NCBI GenBank assembly: GCA_030425425.1
Contig: JAUIAO010000039.1
Location: 1 to 59,031 of the forward strand
Source of the DNA: Bacteroidia bacterium
GTDB taxonomy: Bacteria; Bacteroidota; Bacteroidia; Cytophagales; Cyclobacteriaceae
Reading direction: 5' to 3'
Length of the DNA stretch: 59,031 nucleotides
This document shows, one piece after another, positions 1 through 59,031 of the stretch (the stretch's first letter is position 1; each line of letters begins with the position of its first letter). The position numbers and the translations under genes are program-made. The notes under the pieces were generated by a model. It ran no database searches. It had not been told where the DNA came from and worked only from the letters and a program-made list of their open reading frames with translations.

Positions 1-78
1 GACTACTATCGACATGTCTTTAGAGAAACCGCCCAGTACGAGAGTACGCTGGGTGGTGTGAGAGGACAACAAAGATAG
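1..78 (+). CDS. C-terminal end of an unidentified protein (truncated by window edge)
   Basis: Frame 1 is open from the first base to a TAG at 76-78 and encodes 25 residues ending ESTLGGVRGQQR. The stop lies inside the first arm of a strong hairpin (71-96), as expected for the end of a transcription unit. The residue composition is protein-like, but the fragment is too short to name a family. The start lies outside the window. Confidence 0.5.
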   Translation, partial: DYYRHVFRETAQYESTLGGVRGQQR

Positions 79-96
79 GTTTGATCACCTATCTTT
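71..96. terminator. Bidirectional rho-independent terminator
   Basis: AAAGATAGGT (71-80) and ACCTATCTTT (87-96) form a perfect 10-bp stem around a 6-nt loop, followed by GTTT on the plus strand. It sits between the plus-strand stop at 78 and the minus-strand stop at 89, so it could serve both converging genes. Confidence 0.75.
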
Positions 97-280
97 GTTT
101 CCTACTCGATTTGAATAGCTGCTGAAAAACCGAAATCAAGAGTATAAAAACAACTACACTACCCAGAGTTTTTAATAGAAAGTAATTCCAGGCACGGCGA
201 TCCATATTGTTGAAGGATTGCCAGTTCTGAATATACTTGATCAATGGATGGGTAGCTTTGCGGTTTTTATACAATATCAT
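89..280 (-). CDS. Small hypothetical membrane protein
   Basis: This 63-codon reading frame encodes a basic N-terminal part, one clear hydrophobic segment (about residues 38-55, TLGSVVVFILLISVFQQL) and a basic tail (KSSRKQR). That is the layout of a single-pass inner-membrane peptide. A second in-frame ATG at 205 would give 38 residues (MDRRAWNYFLL...) and keeps the membrane segment, so the start is uncertain. It lies downstream of lpdA but is separated from it by the lpdA terminator, and I see no convincing promoter. I do not recognise a family. It could be a chance frame, but the hydrophobic stretch and the shared terminator favour a real gene. Confidence 0.4.
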   Translation of the reverse strand: MILYKNRKATHPLIKYIQNWQSFNNMDRRAWNYFLLKTLGSVVVFILLISVFQQLFKSSRKQR

Positions 281-432
281 ATCGGCGTACGGTGTTTTGA
301 ATAACTTCAGCTAATGTATGACGAGCATTAATTACAATCTTGCCAATCCGGTTCATGATCCTGCCAAATTGGATTAGTACAATTTTTTGTTCTTTTAGTC
401 TAATAAGAAAACTTGGTTTGTAACAATTTGTG

Positions 433-464
433 CAAAAAAAAATGGCTACCATTTCTGGTAGCCA
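433..464 (-). terminator. Terminator of lpdA
   Basis: On the minus strand, 25 nt after the lpdA stop codon, TGGCTACC and GGTAGCCA (443-450 and 457-464) form an 8-bp hairpin with a 6-nt loop. It is followed by nine consecutive T (A-run 434-442 on the plus strand). This is a textbook intrinsic terminator. Confidence 0.9.
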
Positions 465-488
465 CCTTCAGTTGATTATTGTCAATAA

Positions 489-1883
489 TTATATGTGGAT
501 CACTTCATCATAAGCTGCAGCAGCGGCTTCCATCACGGCTTCACTCATAGTTGGGTGAGGGTGTACGGACTTGATGATTTCATGACCAGTAGTTTCCAAT
601 TTTCTGGCTACTACAGCTTCTGCTATCATTTCAGTTACATTAGCACCAATCATGTGACAGCCCAACCATTCTCCATATTTAGCGTCAAAGATCACTTTTA
701 CAAAACCATCTTTGTGACCTGCTGCACTTGCTTTTCCAGAAGCAGAGAATGGGAATTTTCCAACTTTAATTTCATAGCCAGCATCTTTTGCCTGCTTCTC
801 TGTCATACCAACAGAAGCAACTTCAGGAGAACAATAAGTACAACCAGGGATATTCCCATAATCCAGAGGATGAGGGTTTTCACCGGCAATTTTCTCTACA
901 CAGATGATTCCCTCTGCGGAAGCTACGTGCGCCAAAGCAGGGCCATGAACGATATCACCAATAGCATAAACACCAGCCACATTGGTCTTGTAATAGTCAT
1001 CTACCAGTACTTTACCTCTTTCAGTCTTCACACCTACTTCTTCCAGACCAATTCCTTCCAGATTAGTAGCTACACCTACAGCGGATAGTACGATATCGCA
1101 CTCCAGCTTTTCTTCACCCTTTTTGGTTTTTACTGTAACAGTACAGCCTTTGCCCTTGGTGTCTACATTGGTTACTTCACTGCTGGTCATGATGCTCACA
1201 CCTGCTTTCTTGAAGCTTCTCTCCAATGCTTTGCTCACTTCCTCATCTTCTACCGGAACTACTCTATCCATGAATTCTACGATTGTTACCTCTGTTCCGA
1301 TAGAGTTGTAGAAATGTGCAAACTCTACTCCAATCGCGCCAGAGCCTACCACAATCATTTTCTTAGGCTGCTTTTCCAAAACCATGGCTTGTCTGTAGCC
1401 AATGATCTTTTTACCATCTATAGGCATTGAAGGCAATTCCCTTGATCTACCTCCAGTGGCCAATATGATGTTTTCTGCATCGTATACCGTCTTCTTTCCA
1501 GCTTCGTCTGTGACTTCTACTTTCTTACCTGTTTTGATTTTACCGAAACCGTTTATTACCTCGATTTTATTCTTTTTGAAAAGAAACTGGATGCCCTTGC
1601 TCATGCCAGCAGCCACATCACGGCTTCTTTTGATCACTCCACCAAAATCCAAAGAGGCATCTTTGACATCAATTCCATAGTCTTTTGAATGATTGATATA
1701 ATCGAAAACCTGAGCACTTTTCAATAAGGCTTTAGTTGGGATACAACCCCAGTTGAGGCAGATTCCTCCCAATTCGGCTTTCTCTACCACTGCTACTTTC
1801 ATACCCAATTGAGATGCACGAATAGCTGCTACATATCCACCAGGTCCACTTCCTATTACAATCAAATCATATTTTGATGCCAT
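489..1883 (-). CDS. lpdA: Dihydrolipoyl dehydrogenase (E3)
   Basis: Flavoprotein disulfide reductase that reoxidises the dihydrolipoyl group of 2-oxoacid dehydrogenase complexes (pyruvate, 2-oxoglutarate or branched-chain) with NAD+. The 464 residues are the usual length. The FAD-binding GSGPGG is at 11-16, the redox-active disulfide CLNWGC is C42/C47, the second nucleotide-binding motif is GSGAIGVEF, the second FAD contact is AIGD, and the C-terminal catalytic pair is in HPHPTMSE (about H443/E448). It is transcribed alone: a -7 element TAAATTTG lies about 31 bp upstream and an intrinsic terminator follows. Cytoplasmic. No E1 or E2 gene is nearby, so which complex it serves cannot be told from context. 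Confidence 0.97.
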   Translation of the reverse strand: MASKYDLIVIGSGPGGYVAAIRASQLGMKVAVVEKAELGGICLNWGCIPTKALLKSAQVFDYINHSKDYGIDVKDASLDFGGVIKRSRDVAAGMSKGIQFLFKKNKIEVINGFGKIKTGKKVEVTDEAGKKTVYDAENIILATGGRSRELPSMPIDGKKIIGYRQAMVLEKQPKKMIVVGSGAIGVEFAHFYNSIGTEVTIVEFMDRVVPVEDEEVSKALERSFKKAGVSIMTSSEVTNVDTKGKGCTVTVKTKKGEEKLECDIVLSAVGVATNLEGIGLEEVGVKTERGKVLVDDYYKTNVAGVYAIGDIVHGPALAHVASAEGIICVEKIAGENPHPLDYGNIPGCTYCSPEVASVGMTEKQAKDAGYEIKVGKFPFSASGKASAAGHKDGFVKVIFDAKYGEWLGCHMIGANVTEMIAEAVVARKLETTGHEIIKSVHPHPTMSEAVMEAAAAAYDEVIHI

Positions 1884-1913
1884 ATTTCCTAATTAAATTT
1901 TGTTCTAGTTCGG

Positions 1914-1921
1914 CAAATTTA
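1914..1921 (-). promoter_or_regulatory. Candidate -7 element of lpdA
   Basis: On the minus strand TAAATTTG matches the Bacteroidota -7 consensus TAnnTTTG, 30 bp upstream of the lpdA ATG. I found no clear TTTG at the -33 position, so this is a partial match. Confidence 0.5.
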
Positions 1922-2011
1922 AGACTAAAGCCGAAAATGTTAAGAGTTTTACAATCGATATCAACACATCGATCAAGGTTTTTATGGAATATTCTCATTT
2001 AAAATCACTTC

Positions 2012-2041
2012 TTTGAAAAGACAACATTAGATTTAACTTTG
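2012..2041 (+). promoter_or_regulatory. Promoter of fabG
   Basis: TTTG (2012-2015), an 18-bp spacer and TAACTTTG (2034-2041) match the Bacteroidota -33/-7 promoter. Transcription should start near 2048, which excludes the upstream TTG start at 2039 and supports ATG at 2075. Confidence 0.75.
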
Positions 2042-2074
2042 ACCTCCGAAAAGAATCCAAACAAATTCGACCTT

Positions 2075-2821
2075 ATGAAATTACTCGAAGGAAAAAATGC
2101 GCTCATCACAGGTGCCTCCAAAGGTATCGGTAGATCTATAGCGTTGAAATATGCCGAAAATGGTGCCAATGTAGCTTTCACATATCTATCTAGTGTAGAA
2201 AAAGGAGAAGCACTCGTAGCAGAACTTGAAGCTTTTGGTGTGAAAGCCAAGGGATACAGGTCTGACGCCTCAGATTTTGATGCAGCTCAGCAGTTGATTA
2301 CCGACATGGTGTCAGAATTTGGCTCCCTTGATATTTTGATTAACAATGCCGGGATAACAAGAGATAATCTCTTAATGAGAATGACAGAGGAGCACTGGGA
2401 TGAGATCATGAATATCAACCTGAAGTCTTGCTTCAACACTGTGAAAGCTTCATCCAGAACCATGATGAAGCAGAGAGCCGGATCGATTATCAACATGTCA
2501 TCTGTAGTAGGTGTAAAAGGTAATCCGGGACAGGCTAATTACGCTGCTTCTAAAGCTGGAATCATAGGTTTTTCAAAGTCTATAGCTTTAGAATTAGGAT
2601 CTAGAAACATACGCTGCAATGCCATTGCACCGGGATTCATCGAGACAGAAATGACGGACGTCTTAGATGAAAAAACTGTGCAATCCTGGAGAGATGCCAT
2701 TCCGCTGAAAAGAGGTGGCCAACCTGAAGATGTTGCTGATGCTTGCGTATTCCTGGGTTCTGATATGAGTACATACATTACAGGCCAGGTAATACAGGTA
2801 GATGGCGGAATGCTTACCTAA
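2075..2821 (+). CDS. fabG: 3-oxoacyl-[acyl-carrier-protein] reductase
   Basis: NADPH-dependent short-chain dehydrogenase that reduces 3-oxoacyl-ACP in fatty-acid elongation, in the cytoplasm. From the ATG at 2075 the product is 248 residues, the standard FabG length. The cofactor motif TGASKGIGR (12-20), NNAG (90-93), the catalytic Ser near 143 in NMSS, and Y156/K160 of the YAASK motif are all present. A frame extended upstream to a TTG at 2039 is rejected because the -7 element overlaps it. A 9-bp stem-loop separates it from the next gene. SDR enzymes of other pathways look alike, but the NNAGITRDNLL segment and the length fit FabG well. Confidence 0.93.
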   Translation: MKLLEGKNALITGASKGIGRSIALKYAENGANVAFTYLSSVEKGEALVAELEAFGVKAKGYRSDASDFDAAQQLITDMVSEFGSLDILINNAGITRDNLLMRMTEEHWDEIMNINLKSCFNTVKASSRTMMKQRAGSIINMSSVVGVKGNPGQANYAASKAGIIGFSKSIALELGSRNIRCNAIAPGFIETEMTDVLDEKTVQSWRDAIPLKRGGQPEDVADACVFLGSDMSTYITGQVIQVDGGMLT

Positions 2822-2840
2822 TTAGAAAAATCAATTTCAT

Positions 2841-2861
2841 GCCGTCTGATTCTCAGGCGGC
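2841..2861 (+). other. Stem-loop between fabG and the next gene
   Basis: GCCGTCTGA and TCAGGCGGC pair over 9 bp (one G-T pair) around a 3-nt loop. No T-run follows, so it is more likely an mRNA processing or stability element than a full terminator. The next start codon is 13 nt downstream. Confidence 0.5.
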
Positions 2862-2873
2862 CATCAACTCTCT

Positions 2874-4913
2874 ATGGACAAAAGCTGGTATTCATTAGAT
2901 GTTTCATCAGGCTGGATAGTGGTCGCATTGCTGGTGGCTATTGGCCTGTCACTACTTTTATATAGCAAGAAAAATGTGCCCTGGCACAGGTCGGCGAATG
3001 TCCTGATGGGATTCCTCCGATTTCTTGGTATTTCTTTGATTATCATTCTCCTGCTTAACCCCATTTTAGAGCTGTACATCAATACTGAGGAAACTCCAAA
3101 AGTGGTTTTGCTTATTGATAATTCCGAATCAGTAATTACCAGAATTCCTGAAGCTGAAACCAGAAAAAGCATCGATCTGATCCGTGAAGGTATCGCGTCA
3201 AATTATGATTTGTCGCTATTTACGCTGAGCGACGGAATCACTGATAGTCTCTCATTTGATTCAAAAACGACAGACCTGAGCGAAGCATTGAGAAGTGTCT
3301 CTAATATTTATGATGGTCAAAATGTAGGGGCTGTAATTGTCTGCTCTGATGGAATTATCAACAAAGGGCAGTCACCAGAATATCTCACTTTTGATTTTCC
3401 TGTCTACACGGTAGGATTGGGTGACACTATAGCACCAAAGGATGTGGCCATCAAGAGCGTAATTGGTAATAAGGTAGCCTATCAAGGCAATCAATTTCCA
3501 GTGAATGTTACTGTCAGTCAGAAGGGCTACGATAATGAAGAACTAAAAGTGAAGGTGCTGGAAAATCGAAAATTATTGGAGGAAAAAATAGTTACAGCAA
3601 CCAATAATATTATTAAAGCCGACTTCCTTTTAAATGCAGATGAACCGGGATTGAGAAGGCTGGAAATTGCAGTGAGTAACCTTCAAGGCGAATCTACATT
3701 GGCCAATAATTCACAGCAATTGTATATTGACGTGATCGAGGGTAAGGATAATATCCTGATTTTAGCACCAGCTCCACATCCTGATATCAAGGCAATAAGA
3801 AGTGTATTGAGTCAAACATCCAATTATGAAACGACGCTTTTTATTCCAGGTATTCACACACCACCTGCCATTAAAAAATTTGATGCCATCATTGAACTTG
3901 AAGCTTTTTCAGGGGTCAATTACGGTGCATTCGAAAGCACAGGACATTGGTATATACTTGGGTCTAAAACCAGAAAAAATCAGCTTTCGAGCCTTGCCAA
4001 TATTTTGAATATTAATCAAAAAGGCAATAAGACCGATTTGGTCAAAGGAAATTACAATCCAAATTTCACCAAATTCAAACTGGATAATGATCTGGTGAAC
4101 AGGTTTGATAATTATCCGCCGGTAAGGGTGCCATTTGGAGATTATAATCTGTCTGCTACTGCTGAGGCCTTGATTTATCAGAAAATAGGTAGTGTCACCA
4201 CGGAGAGACCACTGTTGGCCTTTTATGATAATGGGACAGAGAAGTCCGCAATCCTTATAGGGTCGGGGATCTGGCAGTGGAAACTGCAAGAGCAGGGGAG
4301 AGAAGAGAATAGTCAGCTTTTCGATGCAATCGTACAAAAAACAGTACAATTCCTGAGTATAAAGGCGAATAAGGACAGATTTATTGCTCGGCCAAGAGCC
4401 TCCAATTATCAGGTGGGTGATCGGGTATATATTGACACAGAAGTATACAATGATTTATACGAAAGGGCTTATGGAAATAAAATCACACTGAGCATCAGCA
4501 ATGAGCAGAACCAAACGACAAGTTATGAATTGATTGATAGCGAGGTGAATAGTAGCTTCAATCTTGGTTCTTTAGCGGCTGGCATCTATCAATTCAGGGC
4601 GCAAACAACCCTCGACCAAAAGAATTTTTCGGAAACAGGCTCATTCGTGGTTCGGGATATTCAAATGGAACAGATCAATCTCACGGCGAATCACCAAAGA
4701 CTAAAATCCCTGTCTTCAAATACTGGAGGAAAATTCTATACAGCAGCACAAGCAGATGATTTGATCAATGATCTGGACCAAAATGATTATAGCAATGTGA
4801 TCCATACTTCCATTCAGGATTTTCCGCTGATCAATACCTGGTGGATTATATTCCTGATTGTTGCACTTTTTACCATTGAATGGTTCTTGAGAAAGTATTT
4901 GGGAGCGTATTAA
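2874..4913 (+). CDS. Membrane protein with von Willebrand A-like domain
   Basis: A 679-residue membrane protein with two N-terminal membrane segments (about 11-30 and 43-64), a central region resembling a von Willebrand A fold, and a C-terminal membrane segment (about 655-672, WWIIFLIVALFTIEWFL). The metal-site motif DNSES (DxSxS) follows the second membrane segment, and SDG occurs about 100 residues later. The middle and C-terminal parts look like extracytoplasmic beta-rich domains, ending in a conserved-looking SNTGGKFY segment. This layout is common in Bacteroidota proteins annotated as VWA-domain or BatA-like membrane proteins. The biochemical role is unknown. It follows fabG in the same direction at 52 bp but probably has no metabolic link to it. 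Confidence 0.75.
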   Translation: MDKSWYSLDVSSGWIVVALLVAIGLSLLLYSKKNVPWHRSANVLMGFLRFLGISLIIILLLNPILELYINTEETPKVVLLIDNSESVITRIPEAETRKSIDLIREGIASNYDLSLFTLSDGITDSLSFDSKTTDLSEALRSVSNIYDGQNVGAVIVCSDGIINKGQSPEYLTFDFPVYTVGLGDTIAPKDVAIKSVIGNKVAYQGNQFPVNVTVSQKGYDNEELKVKVLENRKLLEEKIVTATNNIIKADFLLNADEPGLRRLEIAVSNLQGESTLANNSQQLYIDVIEGKDNILILAPAPHPDIKAIRSVLSQTSNYETTLFIPGIHTPPAIKKFDAIIELEAFSGVNYGAFESTGHWYILGSKTRKNQLSSLANILNINQKGNKTDLVKGNYNPNFTKFKLDNDLVNRFDNYPPVRVPFGDYNLSATAEALIYQKIGSVTTERPLLAFYDNGTEKSAILIGSGIWQWKLQEQGREENSQLFDAIVQKTVQFLSIKANKDRFIARPRASNYQVGDRVYIDTEVYNDLYERAYGNKITLSISNEQNQTTSYELIDSEVNSSFNLGSLAAGIYQFRAQTTLDQKNFSETGSFVVRDIQMEQINLTANHQRLKSLSSNTGGKFYTAAQADDLINDLDQNDYSNVIHTSIQDFPLINTWWIIFLIVALFTIEWFLRKYLGAY

Positions 4914-4942
4914 AAATGAACCCGGAACATGACTATTCCGGG
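4912..4942 (-). terminator. Probable terminator of the adhesin / PID-CTERM unit
   Basis: CCCGGAA (4921-4927) and TTCCGGG (4936-4942) form a 7-bp GC-rich stem. On the minus strand it is followed after four bases by TTTTT. It lies 16 nt beyond the PID-CTERM stop codon. It may also act on the converging plus-strand gene that stops at 4913. Confidence 0.6.
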
Positions 4943-4958
4943 CTCTCCATTTACATCG

Positions 4959-5138
4959 TTATTTGTTTTTTTGATCTATCAGCTTCTTTAGCCCATAGAG
5001 GCCTCCTGCTGCTAGCAGCAAAGAGAGGCCTCCGTCGATGGGCGTAGCTGGTGGACCACCTGGTCCTTGTGCTATCGCTGGAATCACAAACAGCACCGCT
5101 ATTAGAATCAAGGTTGATTTTGGATATATCGTTTTCAT
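4959..5138 (-). CDS. PID-CTERM sorting-domain mini-protein
   Basis: A 59-residue protein: a signal peptide (about 1-23, MKTIYPKSTLILIAVLFVIP then AIAQ), a short Gly/Pro-rich linker (GPGGPPA) and the motif TPIDGGLSLLLAAGGLYG, followed by a basic tail (KKLIDQKNK). Motif, hydrophobic stretch and basic tail are the tripartite form of the PID-CTERM protein-sorting domain known in Bacteroidota. The mature product is almost nothing but the sorting signal. It starts 12 bp after the stop of the giant secreted protein and is followed by a terminator, so the two are probably co-transcribed. The sorting machinery it uses is not in this window. Confidence 0.85.
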   Translation of the reverse strand: MKTIYPKSTLILIAVLFVIPAIAQGPGGPPATPIDGGLSLLLAAGGLYGLKKLIDQKNK

Positions 5139-5150
5139 GATTTCATATTA

Positions 5151-8100
5151 TTAATTGAGAATGATTTTATGAGTTTGGTTTTCACCTATGATGAGATAAA
5201 TGCCAGCCGGCTGTGCATTCAGATCTATGGTTCCTGTAGCATTTATCAGCTCTCTGGCAACTTCAACTCCTGATAAGTTCAACACTCGATACAACGCCTG
5301 ACCTTCTTGTGCTGAGCGAGTAATATGGACTGCCTTCTCGTTCTCATAAACTTTGATTTTTTGCTTAGGTGTCTTGAGTATGGTGGCGGCAGTGCTTACC
5401 AACGAAAACCTATCCAAAAACTGCCCTGCTGATGAGCTAAATGCATAAGTTTCATCTGACAAATCAATTGTTTTGTTAAGCTTGGCATCATGTAAAAACA
5501 AGGTAGTGCCGTTGAATTCTGTAAGGTTAAAATCCAACACATACATTCCAGCTTCTTTCACATTCAGCCCGATGAGAATCTTTTCAAACTGAGGAGATGC
5601 CCCCTGGATGGCCAGAAACTGATCTTTTTTCTGTGTGAAAATCATGTTGTCCGCCTTAGGGTCAAATACTGGTGCATCATATAATCGATTGATCTGCTGA
5701 TCATCCGCACCCGAAACAAAACCTATCACTGTTTGCTTGAACAATCCGTGATCATTGGTCAGGTTCAGACGGAGAATAGCGTATTCATCTGCGGTTCTGT
5801 AGAAATGATCGTCCTCATTATCGCCAATCACACGCATGTCTTCTGTAAAGGCAACACTCGTGGTTAAGCCTGTACCATTCATTTTTACAAAGAAACCCTG
5901 CATAGCACCCACATGATTATTGTATCGGTTTTGATTTCCTGCCTGGCTGGTCTGGGTATATGATAGGCCATTTACAATCAGGTAATCCGCATTGCTACCA
6001 CGCTGAGTTTGAGAATTGTTATCATCCCAGATGTAAAGCGCACCATTGATATTGGTGTTTTCTGTCAAAAATTCTGTCACATTAATAGCTGCCGGGTATG
6101 GATTGGAAAGCAAATTCCATCCTTCATACGCAGCATCTACATCATCAGTCAATGAAGTTGTAGCGTTGATTGTTCCATCGTTTGGTCTACCGGTAAAACT
6201 AATCACCTGTTGAAACGCCTGTGCATATCCTTGCCCCGGTATCAAGGTGGCTGTCAAAGCACTTTCCCATCTATTCAGACCATCATTGGTGCCGTATGCT
6301 ACTGATTCATCATAGGCATACACTGGATTTCCCAACAATGCTCCGGTAATGGTTGGATCCATTTCCATTGGTGAACCTACAAAACTGTATTTACCATCTG
6401 CGTATCGGGTGTTTCGCTTAATGGTGATATTGTCTTTAATTGTATTCCCATTATAAGTGAGCAATGAAGCACCCGATTCGACAATAACCGATCCTTCATT
6501 GGTCAAGTCTCCATGTACATCCAGTGTGTTTCCAGCTGTCACACTGAGTATTACAGAGCTATTTACAACAAGATTATTACAGGTAAGGCTTCCGGTATAT
6601 GTTGCAGCTATCACTACATCATCTGTGGCTGAGGGTCCGATTTCATTGCTCCAGCTACCATCCCAAACTATCGCTTCATTGGTCACATCGATAATGGTGA
6701 TCAAAAATGATTTCGAATAGATACCTCCATTACCATCAGAGACTTGTACTCTTACTGAATATGACGACTTTGTTTCATAATCAAATACTTCAGTTGTCAC
6801 CAATTCGTCCCCTGAAATATCAAAATAACCATTATCCAAGTCTCCGTCCCCACTAATCAAGGAGTAGGTATGTGTATCGGTAGCATCAGCATCGGTGGCA
6901 GACAAAGTGCCGATTACATCACCTGCCGAATTATTCTCCTCAATAGAAGCAGCAGAAAGCGAAATATCAGTTGGCGCACTATTTGCATTAATACTAACAG
7001 TCCAATTCTGAGTATTTCCAGCCTCAGCAGTCACAGTATAGGTCACATCATTGGTGAAATCCTGAGATACTCCAGAGTTCGGGTCTATGGATGCGCCAGC
7101 AAAAATGGTGAACGTAGGAACTATACTGGTGATATCTCCAATTTCATCAATTGCAGCTGTAATGGTGTGGCTATCAGCATCAATTACAATATCTCCTTTC
7201 TGGTTAGGAATAGAAAAATCGAAAATATCGGTTATGATATTATCCGATTCATGAGCCCCTTTTGAAGGAGCTACGGTACTTCTGGGTGAGCCAGAAATAT
7301 CAGTTGATAGGTAAAACGAAGTACTCCTTAGTTCTGGGTTAGAAAGTGAAGCACCACTAATTGTAGCATCACCGTTTGCCAGATTAGAAAACATCGCTTC
7401 GACATTCGTTGAATTAGGCATGAGTGTATTCAAACCTGCCAGATCATCTTTGTAGCCTGCTGCACCATTTTTAAGCAAGTGAGAAGTGCTTGCCGCATCG
7501 TCACTCACCCACAAGTTATTGTAATCAGCTGAGCTATTGGTTTGTCCATTGTAAAACAACAAACCAGTCTTAATCCATCCATCAGACGAATACGATCTTC
7601 CTATATGAACAAGATTATTTTGAATATCAAGTGCTATTGATGAAGAGGTCTTCTGAGTATAGATTCCATACAATTCACCTGGAGTCCCAGTTCCGGTTTC
7701 AGCACCCGTCAGAACTACTGTATTGTGCCTTATTTCAGATGGAAAAGAATTTACATTTACTCTGATTCCCAAGAAATTATCAGCCCTCCCGATGATCACA
7801 TTATTATTGATAATCATGGATCCACCTGAAAGAATCCCAAGCATGCTTTTTGCGTCAGCGGCTTCTGGATCCATTCTGATGATGTTTCCCGTAGCTGAGC
7901 AGCCATCTAGTCTTGACCATCTAACGTATATTCCTGCCAAATCTGCTGTATTTTGTGAGTTTTTGAATATGATTTCATTGTTCGAAAAGTGATAACCAGA
8001 TTGGTTGTTGTTGGTATTTGTCGAAGTATAAATACCGTATTGAGTGGCCTCAATAATGGAATTTTTCACCTGACCATTTCCATAAGCCGTAATATCGATC

Positions 8101-11100
8101 ACCGCAGTAGTCACACCTTCTACAGATTGGAATTTAAAAACTCTATCCCCGGTGGCAGGATCCGCACCGTCGATAATGAATCCTTTACTGGTATAGAAAT
8201 CCACAATATTTGCTCCCGAGGTATTGGTAAATGTGATGTTGCTCGCTCCAGATTGAGGTTTGAATGTTACCGTGTAGGAATCATTCCCTGAATAGGTCGA
8301 AAGAAAAATCTCACCATCATGATGGTATCCATCTGTTATACTTGCCGTGATATCACTGGTAGTTCCCTGTGAGCTTAAACTAGAAAGAAAGTCATTAATC
8401 GTTTCAAAATTCTGGTTTTCACCGATTGTATAATCGCCACCTAATGTCTCCCATGTTAGAATGATCTGCCAGCTTTGATAGGTTGTACTTTCCGCACTTA
8501 CACCGATAGATTTTGACCCATTTTTGACAAAAGTAATTTCATTCCCTTCAATCAATACAGAAGAAGCTCCTTCTGAAATGGTAGCAGTGGGGATTGCTAC
8601 ATTAGAAGCTAGAGCTTCCATAGTTGCCGTGACCGTATGATTAACTGGGTCGATTATCGCATCTCCAACCATCCCGGGTATGCTAAAAGTCAGGATGTCA
8701 TTTTCGAAACTTGCAGGTCGTGTCGTAAAACTGAATTCATCACTATAATTGGTATTACCAAGCTCATCTGCAATACTGAACGCCTCAAGGGTGTATGTCC
8801 TGTTAAAATGCAGGTCCGATGGCAATTCGAGAATAATAGATGCTCCTGAAATAGTCATATTATCTGGTAAGACTCCATCAGCAGGGTTATACGTCCAAAA
8901 TTTATCTACTGACGTACCTCGCTTCAATCGAATAGTGGTGGTGAAATCATCTCTAAGCTCAATATTTTCATCAAAAGTGACGATGATGTCCGAATCAATA
9001 TCAATTCCTGTCTCATTTGCGGAAGGAGAACTACTCAGCATTACCGGACCAGAGTCGTCCACATCTGTGACTGTCAGTGATAATGCTTTGGAGTACGTTG
9101 CTTCTGCACCATCTGACACTCTCACCCGAATACTATAAGTATCCTGTGTCTCAAAATCCACTGCATGATTCGTTAATAACTTTTCATCTGATATAGTAAA
9201 AAGTGTATTGTCATCATCTCCCGTACCTGAAATCAAACTATAGTTAAATGATTCATTAGCATCTTCGTCTGTTGCTGATAGTATTCCAACTTCCGTAGAC
9301 GATGGGTCTCCATCCATTAGTTCTGTGTTTGATAGCGAAATGTCTGTTGGGATGCGGTTGGCTATGAAAGACCAGGTAGAGGAACCTGTTCCTGCGAAGT
9401 AGTTGGACTGTGCATCCCTAAACATAGTAGCAGGAATCTCAATAAAATAGTTGGTTCCTGCTGTCCGTGTTCCACCTCCCGGGAAATTAATTGCCCATCC
9501 TACTTTTCCTAAATTCGAAATATTCGATGTAGAACTAGCTGTAGCTACAGTAGTGGATAATTTACCGCTTCCGGTTTTTAAATAGGCCGTTTGTCCTGGT
9601 ACCAGAGTTACTGTTTCATCAAAGCGAATGTAGAAAGTATTGTTGTTCAGTGCCACACCATCCTCACGGTGAGCTGGTGTCATGCTAATAGCCTCTGGCG
9701 GAGTATTATCAACAGCATTTACAGTAATAGAAAGTGATGAAGTATTGGTTTCATTGCCACATTCGTCTGTTGCCGTGACAGAGATATCGCCACTTGTTGT
9801 TCCAAATTGTACAAGCACAGAATAGCCATTGTCCGTATCGATAGTAGCCCCTGCAGGTAATATCCAGTTGTAATTTACTGCACCTGATATGGGTGATATA
9901 CTGTACTGCTTCAGTGTATTTTCTACTACTGAGGTGCTTCCGGAAATACTACCTGGATTGCTGATAGAACTATTCAAAATAGAAATGTCGGAGGTGTTTG
10001 GGCTCGTTCCGCAAGCGGCACCTCCATCTGCCTCTACTGTGAGTGTTACCGTACCCGTATTCGATTCGTCAAAATTCACATTGACTGAAGAAGATGCGGT
10101 ACTAATTGATGCTGTGCCGTTTGAGAAAGTGGCGATGCTGGCATTAGATAGTGTCCAATTATAACTTGAAGCTCCCGAAACTGCTGACAAAGAATAACTG
10201 ACTGACGACTGTCCCGGACAGACTGATATTTCACCCGTAATTGCACCAGGATCCTCAATACACAACCCATATCTATACCCTTTTATGGAATATTGTACAG
10301 GTGAGCTGGTGATTTGATTCATACGTATATATGAAGAATACTCCGTACTGTGTCTGCTTATTGCTAAATCACCATAGTCAGCACTTGTGCTGATAGTTGT
10401 CGCGGTTCCGATTGCTGATCCATCCCATTCGAATCGTTGTGTATAGATTCCTTCTCCATTTTCGCTAAAAGCTATGGTATAATTGAGATTTTCATCAATG
10501 GCTATTCCTCTTACTCTAGGTCCTGAAAACCCGGAAATTGAAAGTGATGAGTAAGTGCCAATTACGGTTCCATTCGCCTCATATTTTCTATAGTAAGCAT
10601 CTGTGCCATCCAGATATGCAACGATGAACTCACCTGAGGGAGCCAAGTCTACCTGGCCGCCGTTCTGATATCCTGATGTTGTATGATTGACTAAAAATGA
10701 GTTATTCTGTACAGTGCCATCTGCATTGAATTTCTTAGCAAATATTCCACCTCCGTTGGAGTCTTCGGTTCGTGTGTCGTACCAAGTGACTACAAACTCG
10801 CCGGCTGCATCCATTCCAACAGATAGATTATACACCGCGATCCCGTAAACATTATCCACTGATATAATTCCTCCTTGTTTAGTGCCAGCAGAATTAAATC
10901 TCTGAGCATAGATTTTGTCCGTTGACACATCTGACCATGCCACCACAAAATCACCGTTTGAGTCCATTGCCACATCCATAATGTCACCTGAACTAATCGT
11001 AGTGCTATTTACCTTGATATCTCCAGTACCTGAATATGAAGGACCGTTTACGGATCCATAAACTTTCACATATAAATCATATGTGGTAGCGTTTGCACTT

Positions 11101-11477
11101 GATTGGCTTTGCCAGGCGATTGCGAATGTGGAGCCGTCATTGCTTACTGCTACCACTGGTTTTCTTTGGATATTGGCTTTATAGGTGTTTGCCAAACCAA
11201 TTTCTGTATACACGGAACTAATGGTTGAAACACCAAATTTAATATCAGTGTAGTTTCCTGAACCTGAACTTTCTTTTTGCTGAAAGGCGATCACAAAGGT
11301 GCCATCATCAGCCATACCTATTGACCCATTATTGGCTTCCAGGTTGTCATCCACATAAGGAGACGTTTCCACATTGGCCGTTTCCATTGGAGCACTACCA
11401 ATAGCCTGCCCTTTGATATCTGTCAAGCCAAATAGTATTCCGGCGAGTAGATACATTAATAGACGTTTGTTTTGCAT
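5151..11477 (-). CDS. Giant multidomain secreted adhesin-like protein with type IX secretion C-terminal domain
   Basis: From the ATG at 11477 (in-frame codons upstream lack a signal-peptide start) the product has about 2108 residues. An N-terminal signal peptide (MQNKRLLMYLLAGILFGL) is followed by a propeller-like region of repeated FVVAW/FVIAF units (about 40-400), two PKD-like domains (about 420-600), Ig-like domains around AHREDGVALNN and SSPSANETGI, two cadherin-like repeats (each with PTDISLS, LSATD and FDYET-type motifs), two copies of a DxFxFSIP...TxT domain, and a parallel beta-helix-like stretch. It ends in a C-terminal type IX sorting domain (about the last 70 residues, KIKVYENEK ... 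GIYLIIG). It should be exported across the outer membrane and anchored or released at the cell surface. The TPR-LuxR regulator gene lies directly upstream. Confidence 0.88.
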   Translation of the reverse strand: MQNKRLLMYLLAGILFGLTDIKGQAIGSAPMETANVETSPYVDDNLEANNGSIGMADDGTFVIAFQQKESSGSGNYTDIKFGVSTISSVYTEIGLANTYKANIQRKPVVAVSNDGSTFAIAWQSQSSANATTYDLYVKVYGSVNGPSYSGTGDIKVNSTTISSGDIMDVAMDSNGDFVVAWSDVSTDKIYAQRFNSAGTKQGGIISVDNVYGIAVYNLSVGMDAAGEFVVTWYDTRTEDSNGGGIFAKKFNADGTVQNNSFLVNHTTSGYQNGGQVDLAPSGEFIVAYLDGTDAYYRKYEANGTVIGTYSSLSISGFSGPRVRGIAIDENLNYTIAFSENGEGIYTQRFEWDGSAIGTATTISTSADYGDLAISRHSTEYSSYIRMNQITSSPVQYSIKGYRYGLCIEDPGAITGEISVCPGQSSVSYSLSAVSGASSYNWTLSNASIATFSNGTASISTASSSVNVNFDESNTGTVTLTVEADGGAACGTSPNTSDISILNSSISNPGSISGSTSVVENTLKQYSISPISGAVNYNWILPAGATIDTDNGYSVLVQFGTTSGDISVTATDECGNETNTSSLSITVNAVDNTPPEAISMTPAHREDGVALNNNTFYIRFDETVTLVPGQTAYLKTGSGKLSTTVATASSTSNISNLGKVGWAINFPGGGTRTAGTNYFIEIPATMFRDAQSNYFAGTGSSTWSFIANRIPTDISLSNTELMDGDPSSTEVGILSATDEDANESFNYSLISGTGDDDNTLFTISDEKLLTNHAVDFETQDTYSIRVRVSDGAEATYSKALSLTVTDVDDSGPVMLSSSPSANETGIDIDSDIIVTFDENIELRDDFTTTIRLKRGTSVDKFWTYNPADGVLPDNMTISGASIILELPSDLHFNRTYTLEAFSIADELGNTNYSDEFSFTTRPASFENDILTFSIPGMVGDAIIDPVNHTVTATMEALASNVAIPTATISEGASSVLIEGNEITFVKNGSKSIGVSAESTTYQSWQIILTWETLGGDYTIGENQNFETINDFLSSLSSQGTTSDITASITDGYHHDGEIFLSTYSGNDSYTVTFKPQSGASNITFTNTSGANIVDFYTSKGFIIDGADPATGDRVFKFQSVEGVTTAVIDITAYGNGQVKNSIIEATQYGIYTSTNTNNNQSGYHFSNNEIIFKNSQNTADLAGIYVRWSRLDGCSATGNIIRMDPEAADAKSMLGILSGGSMIINNNVIIGRADNFLGIRVNVNSFPSEIRHNTVVLTGAETGTGTPGELYGIYTQKTSSSIALDIQNNLVHIGRSYSSDGWIKTGLLFYNGQTNSSADYNNLWVSDDAASTSHLLKNGAAGYKDDLAGLNTLMPNSTNVEAMFSNLANGDATISGASLSNPELRSTSFYLSTDISGSPRSTVAPSKGAHESDNIITDIFDFSIPNQKGDIVIDADSHTITAAIDEIGDITSIVPTFTIFAGASIDPNSGVSQDFTNDVTYTVTAEAGNTQNWTVSINANSAPTDISLSAASIEENNSAGDVIGTLSATDADATDTHTYSLISGDGDLDNGYFDISGDELVTTEVFDYETKSSYSVRVQVSDGNGGIYSKSFLITIIDVTNEAIVWDGSWSNEIGPSATDDVVIAATYTGSLTCNNLVVNSSVILSVTAGNTLDVHGDLTNEGSVIVESGASLLTYNGNTIKDNITIKRNTRYADGKYSFVGSPMEMDPTITGALLGNPVYAYDESVAYGTNDGLNRWESALTATLIPGQGYAQAFQQVISFTGRPNDGTINATTSLTDDVDAAYEGWNLLSNPYPAAINVTEFLTENTNINGALYIWDDNNSQTQRGSNADYLIVNGLSYTQTSQAGNQNRYNNHVGAMQGFFVKMNGTGLTTSVAFTEDMRVIGDNEDDHFYRTADEYAILRLNLTNDHGLFKQTVIGFVSGADDQQINRLYDAPVFDPKADNMIFTQKKDQFLAIQGASPQFEKILIGLNVKEAGMYVLDFNLTEFNGTTLFLHDAKLNKTIDLSDETYAFSSSAGQFLDRFSLVSTAATILKTPKQKIKVYENEKAVHITRSAQEGQALYRVLNLSGVEVARELINATGTIDLNAQPAGIYLIIGENQTHKIILN

Positions 11478-11518
11478 AGCGTTAGTTTTATGATTCCAGA
11501 CATGAAATTGGCCGAACA

Positions 11519-11527
11519 CAAATACTA
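11519..11527 (-). promoter_or_regulatory. Candidate -7 element of the giant secreted protein gene
   Basis: On the minus strand TAGTATTTG is close to TAnnTTTG (one extra spacer base), 41 bp upstream of the start codon at 11477. No TTTG is present at -33. The ACTACCC repeats occupy that position instead, as would fit an activator-dependent promoter. Confidence 0.35.
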
Positions 11528-11543
11528 ATCGCCTATACTCATA

Positions 11544-11573
11544 GGGTAGTTTTTAACTACCCTGGTGGGTAGT
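11544..11573 (-). promoter_or_regulatory. Three-arm GGGTAGT/ACTACCC operator-like element
   Basis: GGGTAGT (11544-11550), ACTACCC (11556-11562) and GGGTAGT (11567-11573) give two overlapping inverted repeats with 5-bp and 4-bp spacers. They lie 67-96 bp upstream of the giant gene's start, just upstream of its candidate -7 element, and downstream of the TPR-LuxR gene. A plus-strand T-run follows, but no plus-strand gene ends here, so I read it as a protein-binding site rather than a terminator. A related ACTACC/GGTAGT palindrome occurs at 58741-58757. Confidence 0.55.
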
Positions 11574-11608
11574 TTTTTATATAAATCTGATTATCAATCA
11601 CTTAAAAA

Positions 11609-13054
11609 TTACTCTTTGGAGGTTTTTATTGCAAACTGCAGAGCTTCTTTTCTATTGGAAACACCTAGTTTTTCGTAGACATTCTTCAGGTGAAACTTCA
11701 CGGTGTTGACGGATACAAACAGCTGATCAGCAATTTCACCATTACTTTGATCTGAAATAGCCAACATCATGATTTCAAATTCCCTTTCTGATAGCGGTGT
11801 AATAAGACGCTCGTTCACCTCCCGAATTTTGATATTGAGGTCTTTTGCTGAGCCTTCCACCACAGAGTTGATTTTTAGTCTTAGGTTATCAATTTCCTGA
11901 GAAAGAAGTCTCTGTTTGAGCTTGGACCGAATGATCAAAATATATCCGAATAAACCGCCGAAAACGATTAAAAAAGCGATGACCAAAAACAATGCATATT
12001 GCTCCCTCTTCTTCTTGATCAGGCTTAGCTGAGAGAGCTCATATTGTGTTGTTAGCAATTCTATCTGTTGTTGCTTTTTTTCTGACTCATACTGGGTTTT
12101 TAATTCATTGATCTGACGGGATTTTTCTGAATTAAATATAGAATCTTGCACCGAATGAAGTTTGCTCTGATATTGAAATGCGCTTTTAAAATCTTTTTGC
12201 GCTACATAAATCTTTGTGATCAGTTCATAAATAAATGGTAGATCCTGCACCACGTGATTGTCTTTTGCCACTTGTAGTGCTTCCCTGGCATTTTTAAGTG
12301 CGCGTTCAGTCAACCCCTGATTTAAATAATTTTCAGAAATGCTCTGAAGCGTTTGCTCAACGGCTGTGGCATAGCCTAGCTTTTTATAAATCTCCAACGC
12401 CACTGCATAATTCTGATTTGCCTGATCATACTGCCCCATCATAGTCTGCACTGTTCCAATATTCAACAGCACATTGGCATAACCTTCTTGCTCATCAATG
12501 GCTTCAAAAATCTCCTTAGCATCATTATAATAGTCCAATTCTAATTCGCTAGATCCTCCGCCGTACCCTTCTACCAGACCAAGATTATTTAACGCATGGC
12601 CCCATCTCAATGAATCACCAGTCTTTTCAGAAAGCACTTCTACTTTTTCAAAATACTTTCCCGATGACTCATAATCATCCTGATACATGAAATCAATGCC
12701 CAGGTTGTTGTAGGCATCAATCATGCAGAGTGTGTCGCGAAAACGATCTGCATATTCCAGAGCCTTAAATGAATGCTTCACCGAAGAATTGTAATCCGCG
12801 AGGTAACTATAGGCTGCAGAAATAGAAACGTGAATAACCGACCTTAAAGAATCATTCTCTGGCGATTGGGCTTTCTCCAATGCAAGTTGTGCATAATATA
12901 AGGCACTATCTGGTCTTGATTCGACCAAACTTTTACTGATTTTTATTAACTCAGAAATTGATGGAGTTGTATCAATTGAAGATTGCGACTTACTCTGATG
13001 AGAAAATCCATAACAAATTAGAATAAGGAATATAAGCCTAAGCTTAAAAGGCAT
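11609..13054 (-). CDS. TPR-containing membrane regulator with LuxR-type DNA-binding domain
   Basis: A 481-residue protein with an N-terminal signal or anchor (MPFKLRLIFLILICYGF), tetratricopeptide repeats over about residues 50-300, a coiled coil rich in K/E/Q, one membrane segment (about 355-378, ALFLVIAFLIVFGGLFGYILII) and a C-terminal LuxR/FixJ helix-turn-helix. The last contains LSEREFEIMMLAISDQSN, then NGEIADQLFVS and VNTVKFHLKNVYEKLGV. The design places the TPR sensor outside the inner membrane and the DNA-binding domain in the cytoplasm. The gene ends 131 bp before the giant secreted protein gene on the same strand, with the GGGTAGT/ACTACCC element between them, so it plausibly regulates that gene. 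Its signal is unknown. Confidence 0.85.
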   Translation of the reverse strand: MPFKLRLIFLILICYGFSHQSKSQSSIDTTPSISELIKISKSLVESRPDSALYYAQLALEKAQSPENDSLRSVIHVSISAAYSYLADYNSSVKHSFKALEYADRFRDTLCMIDAYNNLGIDFMYQDDYESSGKYFEKVEVLSEKTGDSLRWGHALNNLGLVEGYGGGSSELELDYYNDAKEIFEAIDEQEGYANVLLNIGTVQTMMGQYDQANQNYAVALEIYKKLGYATAVEQTLQSISENYLNQGLTERALKNAREALQVAKDNHVVQDLPFIYELITKIYVAQKDFKSAFQYQSKLHSVQDSIFNSEKSRQINELKTQYESEKKQQQIELLTTQYELSQLSLIKKKREQYALFLVIAFLIVFGGLFGYILIIRSKLKQRLLSQEIDNLRLKINSVVEGSAKDLNIKIREVNERLITPLSEREFEIMMLAISDQSNGEIADQLFVSVNTVKFHLKNVYEKLGVSNRKEALQFAIKTSKE

Positions 13055-13245
13055 ATTGGCAATTTTCGGTTTTCAAACTCAAGTTATCCCAAATATTGAT
13101 TCTTTAAAATGAATTCCAAAGGAGATAATTCTTGGAATAGTAAAATAGTAGATTGAAATAATCATAAAAGTGTTCGTATAAATTCATTGATCGGTCATCT
13201 ACTGCCAAAAATCGAATATTCAGCTAGCAGGAGCTTTTGCCAAAA

Positions 13246-13253
13246 TATGTTTG
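13246..13253 (+). promoter_or_regulatory. Candidate -7 element of the two small paralogous genes
   Basis: TATGTTTG matches TAnnTTTG and lies 24 bp upstream of the ATG at 13278, predicting a short leader. I see no TTTG at the -33 position. Confidence 0.45.
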
Positions 13254-13277
13254 CCATGAAAGACAAAAGAAACAACT

Positions 13278-13484
13278 ATGATACACTTAAATAGAAGCCA
13301 ATATCCAGCATTGAAGAATTTTTCTCAAAAGGTCAGAAAAGACATCATGAACCGAAATCTTCATAAGAATATTTCACCCTCAGTAAAGATGATAGGTCAG
13401 GAATACGGCTTTTGTAATGATGAGATCAATGAAATCGTGGAGGAATGTTATGAGCAATTGATCAAAATGAGTTCCAATTTATGA
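13278..13484 (+). CDS. Small conserved-looking hypothetical protein, paralogue A
   Basis: A 68-residue soluble, charged protein with no signal peptide or membrane segment. Its C-terminal third (YGFCNDEINEIVEECYEQL) is clearly related to that of the next gene (YGFTKSEIEEIYQECYKEL), so the two form a tandem paralogous pair. The pattern is YGF-x3-EI-x-EI-x2-ECY-x2-L, likely a helix-turn-helix-sized helical hairpin. The stop codon overlaps the next start in ATGA, implying translational coupling. A -7 promoter element lies just upstream. I do not recognise the family and no function can be given. Confidence 0.7.
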   Translation: MIHLNRSQYPALKNFSQKVRKDIMNRNLHKNISPSVKMIGQEYGFCNDEINEIVEECYEQLIKMSSNL

Positions 13485-13657
13485 GCGCAACAGTCAGTCA
13501 TCGTTTAGTGAACAGTAATCAAAACTCAAAAAGGAGCCTGAGTAACTTGATAAAAAAGAATGCGGATCGATTTGGAAGCAGATATGGTTTTACGAAAAGT
13601 GAAATAGAGGAAATATATCAAGAGTGTTACAAAGAACTCAAAGCTGGGTTAGCTTAA
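13481..13657 (+). CDS. Small conserved-looking hypothetical protein, paralogue B
   Basis: A 58-residue basic protein beginning at the ATG that overlaps the stop of the preceding gene (ATGA at 13481-13484). Residues 30-54 repeat the paralogue-A motif: a lysine/asparagine-rich lead-in, then YGFTKSEIEEIYQECYKEL. The N-terminal part (Ser/Asn/Arg-rich) differs from paralogue A, so only the C-terminal motif is conserved. Conservation of sequence between the two copies, plus coupling, argues that both are real genes even though they are tiny. Function unknown. A strong bidirectional terminator follows 25 bp later. Confidence 0.7.
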   Translation: MSATVSHRLVNSNQNSKRSLSNLIKKNADRFGSRYGFTKSEIEEIYQECYKELKAGLA

Positions 13658-13682
13658 AGAACTAGTCACCAATTCAATAAAA

Positions 13683-13714
13683 AAGAGGTCGTCAATTTCC
13701 ATTGGCGACCTCTT
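13683..13714. terminator. Bidirectional terminator between small genes and clpC
   Basis: AAGAGGTCG (13683-13691) and CGACCTCTT (13706-13714) form a 9-bp stem, extended by an inner CAAT/ATTG pairing. On the minus strand it is followed by TTTT and lies 35 nt beyond the clpC stop. It also follows the plus-strand small genes. Confidence 0.85.
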
Positions 13715-13748
13715 GAACCATATTAAGGACTTGAAAAACTCCCTTTTC

Positions 13749-16292
13749 TTATTTGTCTTTATCTTCCTGAGGGACCTCTTTCTTTTTGATAGATAAAGTC
13801 AATTCTTCCGCTTTATCATCCCAATCTGCCTCAATAGTATCACCTTCCTGAATATCTCCCTTCAGAATTTCTTCTGCCACAGGATCTTCCAGATATTTCT
13901 GGATCGCTCTATTCAGTGGACGAGCTCCGTATGCCGGATCATACCCCTTGTCTGATAAGAAATCCTTAGCCTTTTCGGTAAGCTCTACCTGATATCCAAG
14001 ATCATTGATTCTAACAAATAGTTTGCTCAGTGTGATATCGATGATTTCATGGATGTGCTCTCTCTCCAGTGCATTGAATACAATCACATCATCCAGACGG
14101 TTCAGAAATTCAGGGCTAAAGGCCTTTTTCAATGCATTCTGAATAGTAGATTTCATCATTTCATCTGCACTATCTCTTTTCGCAGAAGTTGAGAATCCGA
14201 TACCTGCACCAAAATCTTTCAGGTCACGAACACCAATATTAGAAGTCATGATGATGATTGTATTTCTAAAATCAATTCTTCTGCCAAGTCCATCTGTCAG
14301 AATACCATCATCCAATACCTGAAGCAAAATATTGAATACATCAGGGTGAGCTTTTTCAATCTCGTCAAGCAGAACCACAGAATACGGCTTGCGTCTTACT
14401 TTTTCAGTAAGCTGCCCACCTTCTTCATATCCGACATATCCCGGAGGCGCTCCGACAAGCCTGGATACCGAGAATTTCTCCATGTATTCACTCATATCCA
14501 TACGGATCAGAGAGTCTTCCTTATCGAATAGGAAAGTAGAAAGTACTTTGGCCATTTCTGTTTTTCCCACACCCGTAGGTCCAAGGAAAATAAATGATCC
14601 AATCGGCTTCTTCGGGTCTTTCAATCCAACTCTCGTACGCTGTATGGCCTTGGTTAACTTGACAATTGCGTCTTCCTGACCAATGACTTTTTTATTCAGC
14701 TCCTCTTTCATATTGAGTAGCTTAGTACTTTCATTTTGTGCGATTCGCTTGGTAGGAATACCAGTCATCATAGCGATAACTTCCGCCACGTTTTCTTCGT
14801 CTACCTCGTATCGCTTGGTCCTGGTTTCTTCTTCCCATCTATTCTTTTCGTCATCCAGTTGGGCCAACAATTTCTTTTCTTTATCTCGAAGCTGGGCGGC
14901 TTCTTCATATTTTTGACTCTTCACCACCCTGTTTTTCTCCTTCTTGATATCCTCAATTTGCTCCTCAAGTTCTACGATTTCCTTTGGAACATTGATATTA
15001 TTGATATGAACTCTTGCTCCAGCTTCGTCCATCACATCTATGGCCTTGTCTGGCAAGAAGCGATCGCTGATGTATCTGTCAGAGAGTGATACGCATGCCT
15101 CAATTGCTTCTTTAGTATAGTTCACATGGTGGTGATCCTGATACTTATCTTTGATATTGTCAAGAATCTGCATGGTTTCTTCCGGGGTAGTGGCATCTAC
15201 CATCACCATCTGGAATCTTCTGGCAAGCGCACCATCTTTTTCTATATACTGGCGATACTCATCCAGAGTGGTAGCACCTATACATTGAATTTCACCTCTG
15301 GCTAGGGCAGGTTTAAACATATTGGAAGCATCCAATGAGCCAGATGCTCCGCCTGCACCCACGATAGTGTGAAGCTCATCAATGAAGAGAATTACATCTG
15401 GTGATTTTTCAATTTCGTTCATCACCGCTTTCATTCTTTCTTCAAACTGCCCACGATATTTGGTGCCAGCCACCAAAGATGCAAGGTCAAGGGTCACCAC
15501 TCTTTTTCCGAAAAGTATTCTTGATACCTTTTTCTGGACAATTCTAAGTGCCAGTCCCTCGGCAATGGCTGTTTTACCAACTCCCGGTTCACCTATAAGA
15601 ATTGGATTGTTTTTCTTTCTTCTACTTAGAATTTGAGCAACTCGCTCTATTTCCTTTTCTCTACCTACGATAGGGTCTAGTTTGTCATCTTCGGCCAGTT
15701 TGGTAAGGTCTCTTCCGAAATTATCCAATACTGGAGTTCTGGATTTTTCAGCACTCTTACTGGCTTCTCTTCCTCCTCCAGAAGAGGATCCACCTCCAAA
15801 GATTTTACCGCCATCATCATCGCCATCATCAGTGTCTGATTGAGCCAGAGGGTTTTCTGTCTGATATTCCAATAGTTCTTTGACCACATCATAGCTCACA
15901 TCAAATTTATCAAGTATCTGTGTGGCCAGATTATCTTCATCGCGAAGTATGGACAGAAGCAGATGCTCAGTGCCGATCAATTGGCTTTTGAATATTTTGG
16001 CTTCTAAGTATGTGATTTTTAAGACTTTCTCTGATTGTCTGGTAAGTGGAATGTTTGCCAGGTTCTTCACATTGCTGGTTGCAGTGCCTTTAGTGGCCTG
16101 CTCCACGGCTGATCTTAGTTCTTCCAACGACACTCCGAGCTTTTTCAATAAGCTCACAGCCACTCCTTCTCCCTCTCTGATCATACCTAGCAGCAAGTGC
16201 TCGGTTCCTATGTAATCATGGCCAAGTCTCAATGCCTCTTCACGACTTAACGAGATTACTTCCTTTACTCTGTTTGAAAATTTTGCTTCCAT
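13749..16292 (-). CDS. clpC: ATP-dependent Clp protease ATP-binding subunit ClpC
   Basis: AAA+ unfoldase that feeds substrates to ClpP. The ATG at 16292 (MEAKFSNRVKEV) is preferred over an upstream codon at 16322 because the Clp N-domain begins there, giving 847 residues. Two Clp N repeats come first (EEALRLGHDYIGTEHLLLG and LIGTEHLLLSILRDEDN). AAA module 1 carries Walker A GEPGVGKT and Walker B LFIDELH. A UVR-type coiled segment (KSQKYEEAAQLRDKEKKL) marks ClpC rather than ClpB. AAA module 2 has GPTGVGKT and LLDEIEKAHPDV. The IGF tripeptide in GAGIGFSTS is the ClpP-docking loop. No clpP gene lies nearby. It ends at a strong bidirectional terminator. Confidence 0.96.
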   Translation of the reverse strand: MEAKFSNRVKEVISLSREEALRLGHDYIGTEHLLLGMIREGEGVAVSLLKKLGVSLEELRSAVEQATKGTATSNVKNLANIPLTRQSEKVLKITYLEAKIFKSQLIGTEHLLLSILRDEDNLATQILDKFDVSYDVVKELLEYQTENPLAQSDTDDGDDDGGKIFGGGSSSGGGREASKSAEKSRTPVLDNFGRDLTKLAEDDKLDPIVGREKEIERVAQILSRRKKNNPILIGEPGVGKTAIAEGLALRIVQKKVSRILFGKRVVTLDLASLVAGTKYRGQFEERMKAVMNEIEKSPDVILFIDELHTIVGAGGASGSLDASNMFKPALARGEIQCIGATTLDEYRQYIEKDGALARRFQMVMVDATTPEETMQILDNIKDKYQDHHHVNYTKEAIEACVSLSDRYISDRFLPDKAIDVMDEAGARVHINNINVPKEIVELEEQIEDIKKEKNRVVKSQKYEEAAQLRDKEKKLLAQLDDEKNRWEEETRTKRYEVDEENVAEVIAMMTGIPTKRIAQNESTKLLNMKEELNKKVIGQEDAIVKLTKAIQRTRVGLKDPKKPIGSFIFLGPTGVGKTEMAKVLSTFLFDKEDSLIRMDMSEYMEKFSVSRLVGAPPGYVGYEEGGQLTEKVRRKPYSVVLLDEIEKAHPDVFNILLQVLDDGILTDGLGRRIDFRNTIIIMTSNIGVRDLKDFGAGIGFSTSAKRDSADEMMKSTIQNALKKAFSPEFLNRLDDVIVFNALEREHIHEIIDITLSKLFVRINDLGYQVELTEKAKDFLSDKGYDPAYGARPLNRAIQKYLEDPVAEEILKGDIQEGDTIEADWDDKAEELTLSIKKKEVPQEDKDK

Positions 16293-16381
16293 AAAATGGA
16301 TTTCTGGTGTACCTATAATCAAGTAAATTTAAAACGAATGTGTTTCAAATCCTCGGATCAACATGAGAATTAAAAACACAA

Positions 16382-17026
16382 TCAAAAACTCTTTTGTTCA
16401 ATGTCTGCTCCAATGGATCTTTGTAGCACGTTGATTGCTCCAGGGCCTTCATTCATAATCAAATCCAAAAGACTCAAATTTGGTTCAAATTTATTGCCAA
16501 AAGTCTGGGTATAGCTCGTAGGACGATAAAGCTTCCTCTCTTGATAACTCTTTTTTGCCAAAATGTGCTCTCTGTAATTATGAAGTCCGTTTTCTGGTGT
16601 CATTTCAAATTCTTCACTAAATGAAAAAGTGACTTCTTTTTGAATTGTTTTCAGACAAACTGTCAGCATGTGTTGGTTCAGATCCAGAAGATATTTGTGT
16701 TTATACTCCCAAACCCTATTAAAGTAATCGGCAAAGAACTCAAAAAAAGGTGCTTTCCCATAAGAGGAATAGAGAGCACCCCAATGATCTTTTACCCAGC
16801 TTTGACTGTAATCTACAGTCACGTCCCTATAGGGAGTGCGGTTATTATACCGGACCGGGACTACCAGGGGCTTCATGCCATTGGCAGTTAGTATGTGACA
16901 TCTATTCTTATAAGTCTGCTTGGTGAAGTGCTGATGTGTTTCAAAAACTATTTCAGATGCGTTTAGAAGCAAATTGAAATACTCCAGGCTTCCGATATAG
17001 TGTGGCTCAATTAGAATTTTGGTCAT
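16382..17026 (-). CDS. WbqC-family protein
   Basis: A 214-residue soluble protein matching the WbqC family in its opening (EPHYIGSLEYFNLLLNA) and in the TYKNRC, LVVPVRY and SYGKAPFFEFF blocks. WbqC proteins occur in surface-polysaccharide loci of many bacteria, but their exact reaction is not established. The start codon directly abuts the stop of the upstream threonylcarbamoyl-AMP synthase gene (TAAATG, no gap), so the two are probably translated from one mRNA. Confidence 0.8.
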   Translation of the reverse strand: MTKILIEPHYIGSLEYFNLLLNASEIVFETHQHFTKQTYKNRCHILTANGMKPLVVPVRYNNRTPYRDVTVDYSQSWVKDHWGALYSSYGKAPFFEFFADYFNRVWEYKHKYLLDLNQHMLTVCLKTIQKEVTFSFSEEFEMTPENGLHNYREHILAKKSYQERKLYRPTSYTQTFGNKFEPNLSLLDLIMNEGPGAINVLQRSIGADIEQKSF

Positions 17027-17656
17027 TTACAAATATTGAGAAATATCGCCAATACCTTGTCTCACAATCACGGGTTCATCTTCAGTGCAATCCACTACGG
17101 TGCTTGGTTCGTTTCCACCAAATCCACCATCTATCACTATATCAACGAGGTTTTCAAATGCCTCAAAAATCAGGCTGGGATCTGTGGAATACTCAATGAT
17201 CTCATCACTATCCAGTATTGATGTTGTAATAATCGGGTTGCCCAGCTCTCTGACAATAGCTCTGGGAATATTGTTGTCTGGTACTCTGATACCTACTGTC
17301 TTTTTACGTGCATTGAGTATTTTGGGGACTTTACTGGATGACTCTAAAATATAGGTGAAAGGACCAGGCAGTGACTTCTTCATCAGCTTGAAAATGGGAG
17401 TTTCTACTCTCTTCGTATACTCTGACAGGTGACTCAGATCATGACAGATAAACGACAGGTTAAGGTTTTTACCTTTAATTTCCTTAATCTGCTTTATTTT
17501 CTCAATGGCTTTTGAGTTGAAAATATCACATCCCATTCCATATATGGTGTCAGTAGGGTAAATGATCACACCACCATCTCGAAGTACCTCTACTATCTGG
17601 CGAACCTTTCTTTCGTCTGGGTTTTCCGGATATAGTTTTATAAACTCTGCCTTCAT
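17027..17656 (-). CDS. L-threonylcarbamoyladenylate synthase (Sua5/YrdC/YciO family)
   Basis: A 209-residue YrdC-fold protein. The family makes threonylcarbamoyl-AMP from threonine, bicarbonate and ATP for the t6A37 modification of tRNAs reading ANN codons. Family signatures are [11 protein letters not shown] near residue 35, the [14 protein letters not shown] segment, [13 protein letters not shown] and the closing STVVDCT...VRQGIG. The length fits the short YrdC/YciO type without the extra Sua5 domain. YciO paralogues share these motifs, so the true t6A role is likely but not certain. It sits immediately upstream of the WbqC gene. The divergent neighbour is inositol-phosphate synthase. Confidence 0.85.
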
Positions 17657-17778
17657 GAATATTCATTTCAATTGATCAGCTCAATATATGAAAAGTATTC
17701 TCTTCAAACCAAAATCAGTTATCGTTTCAATTCCCCGGCTAACGTAAATTTCTTTAATTTGCGCTGAATTTTATTAGC

Positions 17779-18828
17779 ATGATCAAAGTAGCGATAGCCG
17801 GTGTTGGAAATTGTGCCTCTTCATTTATTCAGGGCATTTCTTTTTATAAAAATGATAGCGAAACAAAAGGATTTGTAAGGAAACAAATCGGAGACTATCA
17901 AATCAAAGATGTACAGATTGTGGGAGCGATAGATGTAGACAAACGTCTGGTCGGTTTAGATGTAGCTCAAGCCATATTTGCTGGTAGTAACACTGCTGAG
18001 AAGTTTTCAGATGTTCCTGAATATGGAGTAAAGGTGGTTAAAGGTCATACTCTGGATGGTGTGGCTCCTCATATGCATGATTCATTTCAGGTGGACGAAA
18101 ACCAGGCACCTATAGACATAGTGCAATATTTAAAAGATACTGAAGCAGAGTTTTTGATATGCTACTTACCTGTAGGAAGTGAAAAGGCAGCTAAATTTTA
18201 TGCTGAGGCCGCTCTGGAAGCAGGTGTTGGGTTCATTAATGCCATTCCTGTATTTATCTGTTCACAACCGGAGTGGAGTGATCGGTTCAAGCAGGCAGGG
18301 TTGGTTTGTGCAGGTGATGATATCAAATCGCAATTTGGAGCGACTTATCTTAACCGAATATTGGTAGAAGGCCTTATGAATAGAGGTTTTAACATCGACA
18401 ACCTTTATCAACTGAATGTAGGAGGTAATACTGATTTTGAAAACATGATCGATGAATCTAGACTTCAGTCGAAACGTATTTCAAAAACTTCTGCTGTAAC
18501 TACTCTTTTCAAAGAGGGCGAAGCACCTGCATTAAGAATAGGACCAAGTGATTATGTGCCTCACCTCAAAGACGCGAAGATTTGTTATATCAATGTTAAT
18601 GGTACTCAGTTTGGTAATCAAAAGTTTGAACTTGAGTTGAAGCTTAAAGTAGAAGACAGTCCCAATAGTGCAGGAGTAATGTTAGATGTTGTAAGGCTAG
18701 CGAAAGTGGCTAAAGACAAAGGTTTATCCGGAAACATTCCGGTAGTTTCTGCCTTTGGTTTCAAATCTCCGGCGGATCGTCTGAATGAAACAGAAACGCT
18801 CAGGATGTTGGATGAATTTTTGGCTTAA
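17779..18828 (+). CDS. ino1: Inositol-3-phosphate synthase (MIPS)
   Basis: NAD-dependent isomerisation of glucose 6-phosphate to myo-inositol phosphate, the committed step of inositol synthesis. The 349 residues match the short actinobacterial/archaeal type. The Rossmann motif opens the protein (VAIAGVGNCASSFIQGISFY). Further family segments are IVGAIDVD, CYLPVGSEKAAKFYAEAA, GDDIKSQFGATYLNR and LNVGGNTDFENM. It converges on the serine palmitoyltransferase-family gene with a 13-bp gap. With the nearby cytidylyltransferase (20123-20857) and CDP-alcohol phosphotransferase (22075-23013) it suggests inositol lipid synthesis. Cytoplasmic. Confidence 0.93.
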   Translation: MIKVAIAGVGNCASSFIQGISFYKNDSETKGFVRKQIGDYQIKDVQIVGAIDVDKRLVGLDVAQAIFAGSNTAEKFSDVPEYGVKVVKGHTLDGVAPHMHDSFQVDENQAPIDIVQYLKDTEAEFLICYLPVGSEKAAKFYAEAALEAGVGFINAIPVFICSQPEWSDRFKQAGLVCAGDDIKSQFGATYLNRILVEGLMNRGFNIDNLYQLNVGGNTDFENMIDESRLQSKRISKTSAVTTLFKEGEAPALRIGPSDYVPHLKDAKICYINVNGTQFGNQKFELELKLKVEDSPNSAGVMLDVVRLAKVAKDKGLSGNIPVVSAFGFKSPADRLNETETLRMLDEFLA

Positions 18829-18841
18829 AAAAACAGAAATA

Positions 18842-20026
18842 TTATTTCAATTCAAGTTTTCTAAACTCAAGGTCTATTTTTTCAATGGCGATATCAATTT
18901 GCTCTTTTGAATGAGTAGCCATGAGACTGAATCTGATGAGCGTATCTTCAGGGGCAACAGCAGGAGAAATAATTGGATTGACAAATACTCCATCATTTAG
19001 CAGGTTAGTAGTCAGTTCAAATGTCTTCATATAATCTCTAACATAAATAGGAATGATAGGTGATGCCGAGGTTCCTGTATCAAAACCTAACTCATCTAGA
19101 GCTCTTTTAGCATAGTGCGTGTTTTCCCAAAGTTTCAGTCTATGTGAATCATCTGATTCAATGATATTCAGTGACTCCAAAGCCGCTGCAGCAGATGCAG
19201 GAGTAATGCTGGCACTAAAAATCATGGATCGAGAATGATGTTTTAAAAAATTGATTGTATCAGAATCACTGGCAATAAAGCCACCTAATGAGGCCAATGA
19301 TTTACTAAAAGTACCTCCGATCAAATCAACCTGATCAGTAAGCCCAAAATGTGACGGTGTGCCAGCTCCGTGATCGCCTATCACACCAATTGCATGAGCA
19401 CAATCCGACATCACTGTCGCATTGTACTTTTGGGCAAGTTCAACGATTTCCGGAAGTTTGGCCAGGTCACCTTCCATGCTGAAAATACCATCTACTATGA
19501 TTAGTTTGAATGCGTCATCTGGGCATAACTGAAGTTTTTTCTCCAATGACTCCATGTCATTATGTCGAAATTTCAAACTCTTTGCTAGTGACAGTCTGCT
19601 ACCTTCGATGATGGATGCATGTACTAATTCATCCATGAGGATGTAATCATTGCGAAAAGTCAGGGTAGGAATCACACCAACATTTACCTGGAAACCAGTG
19701 CTATAAATAAGTACAGCTTCCTTGTTAAGAAAATGGGCCAATCGCTCCTCCAATTCTTCATGTAAAGCCAAAGTACCATTGAGAAACCTTGAACCGGCGC
19801 ATCCAGAACCATATTTTTTCATCGCATGATTTGCGGCTTCAATGATCTTTGGGTGATCTGTTAGTCCCAAATAGCTATTTGACCCAAACATCAATACTTC
19901 TTGACCATTGACATTAACCGTGGTTCCTTGCTCTGATTGAATCTTCCTGAAAAATGGGTACAGACCTAATTCCTTGACTCTTTGAGGTTCTGTATACTGA
20001 CTGGTTCGTTCCCGAAGTTTACTCAT
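18842..20026 (-). CDS. spt: Serine palmitoyltransferase-family PLP enzyme
   Basis: Alpha-oxoamine synthase that condenses serine (or a related amino acid) with a fatty acyl thioester, the first step of sphingoid-base synthesis. The 394-residue, soluble protein resembles Bacteroides serine palmitoyltransferase closely (EVLMFGSNSYLGLT, GSGCAGSRFLNGTL). The PLP-site residues are visible: H136 in DELVHASI, D208/H211 in SDCAHAIG and the Schiff-base K242 in GGTFSKSLASLGGF. Relatives use glycine (KBL), alanine (BioF) or cysteate (sulfonolipid synthesis). The inositol-lipid context favours sphingolipid, but I cannot exclude a sulfonolipid role from sequence alone. It has its own promoter (20099-20128) containing a palindrome. 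Confidence 0.87.
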   Translation of the reverse strand: MSKLRERTSQYTEPQRVKELGLYPFFRKIQSEQGTTVNVNGQEVLMFGSNSYLGLTDHPKIIEAANHAMKKYGSGCAGSRFLNGTLALHEELEERLAHFLNKEAVLIYSTGFQVNVGVIPTLTFRNDYILMDELVHASIIEGSRLSLAKSLKFRHNDMESLEKKLQLCPDDAFKLIIVDGIFSMEGDLAKLPEIVELAQKYNATVMSDCAHAIGVIGDHGAGTPSHFGLTDQVDLIGGTFSKSLASLGGFIASDSDTINFLKHHSRSMIFSASITPASAAAALESLNIIESDDSHRLKLWENTHYAKRALDELGFDTGTSASPIIPIYVRDYMKTFELTTNLLNDGVFVNPIISPAVAPEDTLIRFSLMATHSKEQIDIAIEKIDLEFRKLELK

Positions 20027-20043
20027 AAATCATTTTGTGAAAA

Positions 20044-20087
20044 TCCCAACTAAATACTTGCAACCAGTTAAGTGAAACTAGTTGGGA
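20044..20087 (-). promoter_or_regulatory. Inverted repeat in the leader of the spt gene
   Basis: TCCCAACTA (20044-20052) and TAGTTGGGA (20079-20087) are a perfect 9-bp inverted repeat separated by 26 bp. It lies between the promoter and the start codon at 20026. It could be an RNA stem-loop in the leader or a protein-binding site. No T-run follows it on the minus strand. Confidence 0.45.
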
Positions 20088-20098
20088 ATTAAAGAGAG

Positions 20099-20128
20099 CA
20101 AAAATATACAACGTTGTACCAATCAAAA
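20099..20128 (-). promoter_or_regulatory. Promoter of spt with palindromic spacer
   Basis: On the minus strand TTTTG (20124-20128), a 17-bp spacer and TATTTTTG (20099-20106) match the Bacteroidota promoter. The 12-bp perfect palindrome TACAACGTTGTA (20107-20118) fills most of the spacer and touches the -7 box, the classic position for a repressor. The -33 box overlaps the last codons of the upstream cytidylyltransferase gene. Confidence 0.65.
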
Positions 20129-20857
20129 ATTAAGATTCGTAGTGATCTCCAAATCAGACTGATTATCTACATCATTCCAGAGATATCCTAAAATATCTCT
20201 AGTCTCTGCTTGCTTCTTTTTAACCAGAAAGTTGACCATGTCAGAGATGGAATATTTTTCTCTTTCAAAACACTGCTTTAGCGTGTGAAATACCTCCGGT
20301 TTCATATAAAATAACCCCGTGTCGTAACGATTGTATTCATCAAGCATTTTCCCAATATTGAGAATCTGTCCCTTATCATTAATCAGCACTCTTGTAACAT
20401 CCTCTATATCAATATGATGATTACTTTCTGAAGGTACGTCAACAGCCAGATAAAGTGATTTTTTTGTTTTAGTCTCTAGTATTTGTTTTTTAAATTCTTC
20501 AAGAATTTTTGGATCAAAAACATGATCTCCCATTGTGAGAAAAAAACCACTCTGAGCATTTTGATTCACCCAATCTTCTGTCACACTGATCGAATAACCG
20601 TTCTCCAGATCATATTGATCATTATGTGTGATATCAATGTTTACATGATAACGCTCAGATAGCAAGCCAACTACATCTCTTATGGGTTGCGGATTATGAC
20701 CAGTTACAAGGCAAAAGTGGTCACAGCCTGTTTTTGAGAATTGCATTATATGCCTTTCAAGCAGTGAAATCCCATTCAATTCAATCAATGATTTTGGTTT
20801 TCCAGTATCAAGTCTTGAATTTCTTCCTGCCACAAGTATGATGCATTTCATCTTCAT
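20123..20857 (-). CDS. Inositol-phosphate cytidylyltransferase-like nucleotidyltransferase
   Basis: A 244-residue NTP-transferase-fold protein. The N-terminal nucleotide-binding loop is CIILVAGRNSRL (a variant of LAAGxGxRL) and PKSLIEL follows. The central TMGDHVFDP, and VDIEDVTRV-like and DTGLF-type blocks (here IDIEDVTRVLI and YDTGLFYMKPEVF), resemble CTP:inositol-1-phosphate cytidylyltransferases of archaea and Thermotoga. Those enzymes make CDP-inositol for a CDP-alcohol phosphotransferase partner. Both inositol-phosphate synthase and such a partner lie within 3 kb, which supports the assignment. Other sugar-phosphate or choline-phosphate substrates remain possible. The start could be the first or third codon. 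Confidence 0.7.
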   Translation of the reverse strand: MKMKCIILVAGRNSRLDTGKPKSLIELNGISLLERHIMQFSKTGCDHFCLVTGHNPQPIRDVVGLLSERYHVNIDITHNDQYDLENGYSISVTEDWVNQNAQSGFFLTMGDHVFDPKILEEFKKQILETKTKKSLYLAVDVPSESNHHIDIEDVTRVLINDKGQILNIGKMLDEYNRYDTGLFYMKPEVFHTLKQCFEREKYSISDMVNFLVKKKQAETRDILGYLWNDVDNQSDLEITTNLNF

Positions 20858-20921
20858 TCTGTAAAAATACGACTACTTGATATGATTGATAAATCAAAGT
20901 TTATTTTCATTCGCAAACTGC

Positions 20922-20929
20922 TATTTTTG
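20922..20929 (+). promoter_or_regulatory. Candidate -7 element of the GNAT-like gene
   Basis: TATTTTTG matches TAnnTTTG and lies 24 bp upstream of the ATG at 20954. No TTTG was found at -33. Confidence 0.45.
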
Positions 20930-20953
20930 AAGGCTCCAATCTTTTAAGTCTGT

Positions 20954-22078
20954 ATGGCATATTACTTAAATGAAGTCCGATCAATTTCAGAGCTGAAACA
21001 GTTCATTCGTTTTCCTATGGGATTGTATAGGGATAATGAATTCTATGTTCCTCCTTTGATGGATTTTGAGCTAAGTACTCTTGATAGAAAAAAGAATCCT
21101 GCTTTTGACCATGCTGACGCCAGGTATTGGGTGGTAAAAGATGAAACCAATAAAATAGTTGGGAGAGTAGCAGGAATTATCTTGAATGCTGAATTGGAAA
21201 AAGAAGGAAAGGTTCGTTTTGGTTGGATCGATTTCATAGATGATTTTGAGGTATCGAAATTATTACTGAATTCTGTAACTGCCTGGGGAAAAGAAAAGGG
21301 TGCCACTAGACTTCATGGGCCTATGGGATTCACAGATATTGATTTTGAAGGCTCTTTGATAGAAGGTTTTGATTTTATGGCTACCCAAGCCACGATTTAC
21401 AATTACCCGTATTACAATGATCACTATGAACGATATCGACTGAATAAGGCTGTGGATTGGGTAGAACGAAGAGGCTTGGCTCCAGATAAATTTTCGGATC
21501 GGCTCCCAAGAATTAACAGAATTGTCAGAGAGAAATATGGATTCAAGTCGCTGGACGCTAAGAAAAAAAAGACCTTAAAAGCTTATGCCCCAGAGATTTT
21601 TGAGCTTTTAAACACGACTTATTCAGACCTCTATGGATATTATCCTCTTTCCAAGAAACAAATAGATTATTACACAGATCAATATTTCGGATTTATCAGA
21701 AAGGATTTCGTCAGTATTGTCCTTGATGAGCAAGACAATATCGCTGGAATGGCCATTTGTATCCCATCTATTTCTCGTGGACTCAGAAAAGCAAAAGGCC
21801 GACTATTCCCTTTTGGTTTCATTCACATTTTACGGGATTTTTATTCAAATCATACGATGGATTTATTCCTGATAGGAGTACTTCCAAAGTATCAAAAATC
21901 GGGTGTAAATGCGGTAGTACTACATGATATAGTTGCTGGACTGATTAAAAATAAAGTTCGTTTTACAGCCACAGGTCCAATGCTTGAAGGAAACACTAAC
22001 GTTCAAAACTTATGGAAAGAATTTTCAGAAATCACTGATAATCAGATTAAGCGAAGATGTTATATCAAAAACATTTAA
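20954..22078 (+). CDS. GNAT-like acyltransferase, candidate N-acyltransferase of lipid synthesis
   Basis: A 374-residue protein of a GNAT-like family widespread in Bacteroidota and some proteobacteria. Its N-terminal block runs from IRFPMGLYRDNEFYVPPL through KKNPAFDHADARYWV to VGRVAGII, and a GNAT-like core follows near the C-terminus (LIGVLPKYQKSGVNAVV). No signal peptide or clear membrane segment is visible. It lies between the CDP-inositol-type enzymes and opposite spt. Because bacterial ceramide synthases are described as GNAT-fold N-acyltransferases, this is a candidate for acylating the sphingoid base. That is inference from fold and place, not from active-site evidence. It converges with the CDP-alcohol phosphotransferase gene with a 4-bp overlap at the stops. 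Confidence 0.72.
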   Translation: MAYYLNEVRSISELKQFIRFPMGLYRDNEFYVPPLMDFELSTLDRKKNPAFDHADARYWVVKDETNKIVGRVAGIILNAELEKEGKVRFGWIDFIDDFEVSKLLLNSVTAWGKEKGATRLHGPMGFTDIDFEGSLIEGFDFMATQATIYNYPYYNDHYERYRLNKAVDWVERRGLAPDKFSDRLPRINRIVREKYGFKSLDAKKKKTLKAYAPEIFELLNTTYSDLYGYYPLSKKQIDYYTDQYFGFIRKDFVSIVLDEQDNIAGMAICIPSISRGLRKAKGRLFPFGFIHILRDFYSNHTMDLFLIGVLPKYQKSGVNAVVLHDIVAGLIKNKVRFTATGPMLEGNTNVQNLWKEFSEITDNQIKRRCYIKNI

Positions 22079-23013
22079 GCTTTTACACCAGCATAATTTG
22101 ATTCGAATTTTGCCAGCAAGTTCTTATCCAATCTTTTTTGCCATTTCACCACTGCAAATAATGGAAAAAAGGTCACTATACTGAAATAAAAATACCAATC
22201 CATTCTCCCAAAGAGGCTTGTTACCATCATGACAGTACGATGAACATTAGTGCCACAAACGAGCGCCCACCATGTCATAATTGACTCATTCGTTTTTCGA
22301 TACAATTCACTGAATTTTTGACCTTGCACTCCAAAAGTGTATTGTTCGAACTTCTCACGATGCGTTCTTTCACGCCCATGAAACATGGTTTGCTTACGCA
22401 TATAATCTAATTCGAGGTAGTAAAGTACAAGGTAGATAAAACCCTTGTTTTCAGGTTTTTTCATTTCGTCTAAATAAGCAATTCGGCTACCGGAATCCGC
22501 ATTGACATAATAGACGAATTCAGCTTTATAGTATTCATATACACATGATTTGGCACTATGAGCATATCCGGCTATGATGGCGATTGGGAAAATCCATAAT
22601 CCATATCCGTGTTCTAGAAAATAAATACAAGCCCCAAAATAACAGGCTATGAACACTACAGTATCGATAGTTCCATCTAGCACCCTCCCAATATCACTGG
22701 ACTGTTTAGTCATCCGGGCAAGCTGGCCATCTGCAGAATCAAGAAGCCCTGAAAGAGTAATGAAAAAGCAAGCCCAAAGGATCATGACGACATCCTCTTG
22801 AAAATAAAAAAAGTAGCCTGCCAATGCTCCAACCAATAAACTGATAATGGAAATTTGGTTAGGTGTCATTGATAATCGCTTGCCAATCAAGGCAAAATAA
22901 TATCCAAAAAACCTGCTGAAATAAATGTCAAAAGTCTCTTCTACTTCGGGTAGTTTGATTGAGTCGTAAGCCTTGTGAAAATCCGTTTTGATTCGATTTA
23001 GAATAAATGTCAT
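22075..23013 (-). CDS. CDP-alcohol phosphatidyltransferase family enzyme
   Basis: A 312-residue integral membrane enzyme with the complete catalytic signature: D92 and D95-G96, A99-R100, G109, D113 and D117 (LDSADGQLAR, then IGRVLDGTID). About six hydrophobic segments are spread over residues 55-220 and 265-300. Family members move a phosphoalcohol from a CDP-alcohol to a second alcohol, or the reverse. With inositol-phosphate synthase and a CDP-inositol-type cytidylyltransferase nearby, transfer of phosphoinositol from CDP-inositol to a lipid acceptor is the simplest model. The alternative is a CDP-diacylglycerol-dependent phosphatidylinositol-phosphate synthase. The extended C-terminal part (after about residue 190) is unusually long for the family. 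Confidence 0.85.
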   Translation of the reverse strand: MTFILNRIKTDFHKAYDSIKLPEVEETFDIYFSRFFGYYFALIGKRLSMTPNQISIISLLVGALAGYFFYFQEDVVMILWACFFITLSGLLDSADGQLARMTKQSSDIGRVLDGTIDTVVFIACYFGACIYFLEHGYGLWIFPIAIIAGYAHSAKSCVYEYYKAEFVYYVNADSGSRIAYLDEMKKPENKGFIYLVLYYLELDYMRKQTMFHGRERTHREKFEQYTFGVQGQKFSELYRKTNESIMTWWALVCGTNVHRTVMMVTSLFGRMDWYFYFSIVTFFPLFAVVKWQKRLDKNLLAKFESNYAGVKA

Positions 23014-23044
23014 TTATGCTGGAATTATCGATGGGCAAAAGTAA

Positions 23045-24136
23045 TCATATAGGCTTTAAAAAAGTTTTGGATGAAAACTGACAAAATCCTTTCAGCAATT
23101 TCATGGTGTACTTTGATTTTAGTGAGGAATAAGAAGAGAATTCTGGCTGACTAGATTCTGTTGTCATTGGCTCTGAAACCATTCTGATAAATTTTTCAAC
23201 TAATTCCTTATCCTCCGAAACCATTACAACCTCCTGCTCGAAATGGTAACTCACCAAATCATAATTACTGCTCCCGAAGATGAGTTTCTTCCCATCAATT
23301 AGAACGGACTTGAGATGAAACATTCCCGGATAATGGAGCAAATTGAAATAGCCTTTGCTGTTTTCCTGCTGAAGATAATCCTGAAATAAACCCTTATTAT
23401 TTTCTGAAGGGGAAATAATTGTTACCTCCACACCTCTACGAGAAGCCTTTTTCAATTCACCCAAAAGAGGCTCCGAAACATACGGCGAAATGACCTTTAT
23501 CTCTTTTTGAGCTGTTTCAAAATGAGTAAAAAAATCCTGATAGAGCATTTCGCTTCGGCTTCCATTGAAAAAATATAGAGCCCCATTTTCCAATTGGATT
23601 TTACGGTTCTGGTTCTTGCCAGACCATGTTGCTAAAAAATCTTCAGATAAAGAACCGCCAACAGACTCATCATCCAACTCAATCATCATGTCATGCCAAT
23701 CAAAATTATGATCACTGAAGTTGATTCCGCCGATATAGCTCACTCGCCGATCAACAATCATCATTTTCTTGTGATTGCGCAATGGATATTTACTCATCAA
23801 AAAGCCAACAGGATTGGTGTATTTCACTTGAATACCATTATCCTCAGCCTTTCGAATGAGTGCTTTGGTATTCTCAATTTCCTGTCTGAAGCTTTTGTCC
23901 TTCAAGTATTTTGGCCCAAAAACAAAGTGATCGCTTATGACGACTTTCGAAAATGAATCAATCAATAGTCGCTTGTCTTTAGCTGGACTATCAAGCATTA
24001 ATTCAATGAGTTGTTCCCCAGCCGAGTCACCTTCAAAAGTCATTGCCTGCACATACAGGGACTTCCGAGCATCCATCGCTTGAGAATTGAATGCATCCAT
24101 AAATGCTTTTGACCCGACCAAAACCTGTGATTGCAT
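23045..24136 (-). CDS. Phospholipase D / cardiolipin synthase-like protein
   Basis: Contains two HKD motifs: HKKMMIVD (about residue 122) and HLKSVLID (about residue 274), each followed by Gly-Gly or Gly-Ser and Asn-Phe/Tyr as in the PLD superfamily. The open frame extends to 24187, but that start codon overlaps the start of the divergent gene and leaves no room for a promoter. The ATG at 24136 (363 residues) gives the usual PLD N-terminus (SKAFMDAFNSQ) and is preferred. The enzyme family transfers phosphatidyl groups (cardiolipin synthase) or hydrolyses phosphodiesters. It lies 31 bp upstream of the CDP-alcohol phosphotransferase gene on the same strand. No membrane anchor is obvious, so the substrate stays open. 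Confidence 0.82.
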   Translation of the reverse strand: MQSQVLVGSKAFMDAFNSQAMDARKSLYVQAMTFEGDSAGEQLIELMLDSPAKDKRLLIDSFSKVVISDHFVFGPKYLKDKSFRQEIENTKALIRKAEDNGIQVKYTNPVGFLMSKYPLRNHKKMMIVDRRVSYIGGINFSDHNFDWHDMMIELDDESVGGSLSEDFLATWSGKNQNRKIQLENGALYFFNGSRSEMLYQDFFTHFETAQKEIKVISPYVSEPLLGELKKASRRGVEVTIISPSENNKGLFQDYLQQENSKGYFNLLHYPGMFHLKSVLIDGKKLIFGSSNYDLVSYHFEQEVVMVSEDKELVEKFIRMVSEPMTTESSQPEFSSYSSLKSKYTMKLLKGFCQFSSKTFLKPI

Positions 24137-24147
24137 GTTTGATGTTT

Positions 24148-24155
24148 TACTTTTG
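24148..24155 (+). promoter_or_regulatory. Candidate -7 element of the mannosyltransferase-like gene
   Basis: TACTTTTG matches TAnnTTTG, 30 bp upstream of the ATG at 24186. It lies in the gap created if the divergent PLD gene starts at 24136. I see no well-spaced TTTG at -33. Confidence 0.45.
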
Positions 24156-24185
24156 GGAGCTGCAAGATTACGCAATAAACGTCTC

Positions 24186-25298
24186 ATGAAGATAGCTCAG
24201 GTATGTCCTTATGATTTCTCAAGACCCGGTGGAGTAAAAAACCATATCGAAAGTCTGTCAAAATACCTGAGACGACTAGGACATGAGGTTAAAATAATTG
24301 CTCCTGCTCCTAATGTGAATCAGGCTGAAGTTTATCATTTTGGCCGAAATAGAAGCTTGAATCTAGGCGGCACCAAAATCGATATCAATATTGCTCTTGG
24401 AGAGGAAAAAGATGCGCTCAAAACCTTCATTGATGAAGAACAATTTGACATCATCCACTTCCATACATTCTGGAATCCTGCGCTGCCTTTTCAGATCAGA
24501 CGTTACAGCAAAGCCAAACATATTGCTACTTTTCATGATACACCAAAAAGTGAATGGGTAGGAAAAACCGTGATGCCTCTGGCAGCTAAGATGGTGTTCG
24601 GATACATGGACGAAATCATTTCTGTAAGTGAAACCCAGTCGTCATACATCAGGCGATTCTCAAATCGAAAAATCCATATCATTCCGAACGGAATAGATCT
24701 CAATAGCTATAACCAGGCGGTAGAGCCAATTTCCAAATTTCAGGACGGAAAGTTCAATATACTATTTCTGGGAAGGCTAGAACCAAGAAAAGGACTCATC
24801 TACGCCCTGGAAAGCTTCAAAACTTTGAAGCAAGAAAATCCAAATCTTCGCCTAATTGTAGCTGGAGATGGTGATGAGGGGCTCATGGCAGAGCAATTTA
24901 TCTCCGAGAACCAATTGGAAGATATTGAGTTGCTCGGTTTTGTTTCTGAGGAAGAGAAACTTCAACTTCTAAAAACTGCTGATCTGTATCTCTCACCAGC
25001 GATTTACGGGGAGAGTTTTGGTATTGTACTTTTGGAATCAATGGCGATGGGCACACCGATGGCTGGGTTTGCAAACTCTGGTTATCTAAATGTACTGACC
25101 AAAGAACAAAAACGATTCTTTGTGAAACCAGAAGATACTCAAAGTCTTACCAAGAGTATTTATTGGTTAATGCAGAATGAAGAGGAGCGAGAGGTTTTGA
25201 AAATGATTGGTGAAAACGAGGTGAGAAAATATGATTGGAAATCAATTTCCAAAAACATTCAGTCGATTTACCATTCAATTCTCAGTCCTTCCGATTAA
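24186..25298 (+). CDS. GT4 glycosyltransferase, PimA-like
   Basis: A 370-residue retaining GT-B enzyme. The opening (MKIAQVCPYDFSRPGGVKNH) closely resembles mycobacterial PimA, the phosphatidylinositol alpha-mannosyltransferase, including the glycine-rich acceptor loop. The donor-site motif is GESFGIVLLESMAMGTP (EX7E), and FHTFWNPALP and NGIDL are also typical. The frame is open upstream to 24087, but the family N-terminus begins at ATG 24186. Given the inositol-lipid genes on both sides, a mannosyl (or other hexosyl) transfer onto inositol phospholipid or ceramide is the natural hypothesis. PimA-like similarity at the N-terminus alone does not prove the acceptor. The 3' end overlaps the converging transaminase gene by 17 bp. 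Confidence 0.85.
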   Translation: MKIAQVCPYDFSRPGGVKNHIESLSKYLRRLGHEVKIIAPAPNVNQAEVYHFGRNRSLNLGGTKIDINIALGEEKDALKTFIDEEQFDIIHFHTFWNPALPFQIRRYSKAKHIATFHDTPKSEWVGKTVMPLAAKMVFGYMDEIISVSETQSSYIRRFSNRKIHIIPNGIDLNSYNQAVEPISKFQDGKFNILFLGRLEPRKGLIYALESFKTLKQENPNLRLIVAGDGDEGLMAEQFISENQLEDIELLGFVSEEEKLQLLKTADLYLSPAIYGESFGIVLLESMAMGTPMAGFANSGYLNVLTKEQKRFFVKPEDTQSLTKSIYWLMQNEEEREVLKMIGENEVRKYDWKSISKNIQSIYHSILSPSD

Positions 25299-26397
25299 AG
25301 TATTCCTTTACCTTTTCAATTACCAACCGCATATCCGTCAAAGTCAAATCCCCAATGACTGCCATACGAAATGTGTTGCTTTCAGGAATTACACCAGGAT
25401 AAATGGTGATTTGTTCCTTGTACAAGAAGTCATGTAGGTCATTGAAATCCAAATCCGGCTTACTATTGAGATCAAGTGCCAAAAGGATTTTTGACTGATA
25501 GGCATCCGGTAAAAAAAACTGAAATCCCAATTCCTTAAACCCATCATAGAGCACCTGCCAGTTGGCTCGATAGCGCCTCCAACGCATCTCCACACCTTCC
25601 TCGAGAGTCTCAAGGATGGCCTCCATAAAAGCATAACAAATCTGTACAGGTGGAGTGAATCTAAGTTGATTTTTCTGCTGAAGGTTGTTCCATTGGCTAT
25701 ACAAATCAAAGTAAAATGCTCGCTGATTGGCTTTCAGTTCAGCAATTCTATCCTTATGAAAAACAACAAATGACAAGCCTGCCATCCCGTGAATGCACTT
25801 ATTACTAGACGAGAAAATATAGTCTATCGGAGTTTCCTGAAGATCGATCGGATACGCTCCATAAGAGCTCATCGCATCTACAATCAACTTCACCCCAACC
25901 TCTCGACAAACGGCTGAAATCTCTTCCAAAGGATTCATCATTCCTGTAGAAGTTTCATGATGAATGATAGCCAGGTGTGTGAATTTCCCTGAATTCAAGA
26001 CTGACTTTACTTTGGCAGGTTCCGGGTAGTCCCCAAAACTAAAAGCAGTGTCATATTCCAGCCCATAACTTTTGCAGATTTGCTCCATCCGCAATCCATA
26101 CGCGCCATTGGTGATGATCAGTACACGATCATTATCCCCAATTGCCGATACCAATGTGGCTTCCATTGCACCGGTGCCACTTGCCACAAATAGACCTACT
26201 TCATGGGTATCTGAACCATTGCCGATTTCCAGAATTCCATCGCAGATATCATGCATTAACTGACCAAACTCCTCTTCCCTCGGACAAATATCTTCTACGA
26301 TCATGGCCTCTTTCACTCTCTGAGAAGTGGTAGCAGGACCTGGATTTAGAAGTATGTTTCTGTTGATCGCTTTTTGATGTGTCAGTTTTCCGCGCAT
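25282..26397 (-). CDS. phnW: 2-aminoethylphosphonate:pyruvate transaminase family
   Basis: A 371-residue class V PLP aminotransferase. Family marks are LLNPGPATTSQRVKEAM at the start, CPREEEF, ASGTGAMEA, HHETSTGMMNP, DAMSSYGAYP and the lysine loop SSSNKCIHGMAG. PhnW interconverts phosphonoacetaldehyde and 2-aminoethylphosphonate (AEP). Here it follows phosphonopyruvate decarboxylase with a 1-bp gap and PEP mutase upstream, so it should run in the biosynthetic direction. It is the last gene of the three-gene operon and overlaps the end of the converging mannosyltransferase-like gene. Confidence 0.92.
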   Translation of the reverse strand: MRGKLTHQKAINRNILLNPGPATTSQRVKEAMIVEDICPREEEFGQLMHDICDGILEIGNGSDTHEVGLFVASGTGAMEATLVSAIGDNDRVLIITNGAYGLRMEQICKSYGLEYDTAFSFGDYPEPAKVKSVLNSGKFTHLAIIHHETSTGMMNPLEEISAVCREVGVKLIVDAMSSYGAYPIDLQETPIDYIFSSSNKCIHGMAGLSFVVFHKDRIAELKANQRAFYFDLYSQWNNLQQKNQLRFTPPVQICYAFMEAILETLEEGVEMRWRRYRANWQVLYDGFKELGFQFFLPDAYQSKILLALDLNSKPDLDFNDLHDFLYKEQITIYPGVIPESNTFRMAVIGDLTLTDMRLVIEKVKEYFNRKD

Positions 26398-26398
26398 G

Positions 26399-27517
26399 TT
26401 ATTTCAGGTTATTCATGAAATCTCTCTTATTTTCAACCGGTTTGATCGTCGGTCTTCCCAAATCTTTTCTTGCCCCTTTTCTCACTTTAACTTCGAGAAA
26501 GACAGGCCCTTCAGTAACAACAAATTGCTCCCAAAGATTCTCCAATTCGGTTTTGGTTTCAGCCTTGAATACACTTTTATAACCACACCCTTCTGCTACT
26601 TTCCCAAAATCCATATCAAAACCCACTGTCGGCTGACCGCCCACCGAATCATGACTTCCATTGTTAATGACGATGTGAAAATAATTTTCCGGAGCCTGAC
26701 TCGCAATGATGGCCGAACTCCCCATGTGCATCAGAAATGCCCCATCTCCATCCAGACAAAACACCTTTCGACCCTTCTTAGCCAAAGCAATCCCCAGAGC
26801 AATTTGAGAGGCATGACCCATACACCCGACAGTCAGAAAATCACGTTCATGACCAGAATGATCCGATGCCCGCTTTTCAAAAACCTCCCGGGAAGTTTTT
26901 CCTGTTGTGGAGACCACTACATCCTCGGTATTCAGTTGACCCAAGATCACTTTAACCGCATCCTCACGGTTCATTTCATAGTCAGGAACCTGAGGCAGAT
27001 TTTTCATTTTGTAAGAATCGAAAGTGCCTTTCCTCACCAGCAACACATACGGAGCCTGATGTTTTTCCATATAATGCACTGCCGTTTCTACCTGTTCTTT
27101 AGCCTCCTCTATTTCAGAAGAAAGAATATCATATCTGATTTCCATCGCATCAAGCAAAGTTTCACTGATTCTTCCTTGCTTCACATGCTGCGGCTCATCT
27201 TTTACTCCGGGCTCTCCACGCCAGCCAATCATGAGCAACATTGGAATGCTGTAAACCTCAGGGTCAACCAATGACGCTAGAGGATTAACCGTATTTCCAA
27301 AGCCGGAGTTCTGCATATAAACGAAAGGAATCTCGCCTGTTGCCAGGTAGTGACCTGCCGCCAATGCTATTGCTCCCCCTTCATTTGCTGCGATAATGTC
27401 ACTACCCGAATCTGCAATGCATCCTGCAAAATCTTTCAATAATGAATCTGGCACCCCCGTGCTGAAGTGGATGCCGTGGGATTTGATAAGGTCAAGAAAA
27501 GCCTGAGGGTTGAGCAT
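26399..27517 (-). CDS. aepY: Phosphonopyruvate decarboxylase
   Basis: Thiamine-diphosphate enzyme that decarboxylates phosphonopyruvate to phosphonoacetaldehyde, making PEP mutation irreversible in practice. The 372 residues are the usual size for this two-domain form. An N-terminal pyrimidine-binding domain (FSTGVPDSLLKDF, AANEGGAIALAAG) is followed by a C-terminal pyrophosphate-binding domain with the GDGAFLMHMG...NNGSHDS motif. It lies between PEP mutase (78 bp upstream) and phnW (1 bp downstream). Sulfopyruvate decarboxylases are related, but the neighbours decide for phosphonate. Confidence 0.93.
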   Translation of the reverse strand: MLNPQAFLDLIKSHGIHFSTGVPDSLLKDFAGCIADSGSDIIAANEGGAIALAAGHYLATGEIPFVYMQNSGFGNTVNPLASLVDPEVYSIPMLLMIGWRGEPGVKDEPQHVKQGRISETLLDAMEIRYDILSSEIEEAKEQVETAVHYMEKHQAPYVLLVRKGTFDSYKMKNLPQVPDYEMNREDAVKVILGQLNTEDVVVSTTGKTSREVFEKRASDHSGHERDFLTVGCMGHASQIALGIALAKKGRKVFCLDGDGAFLMHMGSSAIIASQAPENYFHIVINNGSHDSVGGQPTVGFDMDFGKVAEGCGYKSVFKAETKTELENLWEQFVVTEGPVFLEVKVRKGARKDLGRPTIKPVENKRDFMNNLK

Positions 27518-27595
27518 ACAATTTTATTTTCGATTTACTTCCTTCAAAAATGGACAATAGGCTGGCTACTCACAATCTGTATGTGTCATCAGGCA

Positions 27596-28891
27596 CTAAT
27601 TCGGTAGGATTGTGAGAATTTCCTTTATGGACATACAATACTGATCAGCAGCTTCCAATGATCTCTTGTTTTCGAGAATCGAAAGAGCAGTTTTCTGCAT
27701 TGCAGGGAAAGCACTTCTTAGCAAGTGATTCGCATATATCACAATACTGAAACCAGCTTCTTGCAGTTCCTCTTCTGTGAAATGATTGTATGAAGAAGGC
27801 ACTGAAATCACCGGCACTTTCACCTCAAAATCCTGATAAGCTTTCATGAATTCAAGAATTTCCTTTCCGTCTTTATGTCGGCTATGGATCATGATTCCAT
27901 CCGCTCCGGCTTCTATGTAGGCCTTGGCTCTGGCCAAAGCATCTTCCATGCCTTTTTCTGCTATCAAGCTTTCCAATCGAGCAAAAATCATGAAATCATC
28001 AGTCATCTGGGCTTTCTTCCCTCTGGAGATTTTCTCCGAAAAACCTTCAATAGAATCCAGAGTCTGCTCTACTTCTGTACCAAAAAGTGAATTGCGTTTT
28101 ACACCAGTTTTGTCTTCAATGACGATAGCTGAAACACCGAGACGATCCAGATTTTTTACCAACATCTCAAAATGCTCAGGTATTCCTCCAGTATCTCCAT
28201 CCAGAATGATTGGCTTAGTAGTTACATCCAGAATATCATTAATGGTCTGAAAACGAGACGTTCTATCTACGTACTCTGTATCCGGCTTCCCTTTCGCCGT
28301 GGAGTCCGTCAAACTACTCACCCAAAGCGCATCAAACTCTCTGATTTCACCTTCTGCCTCGTACTTTGTTTCCTCCACGATCAAAGCTGAAATCCCGTTG
28401 TGCGATTCTAACACTCTCACTATATCCTTGGAATCCAACAATCTTCTTAGCATCCTTCTTCGGATATCAGGTGTCGTACCAACTTCTTTAAGGGCATTTC
28501 TCAGTCCGGTAGAAGAAATTCCATGTGTATATTCAGGTTCGATCAATTCTCCGCCCCATTCCTTGAGCATTTCTGTAACCTTCTGACGCACATGTCTCTG
28601 AGGGCCGGTTTTCCAATCACTGCCATGCACTACATAGTCAGGCTTAAGTTTTCGCAAGTTCTCTTCATAATCCAGCTCATATTGTGGAATGACCTCTTTA
28701 ACTCCTTTTAAGTTTTCGAGGATTTTCTTTCGCTCATCGTAAGACAAAAAAGGAATTCTGCTGAATTTGGCAACAGCCTTATCAGACAGCAAACCGACAG
28801 TCACCTCTCCCAACTCTCGTGCAATCTCAATGATATTGATATGTCCGTGATGGATCAGATCAGTCCCCATTCCCACATAAACTTGCTTCAT
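27596..28891 (-). CDS. aepX: Phosphoenolpyruvate mutase fused to an N-terminal cytidylyltransferase-like domain
   Basis: A 431-residue, two-domain protein. Residues 1-135 form a TagD/GCT-type nucleotidyltransferase with HHGH (14-17) and ISSTGLR. Residues about 150-431 form phosphoenolpyruvate mutase, with the signature EDKTGVKRNS (259-268), GDTGG and the IMIHSRHKDG block. The mutase converts PEP to phosphonopyruvate, the entry to nearly all natural phosphonates. Fusions of this kind are known from surface-polysaccharide loci that carry AEP in Bacteroidota. What the N-terminal domain activates is not settled. It heads the aepX-aepY-phnW operon and is divergent from a second cytidylyltransferase gene. 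Confidence 0.93.
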   Translation of the reverse strand: MKQVYVGMGTDLIHHGHINIIEIARELGEVTVGLLSDKAVAKFSRIPFLSYDERKKILENLKGVKEVIPQYELDYEENLRKLKPDYVVHGSDWKTGPQRHVRQKVTEMLKEWGGELIEPEYTHGISSTGLRNALKEVGTTPDIRRRMLRRLLDSKDIVRVLESHNGISALIVEETKYEAEGEIREFDALWVSSLTDSTAKGKPDTEYVDRTSRFQTINDILDVTTKPIILDGDTGGIPEHFEMLVKNLDRLGVSAIVIEDKTGVKRNSLFGTEVEQTLDSIEGFSEKISRGKKAQMTDDFMIFARLESLIAEKGMEDALARAKAYIEAGADGIMIHSRHKDGKEILEFMKAYQDFEVKVPVISVPSSYNHFTEEELQEAGFSIVIYANHLLRSAFPAMQKTALSILENKRSLEAADQYCMSIKEILTILPN

Positions 28892-28962
28892 ATATCTAGT
28901 TTCGTCTTTTAAATTCTAATTTCGAGGCAAATTAAGTTCAAATAAAGCGTTGGAGTGATCGA

Positions 28963-29682
28963 ATGAGTAAAAGAATTGAAACGGCGGTGATATTAGCGGC
29001 AGGCAGAGGCACCCGATTACAACCATACACTCACGACATACCGAAAGGCTTTATGCAAGTAGGTGATGAAAAGTTGATTGAGCGATCTATCCGACTGTTG
29101 AAAGAAAATGGGATCAAAAACATCATCATTGGTACGGGTCATTTGCATGAGCAATACGAAGATTTGGCTCTAAAAGAAGACCTAAAAACTTATTTGAGTC
29201 CTGATTTTGCAACGACAGGCAGTTTTCATACACTGTGTTTTGGCAGAGAGCTCATCAAAGAAGATTTTTTGCTCTTGGAATCAGATCTCCTTTATCATGA
29301 AGCTGCAATTCAATCATTATTAGAAGACCAGTCAGATGATGTGATTCTCTGTAGTGGGTTTACCAAATCGAATGATGAGGTTTATGTTTCCGTCCAAAAT
29401 GGATTGCTTCAAAACCTTTCTAAAAAGCAAGAAGAGCTGAATTCAGTAGATGCTGAACTGGTTGGAATCTGGAAAATATCTCAGAAATTGTATCATCAAT
29501 TGCTAAAACAGCACGTAACCTCCAGCGATGCACTTACGAAAGATTATGAAAAAGCAATTGCTGAGGAAGCACAAAACGGATACCGAGTTACCGTGAAAAA
29601 GCTGGAGAACCTAGCCTGGTGTGAAATAGACAATGAAGAGCATCTGGAAAGGGCTAAAAATCTAATTCTTCCAAGGTTATAG
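28963..29682 (+). CDS. PntC/LicC-like cytidylyltransferase (probable CTP:2-aminoethylphosphonate cytidylyltransferase)
   Basis: A 239-residue NTP-transferase-fold protein. The loop VILAAGRGTRLQPYT is followed by KGFMQVGDEKLIERSIRLL, then TGSFHTL and LLLESDLLYHEAAI. This pattern fits the LicC/PntC group, which couples CTP to phosphocholine or to 2-aminoethylphosphonate. The AEP operon starts 71 bp away in the opposite direction, which favours AEP as substrate and CMP-AEP as product. The converging LicD-like gene would then use it. It is a different protein from the cytidylyltransferase at 20123-20857, so the region holds three nucleotidyltransferase domains in all. Confidence 0.75.
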   Translation: MSKRIETAVILAAGRGTRLQPYTHDIPKGFMQVGDEKLIERSIRLLKENGIKNIIIGTGHLHEQYEDLALKEDLKTYLSPDFATTGSFHTLCFGRELIKEDFLLLESDLLYHEAAIQSLLEDQSDDVILCSGFTKSNDEVYVSVQNGLLQNLSKKQEELNSVDAELVGIWKISQKLYHQLLKQHVTSSDALTKDYEKAIAEEAQNGYRVTVKKLENLAWCEIDNEEHLERAKNLILPRL

Positions 29683-29683
29683 A

Positions 29684-30280
29684 TTAATCCTTTTCCCAAA
29701 AACCTGTTTCTTGATTTCTTTTGGCAACACTGCCTATGTATCCATAAACCTTTTCTAAATACCTCTTTATCTGACTGGGCGTACTCACTTTTTTACCCAG
29801 CATTTCTGCACTTTTAAGTGGATAGACCAATTCCTTACTAATCTTCTGACGCTCATTAGGCCATTTTGTCTCCTCATAACTCCTTACCTCATCACCCAGA
29901 TCTTCATAAAAGTAAATATCCACATCAAACCCTTTGTAATTGAAATACAACTTGGGGCCATGATGCCGATGTGAAGAATCATAAAACTTCACCTTTGGAG
30001 ACAACAAATTCCTTTTGCTCAGTACTTTTTCATAAGACTTTTCATGCATCCCAAAATCCACATCAATGTCATGTGGAAGTATTCCATGCTCTCTGTGATA
30101 ACCAAGCAACGTCCCAAAATCCAACCAATATTCCTCACCAACTTCATTGAGAAAATCTGCCGAAAGTTGAAAAAGCTCTTTCAATACCTTCATCTTGCGC
30201 TGGTTCTCCAATCCTACCAAGGCAAAAATATGGACATGTATAAATCGCTGTATATATTGGCTGATACGCAAAAGGTTCAT
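29684..30280 (-). CDS. LicD-family phosphotransferase
   Basis: A 198-residue nucleotidyltransferase-fold protein with the LicD signature LDFGTLLGYHREHGILPHDI followed by DVDFG. It has no membrane segment. LicD proteins move phosphocholine, or in some species AEP, from the CMP-activated donor to a sugar of a surface glycan. It converges with the PntC-like gene with a 1-bp gap and is nearly back-to-back with the Stealth-type gene (28 bp). The context suggests it attaches AEP to a glycan or glycolipid. At 198 residues it is a short member of the family. Confidence 0.75.
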   Translation of the reverse strand: MNLLRISQYIQRFIHVHIFALVGLENQRKMKVLKELFQLSADFLNEVGEEYWLDFGTLLGYHREHGILPHDIDVDFGMHEKSYEKVLSKRNLLSPKVKFYDSSHRHHGPKLYFNYKGFDVDIYFYEDLGDEVRSYEETKWPNERQKISKELVYPLKSAEMLGKKVSTPSQIKRYLEKVYGYIGSVAKRNQETGFWEKD

Positions 30281-30308
30281 AATATCGCGTCAATAATTAG
30301 TTGATTTC

Positions 30309-31208
30309 ATGGCGAAGATAGCGGTAGATTTAGTCTATACATGGGTAAATGGTGAAGATCCCGCACACATAGAGCGGTGGAAGAGCTATGCAGGCAATCC
30401 TCAGGATGTGAATCCTGAAAGATACCGAGATACCTATCAGCTATTAAAACATAGTCTAAGGTCTGTGGAAAAATACCTGAAATGGTATAGGAATATCTAT
30501 ATAGTTACTGCCCGACCTCAGGTACCAGAATGGCTCAATACCTCTCATCCAAAAATCAAAGTCTTACATCATGATGAAATCATCGACCCTCAATATTTGC
30601 CTACTTTCAATCCAAACTGTATAGAAAGTTTCCTTCATATGATTCCTGATTTGGCGGAGCATTTTTTGTATATCAACGATGATTTTTTGTTTGGGAGTGA
30701 AACTGATATTGAGGATTTCATGCCAAAAGGCAAATACAGGATTTTTAATACACTGTTTGGGGAAAACCTCAGTTGGCGAATTTATGATGGTAAAAATGAT
30801 GTGATTGGTCTGGGAGTCATTGAGCATACTCCGCTCTTTATTAAAAGAGAGTTCTGGGAAGAAATGACTAGAATTTATCCAGAAGAGCAGCATCGGACCA
30901 GAACTAATAAGTTTCGAAAAGATAATGACCTGATGACTTATAAGCTTTACAGGTATTACATGCTCAAATATCAGAAATCTGTGAGTAGGGCTATTTCTCT
31001 TCCAGAATTACTCAAGGTTAATACTTTTCATAAGATCATGAACAAGCTGCCTTATCAACAGAAAGCATTTAGAAAACTTGAAGAGAAACGGCCGAAATTC
31101 TATTGCCTCAATGATGATCAAAGAGACAATCCTAACCCTGAAGTGGTTAAACTGGTTCAGGCGTTTCTAGAAAGAAATTACCCGAATAAAAGTCAGTTCG
31201 AGATTTGA
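30309..31208 (+). CDS. Stealth-family sugar-phosphate transferase
   Basis: A 299-residue protein with the conserved Stealth regions. CR1 is DLVYTWVNGEDP at the N-terminus, CR2 is RYRDTYQLLKHSLRSVEKYL with YIVTARPQVPEWL, and CR3 includes FNPNCIESFLHMIPDLAEHF and YINDDFLFG. Stealth enzymes transfer hexose-1-phosphate (for example GlcNAc-1-P) to build phosphodiester-linked capsule or to decorate glycans. The human relative is GNPTAB. Together with LicD and Wzi-like genes it points to a phosphate-rich surface glycan. The 3' end overlaps the converging glycosyltransferase gene by 16 bp. Confidence 0.85.
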   Translation: MAKIAVDLVYTWVNGEDPAHIERWKSYAGNPQDVNPERYRDTYQLLKHSLRSVEKYLKWYRNIYIVTARPQVPEWLNTSHPKIKVLHHDEIIDPQYLPTFNPNCIESFLHMIPDLAEHFLYINDDFLFGSETDIEDFMPKGKYRIFNTLFGENLSWRIYDGKNDVIGLGVIEHTPLFIKREFWEEMTRIYPEEQHRTRTNKFRKDNDLMTYKLYRYYMLKYQKSVSRAISLPELLKVNTFHKIMNKLPYQQKAFRKLEEKRPKFYCLNDDQRDNPNPEVVKLVQAFLERNYPNKSQFEI

Positions 31209-31987
31209 TCCAGGAGCTTCACCATGCTCGTATCTTCAATCTCATTACATCTTCGATTTTTTTCCCGGAATCCCTCTTCACCTTCTGGCCTGCCTCGTGA
31301 AACGTTTTGTCTATTGAGATATTCCTCAAAAGATTTGATGTAATAGTGATTGATTCTCCATCCAATATCAGCAGAGTCTGTAAGCATTGAACCAAGCTTA
31401 TACCATTTGTAATGCCACCAGTGTGCACTGTATGCAAATCGATTGTCAGAAAGAAAATCCCCATTGGCCAGATCTTTATGATCCGAATAATCACTTTCCC
31501 GCTTTGTATAAGCTCTTAATACATCTTGATCCGGCATGGTCTCATACCCATTGTTTCCAAAGTTGACTCGGGGTACTTTCACACCTTTGATTTTAGAATG
31601 ATCGACAGATTTTAACCAACTGACAAGACTTAGTTCATTTCCCAAAGGAAAAAGAAATTCATCTACATCAATTTTCATGACCCATTGAAAGTCCTTTCGG
31701 TAGTTTTTTGCGGCATGGGCAAAACCAATGTGATTCTTATTACGCTGATAAAATTTTGTTGGCCCATCGTATTTGGTACCATCCCACATGGTCCAGAGGT
31801 GCCGTGTCACATACCCTTTCTCTTCGTATGGACGAAGTATTTCTCTTGCCTCATCCCCTCCATCCTGATCATATAGATAGAAATGATCTACTCCAACGGC
31901 AATATGATAGTCCAACCATTCCCTGAGGTAAGGGTTTTCGTTTTTGAAATTGGTGGCGAATGTGAGGAAATGTTTTTTGTTGCTCAT
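31193..31987 (-). CDS. Glycosyltransferase, GT92/GT2-like
   Basis: A 264-residue protein with FATNFKNENPYLREWLDYHIAV near the N-terminus, HFYLYDQDGGD, and KIDVDEFLFPL as the metal-binding DxD. These are the marks of the DUF23/GT92-like glycosyltransferases found in bacterial surface-glycan clusters. Donor and acceptor are unknown. No membrane segment is visible. Its stop region overlaps the Stealth gene end, a tail-to-tail overlap that recurs in this region. Confidence 0.78.
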   Translation of the reverse strand: MSNKKHFLTFATNFKNENPYLREWLDYHIAVGVDHFYLYDQDGGDEAREILRPYEEKGYVTRHLWTMWDGTKYDGPTKFYQRNKNHIGFAHAAKNYRKDFQWVMKIDVDEFLFPLGNELSLVSWLKSVDHSKIKGVKVPRVNFGNNGYETMPDQDVLRAYTKRESDYSDHKDLANGDFLSDNRFAYSAHWWHYKWYKLGSMLTDSADIGWRINHYYIKSFEEYLNRQNVSRGRPEGEEGFREKNRRCNEIEDTSMVKLLDQISN

Positions 31988-32097
31988 GTATTTCAGAAGT
32001 ACCTTATTTCACACTTTAACACACTGTTACAGGGAATATACCAGCAATAACTAAGTCAAAATTCCTTTTTTTTCGAAATAATTCAAGTGTACATTCA

Positions 32098-32115
32098 TTA
32101 GTCATTTGTGACTAA
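32098..32115. promoter_or_regulatory. Palindrome upstream of the ABC exporter unit
   Basis: TTAGTCA (32098-32104) and TGACTAA (32109-32115) form a perfect 7-bp inverted repeat with a 4-bp spacer. It lies in the 245-bp gap between the divergent glycosyltransferase and exporter genes, so it could be an operator for either. The rest of the gap holds micro-ORF 1 and a candidate -7 box TAATTTTG at 32194-32201. Confidence 0.35.
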
Positions 32116-32176
32116 AACACCTATGAATTTGACCAAACAACTGATATTTTGAAAAGCTAAGTTCCATTATTATCAT

Positions 32177-32233
32177 ATGGAAACAAAAGAACTTAATTTT
32201 GGCTTCATAACAATCGAGACTTCACATACTTAA
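32177..32233 (+). CDS. Micro-ORF 1, 18 codons, coupled to the exporter start
   Basis: The frame encodes METKELNFGFITIETSHT and ends in TAATG, so its stop shares one base with the exporter start codon (32233). That overlap suggests translational coupling. Possible roles are a leader that sets exporter translation, or a small peptide product. A candidate -7 box (TAATTTTG, 32194-32201) lies inside the frame. If it is the real promoter, the ORF would not be transcribed from its start, so confidence is limited. Confidence 0.35.
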   Translation: METKELNFGFITIETSHT

Positions 32234-33846
32234 TGAGAATCATTGGAATTCTAATCAGGTCATCTTTACCTCTTTTTTTAATTGCCTCTTTTGCTAGCGT
32301 ATTGACTGGGTTGAGTTCTACTATGGTTATTAAAACAATCCATCAAGCCGTTCAATCAAATGAATTTGACCAGCAAAGTTTTATTCTCAGATTTGTAAGT
32401 TTTTGGATAAGCTATGGTGCACTTTCTTTTTTGGCTTCATATACCGTCGCTCTGCTATCCAAGCAAGTCATTCATAAACTCAGAGTTGATCTATCGGCCA
32501 AGATATTAAATTCCACTTTCGATTCTATCGAATTCAACCAATCAAAATTGCTTCCGATATTAACAGAGGACATCAAAACAATTGCCTATTCGATTGATAG
32601 ACTCCCTAGTGTCACGACAGGCCTTGCTACAGTTATTGGTATTTTAGCTTATATGGTTTGGTATTCTCCTATCCTTTCGGTTTCAACTGTAATCTTATTT
32701 ATGCTGGTCTTTTTATTCACTAAAGTAAGTCTCCCATATGTCAGAAAATATGCCTACCAGTCGAGAGACTATCTGAATATACTTTTTGAAAAGTTTGAAG
32801 GGTTGATCTATGGCATTAAAGAACTATCCCTTAATAAAGAATTCAAGCAATCATACTTAAATGATCAAATAGTACCTGTGAGCAAAATGCAGAACAAGTA
32901 TTACTTAAAAGAAAACATAGTGACCTCTATCACCAACAGATCAACGGACATGATTCTCCTTTTGGGAATGGGGATCCTGATTTTACTGATTAATCATTTT
33001 GGCTTTGTCACGCTAACTTTTTTCGGAGAATATCTGACGCTCGTTCTTTTCACTCTAGCCCCGCTTGCCACAGCAGCTGGCTTTTTGTCAAGTATCAAAA
33101 GAATCGATGCCTCCCTTGCTCATATTGATAAGGCCGGTATTGAAATGGATTTGTCACAAAGTGGTGAAGAGGACATTGAAAATCAGAATTGGAGCTCTAG
33201 TGATAGCCTCATTAAGCTCGAAAAAGTAAAACACGTCTATTATCACTCTGAGGAGGATCAATCATTTGAAATAGGGCCCGTAAATTTAAATATTAATAAA
33301 GGAGAAATGGTGTTTCTTGTAGGGGGGAACGGGAGCGGTAAAACAACCCTCGCCAAAATTATCTTAGGCTTATATCCTCCAGGAGATGGAGAAATATGTT
33401 ATCGAAATAAGCTGGTTAATGAAAGAAATCGCGCATTTTACAGATCACGATTTTCAGCTGTTTTTACCGATTCGTTTGTTTTCGAAGAATTACTACACAT
33501 TGACGAAAAGCAAATAGAAGAACGTAGTGAATTTCTGATTGAGCTTCTGGAATTATCTAAGAAAGTTCAAATTGTGGATGGAAAATTCACAACCAAACGA
33601 CTATCTGATGGCCAGAAAAAACGACTATCATTGATTGTTTCAATTTTGGAGGATAAAGAAGTGTATTTGTTTGATGAATGGGCTGCTAATCAAGACCCAC
33701 ACTTCAAGGACATTTTTTACAATAAAGTTTTAGCATATTTGAAAAAGCAGGGAAAAACACTCATTGTTATCACTCATGATGATCGATATTTTTCTTTAGC
33801 TGATAAAATCATCAAGCTGCAAGATGGACAAGTAAAGGAAAATTGA
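32233..33846 (+). CDS. Cyclic-peptide-type ABC exporter (SyrD/PvdE-like)
   Basis: A 537-residue half-transporter with fused membrane and ATPase domains. About six membrane segments occupy residues 8-300. The ATPase has Walker A GGNGSGKTT (about 366-374), the signature LSDGQKKRLS (about 455-464) and Walker B VYLFDEWAANQDP. The LSxGQKKRL, FDEWAANQDP and ITHDDRYF blocks are the marks of the cyclic-peptide/syringomycin exporter family rather than of lipid A or polysaccharide exporters. No non-ribosomal peptide synthetase is present, so the cargo is unknown. Both its start and its stop overlap micro-ORFs (TAATG and TGATG), and a glycosyltransferase gene follows in the same unit. Confidence 0.85.
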   Translation: MRIIGILIRSSLPLFLIASFASVLTGLSSTMVIKTIHQAVQSNEFDQQSFILRFVSFWISYGALSFLASYTVALLSKQVIHKLRVDLSAKILNSTFDSIEFNQSKLLPILTEDIKTIAYSIDRLPSVTTGLATVIGILAYMVWYSPILSVSTVILFMLVFLFTKVSLPYVRKYAYQSRDYLNILFEKFEGLIYGIKELSLNKEFKQSYLNDQIVPVSKMQNKYYLKENIVTSITNRSTDMILLLGMGILILLINHFGFVTLTFFGEYLTLVLFTLAPLATAAGFLSSIKRIDASLAHIDKAGIEMDLSQSGEEDIENQNWSSSDSLIKLEKVKHVYYHSEEDQSFEIGPVNLNINKGEMVFLVGGNGSGKTTLAKIILGLYPPGDGEICYRNKLVNERNRAFYRSRFSAVFTDSFVFEELLHIDEKQIEERSEFLIELLELSKKVQIVDGKFTTKRLSDGQKKRLSLIVSILEDKEVYLFDEWAANQDPHFKDIFYNKVLAYLKKQGKTLIVITHDDRYFSLADKIIKLQDGQVKEN

Positions 33847-33920
33847 TGGATCAAACCAAAATTTACAACTTCTTGTCTCGAATAAAATTCACTTTCCCAA
33901 AATTGCTGAGTTACCTATAA
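33846..33920 (+). CDS. Micro-ORF 2, 24 codons, bridging exporter and glycosyltransferase genes
   Basis: The ATG overlaps the exporter stop (TGATG) and the stop overlaps the next gene's start (TAATG), so the frame exactly fills the gap between them. The peptide begins MDQTKIYNFLSRIKF and ends TFPKLLSYL. It is basic and hydrophobic, with a plausible amphipathic character. Exact overlap at both ends argues against chance and suggests coupled translation. It might be an exported peptide, a regulatory peptide or simply a coupling device. I know of no matching family. Confidence 0.5.
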   Translation: MDQTKIYNFLSRIKFTFPKLLSYL

Positions 33921-34759
33921 TGAAAGTCGTCACAATAGCAACCGAATCAAATAAGCACTTAGAACGGCTATTTAATTCTGCAAAGCATTTCGATATTCCA
34001 GTTATTGTTCTAGGTAAAGGCAAAGTCTACAGAAATCACAATGATAAAACTGCTTTTCTCTTAGAATTTCTTGATGATATTGATAGCTCTGAAACAGTTC
34101 TCTATGTCGATGGATTTGATTGCGTTTTCTTAAGAGATTTAGAATACATTGAACGTCAATTCAAAACCTTTAATCATCCTTTTGTAATATCTACTGAACA
34201 AAACTTCAACTGTGGTAGCTCACTGCTTCAGAAGTTATTTTATTATTTCAAATATCCGGCAGGTAAAAAACCCTATCGGTTCCTCAATGCTGGAAGCTGG
34301 ATTGCAAAAGCTGATTATGCACGTAGCATACTTGAAAAAGTACTTGTAGAGAACGGAGATGATCAGGATCTTTTGAATAAGTATTTAGCGCTCAACCATG
34401 ATTCTCTAAGTCTGGATTACAGACATGAAATATTCACATGTACTGCTGGAAGAAGTGGTCTGGAAACTCAAGACTATGAGATCGAAGATGGGATGATTAA
34501 AAATCAAATAACTGATTCTTATCCGGCAATTTTCCATGCAGCTGGAAAGAATTTTATTGGGTTATCAGAAATAATCAAATTTTTACCTTATTTAAAAAAC
34601 GAACTCGTTGATGATCCTTTAGTTCGTAAAAACTATGCTTACTCCAAAATCACAAACTATCTGACAGCAAAAACAACCAAGGATAATTTTCTATTTCATT
34701 TGTTAATCAAACTGTTTTTATTCGTAGTTGGGATTCTTTCTATCATTTTTTTGATTTAG
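33920..34759 (+). CDS. Glycosyltransferase resembling the PLOD (lysyl-hydroxylase) GT domain
   Basis: A 279-residue protein. ETVLYVDGFDCVFLRDLEYIE carries a DxxD-type metal site. It is followed by FVISTEQNF, FLNAGSWIAKADYA and GDDQDLLNKYL, and near residue 170 by LDYRHEIF. This order matches the glycosyltransferase domain of procollagen-lysine hydroxylases and their bacterial relatives. A hydrophobic C-terminus (LLIKLFLFVVGILSIIFLI) suggests membrane attachment. Its start overlaps micro-ORF 2, placing it in one unit with the ABC exporter. The acceptor is unknown. The 3' end overlaps the converging GT8-like gene by 42 bp. Confidence 0.7.
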   Translation: MKVVTIATESNKHLERLFNSAKHFDIPVIVLGKGKVYRNHNDKTAFLLEFLDDIDSSETVLYVDGFDCVFLRDLEYIERQFKTFNHPFVISTEQNFNCGSSLLQKLFYYFKYPAGKKPYRFLNAGSWIAKADYARSILEKVLVENGDDQDLLNKYLALNHDSLSLDYRHEIFTCTAGRSGLETQDYEIEDGMIKNQITDSYPAIFHAAGKNFIGLSEIIKFLPYLKNELVDDPLVRKNYAYSKITNYLTAKTTKDNFLFHLLIKLFLFVVGILSIIFLI

Positions 34760-35623
34760 CCATTTAATCCAATCTTTTTTAGGTTTCACTCCATTTTTAA
34801 TTAGCTGTTTAAGATAGTAGAATAGATATTCTTGGAGAGAGGTATCCTTACCATTTATGGTACGCTTAAACAACTGTTCAGAAAAATGAATAAAGACAAT
34901 TGGATATTTTCCATTGATCTTAATCTCGCCATTAACATTGATGCGTTTATTTTCGATATCGTTCCAACTAGCTACATTACATCCGCGATGATGAATTATC
35001 TTGACATTCTCATCAATCAAAGGAAATAGAGACAAATATCCCTGATCATCATAAAGACATTTAGAATAATTTCTTTCACACTTATGATAACACATCTTAG
35101 CCCACCAAATCAGTAGTTCTGTTGCATTTTCATTAACACCCACAAAGCCACCGTTGAAAAAGCCGTTAGTGTAATTATTTGTAAAATCTTTCAAATCCCC
35201 TGAAACATCAAGGCTCCTCCAATGAGGCGTTAAAATTGCAGTGTGTTTGTCCAGGTAATCGAATAAAAATTGATACGAACTAAAAAAATATAGATCACTA
35301 TCTAAATAGATAACCTTTTTGAAACCCTTTGAAATTAAAAAATTCAAAAAGACTGGCTTCATGCTCCATCGATAGCGATCATTCTTTCTCGGATTAAAAT
35401 ATTTCTTCTCAATTTCAGATGAAAAAGGAACACCTGATAGTTCATGTTTATTAACAATATTAAGACCTTCGGGAAATTCATTTTCAGTACTTCTTATAGA
35501 TCCATCTACAATCAGTACACTCAGAATCGCATTCGCATCTTGCTGCTGCAACGACTGAAATAAAGCAATTGCATAAGGCAAATAATTCTCGGTAATAATT
35601 GTACAAAAATGATTTTTGCTCAT
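34718..35623 (-). CDS. GT8-like glycosyltransferase
   Basis: A 301-residue protein with an N-terminal nucleotide-sugar fold (CTIITENYLPYAIALFQSLQ), the metal-binding motif VIYLDSDLYFF, FFNGGFVGVN and the closing DDQGYLSLFP...HHRGCNVASWN. These fit the GT-A family 8-like enzymes. No signal peptide is seen. The long 42-bp tail-to-tail overlap with the upstream gene means that the last 14 codons of both genes share DNA. The coding sequence is visibly A/T-rich, as in neighbouring genes, which would fit a laterally acquired surface-glycan segment. Confidence 0.75.
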   Translation of the reverse strand: MSKNHFCTIITENYLPYAIALFQSLQQQDANAILSVLIVDGSIRSTENEFPEGLNIVNKHELSGVPFSSEIEKKYFNPRKNDRYRWSMKPVFLNFLISKGFKKVIYLDSDLYFFSSYQFLFDYLDKHTAILTPHWRSLDVSGDLKDFTNNYTNGFFNGGFVGVNENATELLIWWAKMCYHKCERNYSKCLYDDQGYLSLFPLIDENVKIIHHRGCNVASWNDIENKRINVNGEIKINGKYPIVFIHFSEQLFKRTINGKDTSLQEYLFYYLKQLIKNGVKPKKDWIKWLNQKNDRKNPNYE

Positions 35624-35820
35624 TTGGCAAAGAAACCGTTTATTATGTAGACGAACGCTTCATTTTTCAAATCAAACAATTGCTGTGCTCTGTTTGGTAA
35701 GAATGGTGATTCAAAGATGTCTGAAATAAAATGAAAAAATCAAGCATTTTGAGTCCAACTAAAATGTGGCGAACTTCGTCTTTTGTTTATCAAATCAACT
35801 TATCAAATTATTCTTAATTT

Positions 35821-36213
35821 ATGTTAATGCTCCTTGCTGCATTGATTTCAGCATCCATTATAAATCCTTCTGAAAACAAGTATTTTATTCAATTTCACAA
35901 AATTGATAATCAAGCAAAAATATATGTGCAAGATTCACTCATTTTCGAGAGTGAATTGATTGATGGAAATCCAACATTGAACCTCAAAGTACAATTAGAT
36001 AAATATCTCAAAAAAGGAGATAATAGAATAAGGGTTGAATTATATAATGGTTCGGGTGACGGCTTTTTTGAATTTGATGAGCACTGGGAGATATATTACG
36101 AAATTTTTGAAAATGATATTCCGATAGATTACCTCAATGAAAAGTCATCAAATGGTAAAAATGGTTTAGTTCTTACAATGAATCACGAAATTTTTGTACC
36201 GACTGATCTTTAG
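35821..36213 (+). CDS. Small secreted hypothetical protein
   Basis: A 130-residue protein with a short hydrophobic start (MLMLLAALISASIINP), compatible with an export signal. The body alternates polar and hydrophobic residues, as in a beta-sandwich (KYFIQFHKIDNQAKIYVQD, then IRVELYNGSGDGFFEFDEHWEI). The gene precedes the Wzi-like barrel gene by 32 bp and is probably co-transcribed. No family recognised. An in-frame 28-codon frame (35731-35817) ends one codon before this start, so the true N-terminus could be worth checking. Confidence 0.55.
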   Translation: MLMLLAALISASIINPSENKYFIQFHKIDNQAKIYVQDSLIFESELIDGNPTLNLKVQLDKYLKKGDNRIRVELYNGSGDGFFEFDEHWEIYYEIFENDIPIDYLNEKSSNGKNGLVLTMNHEIFVPTDL

Positions 36214-36245
36214 TCGTTTAATTTCTAAAGCACATTAATTGAATT

Positions 36246-37781
36246 ATGAAAAGTATCTGGTTCTTCCTCATTATTACAAATAGCTTTGTTTTAACGAAAC
36301 CACTCTCCGCTCAAGAGGTTGTTATTCCTGGCCTAAAATTTTATGAATCCAGATTATCTGACACCACAAGCATTACTCTCAAAAGCTCGATAGAGTATCC
36401 TGAAGAAGACGGGTTGTGGATACTAGACCCAACTTTAAAAAAATCATACAATACCGCCTATCCACGTGGATTCAACGATGGGCCAGTCTGGAAAGGACGG
36501 GGATTGACCTCTGAGATACATGGGGGAATCATGGGAAAAAAGGGCAAATTCTCATTTGCTTTCCATCCTGTCGTTTTTTACTCCCAAAACTCAGGATTTG
36601 ATCTTGCTCCAAATCTTGATGGTCAAAACAATATTTACAATTATCAGTATACTTCACCAATAGGTACCGGTACAATAGATTGGGTACAAAGATACGGCAG
36701 TTCATCATTCACATACTTTGCAACTGGACAATCTGAAATACGATTTACTTTCTGGAATTTATCCACGAGTATTTGCTCTTCCAATTTTAGTTTGGGCCCT
36801 TCTGTTTTTAACCCAATAATATTGAGTCATCAGGCACAGGGAATCCCTAGAATAACGTTAGAAATCAGTCCGGTAGATTTGGTAATAAAATCAAAATCAA
36901 TTCTTACGATTGAAGGTGCTCTCTCATATGGATATTTAAAAGAATCAAAATACTTCAACTCGAATAAAGCTGATAATTTCAGATATTTCAATTTTTATTC
37001 AATAGGGCTGGTTCCTAAAATACTTTCAAACAACTTAAAATTTGGATTTCAAAAGTCTTTATACAATCGGGGAGAATATTTTGATTGGATCGATCTTACT
37101 GCCCCTTTTAAGATACCTGATTCAGATGAATTTAATGCCGATACATTAAATAATGATAGTTTTGATCAGTTAGCTTCATTTAATATGGAATGGCATTTTC
37201 CTTCCATTGGATTTAGAGCATATGCCGAATTTGCTAAGAATGACTTCACTGGAAATGGTCGATGGACCTTACAAGAGCCTGAACATACAAGAGCATATAA
37301 CTTGGGGTTTGAAAAAAGTTTCAGAATTAATAATGCAGTTAGAATTTTCTCTGTATATGAACATACAAATCTTTCGCGAAATCACACCTACTTATGGCGA
37401 GCAGCACCTAGCTATTATCCTCATGGAATTAATACGCAAGGCTACACTCATGAAGGCCAAATAATTGGCGCGGGAATTGGGCCGGGTAGTAATAGTGATC
37501 AGATAAACGTTTTGCTTGAAATTAATGACAAAAAATTTGGATTGCTTGCCCAGAGAATTGAAAACAATAAAGACTATTTTGTAACAAATGTCCATACACT
37601 CAATCAGCATGACGTAGAATATAGCCAGGGCATATACTACTCTCAAGAAATGAAAAGGCTTCGACTGCAATTCGAACTTACAAGAAGTAAAAACATGAAT
37701 AGATACTGGATAATGAATAATGATGTGGTCAACTACTATTCATCTATCTCTCTCCAATATAAAATTAATCGAGCTGAATAG
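36246..37781 (+). CDS. Wzi-like capsule assembly outer-membrane protein
   Basis: A 511-residue protein with a signal peptide (MKSIWFFLIITNSFVLTKPLSAQ) and a long alternating beta-barrel pattern. Blocks such as NTAYPRGFNDGPVWKGRGL, then TGQSEIRFTFWNLSTSICSS, and LSHQAQGIPRITLEISP resemble the Wzi family, an outer-membrane lectin-like barrel that holds capsule on the surface. The usual capsule partners (Wza, Wzb, Wzc, Wzx, Wzy) are absent from this window. It is the only clear capsule-anchoring candidate beside the glycan-decoration genes. An unrelated outer-membrane barrel is the alternative. Confidence 0.72.
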   Translation: MKSIWFFLIITNSFVLTKPLSAQEVVIPGLKFYESRLSDTTSITLKSSIEYPEEDGLWILDPTLKKSYNTAYPRGFNDGPVWKGRGLTSEIHGGIMGKKGKFSFAFHPVVFYSQNSGFDLAPNLDGQNNIYNYQYTSPIGTGTIDWVQRYGSSSFTYFATGQSEIRFTFWNLSTSICSSNFSLGPSVFNPIILSHQAQGIPRITLEISPVDLVIKSKSILTIEGALSYGYLKESKYFNSNKADNFRYFNFYSIGLVPKILSNNLKFGFQKSLYNRGEYFDWIDLTAPFKIPDSDEFNADTLNNDSFDQLASFNMEWHFPSIGFRAYAEFAKNDFTGNGRWTLQEPEHTRAYNLGFEKSFRINNAVRIFSVYEHTNLSRNHTYLWRAAPSYYPHGINTQGYTHEGQIIGAGIGPGSNSDQINVLLEINDKKFGLLAQRIENNKDYFVTNVHTLNQHDVEYSQGIYYSQEMKRLRLQFELTRSKNMNRYWIMNNDVVNYYSSISLQYKINRAE

Positions 37782-37864
37782 GCTACGATGAAGCATCTCT
37801 TTTAGCAGTAAACCTCATTTTTTGTTAATATTAGATTTTTGAATCCAAAAAAGGGTTATCAATC

Positions 37865-39199
37865 ATGCTCTACCATCTGACCAAATCGATTGTCCGAATG
37901 GGCATACGTGGCTTTTTCAACAAAATTGTCATCCTTGGAAAAGAGCATCTGGAGCAGCCTGTACCTACTATTGCCATTGTCAACCATCCCAGTGCACTGA
38001 TTGATCCACTGGTAGTGGCTACAGCGACATCCCGCAGGTTACACTTTATAGCAGCAGCAGAGTATTTCGGTAAGGGATTACAGAAGAAAATCCTCAGTGA
38101 AGAGTACAACATGGTACCTGTCTATCGTCCGCATATGTATGAAGGAGAGGAGTTTAGCAATGATGATATGTTCGTGGCGTGCTTTGAGACATTGGCGCGA
38201 AATGGCTGTATTGTCGTTTTTCCAGAAGGAAATTCGGTCACAGAAAAGCATATTAGATCCCTGAAAACAGGTGTGGCCAGGATCATGTATGGTTTTCAAA
38301 AACTCCATCCTGACAAGAAAATCAACATTTTACCGATTGGCTTGAATTATTCTGATGCACATCGCTTTCAAAGCAATGTAATCATGAATATTGGTCAACC
38401 TCAGCATATTCATATGGATGTGTCAAAATCAGAAGAGCCGGATCAGGAAGAAGTATTGAAAGCAACCGAAAAGATGTATGAAATGCTCAAAGATGAAGTC
38501 ATTCATCACGATAAATCGGAGCTTAGTGAATTGGTCGGTTCGGTGGATAAAATATGGGGAATCAAAATCTACAATGCACTTAAAAAAGGTAAAGAGAAAG
38601 CCCTATTGGCTTTCAGGAAAGAGCAGAAAATCGTTAGCAAAATAGAAAATCTGGAGGCGGCAGAGATAGACCAACTGCGGTTAAAGACAGACTCCTTCCT
38701 TCAAAAACTACAAAAACACCGTGTCAAGCCACAGGCTTTCACCGAAACTGACAATATTTCATTTTTATGGTTAGTTGGGATGGTACTTGGATTGCCAGTT
38801 TACCTCTACGGGTTTTTATCCAACATTATTCCTTATTTAGTAAGCAGGTATCTTTTCAAGAATAAGTTTCTACCAAAAATTACCGATTACGGAGTGAAAA
38901 ACGGACTTACACCAGCATTTGTAGGAACGCTGGCCTACTCGGTAGGAGTGGTGACATATCTGATTTGGTATTTGATTCTGGGGCTTATACTCTCTTTAAC
39001 TACACTCTGGTGGGTAGGAATAGTGTTTTATCTCACTGGATATTATGCCGGGATTTTTAGTTTGAAGTATGCAGGAAAAGTACTCCAGTTTTACCGGAGA
39101 TATCAACTCGCCTTCAAAATCAAAAAGGCAAAAGATTTATCTCATATAAAAGAAGAGTATAAAGCCTTAATTAGCATGCTCAGAGACTTTGCCAGGTAG
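37865..39199 (+). CDS. 1-acyl-glycerol-3-phosphate acyltransferase-like (PlsC family)
   Basis: A 444-residue protein. The N-terminal half is a PlsC acyltransferase with NHPSALID (HX4D) at about residue 41 and FPEGNSVTEKHIRSLKTGVA (the glycerol-phosphate-binding FPEGxS-like site). The C-terminal half holds about three membrane segments (about 295-320, 360-400) and an Arg-rich tail. Longer two-part forms like this are common in Bacteroidota. It may acylate lysophosphatidic acid or another lysolipid at the inner membrane. Whether it belongs with the lipid genes upstream cannot be decided from position alone, since it stands 83 bp from the Wzi-like gene. Confidence 0.8.
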   Translation: MLYHLTKSIVRMGIRGFFNKIVILGKEHLEQPVPTIAIVNHPSALIDPLVVATATSRRLHFIAAAEYFGKGLQKKILSEEYNMVPVYRPHMYEGEEFSNDDMFVACFETLARNGCIVVFPEGNSVTEKHIRSLKTGVARIMYGFQKLHPDKKINILPIGLNYSDAHRFQSNVIMNIGQPQHIHMDVSKSEEPDQEEVLKATEKMYEMLKDEVIHHDKSELSELVGSVDKIWGIKIYNALKKGKEKALLAFRKEQKIVSKIENLEAAEIDQLRLKTDSFLQKLQKHRVKPQAFTETDNISFLWLVGMVLGLPVYLYGFLSNIIPYLVSRYLFKNKFLPKITDYGVKNGLTPAFVGTLAYSVGVVTYLIWYLILGLILSLTTLWWVGIVFYLTGYYAGIFSLKYAGKVLQFYRRYQLAFKIKKAKDLSHIKEEYKALISMLRDFAR

Positions 39200-39225
39200 A
39201 TGATTAATAGGGCCAACTAGGGATG

Positions 39226-39240
39226 TTGCATAATATGCAA
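39226..39240. promoter_or_regulatory. Palindrome in the 202-bp gap before the outer-membrane barrel gene
   Basis: TTGCATAATATGCAA is a perfect 7-1-7 palindrome. Downstream, ATTTCAAA (39241-39248) and TTTGAAAT (39266-39273) form a second inverted repeat with a 17-bp spacer. The rest of this gap (39200-39401) shows no ORF or clear -7 box. The sites may be an operator for the gene at 39402. Confidence 0.35.
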
Positions 39241-39401
39241 ATTTCAAAACCTTGGTTTGACAGGATTTGAAATTCTGCAATTTGATTTTTTGAATGAGGA
39301 CTTGGAGGCGGAATTCCACTATTGTAATGCGCGGGTTTCAATTTTCAATTCGCTCACGATGGTAAAAAACCTCAATTTAGCGGGTATCAAAAGGCATTAA
39401 A

Positions 39402-40286
39402 ATGAAAAAGGCACTCTACTTACTCACATTCGTTCTCTTCCATACCGCATTTAGTCAGAGCTATGTTGATCTCTTTAGATTGGATTGTGACTATTCTTTC
39501 CCTCGTCCCTTTGAAGGATCAAACGTGAATGGAGAGCTAATCGAATATTCTGCTGATTTAACCTTACCTGTTGTAATCAATCCCAAACTTAATCTCATCA
39601 CGGGGATCAATGCAGAATGGGTGAATGTGACTTTGAATCCAGATGACTCAAAAACGAATTTTGCTGCTTATATGCTCAAACTTGGAGCAAATGTGAAGCA
39701 TACAGACAGGCTGGCGGCTACCTATATTTTACTTCCAAAACTAGCTTCCAATCAGATTGCATTCCGAAATGATAATTTCCAATTAGGAGGGATTGCATTG
39801 TTCAAAATCCACAAAACGGAAAATCTGAATTATAAATTTGGAGCATATGTGAATTCAGAATTTTTTGGGCCTTTTGTCGTACCTATTTTCGGCCTGTATA
39901 GAAAAAACGAGAAATTTGAGACCAATCTCACCTTACCAATCAATGCAGATTTCAACTTTTCTATTTCGCCCAGCACCAAATTGGGGTTGAAATTCACAGG
40001 GCTGAACAAAAGTTTCTTTCTGGATGAAAATCCTGATCAGTATATGGTGAAAATCAACAATGAGATCGGGCCTTATATCATGCTCGGAAAAGATAGATTA
40101 CGTTTTCAAGTTCAAGCGGGTATGGGAATACTGAGAAGTTATAGAACATACGATACAAATGATAAACTCGACTATGCTATTTCCCTGATTAGACCAGGAG
40201 ACAATAGAGTTCAGTTAAATACTGACTTTAAAGATGGGTTTTTCATAAAATCTTCATTCATTTACCGATTCACCATAGGTAAATGA
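39402..40286 (+). CDS. Outer-membrane beta-barrel protein (DUF6268-like)
   Basis: A 294-residue protein with a signal peptide (MKKALYLLTFVLFHTAFSQ) and repeated amphipathic beta-strands throughout, ending with FFIKSSFIYRFTIGK. The barrel-like pattern and closing aromatic residue fit outer-membrane insertion. The beginning (YVDLFRLDCDYSFP) resembles DUF6268-type proteins of Bacteroidota, whose function is unknown. Two inverted repeats lie upstream (39226-39273). It may be a separate unit from its neighbours. Confidence 0.6.
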   Translation: MKKALYLLTFVLFHTAFSQSYVDLFRLDCDYSFPRPFEGSNVNGELIEYSADLTLPVVINPKLNLITGINAEWVNVTLNPDDSKTNFAAYMLKLGANVKHTDRLAATYILLPKLASNQIAFRNDNFQLGGIALFKIHKTENLNYKFGAYVNSEFFGPFVVPIFGLYRKNEKFETNLTLPINADFNFSISPSTKLGLKFTGLNKSFFLDENPDQYMVKINNEIGPYIMLGKDRLRFQVQAGMGILRSYRTYDTNDKLDYAISLIRPGDNRVQLNTDFKDGFFIKSSFIYRFTIGK

Positions 40287-40367
40287 TGATGGATGCTAGA
40301 TGAAGATGGATGATTTGACGAAAAACCACCAATTATTTATCAATAAGAAAAATTAACCCCAAAAACG

Positions 40368-41366
40368 ATGTTAGAACTGCTTCAAGAAATAGATCATGTC
40401 CGCCTGAATTTTTCAGAAGAAGGACGTCATTTGCTCAATATCACGATCGCTTTCATCATGTTTGGTGTGGCCTTAGAATTGAGCCTGGATGATTTTAAAC
40501 GTCTTATCAAAAGCCCAAAACCAGCACTGGTAGGTATCTTTTCTCAGTTTATCGCATTACCATTATTGACTTTCTTATTGGCCATTTCACTGAAAGATTA
40601 CATTACACCTACAGTGGGTCTGGGTATGATCTTGGTCGCATCTTGTCCCGGAGGTAATGTATCTAATTTTATCAGTTCATTGGCAAGAGGAAATATTGCA
40701 CTTTCTGTGAGTTTGACAGCTTTTTCTTCAGTAAGTGGTTTGATTATGACACCATTAAATTTTGCTTTTTGGGGAAACCTCTTCATGAAAGTTTACAGTA
40801 GTAGTTCTAATCCTGATTTGGTTCCAAATCTTGAAATCAATCCACTAAGTGTATTGGAAACTATTGTGATCATATTGGGAATTCCATTGGTATTAGGCAT
40901 CTTTTTCAAGAATAAGTTCCCAAAAACTACCTCCAAAATTGTGGTTACGATAAAGCGTTTGTCCATTGGCATTTTTATCACTCTACTTTTCGTGCTGTTT
41001 TTCAAAAACTATGATTATTTCGTGCAATACATCAAATACATCTTTCTGATCGTATTGGTGCACAATCTGATTGCATTATCATCTGGATTTTACCTAGGCA
41101 AACTATTCAAACTCGCCAAAAGAGAATGCAAAACAATCTCCATCGAAACAGGTATTCAAAACTCAGGACTAGCACTTGCACTACTTTTTAACCCGCGAAT
41201 ATTTCCAGAAGACCTGGCCGTAGGTGGTATGGCATTTATTGCTGGCTGGTGGGGGCTTTGGCACATACTTTCCGGGTTAACCATAGCTGGGATTTGGTCA
41301 GGTTTTTCACTGAAGCCCAAAGAAGACAGACTTCAGACAGAATATGCATCGAGCGACAACCATTGA
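40368..41366 (+). CDS. Bile acid:sodium symporter family transporter
   Basis: A 332-residue membrane protein with about nine or ten hydrophobic segments. Family marks are ALELSLDDFKRLIKSPKP near the N-terminus, the SCPGGNVSNFISSLARGN block (substrate and sodium site) and ETGIQNSGLALAL. The family imports organic anions with sodium, and the true substrate in environmental Bacteroidota is not known. It is followed by a separate mltG promoter. Confidence 0.85.
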   Translation: MLELLQEIDHVRLNFSEEGRHLLNITIAFIMFGVALELSLDDFKRLIKSPKPALVGIFSQFIALPLLTFLLAISLKDYITPTVGLGMILVASCPGGNVSNFISSLARGNIALSVSLTAFSSVSGLIMTPLNFAFWGNLFMKVYSSSSNPDLVPNLEINPLSVLETIVIILGIPLVLGIFFKNKFPKTTSKIVVTIKRLSIGIFITLLFVLFFKNYDYFVQYIKYIFLIVLVHNLIALSSGFYLGKLFKLAKRECKTISIETGIQNSGLALALLFNPRIFPEDLAVGGMAFIAGWWGLWHILSGLTIAGIWSGFSLKPKEDRLQTEYASSDNH

Positions 41367-41434
41367 TACGCCATACTTGATGGTTTAGAGGATTGCTTTC
41401 AGTAGTTCACATATTTTTGACCAATATTTGCATC

Positions 41435-41442
41435 TAATTTTG
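41435..41442 (+). promoter_or_regulatory. Candidate -7 element of mltG
   Basis: TAATTTTG matches TAnnTTTG, 25 bp upstream of the mltG start. A TTTG at 41416-41419 is only 15 bp away, shorter than the usual spacer. Confidence 0.4.
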
Positions 41443-41467
41443 TTAATAGACGGGTTTTTAGTTCCAT

Positions 41468-42502
41468 ATGAAGAAAAAACAATTCATTGCAGCATTCCTG
41501 ATTGTCTTTTCGGTAATGCTTTCATCCTTTGTCTTTTATGGCTATCAGATTCTTTTCACTCCAAATATACTGGTGGATCAGGACGAGCAGTTTTTTGCGA
41601 TAGAAAACGGCACCACATTCAAGGAGCTGCAGAATCAGCTATATGATCAGCATGTAGTCAATGATCTGGTGTCATTCAGTTTACTGGCCAAAGTCAAAGG
41701 TTTTGACAAGAACATTAAACCTGGTATGTACTTGCTGAAAGGAGATATGAGCAATATGGCGGCTATCAATCTTTTGAGATCTGGTAGTCAGACTCCTGTT
41801 AAACTTACCTTCAACAATGCCAGATTGATTGAAGAACTTGCACCAAAGCTGACCATGACGTTACAAATTGACTCGGCAGACATAGCTCCTTATTTGTTGT
41901 CGGACAGTGTGGCCCGGAGTTATGGGTTTACTCGCGAAACTTTCATCTCAATGTTTTTGCCAAACACCTATGAAGTCTATTGGACAGCCAGCCCAAAGGA
42001 TATTCTGGACAGGATGAAAATGGAATATGATCGGTTTTGGGATGAAACCAGAAGAGCCAAAGCCGAGAAACTTGGACTCGCTCCAGTAGAAGTGATCACA
42101 GTGGCATCCATAGTAGATGCGGAAACTAATAAAATGGATGAGGCTGCCAGGATCGCCGGAGTTTATCTAAATCGACTGGAAAAGGGTTATAAACTACAGG
42201 CGGATCCTACACTGAAATTTGCCATGAAGAAATTTGAACTGCGAAGAATCATCAACAAAGACAAAGAATACGAGTCGCCATATAACACTTACAAATATCG
42301 TGGATTACCTCCAGGCCCGATCAACATGCCGTCAATTGCAGCAATAGAAGCGGTACTCAATGCGGAGGAGCATCGATACCTATATTTCTGTGCCAAGGAT
42401 GATTTTTCTGGATACCACGTCTTTGCTAAAACTCTGACAGAACATAACCGAAACGCAGCGAAGTTTCAGCGTGCACTGAACAAAGAAAGAATTTATCGAT
42501 AA
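41468..42502 (+). CDS. mltG: Endolytic murein transglycosylase MltG
   Basis: Inner-membrane enzyme that cuts nascent glycan strands and so sets their length. The 344 residues start with a membrane anchor (FIAAFLIVFSVMLSSFVFYGY). A LysM-like region follows, and the catalytic YceG domain has EVITVASIVDAETN (catalytic Glu near residue 223), LQADPTLKFAM and YRGLPPGPINMPSIAAIEAVL. The stop overlaps the next start by one base (TAATG), so the thioesterase gene is translationally coupled. Confidence 0.92.
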   Translation: MKKKQFIAAFLIVFSVMLSSFVFYGYQILFTPNILVDQDEQFFAIENGTTFKELQNQLYDQHVVNDLVSFSLLAKVKGFDKNIKPGMYLLKGDMSNMAAINLLRSGSQTPVKLTFNNARLIEELAPKLTMTLQIDSADIAPYLLSDSVARSYGFTRETFISMFLPNTYEVYWTASPKDILDRMKMEYDRFWDETRRAKAEKLGLAPVEVITVASIVDAETNKMDEAARIAGVYLNRLEKGYKLQADPTLKFAMKKFELRRIINKDKEYESPYNTYKYRGLPPGPINMPSIAAIEAVLNAEEHRYLYFCAKDDFSGYHVFAKTLTEHNRNAAKFQRALNKERIYR

Positions 42503-42909
42503 TGTATCAGCATGAAGTAAATATTAGGGTGAGATATGCCGAAACAGACCAGATGGGCTATGTTTATTATGGCAACTATGCCACCTATTTTGAAGTAGCA
42601 CGCGTGGAGGCATTCAGGTCATTGGGCTTTCCTTATAAAAATCTGGAAGATATGGGAATCGGCATGCCAGTGCTTTCCCTAAACATCAAATATCACCAAC
42701 CTGCCAGATATGATGATCATCTTACGGTAAAAGTGACCATCCCTGAGCAACCACGAGCACGTGTAAAATTCATCTATGAAGTCACCAATCATGATGGGAA
42801 ACATATCAATACCGGAGAAACAGAACTAGTGTTTATCAATATGGAAACAGGCCGACCAGTACGGATGCCAAAAGTTATGGCTGATCTACTAGCACCATAT
42901 TTCGCTTAA
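42502..42909 (+). CDS. Acyl-CoA thioesterase, YbgC/FcbB-like hot-dog fold
   Basis: A 135-residue hot-dog-fold protein with RVRYAETDQMGYVYYGNYATY. This motif holds the catalytic Asp and the family Tyr/Asn. PARYDDHLTVKV also fits. YbgC-type enzymes hydrolyse short acyl-CoA or acyl-ACP thioesters. Its ATG lies in TAATG with the mltG stop. Confidence 0.88.
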   Translation: MYQHEVNIRVRYAETDQMGYVYYGNYATYFEVARVEAFRSLGFPYKNLEDMGIGMPVLSLNIKYHQPARYDDHLTVKVTIPEQPRARVKFIYEVTNHDGKHINTGETELVFINMETGRPVRMPKVMADLLAPYFA

Positions 42910-42961
42910 GGGAATCATCACAGCCTTAATTCGTGATGGTAAAAATCCTTATCTTAATCTA

Positions 42962-43820
42962 ATGAAAAGAGCTTTTCTCTTTCATTTGCTACTCCTGATT
43001 GGTTTGATCGTTTCTTCTCAGTCAGCAAATCAACCGGATACTATTCTGTACAATAGTGATTGGCATAAGGTAGAAAACGAGAAAGATGCTTCATACCTGC
43101 AAATAATCAAATATGAAGACGAGAAAATCTTCATGACTAACTTTTATATGCCCTCCCGCAAGCTTTACAATCATGGTGAAGTATATCAGTTGAGACCGTT
43201 TATGCATCAAGGCTTAGTGCACTGGTATTATGAAAATGGTCAAATCAAGAAACAAGCTCGATATCAGAATGGCGTAAGTGTCGGGATGGAGAAACATTTT
43301 TTTTGAGGATGGACATCCAGCTTATGAATATTTTCATGAGGACAATAAAACCTATACGGTTCAGATCTGGGATGAAAACAATTATGAACCCTTACTAAAA
43401 AATGGAAATGGATTGATAATCTCTGGTGATGGAGACAACTTGATCAATCATACTACCTACAAAGATTCCATTTGTGTGGAATCATATCACATTCGAACGA
43501 ACAAAAAAGACACAGTCTATACCATTTGCGACACATATGTATCCTACAAAGGTGGTCTGGAAAAAATGTACCAAAAAATAAAAAATCGAACTAACTATTC
43601 ACTAAATGCATGGCAAAGAGGTCATACAGGTACAGTTTATGTGGAATGCATCATAGATAAAGATGGAATTCCAACAGAAATTCGGGTAGTTGAAAAAGTG
43701 TTCTACGAATTTGATCTGGAGGCAATTAAAGTAGTCGAATCCCTGAAAAAATGGATAGTTGGCAGACACAAAGGGAAGCCCGTCAAATGTTTGATTGTGC
43801 TCCCCATTGAGTTTTATTAG
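42962..43820 (+). pseudogene. MORN-like / TonB C-terminal-domain protein, frameshifted at T8
   Basis: Two overlapping frames (42962-43306 and a +1 frame ending at 43820) read as one protein if one T is removed from the run of eight at 43297-43304. The join then runs MEKHFFEDGHPAYEYF without a break, giving 285 residues. The N-terminus is a signal peptide (MKRAFLFHLLLLIGLIVS). A MORN/YwqK-like stretch follows (LVHWYYENGQIKKQARYQNG). The C-terminal part (GTVYVECIIDKDGIPTEIRV, then LEAIKVVESLKKW and CLIVLPIEF) is a TonB C-terminal-like domain that contacts outer-membrane receptors. It could be a sequencing error, a true pseudogene, or a phase-variable or slippage-dependent gene. Confidence 0.75.
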
Positions 43821-43839
43821 TCTATTAAAACAATCTATA

Positions 43840-46404
43840 TCACTCTAGCCAAACTGCTCTTATTCCAATTTTTTGTGACTCTAGTTTTTCCTGATCTGTT
43901 AGCCCAGGACCTATCGAAATCTGCAATGTTTCAATTTTGCCTATATCAAATGTTTCATGCTCAGATCGCTCAAAATAATAAGGTAAAAATGTTGGGTATG
44001 GTCGAGGCATGGTGATGATTTTCACCTTCTCCAACTCTTCCAAAGGAATTCGGTATTCATCAGCACTTTCCCTCAACTGTATGATTTTACCATATGCGTT
44101 TCCATCATTTGAGACCAAAGCCACCTGAATTTTTCCTGGAGCACCGTCAATTGACCTTCCCGATATGACCAAATACTTTTTATTAATCAGGTCCTCATTT
44201 CTTCCTCCCAAATGATCTTTAAAGCAGTAACGCATTGTATAGTCGTACAAAGGATCTGCATCCGGATTCTCAGGGTCTGGCTTGAAAAGCTGCTCAATAT
44301 TCAGCAACAATTCACCCTGTCCCGGCTTTGCCAATGGAAGTAGCTTCGATCCCGGTGCCCAATTGCGGGAAACCTCCTGATCATCCGTCAGAGCATTGTA
44401 TAGATATATCGGCTCAACAATATCCAGCACGTTCAGTTCGTATGGTTCAGAGTCAAAATCCCAATCTCCCGGCAATGATGAAATCCCTTCAGGATAGATG
44501 CGGTCATCCAGAATGATATAGTATTTCAAAACGCCTGAATTCACCAACTCAGCCGGCACTTCTGCTACATATTCAAAACCATGTTTTTTCTTAAGGGGAA
44601 GTTCTACAGGTGTCCAACCATCATAAGCTAACACTCTTGCGGACATGATTGAATTCGGGGAAATGATTTGCGCGGTGATTTTAAAAGCTTTTCCTGCTGA
44701 GATAGACTCCAATGGTTTGTGCAACACATATTCTTTCGACAAAGTGCTGGCAGGAGCAGTAAATTCTTCAAGACGAATATTCTTCCATTTCACACCTCTC
44801 TTAACTTTTGATTTCACCCCGGACTTTTTCAAAAGATAGGTTCCTGGTTTTATAGAAAATGAACCTTCCCTAATCTCTGAGGCAAATTCGTTATTGGCAT
44901 TAAGAGGTTGTATAGTAAAATCAGTCCCTAGTTCTTCCAGATTAATTTTCATGGTCCTTTCATTCCATACAATCTCAGCCAACTTTCTCTTTAGACTATT
45001 TCTTCCAAATGGATCTTCCACCCAGACGGCATCCGGCAACACCTCCAATCTCCAAATTCCTTTTTCAATTCTATCCAGAAAATACGCTCCTGTTCCATCA
45101 TACTGAACAACCTTGGAGTTTCCCCAACCGGCTATTTCACGAAGCTTTTTCTCTTTTTTGGGCGTGAGCGAATTGTGATTGGTATAGAAGAATTTATCCA
45201 CGGCATTGTAAACCGCCAAGTCATCCTCATAGCTCACCAAAAAATCATCGAATGCGGCATTATCTGGATATTTTCCATAGTCCTGATACCTAGGCACCTT
45301 GTGAAAAACCTCAGAAGTAATTTTCAATGAAAGCGCCTTTTGAGGCGTGTAAGCCAGGTTCATGTAGTGAGTATTGTACTCGGTATTGGCATATGACAAA
45401 AAAGTAGGATCATATGCAAAATGAGTCGCCCACTGAATGCCCGCAGTTCTAAAACTTCGCGCCATGGCCGGATACATGTAAGAACGACCAACATCCGCCG
45501 CATCAAATTCATAAACGACCTTTGCTGCAGATTGGAATCGTGAATTGTCAGCAAATGGAATATCATACCGATCTACATTGGGCAACAGATTTCCTTGTAA
45601 CTCTTCGCCGGCACCTAAGCCCGTAGGATACCACTGGAAAGTACCACCTTGAGCTCCACCATCCAGATAAGCATCCACACGATGTACTGCATGACTGAAA
45701 TTGTAAAAGATTGGCTTCTGACAGTCGGTGCTCCTCATTGCCTGAATCATTTTTCCCACATATCTGGCTACAGAATCAGCTGATTGCCTATGATGTGGCT
45801 CATTACTCACCTCAAACGCCACAATATTGGGATCATCCTTGTAAGCTAGGCCAGTATATGGATTGATATGATTTAGAAACTGAGCAAGATAATTCTCCTG
45901 AGCTTTGATAGCTTCTTCATTGGTGAGACAGCCATCTTTTCCATATTTATGTGCAAACCCGGGCGTCCAGGTATCTCTTTCAGGCCACCCATTTCCCCAG
46001 AAAGCTATTGGTGTTAGTAACATTTTCATGCCTCTATCCTGCATTTCTTTCAGCATGAAATCAAACAAATCGAGATGTTCGTTTTCAATCAGATTTCCCA
46101 AGGTATCACTAATCTCTGTATCCCAGACATGTACCCGATAGGCATCAAAACCCAGTCTGGCAAAGTGATAAACGTCATTCCTGATGGCATGCTTTGGGTC
46201 TATCCCCAGCTTTTTGGCTGAGCGGTAAGCATGCGCAAATGGCACAGTATAATTCACTCCAAAACCATAAACTTCTTTACCGGATTCTGTCCACCTCATC
46301 ACTCCATTTTCATCCACCAAAACACATGGCTGCTGAGCGAAAAGGGCAGAAATTCCCAGACCAAGTGAAAACATGGTCGCTATGAATACCTTTTTGAGTA
46401 TCAT
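43840..46404 (-). CDS. Clan GH-A glycoside hydrolase (GH5- or GH147-like) with long C-terminal region
   Basis: An 854-residue secreted protein: signal peptide (MILKKVFIATMFSLGLGISALFA), an (alpha/beta)8-barrel domain to about residue 430, and a C-terminal beta-rich part. The acid/base is E202 in VAFEVSNEPHH and the nucleophile E299 in VVYEFDAAD, the clan GH-A pair. It closes a galactan locus after the GH53 gene, so a beta-galactosidase or galactan-trimming role fits. GH147 and GH5 are the closest candidates I can name, but the exact family needs a profile search. A 46-bp stem-loop (46439-46484) precedes it in the operon. Confidence 0.78.
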   Translation of the reverse strand: MILKKVFIATMFSLGLGISALFAQQPCVLVDENGVMRWTESGKEVYGFGVNYTVPFAHAYRSAKKLGIDPKHAIRNDVYHFARLGFDAYRVHVWDTEISDTLGNLIENEHLDLFDFMLKEMQDRGMKMLLTPIAFWGNGWPERDTWTPGFAHKYGKDGCLTNEEAIKAQENYLAQFLNHINPYTGLAYKDDPNIVAFEVSNEPHHRQSADSVARYVGKMIQAMRSTDCQKPIFYNFSHAVHRVDAYLDGGAQGGTFQWYPTGLGAGEELQGNLLPNVDRYDIPFADNSRFQSAAKVVYEFDAADVGRSYMYPAMARSFRTAGIQWATHFAYDPTFLSYANTEYNTHYMNLAYTPQKALSLKITSEVFHKVPRYQDYGKYPDNAAFDDFLVSYEDDLAVYNAVDKFFYTNHNSLTPKKEKKLREIAGWGNSKVVQYDGTGAYFLDRIEKGIWRLEVLPDAVWVEDPFGRNSLKRKLAEIVWNERTMKINLEELGTDFTIQPLNANNEFASEIREGSFSIKPGTYLLKKSGVKSKVKRGVKWKNIRLEEFTAPASTLSKEYVLHKPLESISAGKAFKITAQIISPNSIMSARVLAYDGWTPVELPLKKKHGFEYVAEVPAELVNSGVLKYYIILDDRIYPEGISSLPGDWDFDSEPYELNVLDIVEPIYLYNALTDDQEVSRNWAPGSKLLPLAKPGQGELLLNIEQLFKPDPENPDADPLYDYTMRYCFKDHLGGRNEDLINKKYLVISGRSIDGAPGKIQVALVSNDGNAYGKIIQLRESADEYRIPLEELEKVKIITMPRPYPTFLPYYFERSEHETFDIGKIETLQISIGPGLTDQEKLESQKIGIRAVWLE

Positions 46405-46438
46405 TTTTAGTTGTTATTTATTTAGAAACTTCACTAAG

Positions 46439-46484
46439 AAAACATGGGGCCTCAGGTAGATTCCTTAGGCCATTACCATGTTTT
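46439..46484 (-). other. Intercistronic stem-loop between GH53 and GH-A genes
   Basis: AAAACATGG (46439-46447) pairs with CCATGTTTT (46476-46484), and an inner GGCCT (46448-46452) pairs with AGGCC (46467-46471). The imperfect hairpin lies 12 nt after the galactanase stop and 34 nt before the next start. No T-run follows on the minus strand. It looks like an mRNA stability or read-through control element. Confidence 0.6.
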
Positions 46485-46496
46485 CAAGAGAATTGG

Positions 46497-47705
46497 TCAT
46501 TCGTTTGTATCATATTCATATTTGATGAAATCAAATCCCGAATGGGCATTTCCATCAAAATCAAAAAAGGTATTACTCTCCCAGCTAGAACCTGTATTCC
46601 ACTGATCCTTAGCCTCCGAGGTAATCCAAGCCGGCTCCCAATAAACGATCCCGGAACCTCCGGCAGAAATCATGCTTTGTGTAAGATCAATCATCATATT
46701 AAGCTGACCCTCCAAAGTATATGGATAGCCTGTCAAAGGGGTGTCACCTCCAAAAAGATTAGGATAACTATCATTTGCAGCTGTAGTCCATGGATAGGCA
46801 GTTTCAAGAATAACCACCTCTTTATTGAACTTACTCACAAAACCTGCGACATTATCTTCCAGCTGATGTGGTCGTATGGTAGTATGCCAGACGGGATAGT
46901 AAGAGAACCCTATCATATCAAAGTCCTTCACCCCTGCGGTATTGATTAGACTATTAAACCACCAGTCCACATTCTCAGGGTCTGCTACATGAAAGAGGAT
47001 TTTCGTATCGGGATTTACATCTCTGATTGCCGAAATGGCTCTTTTCGCCACACTCCCAAAATTGGCCCAGCCAGATTCGCAAACATTCAGGTTTGGAAAA
47101 CCAGCATTTCTTCCGGAGAGCATCATCCCACAATTGGTTTCATTACCCACCTGTACAAGCTCCGGCATCAAACCTTTGCCATTGAGGTAACTCAATACCT
47201 CGTATGTGTAATTGTAAACTGAATCACCGAGCGTAGTAATATCAGAAATATCGACCCATGCAGCGGGCACTTTTTGTTTGCCTGGATCAGCCCAATCATC
47301 AGAATAATGAAAGTCAAGCAGCACTTCCATCCCCTGTGCTTTGGATTTGGCAATGGCTTTTTCCACATCATATAGATCATTATAAAGCTGGGTACCACTA
47401 GCACCATAAACTTCCTTAGTCCAGGCAGGATTGTGCCACAGTCTCAACCTAACCAGGTTCGTTCCTTTTGATGCAAATATTTCGTATGGATCTTTCTGGA
47501 TGCCTTCATCTTTATACACTCCTGCATGGTCGAGGATCTGATTGACGTAAGAAAGGTCTGCACCAAAATAAAATTTATCTATTGTTACAGAATCCTCGGG
47601 CTCCGGATCGGTCTTGACAATATAATCCCTGGATTCTTCCTGACAACCAACCAGACTCCAAATCAATAAGAACAAGGTAGCCATACTCAAAATATTTTTG
47701 CTCAT
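46497..47705 (-). CDS. Arabinogalactan endo-beta-1,4-galactanase (GH53), lipoprotein
   Basis: Endo-hydrolase of beta-1,4-galactan side chains of pectin. The 402 residues start with a lipoprotein signal ending LVGC (C21), followed by QEES, an acidic sequence favouring outer-membrane surface export. The GH53 domain begins FYFGADLSYVNQILDHAG and contains TNLVRLRLWHNPAW and LLDFHYSDDWADPGKQ. The acid/base is E189 in QVGNETNCGM and the nucleophile is E301 in VVILETAYPW. The usual calcium-binding loop is not identifiable by eye. It fixes the likely substrate of the whole locus. A hairpin lies between it and the SusE-like gene. Confidence 0.94.
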   Translation of the reverse strand: MSKNILSMATLFLLIWSLVGCQEESRDYIVKTDPEPEDSVTIDKFYFGADLSYVNQILDHAGVYKDEGIQKDPYEIFASKGTNLVRLRLWHNPAWTKEVYGASGTQLYNDLYDVEKAIAKSKAQGMEVLLDFHYSDDWADPGKQKVPAAWVDISDITTLGDSVYNYTYEVLSYLNGKGLMPELVQVGNETNCGMMLSGRNAGFPNLNVCESGWANFGSVAKRAISAIRDVNPDTKILFHVADPENVDWWFNSLINTAGVKDFDMIGFSYYPVWHTTIRPHQLEDNVAGFVSKFNKEVVILETAYPWTTAANDSYPNLFGGDTPLTGYPYTLEGQLNMMIDLTQSMISAGGSGIVYWEPAWITSEAKDQWNTGSSWESNTFFDFDGNAHSGFDFIKYEYDTNE

Positions 47706-47718
47706 AATAATAAATGTT

Positions 47719-47742
47719 AGGCGAAGGATTGGTCCTTCGCCT
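47719..47742 (-). other. Intercistronic hairpin between SusE-like and GH53 genes
   Basis: AGGCGAAGGA and TCCTTCGCCT form a perfect 10-bp stem with a 4-nt loop. It lies 6 nt after the SusE-like stop and 13 nt before the GH53 start codon. On the minus strand no T-run follows. It may attenuate transcription or protect the upstream mRNA, giving more binding protein than enzyme. Confidence 0.7.
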
Positions 47743-47748
47743 TTTAGT

Positions 47749-49776
47749 TTACTGTGTCAAATCAACAGTTTTATTTGCTAAATCCACAGTGACTTTAAAA
47801 GTTCCTCCCGTGCCAATGAATCTGAAATTATCGTCATTATCCCCGACAGCCTCCAAAAGACTAGAAACAGAACCAGTGAAATATCCGGCACTATAGTCAT
47901 CTGACCAATTGTCTGCTTCTTCGAAAAACCGGAAAGTAGAAGCATTGGCAAATGTCACATTAGTGGCTTCATATACTCCGTCACCAGATGTGGTAAAGGT
48001 TGGTGAATTGGCGAAAGTCCAGCTCTGATCATCTCCAACAAGGTAAAGGTTGGCAGGATAACCTGCCCCAGCCTCCACCGTAACGGATTTACTACTCAAA
48101 TCAACAGTAATGGTATAAACTCCCGATGCTGCCAAAAATTCGAAATTAGCGTCATTATCTCCTTTTGCTCCCAGCTCAGAATCAACTGTAGTAAAATAGT
48201 TATAGTCGAAATCGTCTGTCCAATTGTCAGCTTCTTCAAAGAATCGGAAAGTGGAGTTCTGATTGAAAGTCACTCCTTTCGCCTGGAAAACACCGGAACC
48301 CTGACTCTCAAATGCAGGGGAATTGGCAAATGACCAACTTTGATCATCTCCCACCAGATACAAAGTAGATGGGAAAGCAGCAGTAGGTTCTACACTCACT
48401 GATTTATCAACAAAAGAAACTGTGATGGTATAATTACCTGATTCTGCTAGAAATTCGAAATTGGCATCACCATCTCCCTTAGCGCCCAATTCAGCATCTA
48501 CTATGGCGAAATAGTCGAAATCATAGTCATCAGACCAGTTGTCAGCTTCCTCAAAGAAACGGAAAGTGGAATTTTGATTAAATGCTACACCTTCAGCTTC
48601 AAACACTCCTTCACTAAGTGTTTTGAATGTTGGTGAACTGGCAAATGACCACCCCTGATCATCACCTACCAGGTACAAGGTTGTTGGGTATTCGGAAGCT
48701 ACTTCATAAGTTATCGTCTTGTCATTTAGTGAGACATTGATGTTGTAAGTAGCTGTGGCCCCTGTAAATCTGAAGTTGTCATCATTGTCATTCGCTGCAG
48801 TAAACTCCGCAGGTACACCGCCTTCAAAATACGCATATCCATATTGTGTAGCTCCCCAGTCTGGAGATTCAAAAAATCTGAAATGTCCATCCTGCTGCAA
48901 AACCGCCGTACCTTCAAATTTACCTCCACCGAGGAAAGTCAATGAAGCCGCTTGCTGCAAGTCCCAACTTTGCCCATCGCCTATTACGTATAATGTGGGT
49001 AATTCACCTTGCTCCAGAGTGATGGTATTCGTATTGAGGTTTACAATCATTTTATACACACCATCTGCTCCGGTGAAGATGAAATTATTGTCACTGTCCT
49101 CACCACTTACAAGCTCAGAAGGAATAGTTGAGAAATCACTAAAGCCCCATTGCTGAGCATCCCAGGATGGGGTAGCAAAAAATCTGAATTTACCGTTTTC
49201 GGTAAACAATCCAATAGCTTCATAAGTACCCGGACCTGTACTTGATGCTTCCAGGGCATCTGTCAGACTCCAACTCTGTGCATCCCCAATGATATATATC
49301 GGCGGGAAAGTAGCCAGGTATGGTGTAATGTTGGCCGAGACCACATTGGAGTAAACTGACGCAACTTCGTCAGACACTACTGACATCACTCTAAATTCTA
49401 TACTCTCTTCCACATCAGCCTCAAGACCCATACCTAGCAGCGATGCGTTGACGTCACCAATCAATGGAGAAATGGTCAGATCCTGGGTGCTACCAATCGC
49501 AACCGCATTAGCAAAATCATTGCCGGCAACATCCATTTGAAGCGTGTATGTGATAGACGCTTGATAGCCAAAGTCAGTTTCCGTCCAGGAAAATTCATTG
49601 AAAACATTGTCATTCGTCTCAAAAGTGAATGTATAATCCGGTGCATCCGGTGCATTCAGCACATTTGGAGTTACATCAGATTTTATGATTGTCTTCTCAA
49701 AATCCTCCTCACAAGCCGACAAACCTAAGAAGGCCACGACTATCAGTAATAAGTTTATATAATTTTTGAAATTCAT
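47749..49776 (-). CDS. SusE/SusF-like surface lipoprotein with five carbohydrate-binding repeats
   Basis: A 675-residue lipoprotein with lipobox LSAC (C22) followed by EED. Residues 25-150 form a SusE-type N-terminal domain. Five repeats of about 100 residues follow, starting near 159, 260, 366, 470 and 574. Each has a YLVGDDQSW-like start, an FRFFEEADNW-like middle and a DDNF/DANF-type turn. The last three are much closer to each other than to the first two, at both protein and DNA level. The repeats resemble SusE/SusF starch-binding modules, but here the locus suggests galactan. It follows SusD at 18 bp and is surface-exposed. Confidence 0.87.
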   Translation of the reverse strand: MNFKNYINLLLIVVAFLGLSACEEDFEKTIIKSDVTPNVLNAPDAPDYTFTFETNDNVFNEFSWTETDFGYQASITYTLQMDVAGNDFANAVAIGSTQDLTISPLIGDVNASLLGMGLEADVEESIEFRVMSVVSDEVASVYSNVVSANITPYLATFPPIYIIGDAQSWSLTDALEASSTGPGTYEAIGLFTENGKFRFFATPSWDAQQWGFSDFSTIPSELVSGEDSDNNFIFTGADGVYKMIVNLNTNTITLEQGELPTLYVIGDGQSWDLQQAASLTFLGGGKFEGTAVLQQDGHFRFFESPDWGATQYGYAYFEGGVPAEFTAANDNDDNFRFTGATATYNINVSLNDKTITYEVASEYPTTLYLVGDDQGWSFASSPTFKTLSEGVFEAEGVAFNQNSTFRFFEEADNWSDDYDFDYFAIVDAELGAKGDGDANFEFLAESGNYTITVSFVDKSVSVEPTAAFPSTLYLVGDDQSWSFANSPAFESQGSGVFQAKGVTFNQNSTFRFFEEADNWTDDFDYNYFTTVDSELGAKGDNDANFEFLAASGVYTITVDLSSKSVTVEAGAGYPANLYLVGDDQSWTFANSPTFTTSGDGVYEATNVTFANASTFRFFEEADNWSDDYSAGYFTGSVSSLLEAVGDNDDNFRFIGTGGTFKVTVDLANKTVDLTQ
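47755..49300 (-). repeat. Five tandem repeats in the SusE-like gene
   Basis: Units of about 300-320 bp recur. The three at 47755-48680 are nearly alike: the segment around AGACCAGTTGTCAGCTTC (48532-48549) has close copies near 48211 and 47901. The two units at 48720-49300 are diverged. This looks like recent duplication within the gene. Confidence 0.7.
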
Positions 49777-49794
49777 GATCTTAAGTTTTTCGGA

Positions 49795-51348
49795 TTAATA
49801 TTCAGGGTTTTGCTCAAGATTCGGATTGACAGCCATCTCTGCGGATGGAATTGGGAACAAGTCTCTGTAGGAAGCTGATGCAGCCCCGTCTTTTACATTA
49901 CCCTTCCATGGCCACACATAATCACCACCTGTAAACACTCCAAACCTTACCAAATCGGTTCTTCTGTGTCCTTCCCAGAAAAGTTCTCTTGCTCGTTCGT
50001 CAAGTATAAAATCCAAATCCAGATCAGCATCGCCAATGTTGCCTGTAGCATCACCAAAAGCACGCTCTCGCAGATTATTGACGTATGTCAAAGCCTGACT
50101 TCTGGTACCTCCAGTACCGCCGCGAAGTACTGCCTCAGCATACATGAGATAAGCATCCGCTAATCGGAAAAGTGGCCAGTCAGTATCCACGAATACCGGC
50201 TGATCAGAATCAGATGGAGTGCCGTCCAGTTTTCTGTTTCTGAATTTAGTAATCGCATATCCATCTGTGAATATCCCAATATCATTGATCTCCAGATTTT
50301 GACCATCTGTCCAGAACAATGCTCTACCATCATTGGCCATATCAAATTTCTCGACTAAGGCTGAAGTAGTTCTCAAACCAGCCCATGCCTCACCAGTGCC
50401 CATCAAATCATATGTAGGCATGGATCCTCCTATCTGCGCGTGGAGCACATAGACCATTCCACCGTATGATTGTGTATTGATTCCATCGAATGTGATTGGG
50501 AAAATCATCTCTGGAGATGTATGATTATCGGCTACAAAATTGTGCATATAGTCACTAGAAAGGGAATACCCCGCTGCCATCACCTTATCCAGAGTGGCAA
50601 TACACTCGGTGTATTTTGGTGTACCTGTATAGACTTCCGCATTGAGATATAGTTTGGCCAACAGCATCCAGGCGGCTCCTTTATCGGCTCTTCCATATTC
50701 AAATCCCGGATCTCCAAGGTCTGACTCCATATCTATCAGGTCTGCCACTACATAATCAAACAATTCTGAACGAGAGACCTGCTCAGGAAAGAAAGCTCCA
50801 GGCAAATCCTCCTCTGTCACAAATGACATCTGACCAAACATATCAATCCCATGACTGTAAGCCAGTGCTCTAAGAAACCTCGCTTCTGCGTTGAATTTCA
50901 TCAGATCAGGATCACTGCTTCCGGCAGTTGCGCGAATGAATTCATTGGCAATAGAAACAGTGTACATGATTCGTGAGTACATCGCACCGATAAAGACATC
51001 CGTTGCTGTCCATGTATGCCAGTGCAAATCTTTGATCGTTGCATCATTCCATGAAAGCACCGCTTCTTCTGTAGTCAACTCCTGACAATTCCAGTATTGA
51101 CGCAGATAGTTTCCAAAACCTTCGTCTATATCTTCAATATCCGGAAGTCCAAAAGGTCCCTGCTGACCACTCAATGCAAATGATGCATACAGCTTAGCCA
51201 GACCCTCTTTATAGTCATCTACAGTATTGTAAACATTCTTTGAAGTCGTCAGATTGGGATCAATAGGTGATACATCCAAATCTTTCACACATCCACTCAG
51301 CACGAACAGAATGGAAGCGATCAGTGTAGTTTTTATATACAATTTCAT
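49795..51348 (-). CDS. susD: SusD/RagB family outer-membrane lipoprotein
   Basis: Surface glycan-binding lipoprotein that caps its SusC partner. The 517 residues begin with a lipobox LSGC (C20) and SusD N-terminal features (NVYNTVDDYKEGLAKLYASF). The C-terminal family block includes YLMYAEAVLRGGTGG, then AFGDATG, LDERARELFWEGHRRTDLVR and the closing FPIPSAEMAVNPNL. It sits 17 bp after SusC and 18 bp before the SusE-like gene. Confidence 0.95.
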   Translation of the reverse strand: MKLYIKTTLIASILFVLSGCVKDLDVSPIDPNLTTSKNVYNTVDDYKEGLAKLYASFALSGQQGPFGLPDIEDIDEGFGNYLRQYWNCQELTTEEAVLSWNDATIKDLHWHTWTATDVFIGAMYSRIMYTVSIANEFIRATAGSSDPDLMKFNAEARFLRALAYSHGIDMFGQMSFVTEEDLPGAFFPEQVSRSELFDYVVADLIDMESDLGDPGFEYGRADKGAAWMLLAKLYLNAEVYTGTPKYTECIATLDKVMAAGYSLSSDYMHNFVADNHTSPEMIFPITFDGINTQSYGGMVYVLHAQIGGSMPTYDLMGTGEAWAGLRTTSALVEKFDMANDGRALFWTDGQNLEINDIGIFTDGYAITKFRNRKLDGTPSDSDQPVFVDTDWPLFRLADAYLMYAEAVLRGGTGGTRSQALTYVNNLRERAFGDATGNIGDADLDLDFILDERARELFWEGHRRTDLVRFGVFTGGDYVWPWKGNVKDGAASASYRDLFPIPSAEMAVNPNLEQNPEY

Positions 51349-51365
51349 ATCAGTTCTTGCTTTGA

Positions 51366-54332
51366 TTAAAGGTTAAAATTCAAACCCAGAAGGAAAGTCC
51401 TTGGTCGTGGGTAAATGTTATTGTCAATACCACCATTCACCTCAGGGTCCAAACCAGAGTATTTGGTAATGATCAGCGCATTCTGCACTGTAAGGCTAAG
51501 GCGCATAGAAACCGAACCTAGTGGCTGAGTATATCCTATGCTGATATTATCGAGCTTAAAGAATGAAGCATTTTCCACAAACATGTCTGACCAATATTGT
51601 GGCTGAGAACTTACGAATCCACGGTCTGCAGCCTCTTGAGAAATATTGTTGAAATAACCAGTAGAAACATACAAACCACCAAGCGTAGAGCCCGATTGCA
51701 CGTTGTTATACACATAGTTATTGATGCTCACTCGGCCAGAGAATGCAGCATCAAACTGCTTGTATTGCATCCTGGAATTCAAACCAAAAGTGAAATCGGG
51801 ATTTGGGTTATGGAAGCGGTACTTATTCAATTCATTACTCGTAATATTACCGCTCTCACCACTTCTATTCACGTAGAGCCCTTCTACAGGATTACCATTA
51901 TCATCATACACCTGCTGAAATACGAAGAATGAGTAAGAAGGATAACCTACCGTATTGATCTGAATATTATTACCTACGCCACCACTGATACCACCAACGG
52001 CCTGTCCAATATCAGCCGGATCATCTATCAACGTAAGGCTTGTGATTGTATTGGTATATCGCGTGAAGTTGATGCCCGCATTCCAGGTAAAATCCTGCGT
52101 ATTGACCACCACTCCATTCAAAGTCACCTCTACTCCATTGCTTTCGGTATTGCCAACATTGGTCGTTAGCCTATTAGAAAAATTACTTCCACCTGGTATT
52201 CTGGTGTTGTTGATTAGATCCTTAGTTTTACGATGATACACTTCAATAGATCCTGTAAACCGATCTTTCATGATTCCGAAATCCAGACCAGCATTATAGG
52301 TAGTTGTCTCTTCCCATTTGATATTCGCATCATATGGATCTGGTCGGTAGGTATTGTAAAACTGATCCCCAAACTGATAAGATGCGCCACCGATACTTCT
52401 TCTGTATATAGGTAGTGATGGATAATATGGATTGCTGACGCTTGTCAGATCCTGCTGTCCTGTCACCCCTATTCCTCCTCTTAATTTCAAAGAAGAAATG
52501 GAAGAAATTCCTGACATGAAAGATTCTTCAGAAATTCTCCAGGCTACTGCCAATGACGGAAACAGACCCCACTGGTTGTCACCCGAAAAGCGAGATGATC
52601 CGTCATTTCTGAAGGTGGCTGTAAGTAAATATTTTTCGTTCAGGATGTAATTCAGACGACCAAAAAATGAGATCAGATAGTTTTCGTTTTTGAATTCAAT
52701 GTCCTGCCTCACCTGTGATTCATCCCCATTACGATCAAAGGTAGTACCCTCACGCATCCAGTGTTGCCATGAGTATCCACCAGTTACTTCTATACTATGA
52801 GCACCAATTTCGTTTTTATATCTCAAATAAAAATCCAGAAGTTTAGAGGTGTTGTCTGCCGTATAATCCAGCAAACGGCCATTTCCCCCTGAGTAATCTC
52901 TGTATGTCCAGGTAGAACCCGGCAGTGCGTCATCTATTCCATCTGTAGTTGATCTGTCTATCCCTGCATTTACATTGGCACTCAGCTGCGGTAAGAATGG
53001 CAAAGTATAGTCAAGTTGAAGATTTCCAATAAATCGATTAACATCGGCAACATTATTTCTGAGTTCTAACAAGGAAACAGGATTGCTGGTAAATGTAATT
53101 GGCAGACCATCTGCATCAGTCACTGCAAAGAACCCACCATACTCATCCTGTCCGCTATACACCGGCTGTGTAGGGTCATAATTGACTGCTGCACCGACTG
53201 CACCTTCATCTCCAAAGTTGGTTTTGGCCAGCGATTGTTTGGCACTGAGATTTACCTTCAGATTGTCATCAAAGAACTTAGGATTTACATTAACAGCTAT
53301 GGTATGCCTCTTAGTGTTGGTTGTTTTTAGAATACCATTCTGATTAGTAAAACCATAAGAAACCCTGTAAGGAATATCAGCCGTAGTACCAGCCACATTG
53401 AAATTGACATCTTGCGAGATGGCCGTTTGAAATACCTCTTTTTGCCAATCGGTATTTGCCGTCCCCAGTCTAGCTACAGCAGCATCGTTGATTCCACTGA
53501 AGCCCTGATCATTCAGATTATTGAGGAGTGTCCTGTATTCATCACCCGTTAATACATCTACATATTCTATAGGTTGACTAATGGACGCTCGGGTATTTAA
53601 ACTAAATTTCGGCTTACCGGCTGTCCCCTTTTTGGTCGTAATGATAATCACACCATTAGAAGCCCGAGAACCATAGATAGCCGTAGCAGAGGCATCTTTC
53701 AACACCGTAAAAGATTCAATGTCATTCGGATTGATAGTCGCTAGCGGGTTAGATGTTCCACTGACATTTGAATTATCCACTGGAAATCCATCAATCACAA
53801 TCAAGGGATCGTTACTTGCCGTCAACGAAGCTCCTCCTCTTACACGGATCGTTGCTCCTGCTCCTGGCGCACCGCTATTGGTTGTTACCTGTACTCCGGC
53901 AATCCTACCAACTAGCAAATCCTGAGGAGAAGTAAGCACTCCTCTGTTAAAATCTTTAGAATCTACCTTCGATATGGCACCTGTGAGGTCTTCTTTTTTG
54001 ACCTGACCATATCCGATTACGATTACTTCAGACAGCTCCTGCAGATCAAGCTCCAAAGTCACATCCACTATTGATGATGCACCAATAGCAACTTCCTTCG
54101 TAGTATATCCTACAGATGAAAAAACTAATGTAGCTCCGTCTTCAGGAATTTGAATGGTATATGATCCATCAAAATTCGTTATAGTTCCATTAGATGTTCC
54201 TTTTTCAATTATGGTCACACCCGGCAACCACTCTTGATCATCACTCCCTATCACCGTTCCGGTGATTGTTCGCTGAGCCCATACCACCAGTATAAGACTC
54301 CACATCATCACAAATAGTAAATACTTCTTCAT
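51366..54332 (-). CDS. susC: SusC/RagA TonB-linked outer-membrane transporter
   Basis: TonB-dependent importer of oligosaccharides. The ATG at 54332 is chosen because a signal peptide (MKKYLLFVMMWSLILVVWAQ) starts there; the frame open to 54458 has none. It gives 988 residues. A carboxypeptidase-like beta-sandwich (TVIGSDDQEWLPGVTI...) comes first. The plug follows, with the SusC marks VIVIGYGQVKKEDLTGAIS, then RVRGGASLTASNDPLIVIDG and TVLKDASATAIYGSRASNGV. The rest is a beta-barrel ending PRTFLLGLNFNL. It heads the operon SusC-SusD-SusE-GH53-GH-A and is divergent from the sensor/regulator gene. Confidence 0.96.
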   Translation of the reverse strand: MKKYLLFVMMWSLILVVWAQRTITGTVIGSDDQEWLPGVTIIEKGTSNGTITNFDGSYTIQIPEDGATLVFSSVGYTTKEVAIGASSIVDVTLELDLQELSEVIVIGYGQVKKEDLTGAISKVDSKDFNRGVLTSPQDLLVGRIAGVQVTTNSGAPGAGATIRVRGGASLTASNDPLIVIDGFPVDNSNVSGTSNPLATINPNDIESFTVLKDASATAIYGSRASNGVIIITTKKGTAGKPKFSLNTRASISQPIEYVDVLTGDEYRTLLNNLNDQGFSGINDAAVARLGTANTDWQKEVFQTAISQDVNFNVAGTTADIPYRVSYGFTNQNGILKTTNTKRHTIAVNVNPKFFDDNLKVNLSAKQSLAKTNFGDEGAVGAAVNYDPTQPVYSGQDEYGGFFAVTDADGLPITFTSNPVSLLELRNNVADVNRFIGNLQLDYTLPFLPQLSANVNAGIDRSTTDGIDDALPGSTWTYRDYSGGNGRLLDYTADNTSKLLDFYLRYKNEIGAHSIEVTGGYSWQHWMREGTTFDRNGDESQVRQDIEFKNENYLISFFGRLNYILNEKYLLTATFRNDGSSRFSGDNQWGLFPSLAVAWRISEESFMSGISSISSLKLRGGIGVTGQQDLTSVSNPYYPSLPIYRRSIGGASYQFGDQFYNTYRPDPYDANIKWEETTTYNAGLDFGIMKDRFTGSIEVYHRKTKDLINNTRIPGGSNFSNRLTTNVGNTESNGVEVTLNGVVVNTQDFTWNAGINFTRYTNTITSLTLIDDPADIGQAVGGISGGVGNNIQINTVGYPSYSFFVFQQVYDDNGNPVEGLYVNRSGESGNITSNELNKYRFHNPNPDFTFGLNSRMQYKQFDAAFSGRVSINNYVYNNVQSGSTLGGLYVSTGYFNNISQEAADRGFVSSQPQYWSDMFVENASFFKLDNISIGYTQPLGSVSMRLSLTVQNALIITKYSGLDPEVNGGIDNNIYPRPRTFLLGLNFNL

Positions 54333-54529
54333 AGTATGTTTATTAGGTATTATGTGAAAAAATTTAGGTGCCATAAAATTACGAAGTGTCAAAACAGAAG
54401 GATAACACTGATCTTGCAGATATTGCCACAAATCATACATGAACTTAAAAAATCCCAAAAACAGTCATTTTATGTAGGATTATTTTAGAATTTAGTGAAT
54501 CAGAGCTTCTATAATTTGAGATTCTCATT

Positions 54530-57500
54530 ATGTTGAATTCAATTTATCATAGTACTGTTCGATTGATCGGAATGATTTTTCTAGCTATGCTGAGTTTTCA
54601 GATTTTGGCTCAGGAGCAGACCACATTCTTTTCAAATCTCTCTGCCAAGGATGGGCTTCCTTCCAATATCATTGCGGCAATAGAGCAGGATCAATATGAT
54701 TTTATCTGGATTGGAACAGGGAGCGGATTAGCCAGATATGACGGCTATCAATTTAGAATATTTAAAAAGTCAGATTCTGAGAACTCTCTTCCGTCTAATG
54801 AACTCAATACTTTATTAAATATCGGTGACTTTTTATGGGTTGGCAGTTGGAATGGCTTATGTAAAGTAAATACCAGAACTTTTGAAATCACCAGAATCAA
54901 TCTGAGCAATCATAAAGTCATACGTTCATTATGCCGGGGTACAGATTCAACAATTTGGGTCGGTACTGGAGATGGTTTGATCAATTACGATTTTACTGAA
55001 GACACCTTTCAGGAATATACTTCCGAAAACTCCGGGCTTTCTCACAACATGATCAGGACGATCTATCAAGAAGGAAGTCGAAAACTTTGGGTTGGAACCT
55101 ATGATGGATTGAACCTTGTAGATCTGGAAACCGGTAAAAGTGAAATCATCAATTTGAATATTCAGCAAAAAAGCCCCGGCAATCACCTGATTCTGGACAT
55201 CAAGCCAGCATTTAAAAACAGACTATGGATAGGAACAGAAACAGGGCTTTACTTGCTCAATACCCTTACCAAGGAGGCAAAGTTCTATGGACGAAACGAC
55301 GCTGTATTCAGTAATGACGTCATCAAGTGTATATATCCCTCTGAAACTGGCAATCTCTGGCTGGGAACGGACTTTGGGTTAAACATCTTCAATCCACAAA
55401 CAGGAGAAAACAATACATACTTTAATAACCCACAATTGCCCTATTCTATCGCGAATAATGTGATCTGGCAAATTTTCGAAGATCGAAGTGGACTGATTTG
55501 GCTCGTCACATCTAATGGGCTTAGCAAGGTCAATAAAGAAGGTGATTTTTACAATTATCAGGATTTGACATTTGAAGTAAATGGACAGCCTATTGGAAAT
55601 CAGGTGAAAACAGTACTTTCTTCAAAATCCGGAGATCTTTGGTTTGGCACACAAAGAGGAGTGGTGAAAATAGACCCAAAGACACAGTCTCAAAAAGTAT
55701 TTGATACCGACACTTCGAATGATCAAAAACTCCTCCTCAACAATGTATTTGCCTTGGAGGAAGACCAAAAAGGTCGTATTTGGATTGGAACAGCCGGAGG
55801 AATCAATGTTTGGGATCAGAGTCAACAAAAAATGTATCAAATCACTGCGAATTCTGAAAACGGTTTACAATCAAATTACATCGCAAGATTCGCCACTGAA
55901 ACTGACGGCACCATGTGGGTGAGCGCCTGGGAAGGCGGTGTTTATCGTATATCTGGAAGGGTACCAAACCTAAGGTTCACACAAGTGAATGATCTGACTG
56001 GCTCTGAAAAAATGGTTTATGGAAACGGGAAGATTTGGGTCATCGCACTTGATAACTTATATGAAGTTGACTCGGAATCATTAGAAAAGAAACAAATCAT
56101 TGACTTCAATACAGGTGTTGACAAGCAAATGATATACTCATTGTTTTTCAGCTCAAAAGGCACGTTATGGGCTGGTACCAATAATGGACTCATCGGTTAC
56201 AATTCGCAAACAAGAAAATCCACTTTTTATCGATTGCAATCCGGTGGAGATCTCATTGTCAGCAGTATTTCAGAAGGTCAATCTGAAAACATCTGGTGCA
56301 CCACCATCGGCACGCTTTACAAGATCAACCCAATCAGTCTCCAACAAGAGGTTTTTCCGCTTGCAGAAGGATTACCTCTGAAGAGTTTTTACTACAACTG
56401 CGCCACATCATCTTCAGATGGAAAAATCATTTTTGGTGGTGATAACGGCCACATTGTGTTGAGTCCTGAACATGCACAGCCAGCCGACTTTAACCCTAAA
56501 GTCTATATCAGTGGCATTGAGATCAATAACGAAGATGTCTCGATTGGCAAATCCAACAATCCCGGCATCCACCTCAATCAGGACATTGCATTTACCAAAT
56601 CGCTCATTCTTGATTATGACCAGCGCTCTGTTACTTTCGAATTCAGCAGCTTACACTTTTGGCAATCAAAAATGAATGTATATGAATATCGGCTCAAGGG
56701 CCTGGATGAAACCTGGAACATGGTATCTGGCCAGAAGAATTTCGCTGTTTATTCAAGCTTACCGCCTGGGGATTACGAATTTCAGGTTAGAGCTACGAAT
56801 AATTTTGGACAGGAAAGTACCAATAACGCCGCACTGTCCCTTCATGTTAAACCTCCAATTTATTTTAGTACCGGTTTTATCATTTCCTATTTTCTAATAG
56901 CCGGCATTTTAGTGTTTTACGCTCTTCGATTCTATTCTGTGAGAGTTCACCTGAAGAATGAGCTCAAAATCACACGAATGGAAAAACATCATGCCGAAGA
57001 GCTGGAGCGTACTAAAGAACAATTCTTCACCAATATCTCGCACGAATTAAGAACTCCGATTAGTTTGATATTGCCACCAATTCACGAGGTGCAAAAACGC
57101 TCAGTACTAGATCCGGAAAGTAAAAACCTGATCAGCCTGGCAGAAAAAAACTCGATCCGTCTACTACGACTTGTCAATCAAATTCTGGATTTTAATAAAC
57201 TGGAAAACGAAAGTCTTCAGATGAAAATTTCGGAAGTTGAAATCATCAGCTTTCTGAAAGAGATATGCTCGTTGTTTTCCAATCAGGCCACCATCCACCA
57301 GATAGATTTCACTTTTCAGTCAGATTTTGACCACTGCCGTGTGTGGGTAGATTACGAAAAGATCGAAACAGTATTATTCAATCTGCTCTCCAATGCTTTT
57401 AAATTCACTCCCGAAGGTGGTACAATCACCTTAAGTGTTTCATTGAGCGAGTCTTCCACTGAATTCGATGACGGCTGCATTAATATCAGCTTATCTGATA

Positions 57501-58615
57501 CAGGTATCGGCATGAGTCGTGAAGATCAGGAACATATCTTCGAGCGATTTTATCAGGCAAAATCAGGCAAAAAGCTGAATAGTAGCAGTGGAATAGGCTT
57601 GACGCTTGCTGCAGAATACACCAAGCTTCATCATGGTCAGTTGACTGTGGAAAGCACACAGGGAAAAGGATCTACATTTAACCTCTGCATACCGATTGGC
57701 ACTCAGCACTTTTCCAGAGAAATAACTGCCGATTCAACCCATATGTTAGGAAATTTACATGAACCACAAATAACCACTCAATCATCAATTGAGCACCAAG
57801 AATTCAACATTCAGAATATAGATCTTCCAAAAGTTCTAATTGTAGAAGACAATGATGACATCATTGAGTTTATCCGAACCAGCCTTAGTCACAAATTCCA
57901 ATTCATAGTGGCTCCAAATGGTAAGGAGGGGCAAATAAAAGCCCAGGAGCACAATCCAGAAGTCATCATTTCTGATGTAATGATGCCGATCATGGATGGG
58001 TTCGAGCTATGTGACTTCATAAAATCCAATCCTGAGACCAGCCACATCATGGTCATACTGCTTACAGCGAAAAGCCTACCGACCAACAGACTGGAAGGCA
58101 TCAAAAGAGGTGCAGATGTATATCTCACCAAGCCTTTTGAAATAGACTTGCTGGAAGCGCACCTGAACAATCTGCTCAAACGGAAGAAGGAACTGACTAA
58201 CTATTTCAGAAGTGAACTGATCACCAATCAGGAGCAACCTACTACGAAAGACAATCAGGACAATCGGTTTTTGAAAAATGTAATGGACATTATTGAGGCC
58301 AATATTGGTGAGACAGAGTTTAATGTAGAAGACCTGAGCGATCAGCTGGGAATGAGCAGCACACATTTGTACAGAAGACTGAAGGCACTGACCAATCACT
58401 CAGCCCAGGATATCATTCGAAAATATCGCCTTAAGAAGGCCTCTCTACTACTTCAAAACAATGAGGGTAATGTATCTGAAATCATGCGGCAGGTTGGTTT
58501 TTCTACTCAATCTTACTTTTCGAAATGTTTCAAAGAAGAATACCACATGTCGCCAAAAGCATTCCAGAAACAATCGCAAGAGAATAATCTCACCACAGAG
58601 AATCCGATCACCTGA
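54530..58615 (+). CDS. Hybrid two-component sensor/AraC regulator (HTCS)
   Basis: A 1361-residue, one-protein signalling system for the adjacent locus. Signal peptide, then a periplasmic sensor of two beta-propellers (recurrent IWIGT and LWVGT units, about 30-690), a Y_Y_Y domain (about 700-770) and one membrane segment (about 780-800). Then HisKA with H838 (TNISHELRTPIS), HATPase with NLLSNAFKFTPEGG and GIGLTLA, a receiver domain with D1149 (VIISDVMMPIMDGFEL), and a C-terminal AraC HTH pair (about 1255-1355). HTCS sensors bind breakdown oligosaccharides in the periplasm and switch on the SusC operon. The likely ligand is galactan oligosaccharide. A 197-bp divergent region (54333-54529) separates it from susC; I see no strong -33/-7 pair there. 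Confidence 0.95.
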   Translation: MLNSIYHSTVRLIGMIFLAMLSFQILAQEQTTFFSNLSAKDGLPSNIIAAIEQDQYDFIWIGTGSGLARYDGYQFRIFKKSDSENSLPSNELNTLLNIGDFLWVGSWNGLCKVNTRTFEITRINLSNHKVIRSLCRGTDSTIWVGTGDGLINYDFTEDTFQEYTSENSGLSHNMIRTIYQEGSRKLWVGTYDGLNLVDLETGKSEIINLNIQQKSPGNHLILDIKPAFKNRLWIGTETGLYLLNTLTKEAKFYGRNDAVFSNDVIKCIYPSETGNLWLGTDFGLNIFNPQTGENNTYFNNPQLPYSIANNVIWQIFEDRSGLIWLVTSNGLSKVNKEGDFYNYQDLTFEVNGQPIGNQVKTVLSSKSGDLWFGTQRGVVKIDPKTQSQKVFDTDTSNDQKLLLNNVFALEEDQKGRIWIGTAGGINVWDQSQQKMYQITANSENGLQSNYIARFATETDGTMWVSAWEGGVYRISGRVPNLRFTQVNDLTGSEKMVYGNGKIWVIALDNLYEVDSESLEKKQIIDFNTGVDKQMIYSLFFSSKGTLWAGTNNGLIGYNSQTRKSTFYRLQSGGDLIVSSISEGQSENIWCTTIGTLYKINPISLQQEVFPLAEGLPLKSFYYNCATSSSDGKIIFGGDNGHIVLSPEHAQPADFNPKVYISGIEINNEDVSIGKSNNPGIHLNQDIAFTKSLILDYDQRSVTFEFSSLHFWQSKMNVYEYRLKGLDETWNMVSGQKNFAVYSSLPPGDYEFQVRATNNFGQESTNNAALSLHVKPPIYFSTGFIISYFLIAGILVFYALRFYSVRVHLKNELKITRMEKHHAEELERTKEQFFTNISHELRTPISLILPPIHEVQKRSVLDPESKNLISLAEKNSIRLLRLVNQILDFNKLENESLQMKISEVEIISFLKEICSLFSNQATIHQIDFTFQSDFDHCRVWVDYEKIETVLFNLLSNAFKFTPEGGTITLSVSLSESSTEFDDGCINISLSDTGIGMSREDQEHIFERFYQAKSGKKLNSSSGIGLTLAAEYTKLHHGQLTVESTQGKGSTFNLCIPIGTQHFSREITADSTHMLGNLHEPQITTQSSIEHQEFNIQNIDLPKVLIVEDNDDIIEFIRTSLSHKFQFIVAPNGKEGQIKAQEHNPEVIISDVMMPIMDGFELCDFIKSNPETSHIMVILLTAKSLPTNRLEGIKRGADVYLTKPFEIDLLEAHLNNLLKRKKELTNYFRSELITNQEQPTTKDNQDNRFLKNVMDIIEANIGETEFNVEDLSDQLGMSSTHLYRRLKALTNHSAQDIIRKYRLKKASLLLQNNEGNVSEIMRQVGFSTQSYFSKCFKEEYHMSPKAFQKQSQENNLTTENPIT

Positions 58616-58655
58616 CAGGAATCGAAATATCTTTAATGATTTTTTGTTCTTTCTC

Positions 58656-58685
58656 TTGACTATTACGTGCATTCAACTATTTTTG
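58656..58685 (+). promoter_or_regulatory. Promoter upstream of tRNA-Ser
   Basis: TTG (58656-58658), a 19-bp spacer and TATTTTTG (58678-58685) match the Bacteroidota promoter very well. The tRNA begins about 85 bp downstream, so a leader containing the ACTACC/GGTAGT palindrome would be transcribed and later removed. Confidence 0.6.
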
Positions 58686-58715
58686 CGTTCCAATTTCGGC
58701 ATCAGGATTACACAA

Positions 58716-58757
58716 GGTAGTCTTGGGAATTGAAAACGCAACTACCAAATAGGTAGT
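58716..58757 (+). promoter_or_regulatory. GGTAGT / ACTACC palindromic element before tRNA-Ser
   Basis: GGTAGT (58716-58721), then ACTACC (58741-58746) and GGTAGT (58752-58757) with a 5-bp spacer between the last two. The same arms occur in the giant-gene promoter region at 11544-11573, there with a longer match. It lies in the leader between promoter and tRNA. Confidence 0.4.
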
Positions 58758-58770
58758 AGATCACATACAC

Positions 58771-58855
58771 AGAGGCGTGGCAGAGTGGTCGAATGCGGCG
58801 GTCTTGAAAACCGTTGTACCGCGAGGTACCGGGGGTTCGAATCCCTCCGCCTCTG
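58771..58855 (+). tRNA. tRNA-Ser(UGA)
   Basis: An 85-nt class II tRNA. The acceptor stem is AGAGGCG (58771-58777) with CGCCTCT (58848-58854), discriminator G at 58855. The anticodon stem-loop GCGGT-CTTGAAA-ACCGT gives anticodon TGA at 58805-58807. A long variable arm (TACCGCGAGGTA) is typical of serine tRNA, and the T-loop GGTTCGAATCC is standard. CCA is not encoded. An intrinsic terminator follows. Confidence 0.97.
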
Positions 58856-58878
58856 CTTTTAAGGAGTCAAATCCTAGC

Positions 58879-58913
58879 AAAACCCTTCATACTCAATGTG
58901 TGAAGGGTTTTTT
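58879..58913 (+). terminator. Terminator of tRNA-Ser
   Basis: AACCCTTCA (58881-58889) pairs with TGAAGGGTT (58901-58909), with extra A-T pairs, and is followed by TTTT. It lies 24 nt after the tRNA. Confidence 0.88.
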
Positions 58914-58922
58914 ATGTGCGCC

Positions 58923-59003
58923 ATGCACGCTTTTCTCATCTATAAGGTGAGGTTTTTTTTTGAACCAAGTCCTGAGCGAGCCCAGATGGAGAGGAATCGT
59001 TAG
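58923..59003 (+). pseudogene. Possible remnant of a GIY-YIG-type nuclease gene
   Basis: A 26-residue frame starts MHAFLIYK, which resembles the N-terminus of GIY-YIG nuclease-family proteins often found beside tRNA genes in Bacteroidota. The expected YYVG-type continuation is missing, and the frame switches to FFFEPSPERAQ and stops at 59001-59003. This suggests an internal deletion. The identification rests on eight residues and memory of the family, so it is weak. The last bases of the window show no other gene. Confidence 0.25.
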
Positions 59004-59031
59004 CTTAAGGCAAGGGTGTCTGAAGCAATTC

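Follow-up and report, generated by a model that had tools for sequence, protein, structure and literature searches.

Described routes to inositol lipids and activated head-groups

In Bacteroides thetaiotaomicron, BT_1522-1526 lead to an inositol sphingolipid by way of CDP-diacylglycerol, phosphatidylinositol phosphate (PIP), phosphatidylinositol (PI) and an AUR1-like transferase, as set out in Heaver et al. 2022 (PMC9246714). The same paper proposes a CDP-inositol route without a PIP intermediate for gut Bacteroidetes. The "alternative" cluster concerned, in Bacteroides vulgatus and Prevotella, combines a myo-inositol-1-phosphate synthase (MIPS), a nucleotidyltransferase and a CDP-alcohol phosphotransferase with an internal HAD protein and a nearby LPG-synthase-like gene, and a PI-DAG intermediate was proposed for it. 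CDP-inositol is also the donor of the Archaeoglobus IPCT-DIPPS (PDB 4MND), in which the two enzymes form one chain. In Caulobacter, a cytidylyltransferase of the ceramide diphosphoglycerate pathway, CpgD, has the Thermotoga CTP:inositol-1-phosphate cytidylyltransferase (IPCT) as its closest structure and activates a sphingolipid head-group (PMC12275187), and a CDP-alcohol-type enzyme, CC_1159, has been proposed for this pathway (PMC11324152).

Here we analyse positions 17779-25298 of a 59,031-nucleotide stretch (the window; contig JAUIAO010000039.1) from a member of the Cyclobacteriaceae. This region encodes MIPS, serine palmitoyltransferase (SPT), IPCT, a ceramide-synthase-like GNAT, a CDP-alcohol phosphotransferase (PT), a PLD-family enzyme and a PimA-like glycosyltransferase. 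All five genes named in the first-pass annotation are present at or near the positions it assigned; the GNAT and PLD-family genes, both inside the cluster, were missing from its list. SPT and MIPS are shared with the B. thetaiotaomicron pathway, while the CDP-DAG/PIP/PI steps and the AUR1-like transferase of that pathway are unlike the window. As in the alternative gut cluster, MIPS, a nucleotidyltransferase and a CDP-alcohol phosphotransferase occur together, and CDP-inositol without a PIP intermediate is proposed; unlike that cluster, the locus has SPT, GNAT, PLD and PimA-like genes within it, and a scan of 20 window proteins (16382-39199, with the Sua5-like gene at 17027-17656 outside the scan) gave no HAD match. 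The nucleotidyltransferase of a cluster with the gut layout (genome G028, locus L024), which stands in for the layout and not for the B. vulgatus sequences, is hardly IPCT-like (E 0.0085). The likeness to IPCT-DIPPS lies in the IPCT family, the CDP-inositol donor and the PT fold, but here the proteins are separate, the PT belongs to another family and lipid genes share the cluster. Caulobacter activates a head-group for a sphingolipid, as we propose here, but the head-group is glycerate, not inositol. The first-pass annotation saw nucleotidyl activation of inositol as the distinctive element; the idea of CDP-inositol in Bacteroidota goes back to the proposal of Heaver et al. 2022. Relative to that proposal, what is new is a recognisable IPCT, ceramide genes inside the cluster, the lack of a HAD gene, and the conserved partnership with PLD and PimA-like genes.

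Gene content of the cluster

MIPS (17779..18828, + strand) matches PF01658 at 102 bits (cut-off 27); the mycothiol-type model TIGR03450 aligns over its full length at 389 bits, under its cut-off of 638. The nearest structure is mycobacterial INO1 (PDB 1GR0, 340 bits), followed by the five-membered-cyclitol-phosphate synthase 6K96 (172 bits) and the inositol-3-phosphate synthase 7NWR (44 bits). We take 7NWR to be the B. thetaiotaomicron MIPS, which, given 44 bits against 340, appears to be of another family.

The stand-alone IPCT gene (20123..20857, - strand) has three IPCT structures as its top PDB matches (4JD0, 2XME and 4MND, 66-70 bits), with GlmU and LicC next at 21 bits. Two residues named for the Thermotoga enzyme, R16 and K26, correspond in the alignment to R15 and K22 here, which are invariant in 12 sequences; for Thermotoga D112, no Asp is matched at the same numbering offset, and the window's D111, which is likewise invariant, pairs with D109. 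The model for bifunctional IPCT/DIPPS, NF041135 (cut-off 580), gives 117.7 bits for the IPCT and 39.1 for the PT, as separate genes. The PntC-like gene, too, has this model as its top NCBIfam match (81 bits); the model alone is thus unspecific, and the IPCT call rests on the PDB margins, the neighbouring genes and the tree. The tree places the window IPCT in a separate clade of stand-alone genes (support 99/100); the PntC rows and the G028 nucleotidyltransferase sit on long branches, with unsure placement. MIPS lies near the IPCT gene in 33 of the 36 IPCT-bearing genomes of the phylum sample, a count that includes the window, and 65 of the 80 loci retained after a cross-phylum scan have a MIPS match. 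A search of the 17 other MIPS genomes of the same class in the phylum sample gave no IPCT at E 1e-10; with IPCT this rare in the class, most of its inositol users must get by without the enzyme. The first-pass annotation had named clustering of this enzyme with those for sugars or choline as an outcome that would refute its CDP-inositol reading; judged by the PDB margins and the MIPS neighbourhood, this did not occur. On PDB scores we also rejected a nucleotidyltransferase acting on sugars, choline or phosphonates; the PntC-like gene is 28963-29682 (PDB 6PD1, 168 bits). By homology, the 20123-20857 product would make CDP-inositol.

The SPT gene (18842..20026, - strand) is the cassette's own copy. 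It narrowly passes the curated cut-off of NF047600 (642.5 bits against 640), matches two SPT sequences in the PDB (8GUH/3A2B) at ~500 bits, with the next at 279, and carries GTFSKS at residue 238, presumably the PLP-lysine motif. Glycine C-acetyltransferase and BioF were set aside on the NF047600 and PDB scores. A second, housekeeping SPT (601 bits) is encoded at C44 of the same genome. In the phylum sample SPT occurs in 36/36 IPCT-bearing genomes against 193/356, a co-occurrence to which we give little weight, since kinship and the arbitrary choice of 1e-140 as the E-value line both confound it.

The GNAT-family N-acyltransferase (20954..22078, + strand) matches PF00583 at 23.0 bits (cut-off 20.7), and a PDB sequence search returned no relative. 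In 6/6 genomes of the genus a paralogue follows an SPT and a CerR-like gene in a row. From this context the GNAT is a candidate bacterial ceramide synthase. The CerR-like gene of the window's genome is at another locus (L026), and in some relatives it lies within the cluster. The Ekhidna cluster additionally holds reductase-, ACP-, KAS-, FabZ- and sphingolipid-desaturase-like genes; Lipid_DES had no match in the window's genome.

The PT (22075..23013, - strand) has the class I CDP-alcohol phosphotransferase signature and fold, with the full D-x2-D-G-x2-A-R-x8-G-x3-D-x3-D motif at residues 92-117, as the first-pass annotation had noted. In its fold the predicted model is closest to enzymes that use soluble CDP donors, AF2299 and IPCT-DIPPS being the two nearest. 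These two enzymes do not process lipids, which counts against a lipid acceptor. According to PMC4634129, characterised prokaryotic CDP-alcohol phosphotransferases take soluble acceptors, and those with lipid acceptors carry three or four extra C-terminal helices. Against the PIP synthase model NF045883 the PT scores 39.7 bits (cut-off 170), and against the BT1523-type model NF052561, 43.0 (cut-off 350). A PT family profile, built from most of the members it scored, gives 437-512 bits for complete members and at most 52 for fused or archaeal-kind PTs.

The PLD-superfamily enzyme (23045..24187, - strand; PF13091, 102 bits) has two HKD motifs, and a simple scan gave no hydrophobic segment. The GT4 glycosyltransferase occupies an open reading frame of 24087-25298 that opens on TTG; its alignment with PimA begins at an ATG, position 24186, which is probably the true start (24186..25298, + strand). 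Its "PimA-like" label from the first-pass annotation is borne out by PDB matches to PimA (4N9W/2GEJ) at 147 bits, with the next at 52, and by one other GT4 of the same genome, whose PDB matches do not include PimA. No NCBIfam model exceeded its cut-off among the best 25 of 35 rows for this GT4. The known acceptor of PimA is diacylglycerol-type PI; a PimA-type reaction of the window enzyme would take GDP-mannose as donor and an inositol lipid as acceptor.

Distribution in the genus and the IPCT clade

MIPS, the second SPT, IPCT, PT, PLD and the PimA-like gene are all found in the same three of six genomes of the genus and none of them in the other three, whereas the housekeeping SPT is in all six. 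Within the genus, PT (42-45% identity) diverges faster than MIPS (84-85%) or SPT (82-83%). MIPS, IPCT and PT occur together in 10 other genomes of the same IPCT clade, so the cluster is not a chance arrangement, and six of these 10 also have SPT and GNAT. The PLD-family enzyme is a conserved partner of the cassette, present at 10 of 11 clade loci, two of those cut by the locus end. Three of the 11 loci (L088, L089 and L095) have MIPS-IPCT-PT-PLD-GT4 with SPT and GNAT absent from stretches of 17.7, 20.1 and 4.4 kb, and the core may therefore serve another acceptor, or ceramide may be made elsewhere. A mobile cassette was considered and set aside: MIPS is flanked by Sua5-, WbqC- and ClpC-like genes not only in the window but at L082, L084 and L085 as well, suggesting that the position is old and that some species have lost the cassette.

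Proposed pathway and alternatives

We consider it reasonably probable that the locus is a dedicated inositol-sphingolipid cassette, in which ceramide receives phosphoinositol from CDP-inositol before the PimA-like enzyme attaches a hexose. MIPS would convert glucose-6-phosphate to inositol-1-phosphate, from which IPCT and CTP would give CDP-inositol. Ceramide would come from the second SPT, the GNAT and a ceramide reductase whose gene lies at another place in the genome. The PT, a candidate CDP-inositol:ceramide phosphoinositol transferase, would place phosphoinositol straight onto ceramide, yielding inositol phosphoceramide and bypassing PIP and PI, and the candidate inositol mannosyltransferase would add a hexose, probably mannose, to the inositol. 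We infer each reaction and the sequence of steps, as well as acceptor and sugar, from gene identities by similarity, clustering, co-occurrence and the predicted PT fold. Several observations count against this reading: the clade loci without SPT and GNAT, the nearest PT folds, the diacylglycerol-type acceptor of known PimA, the faster divergence of the PT, the CerR-like gene at another locus, the lack of a Lipid_DES match and the rarity of IPCT in the class. The first-pass annotation had proposed transfer to ceramide or diacylglycerol followed by mannosylation; this general reading is supported, with sugar, acceptor and catalytic steps as qualified above, and the evidence leans towards ceramide in this lineage because of the extra SPT, the GNAT and, in relatives, the sphingolipid-desaturase-like gene.

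The acceptor could instead be diacylglycerol: the PT would make PI from CDP-inositol, the PimA-like enzyme would make a phosphatidylinositol mannoside, and the ceramide genes would supply later recipients or a separate lipid. We regard this as unlikely, though the most probable of the alternatives. Heaver et al. proposed the same order for the gut cluster (PMC9246714), SPT and GNAT are missing from the three clade loci in the stretches read, and the glycosyltransferase is nearest to an enzyme that acts on PI; against this, the genus members with the cassette are also those with the extra SPT, the cluster includes SPT and GNAT and, in relatives, genes resembling CerR, ACP and sphingolipid desaturase, and the scan of 20 window proteins matched neither a HAD nor a PAP2/AUR1-like family. 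A PIP synthase reaction of the B. thetaiotaomicron or actinobacterial kind, joining CDP-diacylglycerol and inositol phosphate while the cytidylyltransferase serves something else, is highly improbable: scores are far under the cut-offs of 180, 350 and 170, the predicted fold resembles soluble-donor enzymes more closely, the scan of window proteins revealed no PIP phosphatase family, and IPCT would be redundant despite being kept near MIPS.

Less probable again is synthesis of di-myo-inositol-phosphate, a compatible solute, from CDP-inositol and inositol phosphate in the manner of hyperthermophiles, given the stand-alone genes in a distinct, well-supported IPCT clade, the gap in PT profile scores, and a PT clustered with SPT, GNAT, PLD and PimA-like genes. 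The least probable reading is an aminoethylphosphonate (AEP) lipid, with the PT using CMP-aminoethylphosphonate. An AEP transaminase gene does overlap the GT4 end by 17 bp, followed by phosphonopyruvate decarboxylase, PEP mutase and the PntC-like cytidylyltransferase, but this module comes with PntC-like and LicD-like genes of its own, and transaminase, decarboxylase and mutase were unmatched in the stretches read at the 10 other clade loci. The phosphonate module appears separate from the cassette.

Returning to the ceramide route, we tentatively propose, at slightly less than even confidence, that these marine Cytophagales make mannosyl-inositol-phosphoceramide through a direct CDP-inositol:ceramide phosphoinositol transferase. 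This enzyme would be encoded beside a dedicated SPT and acyl machinery, in a cassette that a genome has either whole or not at all. Activation would fall on the head-group instead of the lipid, and the product would be convergent with the fungal lipid. Fungi draw phosphoinositol from PI; fungal mannosyl-inositol-phosphoceramide is of the same predicted product class, and mycobacterial PimA offers the parallel for the sugar enzyme. Our literature search found no description of a direct CDP-inositol route to inositol-phosphoceramide. Among the matches listed, no open-access paper reported a mannosylated bacterial inositol-phosphoceramide, neither Marinoscillum nor Ekhidna was named in connection with lipids, and none was on point by title for ceramide synthase and GNAT.

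Implications for inositol sphingolipids in Bacteroidota

Heaver et al. 2022 leaves the CDP-inositol route in Bacteroidota unproven. The locus described here is a cleaner test system, with a recognisable IPCT, a defined PT family, adjoining ceramide genes and a natural control in the three genus members with the cassette and the three without. If the proposal is true, inositol sphingolipids could be reached by a route other than the proposed PI-DAG/HAD order or exchange of the AUR1 type, and there would be a bacterial mannosyl-inositol sphingolipid, a counterpart of the fungal membrane lipid made by different chemistry.

Cassette layout and identity of the cytidylyltransferase

The window is contig C94 of a 5.85-Mb genome, and its cassette at 17779-25298 consists of seven densely packed genes with intergenic gaps of -4 to 96 bp. 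In order, these are myo-inositol-1-phosphate synthase (MIPS; 17779-18828, +), serine palmitoyltransferase (SPT; 18842-20026, -), a predicted inositol-1-phosphate cytidylyltransferase (IPCT; 20123-20857, -), GNAT (20954-22078, +), a CDP-alcohol phosphotransferase (PT; 22075-23013, -), a PLD-family gene (23045-24187, -), and a PimA-like glycosyltransferase (GT4; 24186-25298, +). SPT and IPCT share a strand and are 96 bp apart, as do PT and PLD at 31 bp.

Judged by sequence comparison, the cytidylyltransferase of the cassette is an IPCT. A sequence search gave the IPCTs 4JD0, 2XME, and 4MND as its top three PDB relatives (66-70 bits), followed by GlmU and the choline enzyme LicC at 21 bits. A control search with the window's other nucleotidyltransferase (28963-29682) matched 6PD1 at 168 bits, which we take to be PntC (the PDB entry title is nucleotidyl transferase/aminotransferase), and the IPCTs at 29-32 bits. 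Since the two proteins have opposite preferences, the PDB test separates them; NF041135 heads the NCBIfam list for both, and this profile alone does not. Of the three residues singled out in the Thermotoga enzyme, R16 and K26 align with R15 and K22 of the window IPCT, and D112 could not be positioned at the same offset.

Association of IPCT with MIPS

Our phylum sample of 392 genomes yielded an IPCT relative (E <= 1e-10) in 36 and MIPS in 65. MIPS was present in 34 of the 36 IPCT genomes vs 31 of the 356 others (Fisher p 1.6e-28, kinship not corrected), and in 33 of the 36 (window counted) it lies within the stretch read around IPCT, adjoining it in the gene listing. The exceptions are G180 (locus L170), where MIPS sits on a different contig, and G363 (L187) and G050 (L202), with zero MIPS matches in the genome; the IPCT of L202 was not recovered when the locus was read. 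Against this, IPCT is scarce among close relatives (4/29, one of the four fused to PT), and was found at E 1e-10 in none of 17 other same-class genomes with MIPS in this sample.

The slot beside IPCT is filled by two distant MIPS families, one being that of the window and the other a longer form seen in Ekhidna lutea. At L084:10736-12049 and L085:10843-12156 (the latter from Ekhidna), the MIPS is of a different family (44-46 bits to the window MIPS) and bears the same Sua5-WbqC-ClpC flank as the window, an apparent replacement in place. The swap of two distant families in this slot speaks for inositol phosphate as the shared substrate. PT-MIPS-IPCT triads also occur in other classes of the phylum (L184, L185, L186, L188, L190, L192, and L198); their PTs are a related long PT (90-142 bits), and the triads are possible further CDP-inositol lipid routes.

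A conserved cassette around stand-alone IPCTs

A scan of bacterial and archaeal genomes found 367 relatives, and the 80 top-ranking ones were retained as loci (L082-L161). Among these best 80 of 367, 65 have a MIPS match and 60 carry IPCT and the PT motif within a single frame. This is the form of the archaeal IPCT-DIPPS, whereas the window IPCT is stand-alone. From L090 to L161, one-frame IPCT-PT proteins, often with adjoining MIPS, span numerous phyla of both bacteria and archaea, among them MAGs that do not obviously come from hyperthermophiles.

The window IPCT groups with other stand-alone IPCTs in a clade of 13 rows (support 99/100) representing 11 distinct genomes, as two pairs of rows each come from one genome. 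All 11 have MIPS beside IPCT (a contig end cuts L095) and a PT (partial in L083, a short frame in L088). PLD is found in 10 of 11 (cut in L086 and L087), as is a PimA-like GT4 at most about 1.5 kb from PLD (L084-L087 by coordinates), with one small frame between them in L084 and L085 and two in L023. SPT and GNAT occur in 7/11; SPT is not in view at L083 (5.5-kb contig), L088, L089, and L095. Sua5-, WbqC-, and ClpC-like genes adjoin MIPS in the window and in L082, L084, and L085, and this common flank indicates that the cassette stays in place; loss in some species is therefore likelier than repeated gain.

Ceramide genes

Three of six genus genomes (the window genome G000, G002, and G003) carry MIPS, IPCT, window-type PT, PLD, and PimA-like GT4, while G001, G004, and G005 gave no match to any of these at the limits used. 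One weak PT match each was seen in G000 and G003 (E 3e-6 to 5e-6), that of G000 being PssA. All six have an SPT of 589-601 bits at another locus, followed by CerR-like and GNAT genes, and thus sphingolipid genes are present in each of these genomes. A second SPT (641-647 bits) lies inside the cluster of G000, G002, and G003 only. The genus is a natural experiment in which the presence or absence of the extra SPT matches that of the inositol genes. A further SPT-family relative (G000:C114:16065-17093, 205 bits) has one in-frame TGA, which may reflect gene breakage, two frames read through as one, or a fault in the assembly.

In the Ekhidna locus, the IPCT-PT interval holds SPT, NAD-epimerase-family (called CerR-like by its position), GNAT, SDR, FabA-like, KAS, and ACP-like genes, the last at 20.8 bits, under the Pfam cut-off of 32. 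Past PT come a desaturase gene matching Lipid_DES (E 4.6e-16), a domain of sphingolipid Delta4-desaturases, and then PLD. The G002 cluster has three fatty-acid-desaturase-family genes in tandem (L022:7029-9952), one Lipid_DES plus two more, which could be ceramide desaturases or hydroxylases. The window cluster is shorter, without the reductase-, SDR-, FabA-, KAS-, ACP-, or desaturase-like genes of the Ekhidna locus. Lipid_DES had zero matches in the window genome and is present in 2/6 genus genomes. The second sphingolipid locus of the window genome (L026) has a CerR-like gene and a KAS-like frame, the latter judged by eye.

Sugar step, PLD, and adjacent phosphonate genes

The cassette GT4 matches PimA at 147 bits, with the following PDB chain at 52. 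Another GT4 of the window genome (L026:5646-6785) matches 3C4Q/3C48 at 66 bits and PimB' at 41, with PimA absent from its listed PDB matches. Both HKD motifs are intact in the PLD-family enzyme, and its constant company with the cassette suggests that it acts on the same lipid.

Adjoining the cassette is an aminoethylphosphonate module (25282-30280): AEP transaminase (25282-26397), phosphonopyruvate decarboxylase (26399-27517), PEP mutase fused to a CTP_transf_like domain (27596-28891), a PntC-like cytidylyltransferase (28963-29682), and a LicD-like gene (29684-30280). The PEP mutase thus has its own cytidylyltransferase-like domain despite the separate PntC-like gene next to it. The module had zero matches in the stretches read at ten other clade loci. 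The LicD-like gene is followed at 30309-31987 by genes for a member of the Stealth family (CR1-CR4) and for a GT92/GT2 protein; the pair suggests a surface glycan, to which the phosphonate may be attached.

Comparison with known routes

A proposal that Heaver et al. 2022 (PMC9246714) themselves called unconfirmed has an NTase forming CDP-inositol, a CDP-alcohol phosphotransferase forming PI-DAG from it, and a HAD protein converting PI-DAG to the ceramide form. Genome G028 has a cluster of this layout (L024:7114-18549), with NTase, PT, LPG_synthase_TM, and HAD plus SPT, GNAT, and an epimerase-family gene, accompanied by a PfkB kinase. Its NTase is barely IPCT-like (E 0.0085). MIPS had zero matches in G028; the head-group there may not be inositol, or inositol may be phosphorylated instead of made.

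For the window cassette, we predict with high confidence that CDP-inositol is formed; direct passage of phosphoinositol to ceramide is reasonably probable, and a product bearing a hexose, probably mannose, is slightly less so. CDP activation of a sphingolipid head-group is demonstrated for Caulobacter CpgD (PMC12275187), and together with the Heaver proposal this means that the principle is already known or proposed. What varies on that principle here is the gene set and the likely direct use of ceramide.
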